Of a stretch of 52,351 nt of DNA, positions 1 to 52,351 are shown piece after piece. Both the position numbers and the translations under genes were made by a program. The notes under the pieces are model-generated. The model saw only the letters and a program-made list of their open reading frames with translations, was not told the origin of the DNA and ran no database searches. The stretch is from Desulfuromonadales bacterium. GTDB taxonomy: Bacteria; Desulfobacterota; Desulfuromonadia; Desulfuromonadales; BM103. The stretch is taken from the NCBI GenBank assembly GCA_030145195.1, contig JAQYVY010000025.1, positions 1 to 52,351 of the forward strand, read 5' to 3'. The first letter of the stretch is position 1; every line of letters starts with the position of its first letter.

Positions 1-1
1 C

Positions 2-313
2 CTGATTGAAGAGGGTTACCAGGTCTCCACGGCGGAATGTCCGGTTTATTCCAACGATATTGTTTACAGCAAAACCAATCCTCCAGCCTTGATCCTGATG
101 GACGTGATGATGCCGCTGATGTCGGGGACAAAGAAAACCCAACGTCTCAAAGGCCGCGATCAGAGCAGCCATATCCCCGTATTGTTGATCTCCAGCAAGG
201 AAGAGGCTGAGTTGCAGCAACTGGTCGAGGAATCAAATGCGGACGGATTTATCAAGAAACCGTTCAGCCGCGAGACACTGCTCGCCGAAGTCAAAGAACA
301 CGCGTTGCCTTAG
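2..313 (+). CDS. Response regulator receiver domain, 3' part (5' end outside window)
   Basis: The reading frame is already open at base 2 and stops at TAG 311-313, giving 103 residues. The visible part is a CheY-like receiver domain. The strand motif LILMDVMMP carries the likely phospho-acceptor aspartate, LLISSK supplies the conserved Ser/Thr, and FIKKPFS supplies the conserved lysine-proline. No output domain follows, so the protein is either a single-domain regulator or has its other domains upstream of the window. A cognate kinase is not identifiable here. An imperfect GGCC-rich hairpin follows the stop (about 322-342) but has no U-tract. Confidence 0.85.
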   Translation: MIEEGYQVSTAECPVYSNDIVYSKTNPPALILMDVMMPLMSGTKKTQRLKGRDQSSHIPVLLISSKEEAELQQLVEESNADGFIKKPFSRETLLAEVKEHALP

Positions 314-581
314 TGCTTCAGTGGGCCGGGTTTAGGCCCCAGAACTGCTGCTTTGCAGCCGAATCGATTCGAACAGGCTGTTGACTCTCTATCAACTCCG
401 GTCAATCATTGCTTGCTCCCGGAACCTTTTCCTTACGCACCACTATAGCTTGCCTGCACCTGAGCAGAAAAACAGGGGCAATCATTTTTTGTCTCTTCCG
501 TCCGATGACTCTCTGCGTTACGATACGCAATCAGTGGAATCTCCCGAGCGATAATAAACAGATAGTTACAGAGGTGCTTTT

Positions 582-1451
582 ATGAGCGACACACAATCCA
601 TCAGCCCACGCACACAGTTCTGTGCCTTAATCGGTAACCCTGTCGGGCACAGCCTCTCACCGGCGATCCACAATGCGGCTTTTACTGCCACAGCGCAGGA
701 CTTTGTGTATGTGGCCTGTCCGGTTGAAGATCTAAAAAATGCCTTGGCCGGGATGCGGGCTCTGGGTAATTTTCGCGGCATGAGCATAACCATTCCGCAC
801 AAGATTGACGCCATGAAATATGTTGACGAGGTTGCCGAGGTGGATCGTGCGATCGGATCGATCAATACGGTTATTTGTCGCGAGGGCAAGCTGACCGGGT
901 TCGGCACCGATGGCCCGGGAGCCTTGAAAGCACTGGTTGATGCCGGGGTCGAACTCGAAAAGAAAAACCTGTTGATGCTCGGCTGCGGTGGCGCGGCCAG
1001 GGCGATCGCCTTTACTCTGGCTTATCAGAACTGTCTGGCAGAACTAGCCATGCTGGACATCAACGAAGACTTGCTACAAGAGCTGAGCGCCGATCTGCGG
1101 GCTGGCACCAGGACGCCGATCATGTCATCGGTGATGAACGAAGCCTCTCTCGCCGTAGCGATGGCCAAAGCAGATATCATTATTCACTGCACCCCGGTTG
1201 GGATGCACCCCAAAGAAGAGGTTTCACTGATCCCTGCTGAGTTGTTTCGAGCTGGTCAGGTGGTGTTTGATGTCGTCTATAACCCGTTAGAGACAAAACT
1301 GCTAAAAGAAGCGAAGGCGAGCGGCTTGCAGACGATTTCCGGTGTCGAGATGTTTATCAATCAGGCAGTTCTGCAATTCGAACAATTTACCGGTGTCGAT
1401 GCGCCGATTGATGTGATGCGCCGGGTTGTTATGGAGCAGTTGTCCTCATGA
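582..1451 (+). CDS. aroE: Shikimate dehydrogenase (NADP+)
   Basis: This 289-residue protein should reduce 3-dehydroshikimate to shikimate with NADPH in the cytoplasmic shikimate pathway. The shikimate-binding segment GNPVGHSLSPAIHN is near the N-terminus. It is followed by SITIPHK with the catalytic lysine, by INT and GFGTDG with the substrate-contacting Asn and Asp, and by the nucleotide-binding loop LGCGGAARA. Length and motif order are typical for AroE. The start ATG 582 has GAGG at 571-574. The gene overlaps the next one by 4 bases, so the two are probably translated together as an aromatic amino acid biosynthesis pair. Confidence 0.96.
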   Translation: MSDTQSISPRTQFCALIGNPVGHSLSPAIHNAAFTATAQDFVYVACPVEDLKNALAGMRALGNFRGMSITIPHKIDAMKYVDEVAEVDRAIGSINTVICREGKLTGFGTDGPGALKALVDAGVELEKKNLLMLGCGGAARAIAFTLAYQNCLAELAMLDINEDLLQELSADLRAGTRTPIMSSVMNEASLAVAMAKADIIIHCTPVGMHPKEEVSLIPAELFRAGQVVFDVVYNPLETKLLKEAKASGLQTISGVEMFINQAVLQFEQFTGVDAPIDVMRRVVMEQLSS

Positions 1452-1957
1452 ATATCGTGTTGATCGGCTATCGCGGCACGGGCAAGAGCCAGGTCGGAGA
1501 ACTTTTAGCCCAGAGTCTCGGGATGCAATTGATCGGGATGGATGCGGAGATCGTCAAGCAGGCCGGCATGACTATTCCGGAAATCGTCGAGCAGTTCGGC
1601 TGGCCGAAGTTCCGCGACATGGAAACGGAAGTCGCCCAAAAACTCTCCGGTTGCGACAAACTGGTGATCGATTGCGGTGGTGGGGTGATTGAACGCCCGG
1701 AAAACATCGAGATCCTAAAACAGAACGCGAAGATCTACTGGTTGCGAGCCTCGGTTGACACGATCGTCTCGCGCATCAAAGGCGACACCGAACGCCCGGC
1801 CCTGATCTCTGGGAAAAGCTTCACCGATGAGGTAGCGGAGGTGCTGGACGTCAGAACACCTAAATATCGCGCTGCAGCTCATCACGAAATTGACACTGAT
1901 GCCTTGACGGAGCAGCAGGTGGCAGAAGCAATTCTCGCTTGTTGGCACAGCCAGTAA
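1448..1957 (+). CDS. aroK: Shikimate kinase
   Basis: This 169-residue P-loop kinase should phosphorylate shikimate at the 3-hydroxyl using ATP, the step after AroE. The Walker A motif is GYRGTGKS at residues 7-14. The shikimate-contacting MDAEI, FRDMETEV and CGGGV motifs follow in order, and RPAL matches the lid arginine region. Length is that of monofunctional AroK/AroL enzymes. The ATG lies inside the end of aroE (ATGA overlap), which implies translational coupling. The AroK/AroL choice is by convention and cannot be made from the sequence alone. Confidence 0.93.
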   Translation: MNIVLIGYRGTGKSQVGELLAQSLGMQLIGMDAEIVKQAGMTIPEIVEQFGWPKFRDMETEVAQKLSGCDKLVIDCGGGVIERPENIEILKQNAKIYWLRASVDTIVSRIKGDTERPALISGKSFTDEVAEVLDVRTPKYRAAAHHEIDTDALTEQQVAEAILACWHSQ

Positions 1958-2059
1958 CCTTTGTGATCCGCAAATCATTCTCCTGGCGGTATGTTGATTG
2001 AAGCAAAAACCTGATTCGAGTACACTTGCGTTTTATAATCTAACCTTGAGGCTGGCATC

Positions 2060-2704
2060 ATGATTATTGGCATTGCGGGAAAAGCGGCAACTGGCAAAAC
2101 GACTGCCGCACAACATATGGCACCACTGCTCGACCGAGAAACCTTTATCATCCCAATGGCAATGGTGCTCCGCGATGAGGTGGAGGTGTTTTTGCGCCAG
2201 ATCGGAGCCGAAGAATCGGTTCCACTGGTCTACGGCTGCCAAGATGATAAGGTCCAAGTCTTCTATGTTGACGAGGGCCTTGCCTTAAACAGTTGTGGCC
2301 AGTGGTCGCATTTTATCGACGTTAACAGCGACATCCAGGATCAACCGGGCAAGACAGCAGTCACGGTTCGCAGAATCCTGCAGTGGTGGGGAACCGAGTA
2401 TCGCCGGGCCCAGGATCATGACTACTGGACCAAGGCATGGGGACGCAAGATCGAACAATACGACCTGGATAAATGCCATGTATTGGTTGATGATGTCCGA
2501 TTCATGAACGAATTGAAGATCATCCGCCAGCACCGTGGATTTTTTGTAAAAATTGAACGCCCAGGGTTCGATGGCGCAAACAACCATGCCAGTGAGACTT
2601 CGCTGGATGATTTCGACGCATGGGATATGGTTGTTCGTAATGACGGCAGCCTGGATGAGTTCAAAGCTAAAATAGCAGTGCTTGCCAGAGAACTTTGTTC
2701 TTAA
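2060..2704 (+). CDS. Phage-type deoxynucleoside monophosphate kinase-like P-loop protein
   Basis: This 214-residue protein starts with a strand and Walker A loop GKAATGKTT at about residues 7-15. It also has the segment LQWWGTEYRR, followed by DYWTKA and VDDVRFMNE, and a late NHASE motif. These are recognisable from phage dNMP kinases of the T4 gp1 type, which phosphorylate dNMPs to dNDPs (family knowledge recalled, not searched). No phage structural genes lie near. The gene stands alone between aroK and a convergent GGDEF gene and ends at a bidirectional terminator. TTGAGG precedes ATG 2060. The substrate is not determinable from sequence. Confidence 0.75.
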   Translation: MIIGIAGKAATGKTTAAQHMAPLLDRETFIIPMAMVLRDEVEVFLRQIGAEESVPLVYGCQDDKVQVFYVDEGLALNSCGQWSHFIDVNSDIQDQPGKTAVTVRRILQWWGTEYRRAQDHDYWTKAWGRKIEQYDLDKCHVLVDDVRFMNELKIIRQHRGFFVKIERPGFDGANNHASETSLDDFDAWDMVVRNDGSLDEFKAKIAVLARELCS

Positions 2705-2763
2705 CCATGAACAGGCGGTTAAGTTGAAAGCTGTCGCCCTCTATTTCTGCCCTTGACCCAACC

Positions 2764-2794
2764 AAAAAGCCCCTGCCGATCGGCAGGGGCTTTT
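2764..2794. terminator. Bidirectional Rho-independent terminator
   Basis: A perfect GC-rich palindrome of 22 bases at 2769-2790 (arm GCCCCTGCCGA) is flanked by five A on the left and four T on the right. It can therefore terminate the dNMP kinase transcript on the plus strand and the GGDEF transcript on the minus strand. Confidence 0.9.
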
Positions 2795-2815
2795 GAATAC
2801 AACACACGAGAAAAA

Positions 2816-4741
2816 TCAGAACTCTTCACCACTCCACATGGACTCTTCGAAACGAACGGATTTATTCCTGCCAGTATCCTTGGCCTTGTAGAGGGCGACA
2901 TCCGCATATTTGATACATTGCCAGAAGCCTTCTCCATCACCGGGAAACTCACTGACCCCAAGACTAAGGGTCTTGGTGATGGAACCGGTAGGGATCTTGA
3001 CCTTGGCTTCTTCGAAGATTTTACGAATTTTTTCGGCAACAAGCATCGAATCTCCGGGACAGATATCAACCAGCAGAATGAAAAACTCCTCGCCGCCGAA
3101 ACGGATAACGATATCGGCATCCCGAACGCCCTTGTTAATCATGACCGCGGTTTCCTTAAGGACCAGATCACCAACATCATGACCATACTGGTCGTTCACC
3201 TGTTTGAAATAATCGAGATCGCACATAATCAGACCAAGGGTCTTCTTGCGTCGCAACACACCGGAGATGACATGGTTAGCGTGGTCCTGCAGGAAGCGCC
3301 GATTGTACAGACCGGTCAGGGGATCTTTGAGGGCAGACTCGCGAAGAGTATTCATCAGACGCTTGGCTTCGAGTACTGACAAGGCTTGCTTGATGTAGGT
3401 TTCGGCCTTAAAGATTCGGCCCTGAATGTCTGCCGGATCCAGCTTCAAATCGTCCCCAGTGTCAAAGAGGAATTGCACCACGCCCCCGGTTCGACCACCG
3501 ATGATCATCGGCATGCAAACATGGTTTTTGCCGGTTTCTTCCTTGAATTGTTTGCAGACTTGCGGATAAGCCAGTGAAGAGATCTCGTGGCCAGTCTTTT
3601 TTGCCCGGCAGAGGTCGCAGTTAGCCAATATGTCGGAATTACACGCCATCTCCTTGGTAGAAAGCGCCAGGGGATAGACAGGAACGATATCGCGTTGGTT
3701 GTCATTGATCTCGTAAATCACGAAATCGTCAAGATCCAACTCTCGGCGAAAAACTTCGCCGATGCGAGCATAGACGTCTTCCAGCGTAGCATCTTCCTCA
3801 ATCACCCGCTTGAACATGCTCATGGAATAAACCGTATCCATCAGACCATTGAATTCTTGGGAAAGTGTACCGATCTCGTCTCGCGAGGTGATTTCGATCT
3901 TATTGGTCAAATCGACATCACCGGTTCCCACATCATGAATCTGGTTGATAATCGCCTGGATCGGCTTGGCCAGCGACTGGACAATCCAGCGAGTAAAAAC
4001 TCCCAGGAGCAGAACCGCGAGCAAGAAAACACCAATGATCGTCAAGATGGTAACTTCGATAATTTCCGAAATCTTGCTTGAAGAAGTATGATACAGCTCG
4101 GAAAGCTTCGAAGAAAAAGTGACAGAAAGCTGACTGGCCTGATGCAGTCGCTCCTCAAGAGCTTCAAAACGGCCATTGAGGTTCTCGCCATTAGGAGCAT
4201 CTTTGTCGAGCACCTGTAGTTTATAAAGGAAGAAATCGCTATAAGCACTGTCGATTTCATCCAGCAGGACATTCAGTTCCTTGAGGTAGGCAACCCCCTC
4301 AGGGTTACCGGTCAGGGTCGTGGTGGTCAGGGTCTCTAACAACTTCCCAGAATCGTGCGAATAGTCGTTTACCTCTCCCCCAAGTGCTAAAGTTGAGGAA
4401 AAATCACGGACATCACGCAGACGCTTGGTAGAAAGATCCTGCAAGCGCCCGACCGTACCGCGATCCGAGGCCTTTAACATATTGGAGGAATCAATATTCA
4501 TCGCCTGAAGATTGCGAATCACCTTCTGCACCACCTTGTCCTGGGGCACAGCATGGTTCACAATTTTGTCGTAACGGAGACTAATACCGGTCATACCAAC
4601 CACGGTCAAAACCGCCATAACCAGGAACCAGAAAAGGACACCTATGGAAAAAAGCCGGAATTTTTTCTTGATCGGCAGATCAATGAAGGTAACCAATCGC
4701 ATAATACGACAGGCCAAATTGTACTTGGTGCATTCTTTCAT
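2816..4741 (-). CDS. Membrane diguanylate cyclase: periplasmic sensor, HAMP, GAF-like, GGDEF
   Basis: This 641-residue protein should make cyclic di-GMP from two GTP. A first membrane helix is at about residues 30-52. A helical periplasmic region runs to about 225, a second membrane helix is at about 228-250, and a HAMP linker with DEIG follows. Next is a GAF-like region (about 320-460) with several cysteines, including CDLCRAKKTG. The GGDEF domain has the active motif GGEEF at residues 549-553. An RDAD product-inhibition I-site sits five residues before it, so both activity and feedback are expected. The start at 4741 has a G-rich upstream stretch; Met14 is a possible alternative. The gene converges on the dNMP kinase gene and shares its terminator. 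Confidence 0.9.
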   Translation of the reverse strand: MKECTKYNLACRIMRLVTFIDLPIKKKFRLFSIGVLFWFLVMAVLTVVGMTGISLRYDKIVNHAVPQDKVVQKVIRNLQAMNIDSSNMLKASDRGTVGRLQDLSTKRLRDVRDFSSTLALGGEVNDYSHDSGKLLETLTTTTLTGNPEGVAYLKELNVLLDEIDSAYSDFFLYKLQVLDKDAPNGENLNGRFEALEERLHQASQLSVTFSSKLSELYHTSSSKISEIIEVTILTIIGVFLLAVLLLGVFTRWIVQSLAKPIQAIINQIHDVGTGDVDLTNKIEITSRDEIGTLSQEFNGLMDTVYSMSMFKRVIEEDATLEDVYARIGEVFRRELDLDDFVIYEINDNQRDIVPVYPLALSTKEMACNSDILANCDLCRAKKTGHEISSLAYPQVCKQFKEETGKNHVCMPMIIGGRTGGVVQFLFDTGDDLKLDPADIQGRIFKAETYIKQALSVLEAKRLMNTLRESALKDPLTGLYNRRFLQDHANHVISGVLRRKKTLGLIMCDLDYFKQVNDQYGHDVGDLVLKETAVMINKGVRDADIVIRFGGEEFFILLVDICPGDSMLVAEKIRKIFEEAKVKIPTGSITKTLSLGVSEFPGDGEGFWQCIKYADVALYKAKDTGRNKSVRFEESMWSGEEF

Positions 4742-4852
4742 GAAACCCCCGCCTCTCGAAAAGCGCGCAAAATAAGATTTTTCTAAAGGTCATTTATTAA
4801 CAAAATCAAACTCACACTGTCAAGCATAACCGGGATCAAGCCCCCACACACA

Positions 4853-4882
4853 AAGAGCCCGTGGCAGTCACCACGGGCTCTT
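4853..4882 (-). terminator. Probable terminator after tpx
   Basis: A perfect 12-bp inverted repeat (AAGAGCCCGTGG, 6-base loop, and its complement) lies 23 bases beyond the tpx stop on the minus strand. The T-tract is short and interrupted, so termination may be modest. Confidence 0.7.
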
Positions 4883-4904
4883 GAGATAATCTCTGGAAGA
4901 TACG

Positions 4905-5423
4905 CTACAACAACGTCTTCACCGCCTCAAGGGCTGCAGTATAATCGGGCTCCTCCGTGACTTCCGGGACAATCTGCAGATAATGAACCTTGTTGTCTGC
5001 AGAGATGACCACAACGGCACGAGCTGTCAGTTTGAGCTCTTTGATCAGCAACCCGTAGCTTAAAGCAAAAGAGCGGTCCTGATAATCCGACAGAGTCTGA
5101 ACTTTTTCTATCCCCGCATTGCCGCACCAGCGCTTTTGGGCAAAAGGCAGATCGAGACTGATCGTATAAACCACGACGTTATCCGGCAAGGCTGCCGCGG
5201 CTTGATTGAACTGACGCGTCATACTGTCGCAGACGGGAGTATCCAACGATGGAACAACAGCGATCAGACGAATTTTACCTGCACTCTCTTTGAGTGAGAC
5301 TGGCTGGAGTCCATTATCGACGACCGTAAAGTCCGGCGCCGCATCACCCGCACTGATCGGTTGTCCGACCAGGGTCATGGGATTGCCCTTGAATGTGATA
5401 ATACCGGTTCTTTCTTGACTCAT
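4905..5423 (-). CDS. tpx: Thiol peroxidase (atypical 2-Cys peroxiredoxin)
   Basis: This 172-residue protein reduces hydroperoxides using thioredoxin. The peroxidatic cysteine is C65 in PSLDTPVCDSMTRQF and the resolving cysteine is C100 in KRWCGNAGIE. The spacing matches the C61/C95 pair of E. coli Tpx. The start ATG has an AAGGAGA ribosome-binding site six bases upstream. The gene is monocistronic, with a hairpin terminator following. No OxyR- or PerR-type site was recognised upstream. Confidence 0.96.
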   Translation of the reverse strand: MSQERTGIITFKGNPMTLVGQPISAGDAAPDFTVVDNGLQPVSLKESAGKIRLIAVVPSLDTPVCDSMTRQFNQAAAALPDNVVVYTISLDLPFAQKRWCGNAGIEKVQTLSDYQDRSFALSYGLLIKELKLTARAVVVISADNKVHYLQIVPEVTEEPDYTAALEAVKTLL

Positions 5424-5671
5424 ACGCTTCTCCTTTGCAGGCGAATCTTGATTGAAAATGATCGCCCGTGGCTTTAATTATCCCACCATGGTTTCTTCGA
5501 GAAAAACTTGCTGATGAGTGCTTAATTCAAACAGGAGCAGCGAAGTTGTCAAGAGATCATAAACAGGATTATGCTTGATTGAGGCAGCTCACGTTAAGAA
5601 ATTTTCTAAACCAGAATCTTGATGAAGCTGCGACAGATTATCGCCTTTGCGGTGAATGCAAACTTACCGAA

Positions 5672-7396
5672 TCAGCAGTCCATCCCGCATCGGCAACAAC
5701 CGGGGTGACACATTTGGCCAATGCTGGCTTGCAAAGCTTGTTGATACTCTTGCCGCAGATGTTCCCGGCTCACCCCCTGTTCAAGAATTTCCCAGGGCAG
5801 CAATTCATCCTCACCACGTTCGCGATAGAGATAAAAGGCCGGATCGATCTCGGCCTGACGACAAGCGGCTTTCAGGCTGGCGCCCTCGGCAAGAAACGGC
5901 AAGATATGTCCGACGCGCCGATCGCCGCGAGCGAGCAAACCCTGGATTTCGGCATGACGTAATGATTCAAAGTTCAACTCAACATTGGGCAAAGGGCGAA
6001 TACGCTTCTGCAGCAGACGATATTTCTTATCCAATTGACTGCGTTGTTCCATAGGTGCCCACTGCAGCGGCGTCCAGGGTTTTGGCACAAACGGGTTAAC
6101 CGACAACTGTAAACGACCGAGGCGGCCTTTTTGCTTGCCAACCGCTTCCCAGACCTGACGAATTTTTACGGTCAGGTCGACGATAGCCAGAACGTCGGCC
6201 TCGCTTTCCGTCGGCAAGCCAATCATAAAATAGAGTTTGAGGTTCGGAATCCCGCCCTCGGCAATGAGTTTGGCTGCCGAGAGAACTTGGCTCTCGTCAA
6301 TCCCCTTATTGATCACATCACGCATGCGCTGACTGCCAGCTTCCGGGGCCAGAGCCAGGGTTTTGTGCCCGGACTCCACCAAAACACGAACCTGTTCAGC
6401 TGTGATCGCATCAATCCGCACACTCGACACCGAAATCTGACCAGCGTGCTCAAGCACCGTCTGACCGATCTCGGCGAGAGCGCCGTAATCGGAAACAGCC
6501 GCCGCCACCAAGCCGACCCTGCCGACCTCCTCTTCAGATAACACTTCAGCACGCAGATGTGCCGTGGAATGCTCACGAAACGGCCGGTAGATAAAGCCTG
6601 CAGCGCAAAAGCGGCAGGCACGCGGACAGCCGCGCGACACCTCAATCAACCGCATCCCACCAAACTCGGTATCAGGGGTTGCCACACAGGTACGGCTCTG
6701 ACCAGCATCGAGCTGCTGCAGCCACTGCCGCTTCACCCGCTCTGGGCGTTCCCCTTGTGGCAGCATCGACTGGAGACAGCCATCCTCGGCGTAGACGACC
6801 TCATATCCAGACGGCTCATAAATCCCCGGCAAAGCTGAGAGTTGATCCAGCAGTTCAATCCGCTCGCGCTTGCCGTCAACCAGCAGGGTCTCCAGAAAAC
6901 CGGGTAAAATCTCTTCGGCTTCCCCGACCGCGAACAGGTCCATAATTTCAGCGAGAGGTTCCGGGTTGAGAAAAGCGCAGACGCCCCCGCAGAGCACCAG
7001 CGGATGCCGTTCATTGCGCTCCTCGCGCCATAAGGGTAGCTCCCCAAGTTCAAACAGCGTCGGCAAGTTCAAAAAATCATTTTCAAAGGAGATCGAAAAG
7101 GCAATCAGGTCGAAATCGGCCATGGGCCTTTGAGTTTCAACCGAGACCAACGGAAAGCCATTACGGCGATGCTCATCAAGATCCTCCTTGTCGGGCAAGA
7201 AAAATCGTTCACACAAGGTATCTTCTCGACTGTTGAGCATCCCATAGACCGTCTGCAGACCCAGGTTGCTCATTCCCTGATGATAAGTATTCGGAAACAC
7301 CAGAGCGACAGCAAGACGACCACCCCAAGGATTCGGCGACAAACCGGTTTCGGTGGCGCGGCGAAGACGATATTTTTCCAGCAAACGATGGGACAT
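5672..7396 (-). CDS. B12-binding-domain radical SAM protein (TIGR03960-like)
   Basis: This 574-residue protein has an N-terminal cobalamin-binding-like Rossmann region (motifs VALVFPNTYHQGMSNLG, GGVCAFLNPEP and VGEAEE). The radical SAM core follows, with its CX3CX2C cluster motif in SRGCPRACRFCAAGF at about residue 260. It resembles the stand-alone form of the uncharacterised TIGR03960 family. The partner DUF2344 domain, often fused in the family, is not visible. The C-terminus carries an extra cysteine cluster, CHPGCCRCGMDC, which could bind another Fe-S cluster or metal. A 13-base gap separates it from the small membrane gene upstream, so they are likely co-transcribed. The reaction is unknown. 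Confidence 0.85.
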   Translation of the reverse strand: MSHRLLEKYRLRRATETGLSPNPWGGRLAVALVFPNTYHQGMSNLGLQTVYGMLNSREDTLCERFFLPDKEDLDEHRRNGFPLVSVETQRPMADFDLIAFSISFENDFLNLPTLFELGELPLWREERNERHPLVLCGGVCAFLNPEPLAEIMDLFAVGEAEEILPGFLETLLVDGKRERIELLDQLSALPGIYEPSGYEVVYAEDGCLQSMLPQGERPERVKRQWLQQLDAGQSRTCVATPDTEFGGMRLIEVSRGCPRACRFCAAGFIYRPFREHSTAHLRAEVLSEEEVGRVGLVAAAVSDYGALAEIGQTVLEHAGQISVSSVRIDAITAEQVRVLVESGHKTLALAPEAGSQRMRDVINKGIDESQVLSAAKLIAEGGIPNLKLYFMIGLPTESEADVLAIVDLTVKIRQVWEAVGKQKGRLGRLQLSVNPFVPKPWTPLQWAPMEQRSQLDKKYRLLQKRIRPLPNVELNFESLRHAEIQGLLARGDRRVGHILPFLAEGASLKAACRQAEIDPAFYLYRERGEDELLPWEILEQGVSREHLRQEYQQALQASIGQMCHPGCCRCGMDC

Positions 7397-7409
7397 AGAA
7401 TCTCTAAGT

Positions 7410-7625
7410 TTATCTCTTGAGGGTGAGGAAGAGCCCGGCGAAAAAACACGCTGCGCCGCCGATATATCGATACATGACGGCTTCCGGCATCGACCCGGTC
7501 AGTGTTTTGGTGAGTTGTGAACCAAGTGCGCCAGACATCTGGTAGCCCCAGAAAACCAAACCAATTCCAACCACCAGCAAAACGATGCCGACGACCTTCG
7601 TTGTTGAATTTAATTTCTTTGCCAT
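7410..7625 (-). CDS. Small two-helix membrane protein, DUF3185-like
   Basis: This 71-residue protein has two hydrophobic helices, roughly residues 10-30 and 52-68, joined by a polar loop containing SGALGSQLTKTLTG. The pattern, including a helix starting VVGIVLLVVGIGL, fits DUF3185-type proteins. No function is known for them. GGAG stands about eight bases before the ATG. It lies just upstream of the radical SAM gene on the same strand and is probably the first gene of that pair. Confidence 0.75.
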   Translation of the reverse strand: MAKKLNSTTKVVGIVLLVVGIGLVFWGYQMSGALGSQLTKTLTGSMPEAVMYRYIGGAACFFAGLFLTLKR

Positions 7626-7774
7626 TAATTTTTCTCCAGCTATTTTCTTACTCTATTCAATCTCGAGATCAATGGTTCAAAGTACTGACTATTCGTAAAG
7701 AACGCAAACTCTTAGCGACGTTCACAAGCAGTCTTGGCTTCATTTTACAGAGAATCATCACGAAGGATCTGTAT

Positions 7775-7792
7775 GTTTTTTGCACAAAAAAC
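7775..7792. repeat. 18-bp perfect AT-rich palindrome at the island edge
   Basis: GTTTTTTGCACAAAAAAC is a perfect palindrome in the gap between the housekeeping segment and the DUF2779 gene. It could be a weak bidirectional terminator or a protein-binding site; nothing decides between these. Confidence 0.4.
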
Positions 7793-7850
7793 CGATCATT
7801 ACCGGCCCGCTAAAATGAGTCCTATTCGATACAAACATCCCAATACCCGT

Positions 7851-9338
7851 TCACTTTTCTGTTGAGCTATCAGCCATTTCAGCTAAGCATTTGTGCAACC
7901 TTACCATCGCCGCCGTATCCAGCTCACAATACTGTAACAAGTTTGCTCGCAACTCCCGCAACTTAACAGGGTCCTTTTCAGCACACATAATATGGTACGC
8001 CTCCATAGCCATACCGCCATCAGAAATTTCCAGGTCGGCGTAGGACAGTTCCGGCACAAACGCGGGTAATACTTGCTTGATCGAATTCGAGCCACGTTGC
8101 TGCCAGCGATAGGCATAGCGCTTACGAAACGGAACAATCAGATCCATGACATTATCGTGGATACGAGAGAGTCCGGCCGCATCTTCCGGAAAGGCCTCGA
8201 TCAGCTCTTTTAATCGGGTCTTTTCAAAAGACATGTTGTACGTCAACACACAGGCGTCTTCAGGAATCTCGCCCAGCATGCCTTTGATCAGGTCGGGGCG
8301 CGGGTCGACATTCGGCTCGGCAAGGTATTCATAATGCTCGACCGGGCCACCCTCCTCTCGCTGAATGTGCAAGGAATATTGAAAGGTGACCTGCTGATAA
8401 GGACGTGTTCCATCATAGAGCGGAACCGGTGACATAAAAGTTTCGAAGTCAAAATGGCAAAGTGGATACCATAGACTGTTGAGAAAACCTTTGAGCCCTT
8501 CAGGGTTGATGTTCTCCCCCTGCTTCAAGTGCATTTCGACCTGAAAACGCTGGCTCTTATTCAACTCATCCAAAGGCAGGTCTGCAAATGCAATCAGACC
8601 ATGCTGATAACAAGCGAACTTGTCGATCCCCCTGCCCCGCAGGGTGAAAACTGAATCCGCTGGCACATGCTTCCAGCAATGTCCGCAGAAGTCACAGCCA
8701 TAGGGATCAGAGCAATGTTTACCAATATCAATCTTCGGCTCATCCTCTCCGAGCATTGACCGCATCTCCACGAGGTTGTCTGAAACCTCATCCTGCATCG
8801 CGACAACATCATCGGTCAGGTCACGGATGGTAAACAGCTTGCGAACCTGGATAGCACCGTTGCGCACATAGCGGTTATTGATGTGCACAAGACAGGCCTT
8901 GTGCAGTTTGATGCCGACACCGGCCAGCACATAATATTGGAGAGCAATATCGTTGTAATTGACCTCTTTCACCTTGGTCGAACTCTTGACCTCGTAGAGC
9001 TCCCAGCCTGTTTTGCCCCTGTGGAGGATATCGACCTTTACGAATAGACCGTCGTATTCGAACGATGCCTCGTAAATAGTCTTGGCCCCTTGGGCTATTT
9101 CTCTCTGGGTCATCTCGACTTGTTCCGCGATTGACAGCCCATCAAACGGCACCTCAATGCCCCCTGGAAACAACTTCTGAGCCAGCACGCCAACATCGGT
9201 ACCGCTTGAGAAGATCGCCTGTTGCGCCGCACTGACCTCGTCACGCAGCTCTTTGTGGTGCTTATACAGGTACAGTGATTTGTGGCACTGCATGCCGCGA
9301 ATGTACTGTGATTTGCTGAGAAAAAGATTTCGTTTCAT
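7851..9338 (-). CDS. DUF2779 nuclease: Cas4-like PD-(D/E)XK plus DEDD exonuclease-like domain
   Basis: This 495-residue protein seems to hold two nuclease folds. In the N-terminal half, C18 in RGMQCHKSLY, D103 in VDILH, E116-V-K118 in YEVKSST, and a cluster C209, C215, C218 and C221 together reproduce the 4Fe-4S Cas4/AddB-like arrangement. In the C-terminal half, FDFET (D297, E299), the TYNMSFEKTRL segment and ELDTAA with D474 resemble the RNase H-like DEDD exonuclease motifs of DUF2779. No CRISPR array or cas gene is in the window, so this is not an adaptation gene here. AAGGAAT precedes the ATG. It lies 62 bases after the WYL gene on the same strand and is probably co-transcribed. A role in defence or DNA processing is inferred. 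Confidence 0.8.
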   Translation of the reverse strand: MKRNLFLSKSQYIRGMQCHKSLYLYKHHKELRDEVSAAQQAIFSSGTDVGVLAQKLFPGGIEVPFDGLSIAEQVEMTQREIAQGAKTIYEASFEYDGLFVKVDILHRGKTGWELYEVKSSTKVKEVNYNDIALQYYVLAGVGIKLHKACLVHINNRYVRNGAIQVRKLFTIRDLTDDVVAMQDEVSDNLVEMRSMLGEDEPKIDIGKHCSDPYGCDFCGHCWKHVPADSVFTLRGRGIDKFACYQHGLIAFADLPLDELNKSQRFQVEMHLKQGENINPEGLKGFLNSLWYPLCHFDFETFMSPVPLYDGTRPYQQVTFQYSLHIQREEGGPVEHYEYLAEPNVDPRPDLIKGMLGEIPEDACVLTYNMSFEKTRLKELIEAFPEDAAGLSRIHDNVMDLIVPFRKRYAYRWQQRGSNSIKQVLPAFVPELSYADLEISDGGMAMEAYHIMCAEKDPVKLRELRANLLQYCELDTAAMVRLHKCLAEMADSSTEK

Positions 9339-9400
9339 ATTCCTTCCTAAGAGAATTGACTGTGAACGACATCTACATGAATTGCGAAGCCATCAGTTGT

Positions 9401-10408
9401 TCAATCTTCGTAGTAACCAGCCATCTTACGTGTCATCTCACAAAACTCCTTGCGTAACGACTTGGGAGAGACAACTTCGACATATTCACCAAAGCCTTGC
9501 AGCCACCAACGTAATTGCTGGGTGTCGAGAACCTCGGCCGCCACCAAAACATTCTCCCCCCGATCAGTGATAGTTTGATTTTCACTCAAGGGGCTCTCGT
9601 AAAGATGTGCCGCAGCGCCCTTATGAAACAAGGCCTTGAGCTTGATTGTCTTACTCCCTGGCAAGGCAAAACCAAGTGCGCCGCTCGCCAGATATTTATC
9701 CAGCGTGAAACCCTTCGGTTTCCGAACCGGTTCATCCATAATCTTCACCGACTGCAAACGATGCATGGCCAGAAGTTTCACATCAGCGTAATCCCGCAGC
9801 GTCGCCACCAAGTAGAGAACCGGTTCGGCGGCAACCACACCCAAAGGATTGACGACATACTCAACACACTCATCAGCTCCTTTCCTTCGATAAACCGCTT
9901 TGAAACGTCGGTCTTTAAATAAAGCCTCATAGACGCCATCGAGGATATCGGCATCGATATCCGGCGGCAGAAGGGGCTGGCTCCGAGGGACCACCCTGAC
10001 CTTGTCCGGCCAGCCACCATAGCTTTTATCACCAAGGTCGTCGAGGATCGCATTCGCCCGCCTCAGGTTTGGTGCCAGCGAGTCCAGACAGCTCTTTGGC
10101 AGCAACTTGGCCATGAATTCACCGACCATCTTGAGTGTCATGGCCCCGGTCCGATCCATCCCTGGGATATCAAACGCCATAGCGTGCTTATCCCAGCGCC
10201 AGGCGATTGGCTTGCCCATCACAGAGGTAATCGGGAACACCTCATACAATTCCTTAAGATCGCGCTGAACAGTCCGCAGGTCGACCTTAAAACCTTCGTC
10301 CTCAAGCTCGTCACGGAGCGCGGCTGCATCCTTGGGATGGCGTGCAGGCAGAAGCTGCAACATCTTCCACTGACGCAACAATGTGTAGAACTTCTTCTGC
10401 TTCTTCAT
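9401..10408 (-). CDS. WYL-domain transcriptional regulator
   Basis: This 335-residue protein has an N-terminal winged helix-turn-helix (KVDLRTVQRDLKELYEVFP), a middle linker, and a WYL-type domain around residues 150-240 (GVVAAEPVLYLVATLRD, then AMHRLQSVKI), followed by a WCX-like C-terminal region. WYL proteins commonly regulate phage-defence genes and may sense nucleic acid ligands. The start ATG is fixed by an in-frame TAA four codons upstream; GGAGG lies 12 bases before it, an unusually long spacing. The gene is divergent from the double-AAA+ gene. Copies of CGACA-N5-TGTCG in the shared region suggest it controls itself and that operon. Confidence 0.9.
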   Translation of the reverse strand: MKKQKKFYTLLRQWKMLQLLPARHPKDAAALRDELEDEGFKVDLRTVQRDLKELYEVFPITSVMGKPIAWRWDKHAMAFDIPGMDRTGAMTLKMVGEFMAKLLPKSCLDSLAPNLRRANAILDDLGDKSYGGWPDKVRVVPRSQPLLPPDIDADILDGVYEALFKDRRFKAVYRRKGADECVEYVVNPLGVVAAEPVLYLVATLRDYADVKLLAMHRLQSVKIMDEPVRKPKGFTLDKYLASGALGFALPGSKTIKLKALFHKGAAAHLYESPLSENQTITDRGENVLVAAEVLDTQQLRWWLQGFGEYVEVVSPKSLRKEFCEMTRKMAGYYED

Positions 10409-10432
10409 AGTTATAACTTACCTCCCAAGTAG

Positions 10433-10447
10433 CGACAGAATGTGTCG
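10433..10447. promoter_or_regulatory. Inverted repeat CGACA-N5-TGTCG, candidate WYL operator 1
   Basis: This is a perfect 5-5-5 inverted repeat located 25 bases before the WYL start codon. It lies just downstream of a possible WYL promoter read on the minus strand (TTGGCG, 18 bases, TATAAA, about 10452-10481), a position suited to repression. The same motif occurs at 10501 and 13779, and a single half-site CGACA lies at 10474. Confidence 0.6.
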
Positions 10448-10500
10448 TATTAAGGCTTTTATAACTTTTATTACGACAAATCGCCAACCGTAATCGCAAA

Positions 10501-10515
10501 CGACATATTTTGTCG
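10501..10515. promoter_or_regulatory. Inverted repeat CGACA-N5-TGTCG, candidate WYL operator 2
   Basis: A second perfect copy lies 55 bases before the double-AAA+ start codon. A different repeat, GTCCAA-N8-TTGGAC, follows at 10536-10555 just ahead of the ribosome-binding site and may be another site or an RNA hairpin. No clear plus-strand -10/-35 pair was recognised here. Confidence 0.6.
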
Positions 10516-10570
10516 CCAACTCGGGGTATCTAGTAGTCCAAGACAAATTTTGGACAAACAGGAGACATCC

Positions 10571-12652
10571 ATGATTGAAGCATACGAACAGTTGGCCATC
10601 ATCAATTACCTGCAAAACCTTCTGAACAAAAAGCTCTCGGCACACGCCTTCAAAGAAGTGTGTGACTTTTTGGAAACGGGTATGCCCTTACTCGGCATTG
10701 GAGGCAATATCGAAAAGACTCTCGACATGATTGATGATTACCAGAACGCGATCAGAGGGAATTCCGGGGCCCGGAAAATCTATCGGGCACTTCATGATGA
10801 TATCAGCAAACTACTGAAAAACCGTGTTCGAAAGATTGAGAAAGCGACGCCTGGGGGCATTGAGAAAAACATCAGGACAATCGTCAAAGAACTCGGACTC
10901 AATGAACTTGAGTCGGCACTCTTTTCCCTGATCCTCCGCTACCGGATCCATGACCAGCTCTATTCTCTACTTAATGACCTCACGCGAGAGCACATGGGAA
11001 TTCTTGATCTCTGTTCTACGTGCCTGGGTTACGACCGCAAAGACATTGCAGAGCACCTGCGGCAAAATAGTCGTCTGATCACTTCAGGGGCCATCGTCCA
11101 GCAGACCAGCAACGGCAAGGATATTGATGACCATTATGATGTTCCCGGAATCATTACAACGGCCATGCAAAGAACCCTTAACAACCTCGACGATGTCCGC
11201 AAGTACATAATCGGAGAATCATTGCCAGCGACTCTCGAATGGGACGACTTTGAGCATCTCGGTTCCACCCGGGACAAGCTGGCTACTTTTCTTGCCGAGG
11301 CCACCAAAAAGAAAATTCCGGGAGTCAACATCTTACTCTGGGGGCCACCTGGAACGGGCAAGACAGAGTTCTGCAAAACGCTGTCAGATCATCTTAACCT
11401 CAATCTCTACGCCTTGGGTGAGAGTGATGACTCTGGAGATGAGCCGGACAGGAAGGAACGAACCAGCGCGTTCCGGATCGCTCAGAATCTGCTCAGGAAC
11501 CAGAACAACAATCTGCTGTTGTTCGATGAAATGGACGATATGTTCGAGAACAAGGGGCTTGCCGTTTTGTTCGGAGCTAAGTTTTCCTCAGGTTCAAAGG
11601 TCTTCACCAACCGTCTGTTCGAGAACAACCCGGTTCCGACTATCTGGACCATCAATCAGCCTTCCTATCTGGACGAAAGCATTATCCGTCGTATGGCTTT
11701 AGCTATTGAGATGAAAATTCCAACACCAAAATCCCGCAAAAATGTCTGGAGACGCATCCTGGACAAAAGCGAGATTGAAGTCCCGGATGAGGCCCTGGGA
11801 AAATTGTCTGAAATTGAGATTTCTCCTGCCGTTGCCAGCAACGCCGTCAAGTTCGCTGGCCTGGTTGGCAGTTCACTGGAGGATTTCCAGTTTGCAACGA
11901 ATGGGATCATCAAGGCCACCCAAGGTCGTAATCCACTGCCGAGCAATAAATCCAACGAGCCTTACCTGCCGGAGTTGATTAACGCCGAGACCGACATAAG
12001 CCTGCTCGCCGACCGACTATGCGCCTCAGAAGCAAAAGACTTCTCACTCTGCCTCTACGGTCCTCCTGGAACTGGCAAATCAGCCTACGTCCGCTATCTG
12101 GCAGAACGCCTCGGCATGCCGGTTTTGTTCAAGCGGGCATCAGATTTAATGTCGAAATGGGTCGGGGAGAACGAGCAGAATATTGCTAAGGCCTTTGAAG
12201 AGGCGAAAGAGACGGAGAGCTTCCTTATCTTCGATGAAGCCGATTCCTTGCTGGGAGATCGTCGTTATGCTCATCACCCCTGGGAGGTATCGCAGGTCAA
12301 CGAGATGCTGACCTGGATGGAATGTCACCCCCTACCCTTTGCCTGCACAACCAACCTTAAAGAGCGCCTTGATCAAGCCTCAATGCGCCGGTTCACCTTC
12401 AAGTGCAATTTTGATTATCTGCAACCGGACCAGGTTGTCATCGCCTTCAAACATTTCTTTGCACTGGATCTCGATGCGCGGCAGGCCCAAAAGATGACCA
12501 ACCTCACCCCAGGAGACTTCGCAGTGGTCAGAAAAAAATTGCAGTTCCTGGATATTGGAAATGATATCGAGATACTGAGGGATCTTCTCTTTCAGGAAGT
12601 TGAGGCCAAGAACGAGATTCAGCAACGACAGCTTGGGTTCATGGCTGGATGA
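10571..12652 (+). CDS. Double AAA+ ATPase with helical N-terminal domain
   Basis: This 693-residue protein has an N-terminal mostly helical region of about 225 residues without a recognised domain. The first AAA+ domain has Walker A GPPGTGKT at 258-265 and Walker B LLLFDEMD at 315-322. The second has Walker A GPPGTGKS at 497-504, Walker B FLIFDEAD at 551-558 and an MRRF arginine segment at 605-608. The segment SKWVGENEQN after the second Walker A matches the pore-loop form of the Vps4/katanin group, suggesting a polymer-remodelling or threading motor (inference). A TTG start at 10550 is possible, but AGGAG at 10560-10564 points to ATG 10571. The stop overlaps the potential first start of the FtsZ-like gene, so the two form an operon. 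Confidence 0.85.
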   Translation: MIEAYEQLAIINYLQNLLNKKLSAHAFKEVCDFLETGMPLLGIGGNIEKTLDMIDDYQNAIRGNSGARKIYRALHDDISKLLKNRVRKIEKATPGGIEKNIRTIVKELGLNELESALFSLILRYRIHDQLYSLLNDLTREHMGILDLCSTCLGYDRKDIAEHLRQNSRLITSGAIVQQTSNGKDIDDHYDVPGIITTAMQRTLNNLDDVRKYIIGESLPATLEWDDFEHLGSTRDKLATFLAEATKKKIPGVNILLWGPPGTGKTEFCKTLSDHLNLNLYALGESDDSGDEPDRKERTSAFRIAQNLLRNQNNNLLLFDEMDDMFENKGLAVLFGAKFSSGSKVFTNRLFENNPVPTIWTINQPSYLDESIIRRMALAIEMKIPTPKSRKNVWRRILDKSEIEVPDEALGKLSEIEISPAVASNAVKFAGLVGSSLEDFQFATNGIIKATQGRNPLPSNKSNEPYLPELINAETDISLLADRLCASEAKDFSLCLYGPPGTGKSAYVRYLAERLGMPVLFKRASDLMSKWVGENEQNIAKAFEEAKETESFLIFDEADSLLGDRRYAHHPWEVSQVNEMLTWMECHPLPFACTTNLKERLDQASMRRFTFKCNFDYLQPDQVVIAFKHFFALDLDARQAQKMTNLTPGDFAVVRKKLQFLDIGNDIEILRDLLFQEVEAKNEIQQRQLGFMAG

Positions 12653-12693
12653 AAGCCCAACAGGAGACAAGTGAAGCTTCATGGAGTAAGAGT

Positions 12694-13755
12694 ATGATAA
12701 ATCGAAGAAGGTTTTTACAAGGAATTGCTGGAGGGCTGGTTCTTTCGCCGCTGCTATCATACGGGCTGCCGAAAGCACTTTCAGGCTGCGACAAGTATAT
12801 TCCAGGCTGGGCACCAAACTACCAGCATACCTATGGCCATGGACGTGTGGTTTTCGAAGATTTTTTTGCGAAGGATTATTTTTGGGGCAAAGCAGTCAGC
12901 CGAGAAGACACTATCGTTGAATACTCTCATAATCTTTTTCACCAGAACCTTTATGATCCCCCGATGGCGACATTAGAGGATGATGAAGATATTGATTTGT
13001 GCATCATCTCTGCCAGCCTAAAGGACATTTACGACCTCGAACGCTTACACCTTTTTGAGGAACTTTTTCACAAAGCATATTGTTCTTTTGGCTGCCTAAC
13101 ATTACCCCCTAATGCAGATACAATTGTAACGATTCGTGATAACAAGGATTTCAACCAATTATTAGAAAGGCTCCCTTGCCCTGTCGTACTGATTGACGCT
13201 CACGCTATTGAGAGAACAGTTCCGAAACTGCCAACAATCAAACCTCACAGCAACAACACAGACAGAATTCTGCAAAGCACCATTATCGGCATATTGGCCC
13301 CTTTGGTGGTACATAGCTACATTGGAATAGATAGCGCCGATTTCCTAAGATTCATGGAAGCTAGCAAGTTGGTCGGTATGGGAATTGGGTTCATGAATCA
13401 TTCAGCGATCGACCTCAACCTAGCCGCCGAGGAGGCAGTCAACACAATATACGATCAAATAGCTCCCGGCATGGATATCGCTCAAAAGTTCGATTCATGC
13501 TGGGTCAACGTATGCGGTAACGACAAACTCTTAACCATGGACATGTATCAAGTTGTTGCAAACAAAATACACAGCGACATCCCAGAGCATTCAAATGTAT
13601 TTATAGGCCTTACCATAGATAACGGCTTAGAAGATGACATCATGATAACTTGCTTTGGTGGGCTTGCTTTGGAGTCGTGTGGTGAGAGTCAAGAGGTGCC
13701 TTTTATCAAGGAATCACACCATCAATACTCAATCCCCTTTACTGTGAGGTCTTGA
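12694..13755 (+). CDS. FtsZ-fold protein with twin-arginine lipoprotein-type signal, GTP signature lost
   Basis: This 353-residue protein has a striking mixture of features. Residues 4-10 are RRRFLQG, a twin-arginine motif. A hydrophobic stretch and LSGC at 29-32, a possible lipobox, follow. The rest resembles FtsZ: residues 100-108 match the strand before the T4 loop; ILQSTIIGI, GIDSAD (211-216) and DFLRFM match helix H7 and the T7 region; and 227-333 align almost gap-free with the FtsZ C-terminal domain. Examples are MGIG, TMD-Y--VAN-IH and the NVFIGL segment. The tubulin signature GGGTGTG is replaced by SLKDIYD, so GTP binding is unlikely. A start at 12649 (ATGA coupling) is possible, but GGAG at 12683-12686 favours ATG 12694. 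A less likely reading is that the N-terminus is a degenerate FtsZ T1 region. Function is unknown. Confidence 0.75.
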   Translation: MINRRRFLQGIAGGLVLSPLLSYGLPKALSGCDKYIPGWAPNYQHTYGHGRVVFEDFFAKDYFWGKAVSREDTIVEYSHNLFHQNLYDPPMATLEDDEDIDLCIISASLKDIYDLERLHLFEELFHKAYCSFGCLTLPPNADTIVTIRDNKDFNQLLERLPCPVVLIDAHAIERTVPKLPTIKPHSNNTDRILQSTIIGILAPLVVHSYIGIDSADFLRFMEASKLVGMGIGFMNHSAIDLNLAAEEAVNTIYDQIAPGMDIAQKFDSCWVNVCGNDKLLTMDMYQVVANKIHSDIPEHSNVFIGLTIDNGLEDDIMITCFGGLALESCGESQEVPFIKESHHQYSIPFTVRS

Positions 13756-13778
13756 TTTATTCGTTCCAGATTGCTTTG

Positions 13779-13793
13779 CGACAGGTTGTGTCG
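13779..13793. promoter_or_regulatory. Inverted repeat CGACA-N5-TGTCG, third copy
   Basis: This copy lies 24 bases after the FtsZ-like stop, in a convergent gap. It matches the two copies before the double-AAA+ gene at all ten defined positions and in spacing. It may be a distant operator, a remnant of a shared module edge, or a site for an unrecognised transcript. Confidence 0.5.
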
Positions 13794-13870
13794 GTTAAAG
13801 AACGCTGCGAACTTAGATGGTGAGAGTGAAGCGTCAGAAGGCCAAAGTGTTCAAATAGATAAGAGAGTAA

Positions 13871-14500
13871 TCACAAACTGACTTGAGGCACATACCCTGC
13901 TCGAATGGCGTTGACAGTCGATGCCGGAGTCAGCACATCAACCAGAAATTCTCCTGGGCGCTGTACAACCTGGCCATATCCTCCCGGCGACCAGCTTCGA
14001 AGTTCACCACGCCACACAAGGTAAGCACTCTCTGGATCGCTCGGCAAAGAAACGAATGTTCCTTCTGGCAAGCTACCAAGTTCCACCGGGAAGGTGACCT
14101 TCTCTCGTGTGCGCGTCACCCTTTCCTGTTGAAGAACCTTGTCTATCTCACCGATTTTCACATTGTCGGCGAAACCATATTCCGGGTTCCCTTTCAGCCA
14201 AGCTTTCTTGAAACACTTGAAATCCTCACGCCGGCACTCGGCGCAAGGGCGATGGCCAGCGGCCAGCGCAGTTGCTTCGTCCAAAAAGAAAAGTTCCGTG
14301 TAACATCCTGGCGCCATGAGTGGACGCCGGCGCTCTTTGAACTCAAGCAGACAGATGATCCAACGACTGCTTGTCCAACGTCGGTCAGTCAGCTCACCCT
14401 GGTCATTGTGCAGTGCACCACCACGGTTGCCCATGAATGCGCCGCGAGCATCGGTTACTATCAGTTCGCCGAATGGATTGACCCGGTTTTGTCTTGGCAT
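13871..14500 (-). CDS. Hypothetical protein with Ada-like cysteine motif
   Basis: This 209-residue protein is of unknown function. Its middle contains CYTELFFLDEATALAAG followed by HRPCAECRRE. This resembles the second half of the Ada metal-binding domain (…AAGFRPCKRCRPD), but with one upstream cysteine instead of two. The N-terminus (PRQNRVNPFGE, then FMGNRGGALHND) and RWIICLLEFK are as seen in a conserved hypothetical family I recall without a function. The start follows the DUF3553 gene by five bases, so it is the last gene of the minus-strand defence array. A role with modified DNA is possible but only inferred from neighbours. Confidence 0.6.
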   Translation of the reverse strand: MPRQNRVNPFGELIVTDARGAFMGNRGGALHNDQGELTDRRWTSSRWIICLLEFKERRRPLMAPGCYTELFFLDEATALAAGHRPCAECRREDFKCFKKAWLKGNPEYGFADNVKIGEIDKVLQQERVTRTREKVTFPVELGSLPEGTFVSLPSDPESAYLVWRGELRSWSPGGYGQVVQRPGEFLVDVLTPASTVNAIRAGYVPQVSL

Positions 14501-14505
14501 GGTGG

Positions 14506-15771
14506 CTACACCCAGCGGATTTCTTCCAGGGCGGCAACTAATTCAGGGCGCATAACAAACTCGAAATGGCCGTCAATGGTTGCATCAGACGCTTCGTTAC
14601 CATCAGAGAGTGTTCGCCACCACATTCTTTCACCATTGGCACGTTTTGGCGGGAGATAGCTTAAATGATGGGACAACAACTTCCCTATAGTTCCGTAATG
14701 CAGGTTCGCGGCATTGTAATTGGCATACCCGGCCGCATCAGCCAATAGTGTTGCTGTAATGATATGCCCTTCTGAATCATATTGAGCTTTGAGCATTTTA
14801 CGATACTGGGTGTTGTCAAAACGGCCGTCTGCATCCATGCTGCGCAACGCCTGCTTATATTTGGTTTTGGTTGGTTTGAAAGCATCACCCTCAACCATAT
14901 CGTATTTCCCCGGCGTGATGCACCACATGAACGATTGCACGTCAATCATGTCGCGCGGAGCCATTTCCATCTTGACCAGCTCTTCGTAGAGATACTTTGA
15001 GAAATCAAGTAAGCAGGAGTAAGTCAGCCAGTTTAACTCTGACTTGTAGTTGAGCTCAGCCTTGGTCAGCTCTGCAGCGTGCTTGGTGATTTCCGGCTTA
15101 AGGAACATCTGTTCCTCTGGAAAGGCCAAGAATGGGAAGTAGGTCATTATCGGCCACTTGGCCGCGTCAACCTTGTTCAGGCATTCGGCAAAGGCTTCAA
15201 AGCGGTCACGGTATTCACCGACACCATAAAGTAGCTCAAACAGAGTCTGAGCGAACATCAGCGCGTTTTCTGGAGTCTTAAGCCCATCCTTAAGGCTCAT
15301 CTTCTCATTTGGAAAGATGAGATTGGTCTTGTTGGCGACTTGCAAGGCACGTCGGGCAATTTCCTCAGACTCGCAATCATCAAGGAGTTTTTTGAATTCC
15401 TGCTCGTTCAGAAGTTCGAGGAACAGTTCACGGGCATTGACCTTATAGTTGCGCTCAATGTCGAGATACGCTTGATCCTCAAAACCATCTGAGAAGATTT
15501 CAAGAAAGTCCAGCCTTGCTTCAGGCAAACCGATATGTTTTGTCCCCTTGGTTACTCGCTCTGTGAATGTCGAGTTGTCTAGGATGGGATGGGACGCTTC
15601 TGCGCCCGTCACCTTTTCTAATGTTACGTACTTCAGGCCGAGCAGCTTTTCTCCGGCATTGATGAAAAAGACTTTCACCTTGCCGTCTGCCGAAAGTTCA
15701 AGAACTTTGCCAACGCCCCAGTCCTCCATCTTTGGATGAAGGACCTTATCACCAACCGCTAATGCACACAT
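14506..15771 (-). CDS. DUF3553-domain protein, defence-island associated
   Basis: This 421-residue protein begins with an SH3-like DUF3553 segment (VGDKVLHPKMEDWGVGKVLEL, about residues 6-45), a module otherwise seen attached to UvrD-type helicases. The remainder is largely helical. Near the C-terminus is GYANYNAANLHYGTIGKLL, a pattern I associate loosely with some restriction-linked proteins. No catalytic motif is clear. GGAGG is seven bases before ATG 15771; the TTG two codons earlier is too close to it. The start sits just beyond the stop of the GmrSD-like gene, so translation is coupled and the two products may act together. Confidence 0.65.
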   Translation of the reverse strand: MCALAVGDKVLHPKMEDWGVGKVLELSADGKVKVFFINAGEKLLGLKYVTLEKVTGAEASHPILDNSTFTERVTKGTKHIGLPEARLDFLEIFSDGFEDQAYLDIERNYKVNARELFLELLNEQEFKKLLDDCESEEIARRALQVANKTNLIFPNEKMSLKDGLKTPENALMFAQTLFELLYGVGEYRDRFEAFAECLNKVDAAKWPIMTYFPFLAFPEEQMFLKPEITKHAAELTKAELNYKSELNWLTYSCLLDFSKYLYEELVKMEMAPRDMIDVQSFMWCITPGKYDMVEGDAFKPTKTKYKQALRSMDADGRFDNTQYRKMLKAQYDSEGHIITATLLADAAGYANYNAANLHYGTIGKLLSHHLSYLPPKRANGERMWWRTLSDGNEASDATIDGHFEFVMRPELVAALEEIRWV

Positions 15772-15773
15772 TT

Positions 15774-17726
15774 TCAACCCTCCACACTTGCAGTATCAGT
15801 TTCACTCGCATACTCATTTTCACTTCCATCTAAAGTCAACGAAGGCCAGATTTCCAGCAACTGGCTCAAGAGATAGTTCATGCGCTTTTCAATCGCCGAC
15901 TCGCACCAGTCATCAGCATCTTCTCCGTGGAAATATTGTGTTAAATTAAGCTTGCTGAACTTCAGAAGTTCTGGCCTTTTTCTCACCCAAGAAGAGTTTG
16001 ACAGCGCTGGGTTGAGGCTCCCCGTAATTAAAGTTAAGTTCCCCAAATTGTTGACTAAACGATTTCGTTTCTGGATAGCGTCTTGCTCAGCAATCGGATC
16101 AGGCTCGCCAGTTTCTGAATTAACTTTATCAGCATCCGCGAGCGGCCAGTGTGTTTGCCATGTCTGCGGCATTACATGCTCGATCGTCAGGCCAGCAGGC
16201 AGCGGCTGCGCCTCACTCTTTGAAGAGTGAGCATATGCGTCAAGAGCCTCAAGAATCGCTCGAACCTTATACTGAGCCAAGCGACCATAAAGAGACATAT
16301 CTTTGATGGCGGACTCAAAACTCGCATCATCTGGATAGCGCGTACTATCAGCAACACTCTTCCCCATATACTCTGCGACCACATCTGCCGTCAAAACACC
16401 CCCTTTATCAACAGAGCGAATAATATCGACAAAATAGCGATTGTAGTTTTTGCCAGTAAGACCACAGACCATACGCCGAACCAGATAAGACTCGATGTGC
16501 ACCAAAACCTTGTCGAACTCAGGCTTGTTATTTGGCATCAGATGGGCATACGCATAAAGCAAGAACGGAAAAATCGTTGTCGTGTCAACGGCGTCCATAC
16601 GCCGCAGAAATATTGCTAATCTGCTGTGGTTTTGAGGATTGTAAAATACTTTAAAAACGTCTGCATATCTCGACAACTGGGCGATGTGTTCTGCTGCCGT
16701 CTTAGGTACCGTGAGCAATGAGCCTTCTATTGAGATAGATTCGCGAATAAAGTCCTTAAACGCATTAAACAGGTGGGACGACTTGACTTCCTCGCGTGCC
16801 ATCATTGCCAGATAATGATTAATGAAAATATCGACCCGTGGCCGGGTAATTCGCCCTTGTTTAACCCAAGCCCGCCACCATTCCGTTTCAAAGCGTTTCC
16901 AATGGTCTTCATACAGTTTCTCAACTTTTTCGCCATCGGCTTCAGCTTGTCGGAAAAGATGATTCTTGATCAGGTCAGCAGGAAGAAGATCTTCGCCCCT
17001 GGCATTGAGTGTTTCGAAAATGACTTGTGTTTCATCATCTTTATCCAAATCGATCACGACAACCTGAAGACAATCTTTGACAACGCACCAAAGTGACTCG
17101 AAACGATCTTCAAAAGATTTTCCCTGCAACACCTCTGCGTCTTCATCATCGTCCAGTTCTCCATTCAGCCAAGTTGTGAGTTGGCCGTGGAAGAACTTGT
17201 ATCCATCAATAATATTGTTGGCCCCATCTTTCACTTCAGGCTTCTGTTTGATGATGTTTGCAACAGCATCAGGCGATCCAGCTTCATGAACAACGCGGAA
17301 TGCCGCCCGATTGCTATTTGTCGGCCAGACCTTAAAAACCTCATCGTCGTGATCAATTTTACTGCGACGATTTGCGACGAGGTCGCTAAAGCGTTCTTGA
17401 TACTTCTCAGTACTGTGCTCTTTTGCCAAGTCACGCGCAGCCATCAGAAACAATTGAAGAGTGGTAAACCGCTGTTGGCCGTCGATGATCTGGCGACTCT
17501 CGATGGAGCCGGTCGATTTTGCTAACTGCTCCAGAACAACTGCACCGAGGAAGTGAGGATGGGCATTAGTCCCCCGCAGATGTTTATCAAGCAATGATTG
17601 GATATCTTCCCAGAGGGGGTCCCAATTAGCATCCTTTGTCCAAACATAGGGGCGCTGGAACAAAGGCACCTGATAGGTTATTGTCTGGTCGAAGATTCGT
17701 TCTAGTTTTCTGGTATTCGCTTCCAA
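15774..17726 (-). CDS. GmrSD-like fused DUF262-DUF1524 protein, type IV restriction
   Basis: This 650-residue protein joins both parts of GmrSD-type modification-dependent restriction. The N-terminal DUF262 half has VPLFQRPYVW and the nucleotide-linked motif DGQQRFTTLQ (82-86 for DGQQR). The C-terminal DUF1524 half has the HNH-like sequence IEHVMPQTW, followed by NNLGNLTLITGSLN and NSSW. Such proteins cleave DNA with modified, often glucosylated, cytosines. The start is TTG 17726, chosen because AGGAGG lies five bases upstream and no nearby ATG fits. The gene begins 59 bases after the GIY-YIG gene and overlaps or abuts the DUF3553 gene downstream. Confidence 0.88.
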   Translation of the reverse strand: MEANTRKLERIFDQTITYQVPLFQRPYVWTKDANWDPLWEDIQSLLDKHLRGTNAHPHFLGAVVLEQLAKSTGSIESRQIIDGQQRFTTLQLFLMAARDLAKEHSTEKYQERFSDLVANRRSKIDHDDEVFKVWPTNSNRAAFRVVHEAGSPDAVANIIKQKPEVKDGANNIIDGYKFFHGQLTTWLNGELDDDEDAEVLQGKSFEDRFESLWCVVKDCLQVVVIDLDKDDETQVIFETLNARGEDLLPADLIKNHLFRQAEADGEKVEKLYEDHWKRFETEWWRAWVKQGRITRPRVDIFINHYLAMMAREEVKSSHLFNAFKDFIRESISIEGSLLTVPKTAAEHIAQLSRYADVFKVFYNPQNHSRLAIFLRRMDAVDTTTIFPFLLYAYAHLMPNNKPEFDKVLVHIESYLVRRMVCGLTGKNYNRYFVDIIRSVDKGGVLTADVVAEYMGKSVADSTRYPDDASFESAIKDMSLYGRLAQYKVRAILEALDAYAHSSKSEAQPLPAGLTIEHVMPQTWQTHWPLADADKVNSETGEPDPIAEQDAIQKRNRLVNNLGNLTLITGSLNPALSNSSWVRKRPELLKFSKLNLTQYFHGEDADDWCESAIEKRMNYLLSQLLEIWPSLTLDGSENEYASETDTASVEG

Positions 17727-17785
17727 AGTTGCCTCCTATATAAACTAAACAAATCAAATCATCATTTGCTACTTAAAACCTTTAT

Positions 17786-18421
17786 CTACTCTTCAAAATC
17801 AAGAGGGGCAAAATCTGAAAAGTTAGTAGGAGCTAGTTCCCATAAAGGTTTTTTGCCTGCAATCTTGAGTGGAGTGTTCCACCAAGAGCCGCCCCCTTTG
17901 TAACTCTTGTTAGCCCCAGAAATGCTATTCAAAACCGGAAAACGCTTTTTTTCATCTAAGCCTCCATAATTTTCACTGAAGTATTCAAGCATCAAGTATT
18001 CAACATGTTTATAATAACTTTTTGTTCCTTTTAATGACGGATATGAAAAATGAAAATCGAAATTTGCGCCTGAAAGACTCAGCATAAAATCAAAGAGGCT
18101 GTTATTAAAATGATTTTCAATCCTTTTTAAGACATTTCCTATTCCAACGTAGATTACCTGAGATCTTTTTTTCCTGTATTGAATTGATAGTGGGTTTGAT
18201 AATGAAATTACATACACACCATACTTTAAAGGCGCTAATTCAAAACCAGCGTCATCGCATGCATCCTCAATTTGCCAAAGTGCTTCCTTGATCGATTTTC
18301 GTCGAAGTTCTTTTTGAACTTCAGATGAATATTCATCATAAATGGCTAAATCAAATCCAGCATTTCTTGTATAAATAGCTAAGCTTTGGTTTTTTATTGA
18401 ATACCAGTGGTTCCTTTTCAT
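17786..18421 (-). CDS. GIY-YIG nuclease-like protein
   Basis: This 211-residue protein contains a probable GIY-YIG nuclease core from about residue 67. YGVYVISL and VIYVGIG correspond to the name-giving strands, LKRI supplies the arginine, HVEYLMLEYF the metal-binding glutamate, and PVLNSISG the terminal Asn. It is more AT-rich than the neighbouring hsdS and GmrSD genes, suggesting separate acquisition. AAAGGA precedes the ATG, which lies 17 bases after the hsdS stop. A role as an accessory restriction nuclease is inferred. Confidence 0.75.
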   Translation of the reverse strand: MKRNHWYSIKNQSLAIYTRNAGFDLAIYDEYSSEVQKELRRKSIKEALWQIEDACDDAGFELAPLKYGVYVISLSNPLSIQYRKKRSQVIYVGIGNVLKRIENHFNNSLFDFMLSLSGANFDFHFSYPSLKGTKSYYKHVEYLMLEYFSENYGGLDEKKRFPVLNSISGANKSYKGGGSWWNTPLKIAGKKPLWELAPTNFSDFAPLDFEE

Positions 18422-18438
18422 GTTGTGTCCTTTTTTTA

Positions 18439-20163
18439 TTACGCCACCAAAAGCTGCCGCACGGTAGCTTCCATCAGTTTTTCGCTGTGCCGCTGTGCCT
18501 GGTTGAGTTTAGCTTCGAGGTCGTCGCACAGGGTCATGAGTTGGTCGACTCTGGCGACAATGCGTTTTTGTTCTTCGAGCGGAGGTACAGAAATAAGTAG
18601 GTTGCTAATCTCTGTTGAGTTTATATTTTTCACCCCTGATGTTGTCCTGATAGGGCCCTCTATCTGGATTCTTACATATGAACTTTCAAGCATGAGGTGA
18701 ACATATTTTGTTGAGATTAACTGGGGGAATGACCGAACTCGAACAAGATATCCAGCGTAAGAATAACCATCTAGGCTATTGCCAATAACCGCCGACCGGC
18801 CAACCAAATTGACGCTACCATTTGATCGAATAAGCAAGAGGTCACCTTCTTTGAGAGACAGGTCTTGCTTTTCCTTGTCTGTCAAATTGGTGAATTTCAA
18901 ATCTTCAACATCCACCACGCCCTTTTTTAGGTTGGGAATCCTAAGAACAGGATCACCAATAATTTTGTAATCGCAGCGTTTTGATGTGCCATAACGCAGG
19001 TCTGCTGCAATCTCACCAAATCTAATCCATTGCCAAGGTTCAGGTAATTTCCATGGCAAAAGATTTGGCTCAATAGGCGCAAGGTCCTTGCCCTTTTTTA
19101 CCATTTTCTCTCTTAAGAGCCTCTCCTTCTCAGCCTTAATCCTCTCCAGCAAAACAGAAGCAGGCTCGTCGCTGGGGTCTTGGGGGACGAGCTTGCCCTG
19201 AACGGCGAGTTGGAGGATGGCGGCACGAAGTTTGGCGATGGTTTCGGGGTGGTCGTAGAGCAGGTCGAAGTTGGTACTGATGCGCTGCCAGCGGTCGGCG
19301 AATTCGTCGGGCTCGCGGGAGGTGAGCAGTGCGTCGAGGGAGGCTTTGTTGAGGCGCACCCGCCCTTGCTGCTTCTTTTGCTGGCGGGCTTCGAGTTCGT
19401 TGCACAGGGACATGAGTTGGTCGACCTTGGCGACGATGCGTTTTTGCTCTACTTCAGGTGCAATCGGCACCATGGCATTGTTCATCTTTGTTAGAGTAAC
19501 TCTTGTGATCGCCACCCCAGACATGTCTTCGCGCATGAGATCATAGAAAAATGGTGACCGTAAAACATGAAGCAGATAACCGTTATAGAATCCTTGCGGC
19601 AACTTCAGTAAGGCAACACTTGAAAGCATACTAAACGGCTCATCAAGATCATTTATCGTTACTATGCCTGTCGTTGCTCCATCTTTGATGTAAAGTAGGT
19701 CACCAATTTCAGGGTTACATCTTGCAAAGATTTCCTCATGCACCTCTTTTGTCACATAAGAGATATTTGATAGTTGCACGCCAAAGTTTTTAATATTTTT
19801 GGCAGTCACATATTTAAAATCACCGTTTTCGGTATTTGTCGGAGAGTGGTGAGTTCCATCAGTTAACTTTAAAAGAGCATCTCCCAGACGTACCCATTGC
19901 CACGATTTGGGCAATTCAAAGCGCCTGTCACTCTCTGTAATAAGCGATGTCTTCTTTGACTTCTTAACAACCCCAGACTTAACCAACCTCTCCTTCTCGA
20001 CCTCAATCCTCTCCAGCAGTACCGAAGCAGGCTCATCACTCGGGACTTGCGGCACCAACTTCCCCTGCACCGCAAGCTGAAGAATCAACTCCCGCAGTTT
20101 CTGCACTCCATTAGGCGCATCGGCCAGATGTCCGAAATTGGCAAAAAACATTTCAACCGTCAT
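18439..20163 (-). CDS. hsdS: Type I restriction-modification specificity subunit
   Basis: This 574-residue protein should choose the DNA target of the HsdR-HsdM-HsdS complex. It has two target recognition domains, about residues 80-240 and 355-520. Each is preceded by a repeated conserved region (LAVQGKLVPQ-PSDEPASVLLERI) and followed by a helical spacer (EQKRIVAKVDQLMSLC and EQKRIVARVDQLMTLC). The two-half design implies a bipartite recognition sequence. The ATG overlaps the stop of the RhuM-like frame by four bases. That frame carries a strong terminator-like hairpin, so hsdS expression may depend on upstream translation. Confidence 0.95.
   Translation of the reverse strand: MTVEMFFANFGHLADAPNGVQKLRELILQLAVQGKLVPQVPSDEPASVLLERIEVEKERLVKSGVVKKSKKTSLITESDRRFELPKSWQWVRLGDALLKLTDGTHHSPTNTENGDFKYVTAKNIKNFGVQLSNISYVTKEVHEEIFARCNPEIGDLLYIKDGATTGIVTINDLDEPFSMLSSVALLKLPQGFYNGYLLHVLRSPFFYDLMREDMSGVAITRVTLTKMNNAMVPIAPEVEQKRIVAKVDQLMSLCNELEARQQKKQQGRVRLNKASLDALLTSREPDEFADRWQRISTNFDLLYDHPETIAKLRAAILQLAVQGKLVPQDPSDEPASVLLERIKAEKERLLREKMVKKGKDLAPIEPNLLPWKLPEPWQWIRFGEIAADLRYGTSKRCDYKIIGDPVLRIPNLKKGVVDVEDLKFTNLTDKEKQDLSLKEGDLLLIRSNGSVNLVGRSAVIGNSLDGYSYAGYLVRVRSFPQLISTKYVHLMLESSYVRIQIEGPIRTTSGVKNINSTEISNLLISVPPLEEQKRIVARVDQLMTLCDDLEAKLNQAQRHSEKLMEATVRQLLVA
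19120..20100. repeat. Internal duplicated segments of hsdS
   Basis: About 100 bp at 19125-19235 and at 19990-20095 are similar at DNA level. Both encode the LAVQGKLVPQ-PSDEPASVLLERI region. Such repeats allow recognition domains to be exchanged by recombination. Confidence 0.7.
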
Positions 20164-20179
20164 AAACCAAAAACCTTTA

Positions 20180-20282
20180 TTTCACGCAAAGCCGCAAAGT
20201 CGCCAAGAGGGTCAAAACCTTTCCTTAACGGTTTCCTTTGCGCCTTTGCGGCTTGAGTGAGCAACGCGAACGGGCGTGAAAA
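20180..20282. repeat. Palindromic dispersed-type repeat between rhuM remnant and hsdS
   Basis: The segment starts with TTTCACGC and ends with GCGTGAAA. Inside it, AAGCCGCAAAG (20189-20199) pairs with CTTTGCGGCTT (20244-20254). Its GCAAAG-rich wording resembles short non-coding repeats common in environmental genomes. It seems to have replaced the end of the RhuM gene. Confidence 0.55.
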
Positions 20283-20310
20283 AACCATCAATCGTTTCTC
20301 CGATTGATGG
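20279..20310 (-). terminator. Terminator-like hairpin inside the RhuM frame
   Basis: On the minus strand a perfect 10-bp stem CCATCAATCG with a six-base loop is followed by at least six T. It lies between hsdM and hsdS in the direction of transcription. It is either the old end of the rhuM transcript or an attenuator for hsdS. Confidence 0.75.
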
Positions 20311-20643
20311 GGTTGACGACCACCTTGATGATTGCGCAGAACCCTGGTCGCCCATTGTCGGAACTGGGTGCCGCGTTGCGATTTAACCCGATAACCTACG
20401 GAGATGATCACATCAAGATTGTAAAAAACAACCGGTTTGTCAGAATTTGCAATATGCATTTTCTGCATATTGCTTTTCTCCTCTAATTCCCCCTCCTTAA
20501 AAACATTCCGAATGTGGCGAGACAGAACGGACTGGTCGCGTTGAAATAAATCGACCAGTTGAGCCTGGTTCAACCAAACGGTGTCCTGCTCAAGCTGAAC
20601 CTCCAACTGAGTCGTACCGTCTTCGGCCTGAAAAATGACAACA

Positions 20644-22095
20644 TCACTCATCGCCCCCTCCCAGTGCATCCATCAATTCATATTTCAATTTATCGCGCGT
20701 CTCAGACACGCTGGTCAGCAAAGTTTTGTATTCGGCCAGCAACTCCTCGGGATCACCGAGCGCATCGGCAACGGTGTTGGGATTCTTGATATCGAGGTTG
20801 TAACCATTGGCCTTAATCTGCTCAACAGAAACCTTCCACGCTTGCTCGCTCTCCTGCCGGTTCTTCCACCAGGCTTTCTCAGGAGCGAACTCATCAATGC
20901 GCATCGGTTTGGTCTTGTTGTAGCTCTTTGCCCCTTCAGGATAAGGATGCTCATAATACCAAACGTCCTTGGTCGGTTCCCCCTTGGTGAAGAACAGCAG
21001 GTTGGTCTTGATGCCGGTGTAGGGGTTGAAGACACCATTAGGCAGACGCACCACGGTGTGCAGGTTGCACTCTTCGAGCAACTTCTCCTTGATGCGGGTC
21101 TTGACGCCCTCACCGAACAATGTGCCATCAGGTAAGACAATAGCGGCGCGGCCGCCGTCCTTGAGTAAGTGCTTGATCAGCACCAGAAACAAGTCGGCAG
21201 TCTCACGGGTGCGGAAGGTCGCCGGGAAGTTGGACTCAATGCCGTCTTCCTCGGTGCCGCCGAAGGGTGGATTGGTCACCACCACGTCGACCCGATCCTT
21301 GGGTCCGTAATCACGCATGGGACGCGACAGGGTGTTATCGTGACGAATGTTGGACGGCACCTCAATGCCGTGCAGCAGCATGTTAGTGGTGCAGAGCAGA
21401 TGAGGTAGCGCCTTCTTCTCAACGCCAAAGACTGACTTCTGCAAAAGCTGCTCGTCCTCGGCAGTCTTCACATCATTGCCGCGCACATGCTCGATGGAGC
21501 AGGAGAGGAAACCGCCGGTACCGCAAGCCGGGTCGAGGATCTTCTCGCCAAGCCTAGGATTGACCATATCGACCATGAACTGGGTAACGGCACGCGGGGT
21601 GTAGAACTCCCCGGCGTTACCTGCGCTCTGCAAATCTTTGAGGATTTGCTCGTAAATGTCGCCGAAGGTGTGGCGGTCGTCGGAACGGTTAAAATCGATT
21701 GCATTGATCTTGTTGACCACCTGGCGAATCAAGGTGCCGTTCTTCATGTAGTTGTAGGCATCCTCAAAGACCGAGCGCACCACGATGCCGCGCCCGTTAG
21801 TCCCGGCATTCAACTCCAGTTCCTTGAGGTTCTTGAACAGATCGTTATTGATGAAGTCAAGTAACTCATCACCGGTAATCCCCTCGGCATCAGCCGCCCA
21901 ATTGCGCCAGCGCAGCCGCTCGGGGATCGGCGAGGTGTAGTTGTCTTGAAGCAGTTCGAGTTCCTGCTCCTGGTCATCGAATATTTTCAGAAAGAACGTC
22001 CAGACAAGTTGGCCGATACGCTGCGCGTCGCCATCGACGCCGGCGTCCTTGCGCATGATGTCCTGGATGGATTTGATTGTGGTTGATACTGACAT
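20644..22095 (-). CDS. hsdM: Type I restriction-modification DNA methyltransferase subunit
   Basis: This 483-residue protein should methylate adenine N6 in the target set by HsdS. It has the SAM-binding motif DPACGTGGFL near residue 175 and the catalytic NPPFGG near residue 265, with the N-terminal helical HsdM domain before them. The gene starts two bases after the stop of the PD-(D/E)XK gene and overlaps the RhuM-like gene. Length is typical of this HsdM subgroup. Confidence 0.96.
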   Translation of the reverse strand: MSVSTTIKSIQDIMRKDAGVDGDAQRIGQLVWTFFLKIFDDQEQELELLQDNYTSPIPERLRWRNWAADAEGITGDELLDFINNDLFKNLKELELNAGTNGRGIVVRSVFEDAYNYMKNGTLIRQVVNKINAIDFNRSDDRHTFGDIYEQILKDLQSAGNAGEFYTPRAVTQFMVDMVNPRLGEKILDPACGTGGFLSCSIEHVRGNDVKTAEDEQLLQKSVFGVEKKALPHLLCTTNMLLHGIEVPSNIRHDNTLSRPMRDYGPKDRVDVVVTNPPFGGTEEDGIESNFPATFRTRETADLFLVLIKHLLKDGGRAAIVLPDGTLFGEGVKTRIKEKLLEECNLHTVVRLPNGVFNPYTGIKTNLLFFTKGEPTKDVWYYEHPYPEGAKSYNKTKPMRIDEFAPEKAWWKNRQESEQAWKVSVEQIKANGYNLDIKNPNTVADALGDPEELLAEYKTLLTSVSETRDKLKYELMDALGGGDE

Positions 22096-22097
22096 AC

Positions 22098-23564
22098 TTA
22101 TACAGCCTCTTCCTTCTTCGAAATACTATCTAATGGCATCAAACTCATTTCTTTAATTACTACTCCTGCCATGGCGACAAGCTTGTTTGCAAAATCATTG
22201 CGATTAGTTTCATTCATTAAACGGTAAAAGCTCTCATTATTCTTTCTAAAATCTACATCTACGTCTTTATTAAGATATAAAATCGGCCTTCCCAGCCCTT
22301 TAAGTTTCCCCAACTTCTTTTTATCTGGAACATCATATTCTTTATGAACATGGCCATAAAACTTTTCTAAAACTTCTTTTGTATGGATGCACACATCATT
22401 TTCTCCGTATAGACCCACGTAGAAACGTCCATTAAAACGGATTTCTAGCCAAACATTCTGTTTTTCTCCAGATGGGCTAACATAGAAATATGACTTAGAT
22501 GACAAACCAAAATATTTTTTATTGGTACTTAGCTTCTCTTTCTCGAAAAAATTTTTCGTAAGGCCCTTTAGCTTTTCTGTTTCTGCTTTGGCTTTGAAGT
22601 TTGGCTCCAAAGACCCAACAAAAGCAGCACTATTCTCAGCTCTCGCTAAGGACTGTCGCTGCATATCATTCCATGACGTTTTAATATCATCCCAAATACT
22701 TTGAACGAGCTTTATCCTTGCTAATTTTGAAGCCTTTGCCAACTGGATCGCTGCCTCAAATTTTTCAGGAGAATTTAGTTCTTTCATTAACTCACTGGGC
22801 ATACTTCCTCCATTTCCCGTTAACAAGTTGATCGTTTCGATATACTGAGAGACAACTTCACGAGCATAAGGCAAACTACTCAGCTTTTCACGACACTGGG
22901 CCATCCATTCACATATTTCCTCGGAGTAAGAGAGGAGCCTAACCGGCTCCTCAGGTGTAGTCGCGCTATCAGTCGCTGACTCTTCACCCTCGCCTTCATC
23001 TCCATCATTATCTAGGCCCCAACCAATCAGTTCGCCAGGTATTCCTATGAGGCTATCCTTTGACGGCTCGTCTCCATTAAGGGTTAGATAAAAGAGCAGC
23101 CAACGCTGCCCCCCATTCTTTTCCCCAAAATTACTTTCGAGAAATTCGTAGTATCTCCCAAGTTGCCGCTTTTGCAGTCCCGCATAAATCTTGTTTTCTA
23201 TCGTAATACCAAAACGCTCACCATCACTATTTTCACCAACAAGCAGAATGTCGATCCTGCCGTCAACATCCTTACCTTCCTCAACTTGAACCCGCCAGGT
23301 GTCAAAACTTTTCACTTCCTCTTCAATACCCACAGACTTGAAAAACAACTTCAGGAAAGCATCGCCTTGGCCGTGCGTACCTTTAGGGCTAAGGAAATCT
23401 GCGATAAAAGCAGAATGACCCTTCACCTCGCTCGTATGCCGATCAAGTAACTTGAAGATATTAAAATCTTGTCCAGACTGTTGTCGATATTTGCGGTAGT
23501 TTGAAACTTCTTGCGTGGAGAATGTAAGGAGCTTTTTAGCAACCTGATTTATTTGCAGTGACAT
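22098..23564 (-). CDS. PD-(D/E)XK nuclease-superfamily protein within type I locus
   Basis: This 488-residue protein has KGHSAFIADFLSPKGTHGQG and then the nuclease-like core GRIDILLV (D), FGITIENKIYAG (E-x-K) and QLGRYYEFL. This is the PD-(D/E)XK_4 arrangement found in many defence-associated proteins. The C-terminal half has no recognised domain; it contains a lysine-rich stretch and an aromatic region. The gene is AT-rich compared with hsdM and hsdR and sits between them, implying insertion of an accessory nuclease. AAGGAA precedes the ATG. Confidence 0.8.
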   Translation of the reverse strand: MSLQINQVAKKLLTFSTQEVSNYRKYRQQSGQDFNIFKLLDRHTSEVKGHSAFIADFLSPKGTHGQGDAFLKLFFKSVGIEEEVKSFDTWRVQVEEGKDVDGRIDILLVGENSDGERFGITIENKIYAGLQKRQLGRYYEFLESNFGEKNGGQRWLLFYLTLNGDEPSKDSLIGIPGELIGWGLDNDGDEGEGEESATDSATTPEEPVRLLSYSEEICEWMAQCREKLSSLPYAREVVSQYIETINLLTGNGGSMPSELMKELNSPEKFEAAIQLAKASKLARIKLVQSIWDDIKTSWNDMQRQSLARAENSAAFVGSLEPNFKAKAETEKLKGLTKNFFEKEKLSTNKKYFGLSSKSYFYVSPSGEKQNVWLEIRFNGRFYVGLYGENDVCIHTKEVLEKFYGHVHKEYDVPDKKKLGKLKGLGRPILYLNKDVDVDFRKNNESFYRLMNETNRNDFANKLVAMAGVVIKEMSLMPLDSISKKEEAV

Positions 23565-23594
23565 CTAATATTCCTTACCTGAAGCGCCCATAGA

Positions 23595-25940
23595 CTATGC
23601 AATTTCATAGAGGTGAGATTCTAACTCTTTGATCGCCTCATCGAACTGATTTCGACCGCCAAAATGTTTGACGATTTCAACCGGAGTACCAAGGCGATCC
23701 AAAGGCTGTACTCTCAGCACCTTCATGTCCTCAATGCTTTCAACTCCTTCATCCGCATACTTCTCCAAAAGCGCCTCAAGCACCGCTCGCGCCTGTTCCC
23801 CATACTTGGTGAAGTAATTCCTTTTTCGGACGTTCTCCGCCCTCTCACGCCGCGTCAACGGAGGCTGATCAAAAGCAACGTGACAAATCAAATCAAAGGG
23901 GCCAAAGTCCTTCCCAACATCATCGGCCAATGCTTCCAGAAGCACGCCCTGCTCTTCCAACTCGGCAATCATCGCCTGCTTCTTATCTACCTCACTCCAG
24001 CGACGAATAAAGTCGTTTAGCGACGCATACTGCTTTCGTACGGTCTTGCGGGTGTAATCTTTGAGCGATTCAGTAATCAGCTTGCCATTGGAGCCGTAAT
24101 ACTGGATACGCTCCGCCACCACCCAGACCGGCACATCATCAACCACATACTTGACGCGTGGGCCGTGCCCTTCACCGTCATCCGGTTCTGGGAACTTGTC
24201 GACAATTGCGTCGCCACCCTCTTCGCCATCAATCTCTTCTGGTGGTGTAATCGGCTCATCAGAACCCGGTTCGTAAACCACGACTGGGTCACCATCGAAA
24301 TCAGGGTCAGCAAAAAGCTCGGTGGCTTTCTTGAAATCCATGATGGTGAAATAAAACTTGCCGAAATCCTCGTTGATGCGGGTTCCGCGTCCGATGATTT
24401 GTTTGAAGGTCGTCATCGACTGGATGGTCTGGTCGAGGACGATCAGTTTGCAGGTTTGGGCATCGACGCCGGTATTCATTAACCTGGAAGTGGTGGCGAT
24501 AACCGGATAGCGGCTTTCTGGGTCGATGAAATTATCGAGTTCCATCTTGCCGAGGGTATCATCGCCGGTAATCTTCATCACGTACCTGCTGTTTTCTGCG
24601 GCCAGGTCAGCATTGCAGTTGACCAACTCCTGACGCATACGTTCGGCGTGGTCAATATCTTCACAGAAGACGATGGTCTTGTCGAAACGGTTATTGGCCT
24701 TGAGAAACTCAGTGACCTTGCCAGCCACCAACTGGGTGCGCTTGTCCAGAACCAGGTTGCGATCAAAATCTTTCTGGTTGTAGATACGGTCTTCAATCAT
24801 TTCACCATGTTTATCCACTTGCCCAGAAGATGGCCGCCAGCCCTGCAGGTCTTTGTCGATATCAATACGCACGACCTTGTAGGGAGCGAGAAAACCATCG
24901 TCAATCCCCTGTCGAAGTGAATAGGTGTAAACCGGGTCACCGAAATAGGTGATGTTGGAAACCTCTTTGGTCTCCTTCGGGGTTGCGGTCAAACCAACAT
25001 GGGTTGCACTGGAAAAATACGCGAGGATTTCACGCCAGGCAGAATCTTCAGCGGCACTGCCACGATGACACTCGTCAATTACCACCAGGTCGAAGAAGTC
25101 GGGCGAGAACTGTTTGTAAATATTTTGCTCTTCCTCGTTCCCGGTCACGGCCTGATAGAGGGAGAGGTATATCTCAAAAGCCTTGTTCACCTGACGCTTC
25201 ACGATCTTGGTCATCGCCGTACCGAACGGCTTGAAGTCATTGGTCTTGGTTTGGTCAATGAGGATGTTACGATCGGCGAGAAACAAGATGCGCTTTTTCT
25301 TACGGGACTTCCAGAGTCGCCAGATGATCTGGAAAGCGGTATAGGTCTTACCGGTACCGGTGGCCATGACCAGCAGGATGCGATCATGCCCTTTGGCAAT
25401 CGCCTCAACTGCCCGGTTGATAGCGACTCGCTGATAGTAGCGCGGCTCGCGGCCGCTGCCGTCAGTGTAGTAAGGCTGCGCAACAATCTCTTCCGCCGTA
25501 TCGCTTACACCCTTCCATCGCTTGTAGCGTTGCCAAAGAACATCTGGTGCGGGGAAACTCTCCAGCCCCAACTCCTGCTCAACCGGATTCGTCAGGCCGG
25601 TCCGGTCGTGGAAAAGGAAACCGTCGCCATTTGAACTGAAGATAAAGGGCACATCGAGAATCTCGGCATAATCGAGGGCCTGTTGCATGCCGTGACCAAC
25701 GGTGTGCTTGTTGTCTTTGGCCTCAATGACAGCAATGGGAATGTTAGGTTTGTGATAGAGGATGTAATCGGCGCGTTTAGCTTTGCCACGAGTGTGAAGC
25801 TTGCCCTTGACGATGACGCGGCCAGCGGTGAAAGTGACTTCTTCACGAATTTGGGTATGCAGATCCCAGCCCGCTGACTGGATTGCGGGAGTGATGTACT
25901 TGGTGCAGATGTCTCGTTCGGAAAAATTCTTTTTAGACAT
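23595..25940 (-). CDS. hsdR: Type I restriction endonuclease/translocase subunit
   Basis: This 781-residue protein should translocate and cut unmodified DNA. The N-terminal nuclease region has RADYILYH and [10 protein letters not shown] (D and E-x-K). SF2 motor motifs follow: [12 protein letters not shown] (Walker A), VIDECHRG (Walker B), GLTATPKE, and a late [10 protein letters not shown] (motif VI). I chose ATG 25940 with GGGA upstream over an ATG 13 codons earlier, because that extension runs through a hairpin leader and adds a non-conserved N-terminus. It opens the minus-strand island and is preceded by a candidate promoter and a terminator-like hairpin. Confidence 0.95.
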
Positions 25941-25956
25941 GGCTATCCCGGAAAAC

Positions 25957-25997
25957 AAAAAAACCGCATGGCCAGACAACGCAGGCTATAGCGGTTT
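25957..25997 (-). terminator. Attenuator-like hairpin in the hsdR leader
   Basis: On the minus strand AAACCGC pairs with GCGGTTT across an inner GCC/GGC stem, and seven T follow. It ends 17 bases before the hsdR start and lies downstream of the candidate promoter. It could limit hsdR transcription. Confidence 0.65.
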
Positions 25998-26071
25998 ATA
26001 AAGAGCACTTCAGATAGTTCCCTTTCACAGTTCCCCCTGAGCAAAAACGCATGTAATTCTAAACACTTTCT

Positions 26072-26100
26072 AAGATAGACAATTCACAAAGACCCGTCAA
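26072..26100 (-). promoter_or_regulatory. Candidate sigma-70 promoter of hsdR operon
   Basis: On the minus strand TTGACG is followed by 17 bases and TATCTT. Transcription would start about 125 bases before hsdR and pass through the leader hairpin. Confidence 0.6.
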
Positions 26101-26201
26101 CATAAAGCTCTATGCCGCAACACAACCAAACCAGCACCTTAAGAAATTCATCCACATGAGCCATGAATAAACCCCTAAGGCTACATACCTGCAGAATCAT
26201 T

Positions 26202-26227
26202 AAAAAAAGGGCCGCACAAGGCGGCCC
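26202..26227 (-). terminator. Rho-independent terminator of the dcw cluster
   Basis: On the minus strand the stem GGGCCGC/GCGGCCC with a five-base loop is followed by seven T, 168 bases after the ftsZ stop. Confidence 0.9.
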
Positions 26228-26394
26228 AAACAAGTTTGAGGGAGTCTGAATACAGGCCGACATTGAGCATTCGAGCGCACCGCATAATATCGGGCGGAGA
26301 CCCAGAACGGTTGCTCACTCGTTGACAAGCCACAAATTTAATACCAGCAGTTGACCATCGGGACAATCCAGTCCGTCAGGAAAATATCCTCACA

Positions 26395-27546
26395 TCAATC
26401 GACGCGTTTACGCAAAAATGTCGGGATGTCGTATTCCTCATCCTCGTTATAGGCACCCATACGCATGGCCGCGCGTGGCTTGTCTTGATTCTGGTTGCGA
26501 ATAAAGGCCGGGATATCCCGGTCAATCTTGGTCGGGTTTGGTCCGGCCGGGCGGCCAAGGTCCTCGCTGGTGCGCCGCGACTTGTCGAACGAACTCCCAA
26601 AACCGGTGGCGATAGCCGTTACCTGAAGTTTGTCGCCCATATCTTCGTTGATGACCAGACCGAAGAATATATTCGCTTCTTCGTGGACTTTCTGATGGAT
26701 GATGTTGGCCACTTCTTCGTATTCGTCCATGGTCATACTTGAAGAGCCAGAAATGTTGACCAGTACACCCTTAGCTCCAGAGATATCGATATCTTCCAGC
26801 AGCGGGCTGCTTATGGCCTGCTGAGCTGCAGTGACGGCACGATTTTCGCCCTCGGCCAGGCCGATACCCATCATCGCCATCCCGCGCTCACTCATTGCTG
26901 CCTGTACATCGGCAAAGTCGACATTGATCATGCCGCGCGTGGTGATCAGATCAGAGATCCCCTGAACCGCCTGCCGCAACACATCATCCGCAGGCTTGAA
27001 CGCATCAAGGATACCCATCTTCTTGCCAGCCAGGCCACTCAGTCGATCATTTGGAATCAGAATCAGCGAATCAACAACCTGTTTCAACTCTTCGACGCCC
27101 TGTTCTGCCTTGAGCATACGTTGCTTGCCTTCAAAGGCAAACGGCTTGGTGACCACCGCCACGGTCAGCGCCCCTATTTCTTTGGCAACTTCGGCGATCA
27201 CTGGTGCTGCACCAGTGCCGGTGCCGCCACCGAGACCGGCGGCAATAAAGACCATGTCGGCGCCCTCCAACAATTCCTTCAAACGGGCACGATCTTCCTG
27301 AGCAGCCTCACGGCCGACTTCAGGATTGGCGCCGGCACCGAGACCTTTGGTCAGTTTGGGTCCGAGTTGGATCCGAAGAGCGGCATTATTTGCCTGTAGC
27401 GCCTGGGCATCAGTGTTTGCTACCAGAAATTCGACACCCTCAACCTTGGCCAAAATCATAGTGCTGACTGCATTGCTGCCGCCACCACCAACTCCAACAA
27501 CCTTGATCTTCGCTGTCTGATCCACATTTTCGTCAAATTCGAACAT
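26395..27546 (-). CDS. ftsZ: Cell division GTPase
   Basis: This 383-residue tubulin homologue forms the Z-ring at mid-cell. T1 (GVGGGGSNAV), the tubulin signature GGGTGTG, T7 (NVDFAD) and the C-terminal domain are intact. A variable linker rich in R, D and N precedes a C-terminal peptide, EEYDIPTFLRKRVD, typical for binding FtsA and other partners. The start is ATG 27546 with GGAGGGAG upstream; an earlier ATG six codons before is not used. It is the last gene of the dcw cluster and is followed by a strong terminator. It serves here as the reference for the degenerate FtsZ-like protein at 12694. Confidence 0.99.
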   Translation of the reverse strand: MFEFDENVDQTAKIKVVGVGGGGSNAVSTMILAKVEGVEFLVANTDAQALQANNAALRIQLGPKLTKGLGAGANPEVGREAAQEDRARLKELLEGADMVFIAAGLGGGTGTGAAPVIAEVAKEIGALTVAVVTKPFAFEGKQRMLKAEQGVEELKQVVDSLILIPNDRLSGLAGKKMGILDAFKPADDVLRQAVQGISDLITTRGMINVDFADVQAAMSERGMAMMGIGLAEGENRAVTAAQQAISSPLLEDIDISGAKGVLVNISGSSSMTMDEYEEVANIIHQKVHEEANIFFGLVINEDMGDKLQVTAIATGFGSSFDKSRRTSEDLGRPAGPNPTKIDRDIPAFIRNQNQDKPRAAMRMGAYNEDEEYDIPTFLRKRVD

Positions 27547-27658
27547 AATGACTCCCTCCGTCATTGTTGTGTCGAAACTTCTCCATAGTCCCGACGAGGT
27601 AAACCTAAAAACTGCGAATTTTTATCTTCTCCACCCGACGTTACCGGATGGGTTTTAT

Positions 27659-28888
27659 TTAGAAAAACTCTCCAAACCACTCTTTCATCCGTCGCGAAAC
27701 CCGATCGAACAAATTTTCCTGGCCGATAACAAAGTTGCGGGTCTGCATATTCCGGCTGCCATACTTAACCAGGCCGACGCCCGTGGCATAGACCGGCGAG
27801 TTGACAACATCGGTCAGGCCACCAATATCTACCGGGGTTCCTCGCCGCACCGGCAGATCAAAAATCTGCTCGGCGAGCTCCGGCATTCCCGTCAGGATCG
27901 CTGAGCCGCCAGTCAGAACCACCCCGGAAGCGATCAGATCCTCATACCCGCTCTTGATGATCTCGCGATTGACCAAAGTGAAAATTTCCTCAACCCGTGG
28001 CTCGAGAATTTCTGCCAACAGCTGGCGCGAAAGGATGCGCGGCTCGCGACCACCCACCGACGGAACCTCGATCGTCTCATCTTTCCCGACCATCGACGAG
28101 AGACAGCAGCCAGAGGTCTGCTTAATCTTCTCTGCCTCGGACGTTGGGGTCCGCAATCCAACCGCAATATCATTGGTCAGGTGGTTGCCGCCGAGCGACA
28201 GGACCGAAGTATGCTTGATCGCGCCATCGACAAACAGCGCAATATCGGTCGTTCCGCCGCCGATATCAACCAGGGCCACGCCAAGTTCCTTCTCATCCGG
28301 CGTCAACACCGCTTCGGACGAAGCCAGTTGCTCCAGCACTATATCGCCGACATCAACCCCGGCCTTATTACAGCTTTTAATAATATTCTGCGCGCTTGCC
28401 ACCGCACCGGTAACAATATGCACCCGCGCTTCGAGTCGGACCCCGCTCATCCCCAGCGGCTCCTTGATGCCGTCTTGGTCATCGATGATGAATTCCTGTG
28501 GCAAGATGTGTATCACCTCGCGATCCATCGGAATGGCCAACGCCTTGGCGGCATCAATGACCCGACGCACGTCCTCGTTAGTCACTTCACGGTTTTTGAT
28601 CGCGATGACCCCTTGGGAGTTGAGCCCCTTGATGTGGCCTCCAGCGATCCCGGCAAAAACCGATTTGATCTCGCAGCCAGCCATCAACTCAGCTTCCTGA
28701 AGCGCCTTACGAATTGCATTGACGGTACTTTCAATGTTGATAACAACACCTTTGCGCAGCCCACGCGAAGGACTTGTGCCGATACCGACGATGTCCAGGC
28801 CTTCATCGGTTATAGAACCGACAATGGCACATATCTTGGTTGTACCGATATCAAGGCCAACGACCAGATTCTCTCGTTTACCGTTCAT
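27659..28888 (-). CDS. ftsA: Cell division actin-like protein
   Basis: This 409-residue actin-fold protein tethers FtsZ to the membrane. Phosphate-binding motifs are GLDIGTTKICAIVG near the start and ALVDIGGGTTDIALF in the middle, with SGVVLTGGSAILTG later. The last residues, FDRVSRRMKEWFGEFF, form the amphipathic membrane-targeting helix. ATG 28888 has GGGGAG four bases upstream; the TTG six codons earlier is rejected. It is separated from ftsZ by 112 bases and from ftsQ by 20. Confidence 0.98.
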   Translation of the reverse strand: MNGKRENLVVGLDIGTTKICAIVGSITDEGLDIVGIGTSPSRGLRKGVVINIESTVNAIRKALQEAELMAGCEIKSVFAGIAGGHIKGLNSQGVIAIKNREVTNEDVRRVIDAAKALAIPMDREVIHILPQEFIIDDQDGIKEPLGMSGVRLEARVHIVTGAVASAQNIIKSCNKAGVDVGDIVLEQLASSEAVLTPDEKELGVALVDIGGGTTDIALFVDGAIKHTSVLSLGGNHLTNDIAVGLRTPTSEAEKIKQTSGCCLSSMVGKDETIEVPSVGGREPRILSRQLLAEILEPRVEEIFTLVNREIIKSGYEDLIASGVVLTGGSAILTGMPELAEQIFDLPVRRGTPVDIGGLTDVVNSPVYATGVGLVKYGSRNMQTRNFVIGQENLFDRVSRRMKEWFGEFF

Positions 28889-28908
28889 GTCACTCCCCTT
28901 CTGCAAAA

Positions 28909-29751
28909 TTAGCTACTACCAACGGCGTGCTTGACATCAAGTTTGACAATGACGCGGTCGGTGACGTTTAAATCAATATATTTGAGAGCCAATAGTCGCG
29001 GCTCCAGGTCTTCAAAAATTTTCTCCAGACGATCCAGCTTGGCATCGAAGCCATCATCGCCCAACAGAACCGGCACTCCACCAATATCGGTGTAAAGGAT
29101 CAAGCCTTCCTGCTGATTGTAATGAATCTCCGAAATGTCATCCAGATTGAACAGCGAGCGCCCTTCGAGGGTATCCATCAGCCTCAGTGCAAGATTAAGA
29201 CACCCTTGAGTTTTATCTGGATTGTCCAGCAGATACTGTCGGTCGATCCCTGTAATCACGGGGTAATTAAGGTCATCATTGCCATCCAGCATCTTGAACA
29301 CCTCTCCCGTGACGTCAACGTAGTAGAGATAATCCAGATCAATAATCGCTCTCGCTTCTCGTTCAACAACCCGAATGACAATCTGGTCTGGAAAAGAACG
29401 TTCCACCTCGGCCTTGGCAATCCATGGATCCTCTTCGATCTTGCGTCCGATCATGGACAGGTCGAGCGCGAACAAACTGTCTCCGATCTGGATATCCGAA
29501 GAAGCGAGAATGTCACCCTCACTGACGCGCACTTGATGCTCGACGCGCACCAATTTCACACCAAAGTAACCCGAGTCAAGCAACATCTGCGCGGTCAGCA
29601 AAGCTCCAGCAGAAAGCAGAAAACCACTTCCGGCGGCGATGCTAACTCGTAGCAGACGATGAAAAAGCTTTTTCCAATCGCGCGGCTGCGGCACCTGCTT
29701 TCGCCGGTTGCTTTTGGTCTTTTTCTGTTTACTCGCCTTGAGGTCGCGCAT
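28909..29751 (-). CDS. ftsQ: Cell division protein with POTRA domain
   Basis: This 280-residue protein has a basic cytoplasmic N-terminus, one membrane helix (about residues 36-58), a POTRA domain (VRVEHQVRVSEGDILASSDI to WIAKAEVERSFPDQIVIRVVERE) and a C-terminal FtsQ domain. It links early and late divisome proteins and binds FtsB-FtsL in the periplasm. GGGATAAG precedes the ATG. It follows ddl by 29 bases. Confidence 0.95.
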   Translation of the reverse strand: MRDLKASKQKKTKSNRRKQVPQPRDWKKLFHRLLRVSIAAGSGFLLSAGALLTAQMLLDSGYFGVKLVRVEHQVRVSEGDILASSDIQIGDSLFALDLSMIGRKIEEDPWIAKAEVERSFPDQIVIRVVEREARAIIDLDYLYYVDVTGEVFKMLDGNDDLNYPVITGIDRQYLLDNPDKTQGCLNLALRLMDTLEGRSLFNLDDISEIHYNQQEGLILYTDIGGVPVLLGDDGFDAKLDRLEKIFEDLEPRLLALKYIDLNVTDRVIVKLDVKHAVGSS

Positions 29752-29780
29752 CTTATCCCTGTTCGCGTAACGACTGGAGT

Positions 29781-30710
29781 TTACTTGTCCAGTCCGGCGT
29801 CTTCCAATATCTGCATCACTAACTCACCGAATGAAATTCCGGCCTTGCCAGCAGCCTTCGGCAACAAGCTGGTTTCAGTCATCCCTGGAATCGTATTGAC
29901 TTCGAGGCAGAAAAACTCTCGATCCCGCACCATAAAATCGACTCGGGCGGCCCCCCGACAGGAGAGCGCTTTACAGGCGGCAACAGCAGCTTCCTGCAAT
30001 CGGTTGTAAATGACTGGCTCGAAGGGCGCAGGCAGAATGTATTCAGTCTGCCCAGGCGTGTATTTCGACTTGTAATCGTAAAAACCGCTCTTGGGGACTA
30101 CCTGGATAATCGGTAAGGATTCACCATTCAGAACACCGACCGTGACTTCATCGCCCTGAATAAAATCTTCAATTAAGACGAGATCATCGTGTTTGAGCGC
30201 TTCCTTTAATCCAGCCTTCAGTTCAGCTTGGTTCTGCGCAATAGTAATACCTATCGTTGAACCTTCACGAGCGGGCTTGACCACCAGAGGAAAGTGCCGG
30301 CAATGTTCAAACACGGCAGCCTCGTCATCACCAGCCCGGTAGGCGAGGAAGCCGGGCGTGGAAATCTCGTGATAGAGCAGAATTTGTTTGGTCACGACCT
30401 TGTCCATAGCCATGCTTGACGCCAAAACGCCGCTACTGGTATAGGGAATTTGGAGCATTTCGAGTAGACCCTGAACCGTACCGTCTTCGCCATAGCGACC
30501 ATGTAAGGCGATAAACGCCACCTCGATTGCCGCTTCGTGCAATTGTTGGGGTAAATCGCGTTCAACATCGATAGCAACGGCATCAAACCCGTTTTCCAGC
30601 AGCGCTTTCAACACCGCCTGACCGGTTCGCAGGGAGACTTCCCGTTCGGCCGACAAACCACCCATCAGCACAGCGATTCGTTTCTGTTGTAATTGCTTAC
30701 GATCCATCAT
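29781..30710 (-). CDS. ddl: D-alanine-D-alanine ligase
   Basis: This 309-residue ATP-grasp enzyme makes D-Ala-D-Ala for the peptidoglycan stem. Motifs include VLMGGLSAEREVS, the HGRYGEDGTVQG serine loop region, VVKPAREGSTIGI and EVNTIPGMTETS. Two adjacent ATG codons (30710 and 30707) follow ACAGGAAG; the first is used. A longer frame starting inside murC is rejected. In many relatives murB lies between murC and ddl; here only 20 bases separate them. Confidence 0.97.
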   Translation of the reverse strand: MMDRKQLQQKRIAVLMGGLSAEREVSLRTGQAVLKALLENGFDAVAIDVERDLPQQLHEAAIEVAFIALHGRYGEDGTVQGLLEMLQIPYTSSGVLASSMAMDKVVTKQILLYHEISTPGFLAYRAGDDEAAVFEHCRHFPLVVKPAREGSTIGITIAQNQAELKAGLKEALKHDDLVLIEDFIQGDEVTVGVLNGESLPIIQVVPKSGFYDYKSKYTPGQTEYILPAPFEPVIYNRLQEAAVAACKALSCRGAARVDFMVRDREFFCLEVNTIPGMTETSLLPKAAGKAGISFGELVMQILEDAGLDK

Positions 30711-30730
30711 CGACTTCCTGTTTTTGCGAC

Positions 30731-32110
30731 TTAGCAAACTTTTTCTTCGAGTTGCTGCAGCAGCATCTCACCGACCTGCCACACATTGCCCGCGCCCAGA
30801 GTGATGACGATGTCACCAGGCTGCACAGTCTCCATCAAATGCGCCACAGTGGCCTCGATGTCGCCGGTATAATTGCACATTTTATGGCCATGGCCACTGA
30901 TCCCCTCTGCCAACTTCTCTGCCGAGACTTCTGCAATCGGCTCTTCTCCGGCAGCGTAAACATCCAAGACTGCAATCTGATCCGCCTGATAAAAAGCGGT
31001 GACAAAATCATCGAACAACGCCTGAGTACGGCTGTACCGATGCGGTTGAAAGACTGCAAACACCCGACGATTCCAGCCAGCACGTGCCGCCGCCAGAGTC
31101 GCCTTGATTTCCACCGGGTGATGGCCATAATCATCAACCACCATAACCTCCTGAACTTCACCCTTGACCTGGAACCTGCGCTGCACGCCACAGAAGTCCT
31201 CGAAACCTTCGGCAATGGTCGCAAACGGCAGATCAAGCTCCATGCCCACAGCCACTGCCGCCAGAGCATTGAGGACGTTATGCCGTCCCGGCATACGAAT
31301 ATTCAACCGACCGAGAGCTTCGCCGCGATAATGGACCGTAAAGCTGGTTCGATCCGTGTCATGCTCAATATCGGTCGCCTGAAAATCAGCCTGGGTTGTC
31401 AAGCCGTAAGTTACTAACCGCTTTTTAACCTGTGGAATCATTCCTTGCAGATTTTCATCATCGAGGCACAACACCACCAGGCCGTAAAAGGGCACCTTGT
31501 TGATAAAATCGATAAAGGTTGCACGAATTTCATCAAGGTCAGCATAGAAATCCAGATGATCAGCATCGACATTAGTGACCACCGCGATCGTTGGCGACAG
31601 CTTAAGAAACGAGCCGTCCGACTCATCGGCCTCCGCCACCAGGAACTTGCCCTGACCGAGCTTTGCGTTAGAGCCGATCGAGTCAAGTCGGCCACCGATC
31701 ACGACGGTCGGATCAATGCCGCCATGAGACAACACTGTTGCTACCATACTGGTCGTGGTCGTCTTGCCATGAGTTCCGGCAATGGCGATGCCATATTTCA
31801 TTCGCATCAACTCGGCCAGCATTTCTGCTCGCGGGATGACTGGAATCTTACGCCGATGCGCTTCCAAAACCTCGGGGTTCTGCTGGTTGACAGCTGTCGA
31901 CGTTACCACCACATCAACATCGGTCAGATTCTCGGTACGGTGGCCATAGACAATCGAGCCCCCCAGACGACCCAGACGACGGGTGATGTCACTCTCTTTC
32001 AAATCCGAGCCTGACACCTGATAGCCAAGATTGATCAGCACTTCGGCGATTCCGCTCATGCCGATTCCGCCAATACCAACAAAGTGAATTTTATGAATCT
32101 TGCCGTACAT
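30731..32110 (-). CDS. murC: UDP-N-acetylmuramate-L-alanine ligase
   Basis: This 459-residue Mur ligase adds L-Ala to UDP-MurNAc. It has the N-terminal Rossmann motif [17 protein letters not shown], the ATP loop [11 protein letters not shown], a central ADESDGSF, and the C-terminal [12 protein letters not shown]. The start ATG 32110 has AAAGGA upstream; the frame extends 14 codons further but has no better signal. It starts 11 bases after the murG stop. Confidence 0.98.
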
Positions 32111-32121
32111 AGTTGTTCCTT

Positions 32122-33201
32122 TCAACGCGTTTCCGCTAACACCGTCCGGCATTCTTGCAGCAGGCGAGCTGCGGCACCACGCCGGGCCAGATTGTATGCC
32201 GATGATGACATCGATAGAACTCTGGGCCGATCATGCAGGAGATCATTCACAACCTTACCAAGAAGCTCCGGTGTCATATCAGCCTCTTCCATCATTAACG
32301 CAGCCCCCCTGGCGACCAGAGCCTGAGCATTAGTCGACTGATGGTTTGCCGCGGCGTGTGGATATGGCACCAGGATGGCTGGACGACCACAGGCCGTTAA
32401 TTCGGCAAGGGTCGTGGCACCGGCACGACAGACCACTAATGTCGCTTGCGCATAGGCTTGTGGCATCTCTTTGATAAATGGCACAACCTCAACATCAGGC
32501 CAGCCGTCGGCTTTATAAGCCGCAAGGGTTGTTGCATAATCATTTTCACCAGACTGATGCACAATCTTCAGTTTGCCGCGCCAATCTGCCAGAGCAGGCA
32601 AGGCTGCAACCATGGCTCGATTGATCGTCCGGGCTCCCTGACTGCCACCGAAAACCAACAGGCAGGACGCTTCGGCATCGATCATCGGGCATTCCTCCAT
32701 CGCCGCCCGAACCGGGTTTCCGGTCAAAATTGTGGCACCATGATGAAAAGCTCGATCCGTCTCGGCAAACGAGAGGCAGATCCGCTTGGCCCAATGACCG
32801 AGCAGACGATTGGCCAGCCCTGGCCAGGCGTTCTGCTCATGAATCAAGAAAGGAATCCCGAGTAACTTTGCCGCCAACAACACCGGCACCGTGACATAAC
32901 CACCAACCCCGACCACAACATCCGGTTTAAATTGACGCAGGATTGTCCGAGATTGCTTGAAACCGAGAATCAACCGCCCCAGAGCGCGCAAACGGGCGGT
33001 CAAGCCGAGACCAGCCCAACCGCTCATTTCGATGGTTTCCAACGGCCAACCAAGGCCGGGCAGCATTCGCGACTCCAGGCCTTTTTCCGTACCGACGAAC
33101 AGAATCTCACTCTCCGGCTCTTCAAATCTAAGCCGCTCGGCAATTGCCACTGCCGGGAAGAGGTGTCCGCCGGTCCCACCGCCAGCCAGAAGCAGTTTCA
33201 T
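32122..33201 (-). CDS. murG: UDP-GlcNAc:lipid I N-acetylglucosaminyltransferase
   Basis: This 359-residue glycosyltransferase (GT28) converts lipid I to lipid II at the inner membrane face. [15 protein letters not shown] is the N-terminal G-loop, [10 protein letters not shown] the second G-loop, and [11 protein letters not shown] with [13 protein letters not shown] the UDP-GlcNAc site. The ATG overlaps the ftsW stop by four bases. Confidence 0.98.
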
Positions 33202-34304
33202 CGCAGTTCTCCCGGAGTATGACGCGAGATATTCAACAGAATACCAATCGCGCCGAGGGTTGTGACCAAGCTTGTGCCTCCGTACGATAGAAACGGCAGA
33301 GCCAGCCCTTTGGTTGGGACCATGCCCATAACTACCGCTATATTCACCAGTGCCTGAATCCCGATCAGGAGAGTCAGACCAAAGGCCAGGTAACAGCTGA
33401 AATCATCAGCGGCATTCAAAGACGTCTTCAAGCCTCGCAAAATCAGCAACAAAAACATGGCAGCAATCACGATAACGCCGATGAACCCTAGCTCCTCACC
33501 AACCACGGAAAAGATAAAATCGGTATGAGCTTCGGGCAGATAGAACAGCTTCTGTTTGCTCTGCCCCAACCCTTTGCCAAAGGGACCACCCGAGCCAAAG
33601 GCGATCCAGCTCTGGATAATCTGAAAGCCGGTGTCGCTCGGGTCTTCCCAGGGGTTTAAAAACGCCATAATGCGCCGACGTCGATAATCAACATTCATCA
33701 CCAGAAAGTAGAGAAAGGGCAGGCTAATCAGCCCGATTCCAGCCAGATAACTTAAGCGCGTCCCGGCGACCAGCAACATCGCGACAGCAACGACCCCGAG
33801 GGTTATGGCGCTGCCCAGATCAGGCTGAGCCAACAGCAGACAGAGCAAAACGGACAGGATCAGCATGTAAGGCAGGAAGCCGACCCGGAAACTCTTGATC
33901 TTGTCCTGCTTTCTCGCCAGAGAAAAGGCCATAAAGATCACGAGACCAAGCTTGACAAACTCCGCCGGCTGAAAAGTGAAGCCAGCCATCTGAATCCATC
34001 GATTTGCGCCGCCGACTTTTTTGCCAACGCCCGGAATCAGCACTGCGATCAGCAGTAGCACACAGAAGATCAGAATCGGCCAGGCGGCCTTGCGCAGAAG
34101 CTCAAGATCGACCCGCATCAGCACGGCCATAACAGCAAAACCGAACAGGGCAAAAACGCCTTGTCGTTTCAGGAAGTGAAGACTATCGCCGTAATCACGC
34201 ACAGCCATAATCGATGACGAGGAGAAAACCATAACCACACCGAGACAGGTCAGGCAAATCGCCAGCAACAATATTGAATTGTCGATACCCTGTCTAATTT
34301 CCAT
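33198..34304 (-). CDS. ftsW: Septal peptidoglycan polymerase (SEDS family)
   Basis: This 368-residue membrane protein has about ten hydrophobic helices. It has GKGLGQSKQKLFYLPEAHTD, the SEDS family signature, and PTKGLALPFLSYGGTSL near the C-terminus. With FtsI it polymerises lipid II at the septum. It overlaps murD by 11 bases and murG by four, a tightly coupled block. Confidence 0.97.
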   Translation of the reverse strand: MEIRQGIDNSILLLAICLTCLGVVMVFSSSSIMAVRDYGDSLHFLKRQGVFALFGFAVMAVLMRVDLELLRKAAWPILIFCVLLLIAVLIPGVGKKVGGANRWIQMAGFTFQPAEFVKLGLVIFMAFSLARKQDKIKSFRVGFLPYMLILSVLLCLLLAQPDLGSAITLGVVAVAMLLVAGTRLSYLAGIGLISLPFLYFLVMNVDYRRRRIMAFLNPWEDPSDTGFQIIQSWIAFGSGGPFGKGLGQSKQKLFYLPEAHTDFIFSVVGEELGFIGVIVIAAMFLLLILRGLKTSLNAADDFSCYLAFGLTLLIGIQALVNIAVVMGMVPTKGLALPFLSYGGTSLVTTLGAIGILLNISRHTPGELR

Positions 34305-35664
34305 GGCCCGGGACCTCTAAGTGTGACAACGCGCGAAATTCCTCGACAAAAGCCCGTCCACGCGACTCAAAGCTACTGAACATATCAAAGCTTGAACAAC
34401 CGGGCGAAAGCAGTACCGCTCCATTTACAGGCGTCAGTTCAGCCGCCAGCTTAACCGCTTCACGCATATCGGCAGCCCGGTGAATCTCAGTCAACCCAGC
34501 GAAACTTTTAGCCATTCGCCCTGCCGCTTCACCAATCAACACCAGATGGACGACAACGCTCTGCAGTGAATCGTTCAGCGGAGCGAGCTCGCCATGTTTG
34601 TCCTTGCCGCCAGCAATCAGAGTCACCGGAGCATTGAGCCCGGCCAGACTTTTAACCACGCTGCCGATGTTAGTCCCCTTGGAATCGTTGTACCAATTTA
34701 CGCCGTTCAACGCGCCAATCAGCTCCATCCGATGGGGCAGCCCGGAAAAACTTTTAGCCGCCGCCCAGGCAACTTCAGGTGGACAACCTTCGAGCAATAA
34801 GGGGATCAGCGCCGCCATGACATTTTCCTGATTGTGTCGACCGCGCAGTTGCAATTCACCAACCGGAAAAAGGGTCTCGCGATCTTGCCAACGCCAGATG
34901 ATCTTGTCATCGCTCAGGCTCATACCACTTTCCAGAACCTCGCGACTGCTGAAATAGACTTTCTGCGCGACTACGCCTTCGGCTGCCTGCATCACTAAGG
35001 GATCTTCGGCATTGAGCACCACCACATCCGTGGGCAGCAGATTCTCAAACAAACGCGCTTTGGCCGCGCAGTAGGACGACATATCCGGGTAGCGATCAAG
35101 GTGATCTTCGGTGATATTCAACATCAAAGCATAGCGCGGTCGAAACTCCCGAATCGCCTCAAGTTGGAATGAGGACAACTCAACCGCCAGCCAATCCCAG
35201 TGCTGATCCACCGCGTCGATCAATGGCGTCCCAAGATTGCCACCGACAAAGGTTTGCTTGCCCCATAAACGGAACATTTCACCCAGCAGAGTCGTCACTG
35301 TCGACTTACCGTTGGTGCCGGTGATTGCAACCATCGGCGCTTCAAGCTCACGCCAGGCAACCTCTACCTCGCCAAGGATTTGAACTCCAGCCTGCTTCGC
35401 TGCAACTAACGCCGACATCGTTAAAGGAACCCCGGGACTAATCACCACCAGATCCGCCGCAGTAAAGATTGCCTCGGTATGTCCACCCATATCCAGAGTG
35501 ACGCCCGCGTGCTTGAAACGATCAAGGTTCGAAACTCGCTCGGCACAACGTTGATCAGAGAGCGTCACCTGAGCGCCGCGCTTCAGGAAAAAGTCCGTCA
35601 GACCGCACCCGGAAGCTCCGGCTCCGACCACAACGATCTTTTTATCCTGATAATCTCTGTTCAT
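34294..35664 (-). CDS. murD: UDP-MurNAc-L-Ala:D-glutamate ligase
   Basis: This 456-residue Mur ligase adds D-Glu. Motifs are VVGAGASGCGLTDFF at the N-terminus, GTNGKSTVTTLL (ATP loop), NITEDHLDRY, NDSKGTN and SPGCSSFDMF. ATG 35664 is preferred to the TTG two codons earlier because of the GGA spacing. It lies 18 bases after mraY. Confidence 0.98.
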   Translation of the reverse strand: MNRDYQDKKIVVVGAGASGCGLTDFFLKRGAQVTLSDQRCAERVSNLDRFKHAGVTLDMGGHTEAIFTAADLVVISPGVPLTMSALVAAKQAGVQILGEVEVAWRELEAPMVAITGTNGKSTVTTLLGEMFRLWGKQTFVGGNLGTPLIDAVDQHWDWLAVELSSFQLEAIREFRPRYALMLNITEDHLDRYPDMSSYCAAKARLFENLLPTDVVVLNAEDPLVMQAAEGVVAQKVYFSSREVLESGMSLSDDKIIWRWQDRETLFPVGELQLRGRHNQENVMAALIPLLLEGCPPEVAWAAAKSFSGLPHRMELIGALNGVNWYNDSKGTNIGSVVKSLAGLNAPVTLIAGGKDKHGELAPLNDSLQSVVVHLVLIGEAAGRMAKSFAGLTEIHRAADMREAVKLAAELTPVNGAVLLSPGCSSFDMFSSFESRGRAFVEEFRALSHLEVPGHGN

Positions 35665-35682
35665 AATCAATCCAACCGCCAG

Positions 35683-36759
35683 CTAACGCAGCTTCAAGGT
35701 TGAGAGTCCGATCAGCGCCAGAATGATGCTGATGATCCAGAACCGCACAATGATCTTCGGTTCCGGCCAACCTTTGAGTTCAAAATGATGATGTATCGGT
35801 GCCATGCGAAAAACCCGTTTACCATAGAGACGGAACGAAGCGACCTGCACAATGACCGACAAGGCTTCCATCACAAAAATCCCACCAACGATCACCAATA
35901 CAATCTCCTGTTTGGTAATCACAGCGATGGTACCGATAGCGCCGCCCAACGACAGGCTGCCGATATCACCCATAAAAACCTGAGCCGGATAAGTGTTGAA
36001 CCACAAGAAGCCGAGACCAGCACCGACCATGGCACCACACAGCACCGAAAGCTCACCGGCACCTTTGACCCCGGTGATCTGGAGATAACTGGAGAGGGTT
36101 GCGTGCCCGGCCACATAAGCGAACAGCAGGTACGCTGTCGCCGCGATAATCACCGGACCAATCGCCAGGCCATCAAGCCCGTCGGTCAGATTAACCGCAT
36201 TACTGGAACCGACAATCACCAGCATGGCAAATGGCACATAAAACCAGCCAAGATCCGGGTTGAAACCCTTGAAAAAGGGAAACGCTAAGGTCGACTGAAA
36301 TTCCGGATGAGCCATCAGAATGATGCCGACTCCAAGTGATATCAACAGCTGCCAGAACATCTTCTTGCGCGGTGACAGACCATCACTACTTTTGAGTCGC
36401 ACTTTCAGCAGATCATCAACAAACCCGATCACGCCGTAACCGACGGTCACAAACAGGGTCAACCAGACGTAAATATTGGTCAGATCAGCCCAGAGCAAGG
36501 TTGGCAACACAATCGCGAAGAGGATCAGCATTCCGCCCATGGTCGGAGTGCCCTCTTTTTTGAAATGCGATTCTGGACCAAGTCGGCGAATACTTTGCCC
36601 CATCTGCAAAGAGGAAAGTTTCTCGATTAACCACGGCCCGAGCATGAAGCTGATAACCAAGGCGGTAATGGCCGCATAAATCGTCCTGAAAGTAATAAAC
36701 TTAAAGACGTAAAAAACCGAATAATCGGTATGCAGTGGATAAAGCAGATGATAAAGCAC
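35683..36759 (-). CDS. mraY: Phospho-MurNAc-pentapeptide transferase
   Basis: This 358-residue protein has about ten membrane helices and makes lipid I on undecaprenyl phosphate. Signatures are [14 protein letters not shown] (catalytic Asp pair), [13 protein letters not shown] and [12 protein letters not shown]. The first helix is preceded by [20 protein letters not shown], usual for MraY. It lies 13 bases after murF. Confidence 0.98.
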
Positions 36760-36772
36760 GCAAGTTCTCCCG

Positions 36773-38173
36773 TTATACGCCGTTCACTGCAATTTTCTTC
36801 TGCGATTTGCACAGCGCCGCAGTCACTTTCTCCATGCGCATGCCCCGCGAACCCTTGATCAGCACCTGGTCTCCAGCCTGCAAAAGCTCCTGTAGGCGTG
36901 AAATCAATTCATCATGACTTTCGGTCGTAATCACCCGTTGCTTTGGCATGCCTGCAGCCTTGGCCCCCTGAGCTGTTTCACCAGCAAATTCGCCAATAGT
37001 CAGCAACCAGTCAACCCGTTTTGCCGCCATGGCACCAACATCTTGATGCAGTTCCGGCGCAGACGCCCCCAGTTCGAGCATGTCGCCCAACACGGCAATA
37101 CACCGACCAGGATAGCCCAGGTCGTGCACCGCATCGAGAGCAGCGTGGACCGACAAGGGATTGGCGTTATAGCTGTCATCCAATAGCACAATATTATCAG
37201 TGAGTTGAATCAGTTCCATACGTCCGGGACACGATTGAAAGGATTCCAGGCCAGAGACGATTCCGGCAAGGTCAACGCCAAGAACCATGGCTGCGGCTGC
37301 GGCAGCCAGCGCGTTGGAAACGTTATGTTGTCCTGGCAGCGGCAAACGTACGATTTGCGATTTGCCGCCGATATTGAGGTCAAAACCAACCGAACCTTCA
37401 TGCGTCGTTATTCTGGTCGCCCGAACGTCAACCTCTGGACCCGTGCCATAGGACACCCGGCGAACACCATTAGCCACTGGCAGTTGTCTGACTTCATGGT
37501 CGTCAGCATTAATCAGGGCCACACCGTCTCGCGGCAGATTGATAAAAAGCTCACCCTTGGCGCGGGCGACGCCCGAAATCCCGCCGAGATTTTCCAGATG
37601 GCCAGCACCAACGTTGGTGATGATACCGAGTTGCGGGGCGGCAATCTCTGCCAGACGAGCGATCTCGCCCCGGTCGCTCATCCCCATCTCCACCACCGCC
37701 CAGCGATGTTCCGGTTGCAGACCAAACAGGGTCAAAGGAACCCCTATGAGGTTATTGAAATTTCCGGCCGACTTGCGCCCCTCACCAAGGTTAGCGAGAA
37801 TCGAAGACAACATCTCTTTGCAGGTGGTTTTACCTGAAGTGCCGGTAATACCGACCACCGGACCGGCATATTGCCTGCGCACCGCAGCGGCCAGATCGCC
37901 CAAAGCCTTGAGGGTGTCGTTGACCTTGACGACCGGCACCAGCAGGCCACCAATCATCTCTTCGCTTAGACACGCGGCCGCGCCGCGCTGTACCGCCTTC
38001 GTCAGATACTCATGACCATCAAAGTTATCGCCGCGCAAAGGGATAAACAACTCCCCTGACTGCACAGAGCGGCTGTCGGTAGAAAAGCCCATCACCTCAA
38101 CTGACGCCCCGTTCTGAATCAGGTGTCCCCCGGTAATTTCTGCGACCGTACGTAGATCCATACTGATCATCAC
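36773..38173 (-). CDS. murF: UDP-MurNAc-tripeptide:D-Ala-D-Ala ligase
   Basis: This 466-residue Mur ligase adds D-Ala-D-Ala. It has the ATP loop [32 protein letters not shown] and [10 protein letters not shown]. The start is GTG 38173 or ATG 38170; both follow AAGGAA and overlap the murE stop. The neighbouring ddl product supplies its substrate. Confidence 0.97.
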
Positions 38174-39675
38174 CGTGTTCCTTCTTGCAACGCAGAGCGC
38201 AACTCTTCGCGGTCATCAAAGTGAATCTTTTCGGTGCCTAGAATCTGGTAATCTTCGTGCCCCTTGCCAGCGACCAACAGCAGGTCACCGGGCTGCAACA
38301 GCGCAACGGCAAAGCGGAGAGCCTCGCGCCGCTCAGGCAGGACCAAATAGCCGCGCCCTTTCCCTGCCGCCGCTTCGGCACGACTCCACTCTCGAGAGTG
38401 CACCTTATTGAGCCCAACACGCAGATCCTTTAAAATCTGCTGCGGATCTTCTGTCCGCGGGTTGTCTGAAGTTGCAATCGCGAGGTCCGAACCACGGGCC
38501 GCAACCTCAGCCATAATCGGCCGTTTACTGCGATCACGATCCCCACCACAGCCAAAGACCGTCAGAATCCGTTTCGGCTTAAGTTGTTGCATGGTTTCAA
38601 CCACCCGCCGTAGCGCATCCCCGGTATGAGCATAGTCGACCAGGATTACAGCGCCCCGGTCATTCTCAATGCGTTCGAGTCGTCCCGGCACTTCACCCGC
38701 CTTCGCCAGCCCAGCAGTAATAATTTCAGGCGAGAGCTTGAGGGCCACAGCGGCCGCGATAGCACAGAGCAGGTTTTCAACGTTGTAATCGCCCAGCAGC
38801 GGGCTTGACACTGCAACCACCCCCGCTGGAGTGACAACCCGACCGCGAATACCATCGAGCGTAACCATAAGTTCTTCAGGATAGATATCCGCACCAGACT
38901 GTTGCCCACAGGTCAGAGCGTTTTCCACTTGGACCGCCAGACGACGACCGTACGCATCGTCGATATTGATAACGGCTTGCCCACCATCTCGTGGCAGCAG
39001 CTCCTTGAACAAATGATTTTTGCTGGAGAAGTAACCTTCCATATCGCGATGGTAATCAAGGTGTTCCGGGGTCAGATTGGTAAAAACACCGACTTGAAAA
39101 TGCACCCCATCGACTCGATACTGGTCAAGCGCATGCGAGGAAGCTTCCATCACCAGAGACTTCGCGCCAGCCTTTCGAAAAGCACTTAAGCGAGCCATCA
39201 AATCCAGTGACTCGGGCGTGGTGTGCGAAGCTTCATGCTGCTCGCTACCGAACCGATAATTGATTGTGCCGATGACCGCAGGTGCCATCCCTGCTTCTGC
39301 CAGAATCGCTTCCAACAGATAGGTTATGGTCGTTTTACCATTGGTTCCGGTAATGCCAACCACCGCCATCTCCTGAGTTGGGTCACCATGAAAAGCCTGA
39401 GCCGCATAAGCCATGGTTTGCCGCGCGTTATCAACCAGGACTCTGGTAACGTCAGCTTCAAGCTCTAGATCCTCCTCAAGGAAGATCACACCCGCCCCTT
39501 TGGCAACAGCGGCAGCAACGTATTGGCGGCCATCACTTGCGACACCGCGCAGCGCGAAAAAAGCATCGCCCGGAGTCACCTGCCGGGAGTCATAGCAAAG
39601 CCCGGACACCTCAACATCTGCGGAGCCCTGAATCTGCCGTACCAGGCAGTTATTAAGTAACTGAGAAAGCTTCAT
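38170..39675 (-). CDS. murE: UDP-MurNAc-L-Ala-D-Glu:meso-diaminopimelate ligase
   Basis: This 501-residue Mur ligase has the ATP loop GITGTNGKTTITYL and the amino acid-selecting motif DNPR (in ATSDNPRTEDP). That motif is characteristic of enzymes adding meso-diaminopimelate, so the cell wall is likely of the mDAP type. TPESLDLM and YAHTGDALRR also fit. It begins 15 bases after ftsI. Confidence 0.97.
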   Translation of the reverse strand: MKLSQLLNNCLVRQIQGSADVEVSGLCYDSRQVTPGDAFFALRGVASDGRQYVAAAVAKGAGVIFLEEDLELEADVTRVLVDNARQTMAYAAQAFHGDPTQEMAVVGITGTNGKTTITYLLEAILAEAGMAPAVIGTINYRFGSEQHEASHTTPESLDLMARLSAFRKAGAKSLVMEASSHALDQYRVDGVHFQVGVFTNLTPEHLDYHRDMEGYFSSKNHLFKELLPRDGGQAVINIDDAYGRRLAVQVENALTCGQQSGADIYPEELMVTLDGIRGRVVTPAGVVAVSSPLLGDYNVENLLCAIAAAVALKLSPEIITAGLAKAGEVPGRLERIENDRGAVILVDYAHTGDALRRVVETMQQLKPKRILTVFGCGGDRDRSKRPIMAEVAARGSDLAIATSDNPRTEDPQQILKDLRVGLNKVHSREWSRAEAAAGKGRGYLVLPERREALRFAVALLQPGDLLLVAGKGHEDYQILGTEKIHFDDREELRSALQEGTR

Positions 39676-39690
39676 AAAATGACTTTCACC

Positions 39691-41667
39691 CTAAGACGGC
39701 GGCGCCAGGCGCACCCACACCGGTGCCCCATAAGGAATAGCAACACCCGGCACCGGTGACTGTTCGACCACTCGGCCGCGACCGCGAAAACTCACATTGA
39801 GCTGGCGATCTTCCATCATATTCAGCACCTGCCGATAGCTTCGCCCAAGAAAATCTGGCATCTGCGGCCCTCCATTTGCACTCGCAACAGAATCCTGCTG
39901 AAGGGCTCCCCTGGCCGGAGTCGCGGCCTTGACAATCTGTTCGAGTGACGGCAGGCTCTCGCCTCCCGCTATTGCTTCTGTCGGCGACACCTTGAAATAC
40001 TGCATCGCCTGAGCAGCAATCCGGGAAAAAATCGGCGCGGCAACCAAACCGCCATATTTAACCTTTTGAGGTTCATCAATCATCACCAACATCACTAACC
40101 GGGGTGCCTCGGCAGGGAGAAAACCGACGAAAGAAGCAACCCGCTTGTCGACAGAATAGCCGCCAGTGACCGAATCAACTTTTTGCGCGGTTCCGGTTTT
40201 ACCGGCAACCCGGAAACCCGGAACCCTGGCATTGGTGGCGGTACCACCCTCTTCTGTGGTTGTCTCCATCATCCGGACAACAGTCTGCGCCACATCCTGC
40301 GCCACAACCTTGCGCGTGACCCGTGGCTGATGCTGCATCGTCGTCTGCCCCTCACTGTCTACGATCCGCTCAACGACATAGGGCTCCATCAGATAGCCAC
40401 CGTTGGCGATTGCCGCAGTCGCCGCAACCAACTGGAGCGGCGTAACACTAATCCCTTGTCCAAAGGAAATTGTCGCGAGGTCAACCTCGAACCACATATT
40501 GGACGGGCGCAACAGACCACTAACCTCGCCCGGCAGATCAATACCAGTCTTCTGCCCGAAACCAAAATCTCGGATATAGCTATAAAACGCCTCGCGCTCC
40601 AACAACTTGCCAATCTTCGCCGAGCCGATATTGGAACTGTACTTGATGATCTCTAGCGGATTCATTTTACCATGTGGCTTATGATCGTGAATATCCTTGC
40701 CACCGACTCGAAAGACGCCATTTTCACAATCAATTTTCTGCTTTGTACTGATAACGGCCTCGTTAAGAGCCGCCGCCATCAAAAAAACCTTGAAGGTTGA
40801 TCCGGGCTCAAAACTGTCACAAATAGCCCGGTTACGCCACTGAGAGGGTTTGTAACGGGACAAGGCATTCGGGTTGTATTCCGGCTGGTTAGCCATAGCC
40901 AGGATTCGTCCGGTTGTTGGCTCAAGCATTACAACTGTACCGGCTTTGGCCTCGGTTTTTTTCAACCCTTCGGCCAGCTCTCGCTCGGCGATATACTGCA
41001 AATTCTTGTCAAGCGTCAGATATAGATCGTGACCACGGGTCGCGCCCTGAATTTGTGGCGAGCCGGTACCAATCCCACGACCGTGGCCATCACGCTCCAT
41101 AACCAGATAACCACCACGGCCAAGAATCTGCTTGTCATATTCCAGCTCCAGACCTTCCAGACCCTTGGGGTCGAGGCCGGTGAAGCCAATCAGCTGCGCT
41201 GCGATGTTGGCATTTGGGTAGAAGCGACGAGGCTCCTTGATTGCGCCCACGCCCTTAAGCTCAAGCTCGTGAACCCTTGCCCCCTGACTCGGCGACACCT
41301 GACGCTTGAGCCAGGCAAAGCTGCCATTGCCAGTCAGTTTGGCACGAACGTCCTTATACGGCAGGTCCAGCGCCTTGGCGAGTTGTTTAGCCGCAGCGTT
41401 ACGATCTTCGATCTTGCGGGGTTCGGCGAAAATTGAATCGACATTCACGCTGACAGCAAGCTCTTCACCGTTACTGTCAAAGATGGTGCCGCGCTGAGGT
41501 GTTAAAGGAATGGATTTCTGGTGCTGACGCTCAGCACGCTCATCCCAAGCCTGCGCTTGGAGGACCTGGAGATCAAAAGCACGTATCCCTACCAACACAA
41601 AACCGAGCGCAAAGACAGCCCCGATCAAGCGAATTCGGACACGAACTCCTTTTTCCAGTTGTTTCAT
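39691..41667 (-). CDS. ftsI: Septal transpeptidase (PBP3 type) with C-terminal PASTA domain
   Basis: This 658-residue class B penicillin-binding protein has one N-terminal membrane helix (about 13-30), a dimerisation/pedestal region, and a transpeptidase domain. Its SxxK motif is in EPGSTFKVF, SxN is in YSSNIGS, and KTG is in GKTGTAQK. The last 65 residues form a PASTA domain (MPDFLGRSYRQVLNMM), seen in a subset of FtsI/SpoVD-like proteins. ATG overlaps the ftsL stop by one base (TAATG). Confidence 0.97.
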   Translation of the reverse strand: MKQLEKGVRVRIRLIGAVFALGFVLVGIRAFDLQVLQAQAWDERAERQHQKSIPLTPQRGTIFDSNGEELAVSVNVDSIFAEPRKIEDRNAAAKQLAKALDLPYKDVRAKLTGNGSFAWLKRQVSPSQGARVHELELKGVGAIKEPRRFYPNANIAAQLIGFTGLDPKGLEGLELEYDKQILGRGGYLVMERDGHGRGIGTGSPQIQGATRGHDLYLTLDKNLQYIAERELAEGLKKTEAKAGTVVMLEPTTGRILAMANQPEYNPNALSRYKPSQWRNRAICDSFEPGSTFKVFLMAAALNEAVISTKQKIDCENGVFRVGGKDIHDHKPHGKMNPLEIIKYSSNIGSAKIGKLLEREAFYSYIRDFGFGQKTGIDLPGEVSGLLRPSNMWFEVDLATISFGQGISVTPLQLVAATAAIANGGYLMEPYVVERIVDSEGQTTMQHQPRVTRKVVAQDVAQTVVRMMETTTEEGGTATNARVPGFRVAGKTGTAQKVDSVTGGYSVDKRVASFVGFLPAEAPRLVMLVMIDEPQKVKYGGLVAAPIFSRIAAQAMQYFKVSPTEAIAGGESLPSLEQIVKAATPARGALQQDSVASANGGPQMPDFLGRSYRQVLNMMEDRQLNVSFRGRGRVVEQSPVPGVAIPYGAPVWVRLAPPS

Positions 41668-41984
41668 TAATCCACCGTTATCACCTGTGAAGCAACGGGC
41701 AACCGTAGGTTCAGTTCTTTTCGAGCCACCCGCTCAATCCGCTCCGGGTTGCTGAGAGTTGCTGCTTCCAGGCGCAAGCGGGAGGTTTCCTGCTTCGTAT
41801 CTCGCAAGTTACCCTCGAGGCGTGAGATTTCGTACTCCAGACCGGTCACCTGTACTCGCGACCAGACAAAGAAGAGTGAGACCGTCAGCATCAGGGCAAT
41901 AAAGCAGAAAACCGGCAGCAGGTTGGGCCGATGTAGTGCAAAGCCATTAATCTTAGGCAACGCCCTGATAGTTGTGTCTGACAT
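41667..41984 (-). CDS. ftsL: Cell division protein FtsL
   Basis: This 105-residue protein has one membrane helix (about residues 21-41) followed by a coiled-coil region (VTGLEYEISRLEGNLRDTKQ). Position between rsmH and ftsI and this topology identify FtsL, which bridges FtsB/FtsQ to FtsWI. ATG 41984 has GGAGGAGA upstream and lies one base after the rsmH stop; a frame extending 10 codons into rsmH is rejected. Sequence conservation in the family is low. Confidence 0.88.
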   Translation of the reverse strand: MSDTTIRALPKINGFALHRPNLLPVFCFIALMLTVSLFFVWSRVQVTGLEYEISRLEGNLRDTKQETSRLRLEAATLSNPERIERVARKELNLRLPVASQVITVD

Positions 41985-41985
41985 C

Positions 41986-42945
41986 CTAATTCTCCTCCAC
42001 CGGGAGCCGTTCAACGGCTCTCAGAACCGCGCTGCGAGAGCGGGGGTTGATATTTATTTCTGCTTCGGTGGCTCTTACCGCCTTACGCGTCAGCACCTTG
42101 GCAACAGGTTTGTGGCCACAAACACAGACCGCAAATCGCGGTGGGCAGATACAACCGGTTGCCGCGTCGCGAAAAGTATGTTTAACCATCCGGTCTTCCA
42201 ACGAATGAAAGCTGATTACCACCATCCGGCCTCCGACCTTTAATCGATCAAAACCAGCGGTTAAACCAATTTTTAGACTTTCAAGTTCACTGTTAACATG
42301 AATACGCAATGCCTGAAAAATTCGGGTTGCGGGATGAATGCGTTGCGGGGCTCTGCCACCAGGCACCACCCGACTGACCAACTCCGCCAACTGGACCGTA
42401 GTCGTAAACGGCTGCAGCTCCCTGTCTTGTACGATCGCTTTAGCAATCCGCCCGGCATAACGCTCTTCACCATATTCACGAAAAATGCGTCGCAGCTCAT
42501 CGGCTTCACATTCAGCCACCACCTCGGCCGCAGAGACACCCTCACTGGGGTTCATGCGCATATCAAGAGGGCCCTCTTCACGAAAGGAGAAGCCGCGCGC
42601 GGCACTATCTAACTGGTGAGAGGAGACCCCAAGATCAAGCAAGATGCCGTCAAGCTGATCAATCCCCAGCGCATCCAGTTGAGCGTCAAGTTCTGAGAAG
42701 TTCGACTGGCGAAGCACCGCTCGCTCACCAAAAGGGGCCAGCGTAACAGCCGTGGCGGCAAGGGCTGCGCTATCGCGATCAAGGCCGATCAGCACACCAT
42801 CTGGAGCTGAAGCCTCAAGAATGAGCCGGGCATGACCGCCACCGCCGAGAGTTCCATCCAGGTAAACGCCGCCGGGCCGAGGTTCAAGATATTGCAGAAC
42901 CTCTTCCGCCAGTACCGACACATGTCCGAACGCATTCGAAGTCAC
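41986..42945 (-). CDS. rsmH: 16S rRNA (cytosine-1402 N4) methyltransferase
   Basis: This 319-residue SAM enzyme (formerly MraW) methylates C1402 of 16S rRNA. The motif [15 protein letters not shown] is the SAM loop. [15 protein letters not shown] and [15 protein letters not shown] are the family signatures, and [16 protein letters not shown] the late one. It starts three bases after mraZ, in the standard mraZ-rsmH-ftsL order. Confidence 0.98.
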
Positions 42946-42948
42946 AGA

Positions 42949-43404
42949 TCAAAGTCCCAGATCGAAACGCTGCTGCCGATTGTTTGCCTGGCGCTGCTCA
43001 GCTTCGGCGAGCCTTTCGGTGTATTTGGTTTTATTCCAGATCTGAATTTTTTGAGCGACGCCAACGACGACAACATCACGCACGCCATCAGTATCAAGCT
43101 GACAGTACTCGCGAAGAGATTGAGGCAGCTGAATCCTGCCCTGCTTATCAAAGGTGCACTCAGTTGCAGGAGTTACGGTTGTAAAGTAGAGGTCTTCCCG
43201 ATCTTGGCCAATTGGCAGTTGTTCAAACTTCTCGAGAAAAGCCTCCCATTGAGAGAGAGGGTAGGCGACGATGCCATTACGGTCTTGAGTGACAACGAGA
43301 GTTTCATCGCCAAAGACTGCCTTCAATTGCTCACGGAACTTGGCAGGTATGCTTGCCCTTCCCTTCGCATCGATTGAATTGTAATAGACGCCCGCGAATC
43401 CCAT
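42949..43404 (-). CDS. mraZ: Transcriptional regulator MraZ
   Basis: This 151-residue protein has the two SpoVT/AbrB-like halves of MraZ, each with the DxxxR motif: NSIDAKGRASIPAKFR and CTFDKQGRIQLPQSLR. MraZ binds tandem repeats in its own promoter and controls the dcw cluster. The start ATG 43404 has GAGGG upstream. A longer frame to 43491 runs through the promoter and is rejected. Three perfect-period 10-bp repeats overlap its start codon. Confidence 0.97.
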   Translation of the reverse strand: MGFAGVYYNSIDAKGRASIPAKFREQLKAVFGDETLVVTQDRNGIVAYPLSQWEAFLEKFEQLPIGQDREDLYFTTVTPATECTFDKQGRIQLPQSLREYCQLDTDGVRDVVVVGVAQKIQIWNKTKYTERLAEAEQRQANNRQQRFDLGL

Positions 43405-43430
43405 CTGGCCCTCTTTGGCCTCATTTGGCC
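43401..43430 (-). promoter_or_regulatory. Three tandem 10-bp repeats, candidate MraZ operator
   Basis: On the minus strand the blocks GGCCAAATGA, GGCCAAAGAG and GGCCAGATGG stand head to tail, the last containing the mraZ ATG. MraZ operators in other bacteria are also tandem 10-bp repeats, though with different wording. The blocks also contain the ribosome-binding site. Confidence 0.65.
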
Positions 43431-43462
43431 CTAAAATACACAATTCACCACCTACAGGGCAA

Positions 43463-43491
43463 AATATAATGGCAGGACCGGCCACTGTCAA
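43463..43491 (-). promoter_or_regulatory. Sigma-70 promoter of mraZ/dcw cluster
   Basis: On the minus strand TTGACA (43486-43491), a 17-base spacer and TATATT (43463-43468) form a near-consensus promoter about 60 bases before mraZ. Confidence 0.85.
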
Positions 43492-43693
43492 GAAAATATT
43501 TCAATTTTTTAAGGGGTTAGCTCATTTAGGTGAGGTTAAAAAATAACTTACAGGGGTGACAATTTCAGGATTGTACCCTCATGAAAAAAGATGGCAGGCA
43601 TGACAATGTTTTATTTTTCAGGGAGATAGAAAACATCCTTGAGAGATCGCCTTAAGCGCGACCAAGGCTTTAAATTTTTAGGGCTTTACAACC

Positions 43694-44941
43694 TCAGGAT
43701 TCAGGCAACTGCATCTCAATCTGCTCAATGCGTCGATCCAACACTTCACGCACGGTAAAAGTCACTCCTGCCTCGGCAAAGACATCGCCCTCCTCCGGAA
43801 TCTTCCCGAGGCCATGCAACATAAAACCGGCCAAGGTGTTGACGTGTTCTTCCGAAAGGTTAAGCTCAAAGCGACGGTTGATGTAGCGTAGCGCAGCACT
43901 ACCATCGACCAGGAAACGGTGCGGCCCAAGCGGCCTGATCAGAATTTCTTCTTCGTCATACTCGTCATGAATCTCGCCGACAATTTCTTCAACGATATCC
44001 TCCAGAGTGCAGATCCCCTCCACCCCACCATATTCATCGACCACAATCGCAAGGTGCAGATGCTTGCGCCGAAACGCCTGCATCAAAGTTTCTACTGGCT
44101 TGGCTTCAGGAACAAAGTAAGGCAACCGAGCCAACGCCCGCAACGAGAACTGCTCCGGCTTATCGAGATAATTCAACACATCCTTGGAATGAATCACGCC
44201 GACCACACGATCAAGATCACCATCGTAAACCGGAAAACGTGAATGCCTGGCCTGAGCGGTCAGATGTACAACCTCCGAGAAGCTTGCATCGACCGGGATA
44301 CCCACCACTTCTGTGCGCGGGATCATGACGTCACGCACCCGCATTCGAGAAAGATCGAAAACACCGTGCAGCATGCGACGTTTATCTTCATTCATCACCC
44401 CGGCATCTTCACCGAATTCAATAATCGAGCGAATTTCATCTTCGGAGATCAACGGCGTCTGCTCGTCGCCACGCAGGAAATGGGTCAAAAGCCGCGAGAT
44501 ACGGCTGACCACCCAAGTCACCGGACGGAGTAGCCACATGAAGAAGCGGATAGGGTGCAGCACTTTGAAAGAAAGCTTTTCCGGGTAAGTTGCAGCGTAG
44601 GTCTTAGGGCAAACTTCGGAAAAGATCAGCAACAGCGGGGTAAGGATCAGAATGGTCATCAGTTCGCCACGCTGATCAAACAGATCGATAAAGAGGGCCG
44701 TAGCAAAGACCGAAACCATAATGTTGACCAGATTATTGCCGACCAGAATAGCGCTCAGCAAATCATCGGGCTTGGCCAGAAGCTTCTCCAGCCGCTTGGC
44801 GCCAGGCAGTTCCTTCTCAGCCAGATACTTGACCCGCAGCCGATCCATCGACATCAGAGCCGTTTCGGAACCCGAAAAGAAGGCCGAGAAGATAAAGAGG
44901 ATAAAGAGTCCAAGAATGTGTAGCCATTGATCATCGGTCAT
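43694..44941 (-). CDS. CNNM/CorC-type membrane protein with CBS pair
   Basis: This 415-residue protein has an N-terminal DUF21 domain with about four membrane helices (from LGLFILFIFSAFFSGSETAL). A CBS pair follows (MIPRTEVVGIPVDASFSEV to VVDEYGGVEGICTLEDI), and a C-terminal CorC_HlyC domain. The EIVGEIHDEYD acid segment is usual. Relatives are linked to Mg2+/Co2+ export or resistance. It is divergent from ligA. No clear terminator follows; the 200-base gap before the mraZ promoter shows no gene. Confidence 0.92.
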   Translation of the reverse strand: MTDDQWLHILGLFILFIFSAFFSGSETALMSMDRLRVKYLAEKELPGAKRLEKLLAKPDDLLSAILVGNNLVNIMVSVFATALFIDLFDQRGELMTILILTPLLLIFSEVCPKTYAATYPEKLSFKVLHPIRFFMWLLRPVTWVVSRISRLLTHFLRGDEQTPLISEDEIRSIIEFGEDAGVMNEDKRRMLHGVFDLSRMRVRDVMIPRTEVVGIPVDASFSEVVHLTAQARHSRFPVYDGDLDRVVGVIHSKDVLNYLDKPEQFSLRALARLPYFVPEAKPVETLMQAFRRKHLHLAIVVDEYGGVEGICTLEDIVEEIVGEIHDEYDEEEILIRPLGPHRFLVDGSAALRYINRRFELNLSEEHVNTLAGFMLHGLGKIPEEGDVFAEAGVTFTVREVLDRRIEQIEMQLPES

Positions 44942-47582
<2,641 letters not shown>

Positions 47583-47705
47583 CGACGATTTCAACAACCA
47601 GGCAACAGCGAGGAAAACAACGGCCCTGTCTGGATTGAGGTTCGAGTCTGGCACGGCTCCCCGAGTTGGACAAAGATGGGCACGGGAAAGATTCGTTGAA
47701 ATTTG

Positions 47706-47753
47706 ATGGTCTATAAGTCCTTAGACTTGAGAGAAAGAGTTGCGAGAGGATAA
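47706..47753 (+). pseudogene. IS630-family transposase N-terminal remnant
   Basis: Fifteen codons reading MVYKSLDLRERVARG and then a stop resemble the start of IS630-type transposases (typically YSLDLRERV). Nothing downstream continues the match and no terminal repeats are clear, so this is at most a scar. Confidence 0.4.
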
Positions 47754-47868
47754 ACAATAATCTGGCTCCTGGGGTTACTCAGCGTTACTGTAAATGGTGA
47801 CTTACAAGAAAAGCCCATATCCATAATCAATTAACAATCAGCCAAAAACTCCATTCATGGTGAAAGAG

Positions 47869-48048
47869 TTAGTGGACATAAGACTCGTAAAGTTCCACAA
47901 CAATATCTTTTTGGCACAAGTCACATGTAGCAATGACGTGATTGTCATAAATATTATCAGGCTCAGAACCAGCAAAAAGAGCTAGATTGAGTACGACACC
48001 ATGCCCGCAATTTTCACAAACAGCTGTTATCTTTTTACCGTTAAACAC
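47869..48048 (-). CDS. Small zinc-ribbon protein
   Basis: A 59-residue frame starts at GTG 48048 with GGGGGAG four bases upstream. It contains VCENCGHG near residue 11 and TCDLCQKD near residue 41, two CX2C knuckles that would bind one zinc. The C-terminus is DIVVELYESYVH. The strong ribosome-binding site and paired cysteines support a real gene. A decayed copy of its 3' end seems to lie at 51772-51800. Function is unknown. Confidence 0.7.
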   Translation of the reverse strand: MFNGKKITAVCENCGHGVVLNLALFAGSEPDNIYDNHVIATCDLCQKDIVVELYESYVH

Positions 48049-48206
48049 AGCACTCCCCCTTCTTAATTAATTAGTAACATTTTCTACAGTTGTAAACAGG
48101 CTGTCATCTTAATTATTTTTAAAGCGGAACGGTCAAGAATAGTGTTTGATTTTATAGTTGAGGAGTTTTGTTGCGCAAAGGATTATGCTAAATCATTGAT
48201 CGATAG

Positions 48207-48306
48207 TAAATGGCCACCCAGAGTGGATCCAGGTGGCCATCATTTTATTGCCTTAAATGTCTCTATCAATAATAAGCCGTTTTTCTTTTCAGAAGTGGTG
48301 AGTTAT
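48207..48306. repeat. About 100-bp repeat, copy A
   Basis: A hairpin ATGGCCACC…GGTGGCCAT (48210-48240) is followed by TCATTTT and then the shared tail TCTCTATCAATAATAAGCCG to GTGGTGA. It lies about 10 bases after the sensor kinase stop, read on the minus strand, and may terminate it. A 62-codon plus-strand frame over it (48142-48330) is not accepted as a gene. Confidence 0.8.
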
Positions 48307-48316
48307 GAAACACCCG

Positions 48317-50083
48317 TCATGAAAGAGTGAAGTAGAAGGTTGCCCCCTCGCCGGGAACAGCCTCGGCCCAATTTTCTCCACCATGGCGCTTGATGATGCG
48401 TTCGACGGTGGTCAGGCCGATACCGAATCCGGGGAAAGAGCGTGCGCTGGAAAGACGCTGGAAGGGGCGGAAGAGATTTTCTGCTTCTGCCATGTCGAAA
48501 CCAATGCCGTTGTCGGCAACGGCAAAGATCAGGTGACCATCCTGTTGCTTTGCACTCAAGGAGATATGAGCTTCACCTTTTCCTTGTGTGTATTTACAGG
48601 CATTGCCAAGCAGGTTTTCCAGTGCCACTTGCAGCAAGTCCGCATCACCGGTGACATGCAGGCCGGGGCTGACATTGAAATGCAAGGTTCGGTCGGGCTC
48701 GGTCAAGGCAAGTCCAGCGCAGATCTTTTCAGCCAGGCCAGTCAAGTCGATCTCTTCGAGTTGTAACTCCTGACGGGAGCTTTTGGCGAGGGTCAACATC
48801 GTGGCAATGAGGTCATCCATCCCCTGGCAAGTATCGATGATTGCCTGCTGGCAGTGCTTGCCTTCATGACTTAAGTGCTCTCCATCGAATTCCTGCAATA
48901 ATTCTCCCGCCAATGTGATGCGCGTCAGATAGGAACGCAGATCGTGAGAAAGGGAATAGCTGAAGGCTTCGAGTTCGCTGTTGGCCTCCTGCAAGTTTTT
49001 TTCTCGTTCTCCGAGTTCGTGGGCCATAAAGTCGAACGTCTCGGCAAAACTTCCCAGTTCGCCACCTGAAATCTGACTGGAGACCCTGACGTCCAGGTCG
49101 CCATTAGCCAAACGTTGCGAGGCGCGTTTGAGAAGCGCAATTCGATCCACAATCGAGTGTTTACCAACAACAAAAGCCACCAGAAATGAGAGCACAACAA
49201 AGAGCAGAAAAGTTGATACATTGACAACCAGCGCTCTCTTTGACATGGCCAGAACTTTCTTTTTCGATATTCCGGCTCGTACGTACATGTAGGGCTTCTT
49301 TTCACCGGGGAGCCACAATTTACGATAGGTTGTTATGCGGGTATCATCATCCCTGCGTAAGAATTCAAAACTCTCTTTGTCAGGGCCATCTTCCATGTAC
49401 TTCAAAGTATCCGGGGGGATGGGCTTGCCAGTGAGCGTGGCAGGGTCTTTCCCTCTGTTGACTATAATTCCATTATGGTCAACAAAAACATAGTTTGCAT
49501 CATGACGCAATTGAGCCTGTTCAAGGATAGTACGCATGACATCAAGGTCAAATCCGAGAATAATAACACCATTGAACTCATTATGATCAAGGAGAGGATA
49601 TGCCACATGAATGGTTGGTTTATTCAATGGCCGGCTGATTACAAACTCGCCTGAAGAAAATCGTTTCGTTTGCTGAGCACTCTTGAAATAGCGTCTGTCA
49701 TCTACAGATTCATATTTATTTGATGGTACTGCAGATGCCCACACCTGACCTTCAGCGTCGGCTACCTGTATGTTGATATATTGGGGACTTTGTTTATGGA
49801 TCTCAGCAAGAATGGCCTGTAAATTATCAACGTCGCGGTTCTTAACCTCTGGAAGTCCTGCCAATAAAACACACAACAGTTTAGCTTCGTTTGTAAGAAT
49901 CTCCTCCTGCGATGCCAGACTGTCAGCTAGCTTTTGCGACTCGATAACTGCATGTTGATAGTCATCAGACCGATCCTCCAATCCCGAATAAATGATTATC
50001 CCCAAGGCAGGGAGGGTCAGCAGAACGGCCAACAAAATCAACTGAATGCGTATAGATAAATTTGAAAATTTAGGATTGGCCAA
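48317..50083 (-). CDS. Sensor histidine kinase with periplasmic dCache domain
   Basis: This 588-residue protein has a membrane helix at about 10-30, a double-Cache sensor (about 35-280), a second helix (about 285-308) and a HAMP linker. The kinase core follows: H-box FSYSLSHDLRSYLTRI, N-box ENLLGNACKYT, G1 ADNGIGFD and G2 GFGIGLTTVE. The Cache domain has PLNKPTIHVAYPLLD and GVIILGFDLDVM, as in small-molecule sensors. No cognate response regulator is adjacent. Copy A of the local repeat lies directly behind it. Confidence 0.93.
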   Translation of the reverse strand: MANPKFSNLSIRIQLILLAVLLTLPALGIIIYSGLEDRSDDYQHAVIESQKLADSLASQEEILTNEAKLLCVLLAGLPEVKNRDVDNLQAILAEIHKQSPQYINIQVADAEGQVWASAVPSNKYESVDDRRYFKSAQQTKRFSSGEFVISRPLNKPTIHVAYPLLDHNEFNGVIILGFDLDVMRTILEQAQLRHDANYVFVDHNGIIVNRGKDPATLTGKPIPPDTLKYMEDGPDKESFEFLRRDDDTRITTYRKLWLPGEKKPYMYVRAGISKKKVLAMSKRALVVNVSTFLLFVVLSFLVAFVVGKHSIVDRIALLKRASQRLANGDLDVRVSSQISGGELGSFAETFDFMAHELGEREKNLQEANSELEAFSYSLSHDLRSYLTRITLAGELLQEFDGEHLSHEGKHCQQAIIDTCQGMDDLIATMLTLAKSSRQELQLEEIDLTGLAEKICAGLALTEPDRTLHFNVSPGLHVTGDADLLQVALENLLGNACKYTQGKGEAHISLSAKQQDGHLIFAVADNGIGFDMAEAENLFRPFQRLSSARSFPGFGIGLTTVERIIKRHGGENWAEAVPGEGATFYFTLS

Positions 50084-50342
50084 TTCTCTGCTCCTTACAA
50101 CTGCGACCGTAGCAAAACCCTAGTAATATAGCCTAACGACAGAAATGAAAACAAGTACGATCCATCTCCAATTCGCCACGTCGTGTTTAGACAAAGGGGT
50201 TGCCCGCAGGAAACTGCGCCAGCAATAGTTCAACAATTCGTACCGTAGCACATGACCTCTCACAATCTTCCCAACATTGCCCCTCTTTGATTTGAAGCAT
50301 TTGTATTGGTCGAAATGCGAAAGTACAGCCCCTGACAAATAA

Positions 50343-50450
50343 TAAATGGCCACCCGAAGTTGATCCAGATGGCCATCATTTTGTTTATTAATGTGCGTCT
50401 TAAATTGCTCTATCAATAACCCGCCCGTTTTCGTCTCGGCAGTGGTGATA
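50343..50450. repeat. About 100-bp repeat, copy B
   Basis: The hairpin ATGGCCA…TGGCCAT (50346-50376) is followed by TCATTTTG, a short extension ATTAATGTGCGTCTTAAAT shared in part with copy E, then CTCTATCAATAA and TCGTCTCGGCAGTGGTGA. Confidence 0.8.
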
Positions 50451-50455
50451 AAGAA

Positions 50456-50556
50456 TAAATGGCCACTCGGAATTGCTCCAGGTGGCCATCATTTTGTCGT
50501 TCTAAATGTCTCTATCAATAACAAGCCTAATTTCGTCCTTACAGTGGTGATTTTTA
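50456..50556. repeat. About 100-bp repeat, copy C
   Basis: The hairpin ATGGCCAC…GTGGCCAT (50459-50489) and the tail TCTCTATCAATAACAAGCC to CAGTGGTGA match copies A and B. It is in tandem with B and lies about 50 bases behind the PilZ gene stop. Confidence 0.8.
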
Positions 50557-50604
50557 GTAATGCATAAAGCTTATAGGAAGGTGTGATGTGCAAGAACGAG
50601 AAGA

Positions 50605-51117
50605 TTAAAGCTGAGAGGTGGCAACAAAAGAACAACCAACAGCTTGATTCTTTTGCCAAACCACCTTGAGGATATCTTGGGTAATTGGAAAGGGGATGTC
50701 TTTGATAGAATAGCCTAGTATTTTTAACCCATTCGTCTTTGGACAGACGTCTAGCTTTTCGATATTGACGTTTAGCTCAAGTTGCATTCCACCCTCGCAG
50801 ACATCAACAACCGAGGCACTAAACGTTTCCGGGGTATCAAGGACCTGGAGCAAGCACATACCATCCTTGACTTTGTGACGCTTAAACTTACGAGTGTTTT
50901 TGATCTCCAGCTTTTTGTGTGTTCCAACTAGGTACCCATTCGGAGCAAGATCTTCCGGAGCCTCATCAGAAAATTCAGCTTCGTATTGCAAACGTCGACA
51001 CCTTGCGTGAAGACTCCCTTCGCAATAGCTCTCAACCAACAATTGGTACTGTCTAAAACTGGATTTATATCGATATGTTTTGTAGTAGGTGCAGTTGTCA
51101 GAATTTTTGCAATTCAT
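50605..51117 (-). CDS. PilZ-domain protein with N-terminal cysteine module
   Basis: This 170-residue protein has an N-terminal cysteine segment (C3, C8, C32, C40) and then APNGYLVGTHKKLEIKN and a PilZ domain. Its RKFKR matches RxxxR, and VVDVCEGGMQL matches the D-x-S-x-x-G motif, with Cys for Ser. PilZ domains bind cyclic di-GMP; the changed residue may alter binding. ATG 51117 is preferred to the TTG four codons earlier. A GEMM-like riboswitch leader lies 28 bases upstream, which fits c-di-GMP control. A paralogue begins at 52036. Confidence 0.75.
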   Translation of the reverse strand: MNCKNSDNCTYYKTYRYKSSFRQYQLLVESYCEGSLHARCRRLQYEAEFSDEAPEDLAPNGYLVGTHKKLEIKNTRKFKRHKVKDGMCLLQVLDTPETFSASVVDVCEGGMQLELNVNIEKLDVCPKTNGLKILGYSIKDIPFPITQDILKVVWQKNQAVGCSFVATSQL

Positions 51118-51144
51118 CGATAGACCCAATATGGAATAAATTCA

Positions 51145-51232
51145 GGTTGCTATCGAGATGCAACCCGGCGGTCTCTGTTGAGATCCGTGGCTTTCCGAAC
51201 CTGTCTCACGACAGGGGTGGCGATAATTTGCA
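51145..51232 (-). ncRNA. GEMM-I-like cyclic dinucleotide riboswitch, divergent 5' half
   Basis: On the minus strand AAAGCCACGG and GCCGGGTTGC match the most conserved 3' parts of GEMM-I aptamers. The stem CCTGTC-GTGA-GACAGG supplies the GNRA-capped P1b, and GGATCTC-aaca-GAGACC the second stem. The 5' conserved GGCAAACC and GGACGC are changed (TCGCCACC and TTCGGA), so the element may be degenerate or have altered ligand use. GGTTGC can instead pair with GCAACC at 51145-51150, a possible expression switch. It lies just before the PilZ gene. Confidence 0.6.
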
Positions 51233-51319
51233 CTAAACCTACAAAAGAAAGTATGGTTTTTCAACTAAAATCTTTAATGGACAGGCACTAGCTGGACGGA
51301 AGCATTGCCTGCTTAAACT

Positions 51320-51416
51320 AAAAGGCCACCTAGGGACGAACCCTGATGGCCATATTTTGTGTCCTAAAAGGCTCTATCAATAATAAGCCGTTTTTCGTCT
51401 CGGCAGTGGTGACTTA
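51320..51416. repeat. About 100-bp repeat, copy D
   Basis: The compound hairpin GGCCA…TGGCC with inner AGGG/CCCT (51324-51351) is followed by the shared tail. Read on the minus strand it ends in TTTTAGTTT. It lies about 27 bases behind the small membrane gene stop. Confidence 0.8.
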
Positions 51417-51442
51417 TAAGAATCCCCTCGGAGAGTCAGTGT

Positions 51443-51541
51443 TCACTTCTTCTTGAACATAAATATCAGAAGCTTAACGACTGCGATAAGAATAGAACCA
51501 TATAGAATAACCAACACTAAAACTTCAAGTTTCTCGTTCAT
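51443..51541 (-). CDS. Small single-helix membrane protein
   Basis: A 32-residue frame reads MNEKLEVLVLVILYG, continues with a hydrophobic helix, and ends FMFKKK. The topology is N-out/C-in by the positive-inside rule. GGA stands seven bases before the ATG. Such small proteins often act as regulators of membrane complexes, but nothing here shows its partner. It could be a chance frame, but the acidic-helix-lysine layout and the 3' repeat make it plausible. Confidence 0.5.
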   Translation of the reverse strand: MNEKLEVLVLVILYGSILIAVVKLLIFMFKKK

Positions 51542-51582
51542 TTTCTATCCGTCGACTAAAAGTGAATGAACAAGCTTCTTAA

Positions 51583-51631
51583 TCGCCTTAAAAAAAGAAC
51601 CCCGCAGCTCAGGAGGTAGAGAGCTGCGGGG
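51583..51631 (-). terminator. Strong hairpin with Shine-Dalgarno loop; minus-strand terminator
   Basis: CCCCGCAGCTC (51600-51610) pairs perfectly with GAGCTGCGGGG (51621-51631) around the loop AGGAGGTAGA. On the minus strand the stem is followed by TTCTTTTTTT, a classic terminator, and the loop reads CTACCTCCT. No gene lies upstream on that strand, so an RNA ending here is possible. Confidence 0.7.
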
Positions 51632-51771
51632 CGAAAGTTTCTTTTTTCCGGAGGTTTTGAAGAAAGTTTGGATTCGCCTGCCACAGCAAAGCGTCAACTT
51701 ATCTTTGGGCCGTCGCCACAACAACCCTTTGATGGTTCCTAAGATAACGGATTGTTCAATATAAATAAACG

Positions 51772-51800
51772 TGGAGACTCGTAAAGTTCACATCAATGTT
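51772..51800 (-). pseudogene. Decayed 3' end of a zinc-ribbon gene
   Basis: On the minus strand ATTGATGTGAACTTTACG and the following AGTCT differ from the zinc-ribbon gene (47869-48048) by one substitution and one indel over 23 bases. No intact frame remains. Confidence 0.4.
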
Positions 51801-51835
51801 GCGCTGAACCAGACTGTGCAAATGCACACCTTATG

Positions 51836-51903
51836 ATTAATGAGCGTCTTAAATATCTCTATCAATAAGAAGCCGGTTTTAGCCTCATAAATGGTGACAT
51901 TTA
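51836..51903. repeat. Repeat family, copy E (tail only)
   Basis: TTAATGAGCGTCTTAAAT, CTCTATCAATAAGAAGCCG and ATGGTGACA match the tail of copies A-D, without the GGCC hairpin. Confidence 0.7.
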
Positions 51904-52035
51904 GCAATGTAGCGTTGGTGTACAACGGGGCGGGGTTTTGTATCCGGGGCTCTTCCGGGTCGTTGGAAAATTAACGTTTGAAAATGAAAACTTATTATGT
52001 TGAACACTTCTAGCTATAAAAGTTACCTTTTCAGT

Positions 52036-52351
52036 ATGAATTACAACTCAATTTTTCTCGCCTGTCCTGAATGCCAGAATACGATACGTCAATTCACAAA
52101 AGACATTGACCGTATTGATGCTCGCGTATGTCCTAGTTGCGGCGAAAGAATCTGCATCAAAGAACACCGGCACAACCAGAGCCCACAGGCAGAACATGCC
52201 CCGAATGGCTTTCGGGTTGGGACACACAAAAAGCTAAGAATTGAGTACACCCGAAAGCACAAGCGTCACAAAGTCAAGAATGGTATATGTTTACTCCAAA
52301 CTCCTGACAGCAAAAAAACATTCAGTGCTGAGGTTATTGATTTAAGTGAGG
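52036..52351 (+). CDS. PilZ-domain protein with N-terminal zinc ribbon, 3' end outside window
   Basis: The 105 visible residues begin with a zinc ribbon (CPECQ near residue 10, CPSCG near residue 33). APNGFRVGTHKKLRIEYTRK and a PilZ start follow: RKHKR fits RxxxR, and VIDLSE begins the D-x-S-x-x-G motif. The middle is closely similar to the PilZ gene at 50605 (GTHKKL, KRHKVK-G-CLLQ), but the N-terminal metal module differs. Here the canonical serine is kept. No ribosome-binding site is obvious; an in-frame ATG at 51997 is an alternative start. Confidence 0.75.
   Translation, partial: MNYNSIFLACPECQNTIRQFTKDIDRIDARVCPSCGERICIKEHRHNQSPQAEHAPNGFRVGTHKKLRIEYTRKHKRHKVKNGICLLQTPDSKKTFSAEVIDLSE

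Follow-up and report, generated by a model that had tools for sequence, protein, structure and literature searches.

A putative FtsZ derivative without GTP motifs in a Desulfuromonadales bacterium, a candidate dead-end mimic of FtsZ

The chloroplast protein ARC3 is derived from FtsZ and has turned into an inhibitor of FtsZ assembly; it keeps the N-terminal part of FtsZ and adds MORN repeats. Other side branches are described in the accessible text of PMC2875224: FtsZl1 and FtsZl2, in which the loop GGGTG(S/T)G is kept and the C-terminal part does not resemble that of FtsZ, further FtsZ paralogues, especially archaeal ones, some of which are without important motifs, and, from Sulfolobus, an FtsZ-like protein that has transmembrane helices at its N-terminus. 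In FtsZ itself the contact regions of the polymerising face are H10, S9, H8 and T7, the last of which acts on the nucleotide bound to the adjoining subunit (PMC8936486, accessible text). H10 and the C-terminal peptide are where MinC takes hold of FtsZ, and the H10 face also serves SulA, MciZ and MipZ (PMC11938149, accessible text).

Here we describe a gene whose product appears to join the second half of FtsZ to a signal-like N-terminus. It lies in what we call the window, that is, the whole stretch of DNA analysed (52,351 nucleotides, contig JAQYVY010000025.1), among the following features.

9401 to 10408, minus strand: WYL/WCX-domain regulator, divergent, a frequent neighbour of the AAA gene
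10550 to 12652, plus strand: ATPase of 700 aa with two AAA domains; the ATG at 12649 overlaps its stop, and its second domain is like IetA
12683 to 12686, plus strand: GGAG, Shine-Dalgarno-like, 7 bases 5' of the ATG at 12694
12694 to 13755, plus strand: putative FtsZ-derived protein without a GTP site, 353 aa; the alternative start at 12649 gives 368 aa
12703 to 12723, plus strand: RRRFLQG, twin-arginine-like motif, residues 4-10, then an uncharged run (residues 7-26)
12778 to 12789, plus strand: LSGC, lipobox-like, residues 29-32
13015 to 13035, plus strand: SLKDIYD at about the place of FtsZ loop T4 (GGGTGTG), residues 108-114; the exact register varies by alignment
13321 to 13341, plus strand: T7 loop IGIDSAD, residues 210-216; the counterparts of E. 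coli D209 and D212 (both aspartates) are kept and N207 is lost
13534 to 13611, plus strand: helix H10-strand S10, selectively retained, residues 281-306; 16 of 26 as in the family FtsZ consensus
13723 to 13749, plus strand: degenerate conserved C-terminal peptide QYSIPFTVR, residues 344-352
26395 to 27564, minus strand: the genome's own FtsZ, for comparison

The translation agrees with the three motifs that a preliminary description of this DNA had placed in the protein (RRRFLQG, LSGC and SLKDIYD at the residues given above). The ATG at 12649 shares bases with the stop codon of the AAA gene upstream, while the ATG at 12694 lies 41 bases past that stop. By codon position the G+C content is 0.51, 0.35 and 0.46, so a coding pattern is kept. 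With identity in the C-terminal domain down to about 30%, a frame of 353 codons without interruption points to selection. Codon use, on the other hand, is atypical: measured against ten genes of the division cluster it scores -0.153, the second lowest value among 23 window genes.

The preliminary description had aligned the C-terminal half with FtsZ, and profile searches bear this out. TIGR00065 matches residues 164-320 at an E value of about 2e-9 (37 bits, under its cut-off of 295 bits), and a profile-profile comparison (hhalign against 21 FtsZs) reaches 2e-12 over residues 204-336 of the 368-aa form. PF12327 matches at 8e-4 (20 bits, cut-off 27), and the genome's own FtsZ is 30% identical over 136 residues (E value 3.8e-11). 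Residues 1-169 of the 368-aa form have no match to FtsZ by sequence, and recognition at this level begins only past about residue 164. A frameshifted first half of FtsZ is rejected by a search of the six frames of 10001-14600 with an FtsZ profile, in which the one significant match lay in the same frame and covered the second half.

For the FtsZ fold, also claimed at the outset, the outcome is divided. AlphaFold2 given the sequence alone yields an unusable model (pLDDT 32). With 35 FtsZ rows from the own and related genomes supplied, residues 98-327 are modelled at block pLDDT 54-86, apart from residues 182-185, which fall below 50; the values for residues 1-97 are 24-46. When this primed model is compared with the PDB it finds FtsZ among the matches listed (best Z 17.0 over 235 residues, 4.2 Å), and most of the structural alignments to FtsZ start at residues 33-99. 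Residues 64-97 make a short helix and a strand only, at low confidence, and residues 1-63 are without secondary structure, though the alignment had offered residues 8-14 as S1-T1 of FtsZ. As the FtsZ rows prime the model, it says that the sequence is compatible with an FtsZ fold and no more. From about residue 98 onwards the primed model matches FtsZ.

The absence of a GTP signature is upheld: aligned to the own and the E. coli FtsZ, none of the GTP loops T1-T6 is intact. At T1 the protein shows AGGAPN and a gap, some alignments keeping two glycines; T3 retains one proline in some alignments; the register of T4-T6 varies by alignment, and in one alignment a glutamate stands opposite E. coli E138. 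A search at E 1e-5 matched 56 of 58 genomes (own included), in a single place per genome apart from the own one, and all 30 matches examined (again with the own FtsZ) are ordinary FtsZs with GGGTGTG. We regard the loss of the GTP motifs as well supported. At T7, the catalytic aspartates are kept: D213 and D216 correspond to E. coli D209 and D212, while N207 is not kept. It should be noted, however, that only 17 of the 41 nearly invariant columns of the C-terminal domain outside H10-S10 are kept in this protein, so the two aspartates are unremarkable by themselves.

Descent of the gene from FtsZ is well supported, and descent from the FtsZ of its own bacterial family likely. Over residues 164-322 its identity averages 30% with 20 FtsZs of the family, 27% with 10 from the order's other families and 22% with 28 from the rest of the phylum. 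Where the family and phylum consensus differ (53 columns), it agrees with the family at 18, with the phylum at 4 and with neither at 31; where the family and the rest of the order differ, the corresponding counts are 11, 3 and 11. In a maximum-likelihood tree its place is among the FtsZs of the family, at the end of a saturated branch (length 10), and AU tests do not reject a placement outside the family (p 0.076 and 0.079), so the family placement is a leaning and not a proof. Different codons are used for 25 of the 40 residues common to this protein and the own FtsZ in residues 164-322, which indicates that the copy is old and that its synonymous sites look saturated. Recent gene conversion by the nearby ftsZ is unlikely, as only 4 of the 13 H10-S10 residues common to both have the same codon. 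Nucleotide identity to the own ftsZ is nevertheless above that of the rest of the domain in H10-S10 (47 of 81 versus 101 of 267), so that an old conversion is possible.

Agreement with the family consensus extends to 56 of 219 columns, and the best of 194 windows of 26 columns is residues 281-306, with 16 of 26 (62%), a count reached by 22 of 10,000 permutations. Outside this window the C-terminal domain, H8 included, is as in the family at 26%. Ordinary conservation of FtsZ cannot account for such retention, because the window is a poorly conserved one: in the 28 phylum FtsZs its mean is 36% versus 62% for the rest and it ranks 157 or lower of 194 in every one of them, and in the 10 FtsZs of the order it is always below the rest. 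The four most variable columns of the window (283, 286, 290 and 304) all carry the family residue, against 2 of 21 comparably variable columns elsewhere in the protein. That the gene kept a variable part of FtsZ in the family's own version is, on this evidence from alignments, well supported. Judging by their spacing, positions 283, 286, 290 and 293 would share one side of the helix. Changes at L270, R271, E276, N280 and I294 of E. coli FtsZ give MinC resistance (PMC11938149, accessible text). These sites correspond here to L280, T281, Q286, N290 and I304, four of which equal the family consensus; at two of these four the own FtsZ carries E and F.

The protein ends in QYSIPFTVRS, which is similar to the tail of FtsZ (EYDIPTFLRK). 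A looser test gave a weaker result: of 2,000 shuffles, 12 were as high by mean score and 39 by best score, as were 28 of 1,272 C-termini from background genes. A position-specific test, made after that one, gives a score of 21.3, which lies below the 31.9-60.7 of 58 FtsZs, above all 627 background genes, and is reached by 10 of 20,000 shuffles.

Descent from FtsZ, loss of the GTP motifs, selective retention and the gene arrangement are thus supported by computation. The leading reading, to which we give a probability of about 0.4, is a dead-end FtsZ mimic that faces the cytoplasm and acts on FtsZ or its partners. An old duplicate of the family's own FtsZ would have lost its nucleotide-binding (top) face, and with that face lost it should neither bind GTP nor receive the next subunit. 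It would have kept the T7 aspartates, the H10-S10 part of the polymerising face in the family version and a degenerate C-terminal peptide, and may lay this polymerising face on the GTP face of FtsZ, leaving the filament capped or poisoned. Alternatively, it might sequester a protein that takes hold of FtsZ at H10 and the tail, for example the division inhibitor of an invader. The mimic and the AAA ATPase are probably produced together, the gene of the latter ending shortly before the start of the mimic's gene or inside it. We infer that it acts in the cytoplasm and binds FtsZ or an FtsZ-directed protein, and that it may be linked to defence. A decoy for MinC in particular is rejected, as MinC_C was not found in the search of this genome. 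Several FtsZ antagonists bind the H10 face, so a GTPase-less derivative that copies part of it together with the tail would lend itself naturally to a dominant-negative or decoy role.

A mimic leaves the first 97 residues unexplained, and here the N-terminus speaks for another location. The twin-arginine-like motif, the uncharged run of moderate hydropathy and the lipobox-like LSGC, behind an ATG with a good ribosome site, could make residues 1-31 a Tat signal and Cys32 a lipidated residue. TIGR01409 (13.5 bits, E value 0.07, cut-off 16.7) and PF10518 (13.2 bits, 0.09, cut-off 22.7) are the only families among the matches listed for the first 50 residues, both under their cut-offs, with E values taken from whole libraries of 18,950 and 24,736 models. 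By simple rules devised for this analysis, the protein passes Tat and lipobox together, as do only 3 of 20,000 shuffled versions of residues 1-40; the Tat rule alone is passed by 177 of 20,000 shuffles and 0 of 58 FtsZ N-termini. The loci contain 1,895 mechanically called frames of 150 aa or more; 14 of these pass the Tat rule, three of them copies of the FtsZ-like gene, and these three are the only ones with a lipobox as well. Likeness to FtsZ and likeness to a signal are hence both above chance. TatC is encoded in the genome (232 bits). The protein has nine cysteines versus 0 in the own FtsZ and at most 3 in 58 FtsZs, although such richness in cysteine is common: a content of 2.5% is reached by 51 of 546 background genes. 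On this evidence, and with residues 1-63 modelled without secondary structure in spite of the S1-T1 alignment offered, export fits the N-terminus better than a mimic does. A Tat-exported lipoprotein whose nucleotide-free FtsZ-derived domain serves for binding or as a scaffold on the outer side of the inner membrane nevertheless seems to us doubtful, and a version of it that still presents the H10 face and tail outside the cytoplasm slightly more so. H10 and the tail are cytoplasmic in FtsZ, and their selective retention argues against export, which leaves the keeping of family-specific H10-S10 and tail unexplained; no homologue was found to show conservation of RR and LSGC. If exported, this would be, to our knowledge, the first tubulin-superfamily protein outside the cytoplasm, where we know of no other.

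It is also conceivable, if rather unlikely, that the signal is accidental, residues 1-26 being a remnant of S1, T1 and H1 of FtsZ in a cytoplasmic relic that is maybe functionless. MAFFT alignments do place RRRFLQGIAGG at about S1-T1, and the S1-T1-H1-S2 profile score is weak but not nil; it is, however, reached by 36 of 400 shuffles of residues 1-32 and by 66 of 400 of residues 1-97, and is not significant. Atypical codon use and the lack of a credible relative in the genomes searched fit decay, while the coding pattern by codon position and the open frame, despite synonymous sites that look saturated, do not, and a decaying gene is unlikely to keep variable H10 positions. Membership of FtsZl1 or FtsZl2, side families of the kind raised as a possibility in the preliminary description, is very improbable and we drop it: by the accessible text of PMC2875224 those proteins have GGGTG(S/T)G and a C-terminal part unlike FtsZ's, and here GGGTG(S/T)G is absent and the C-terminal domain is that of FtsZ. 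We thus rank the cytoplasm-facing mimic ahead of export, and export ahead of a relic. The conflict between the mimic and export is one of location, H10 and the tail pointing to the cytoplasm and the N-terminus to export. Against the mimic stand this Tat-lipoprotein-like N-terminus, which would place the protein outside the cytoplasm, a C-terminal domain kept at so low a level outside H10-S10, the failure to find a second genome with the gene and that to find MinC in its own.

Searches for the N-terminal half at an E value of 0.01 gave matches in 0 of 135 other genomes of the order, 0 of 276 genomes of the class (a set that overlaps those of the order and the phylum sample) and 3 of 394 other genomes of the phylum sample. 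All three are weak (0.002-0.009), one has an in-frame stop, and their number is about the chance expectation at that threshold. A pattern search of genome contigs matched 25 stretches, none of them a relative of the gene. Origin from a virus or plasmid is rejected, with no relative in a pattern search of IMG/VR or in phage and plasmid records (tblastn, E 0.1). Among the genomes searched this is one gene in one genome. Literature titles and abstract openings, a source from which subscription papers are largely missing, contain no GTP-less or exported bacterial FtsZ; in full text 'periplasmic FtsZ' yields nothing, and 'FtsZ-like' with 'twin-arginine' matches, in the text accessible, one general review of archaeal cell biology.

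Apart from this gene, phylum genomes G169, G206, G425 (family f57), G275, G352 and G406 have two to four matches each to the FtsZ model. In G206 and G425 the best match is far under the usual score (E values 3e-6 and 2e-25). We take such multiple or low matches to be divergent or split FtsZ genes.

The neighbouring AAA ATPase has Walker A motifs at 265 and 504 and is matched over most of its length by phrog_10401. We compared its loci in the best 80 of 363 cases, with flanks of at most 6 kb, many of them ended by contig ends. One neighbour cluster, whose scanned member is a WYL/WCX protein, occurs within 5 kb of the AAA gene in 50 of these 80 loci. A conserved AAA-FtsZ pair is rejected: phmmer run without filters found no FtsZ-like gene beside the AAA gene in the best 80 of 363, the weak matches to the protein in four of them having E values of 4.5 or worse. 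In the nearest locus (L036; AAA 71% and WYL 67% identical) an unrelated 204-aa frame at 8085-8699, with no Pfam or PHROG match, overlaps the AAA stop just as the long form of the FtsZ-like gene does. The position after the AAA stop looks like a slot for changing partners. The two-AAA ATPase and the WYL regulator form a widespread pair with varied other neighbours, such as an ADP-ribosylglycohydrolase in another locus (L056), and may be an undescribed defence or stress module. In the window the WYL gene is adjoined by a DUF2779 protein (7851-9338) whose matches, Cas4-like and RNase H-like, are weak.

On its right-hand side the FtsZ-like gene is followed by a PDC-S40 candidate (PADLOC), a DUF3553 gene, a GmrSD-type (type IV) enzyme and the type I restriction genes HsdS/HsdM/HsdR, and further right a PDDEXK_4 nuclease (PADLOC PDC-S26), then ftsZ and ftsA. 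The genes before ftsZ make up a restriction island (13871-25979) that adjoins ftsZ and the division cluster. If the mimic reading is true, the position of the gene beside the AAA ATPase and this island would make division control a possible arm of defence.

It remains to set the locus against known systems. PADLOC's IetAS comes to mind from the second AAA domain of the neighbouring ATPase, which resembles IetA. IetS is a protease, and by Pfam the genes directly on either side of the AAA gene match none; unlike IetAS, moreover, the gene here has two AAA domains and a WYL regulator. With FtsZ (TIGR00065, PF00091 and PF12327) the protein shares the second half, the T7 aspartates and H10-S10, and it may also share a degenerate tail and, from about residue 98, the fold of the primed model; unlike FtsZ it is without an intact GTP loop or a recognisable first half and has a signal-like N-terminus. 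FtsZl1 and FtsZl2 are, like it, side proteins of the FtsZ superfamily, with the reverse choice of parts according to the accessible text on them. MinC, SulA, MciZ and MipZ bind, as far as the accessible text describes, the H10 face of FtsZ, which this protein appears to copy, and for MinC the same FtsZ tail is concerned. ARC3 keeps the N-terminal part of FtsZ; the protein described here keeps the C-terminal part.
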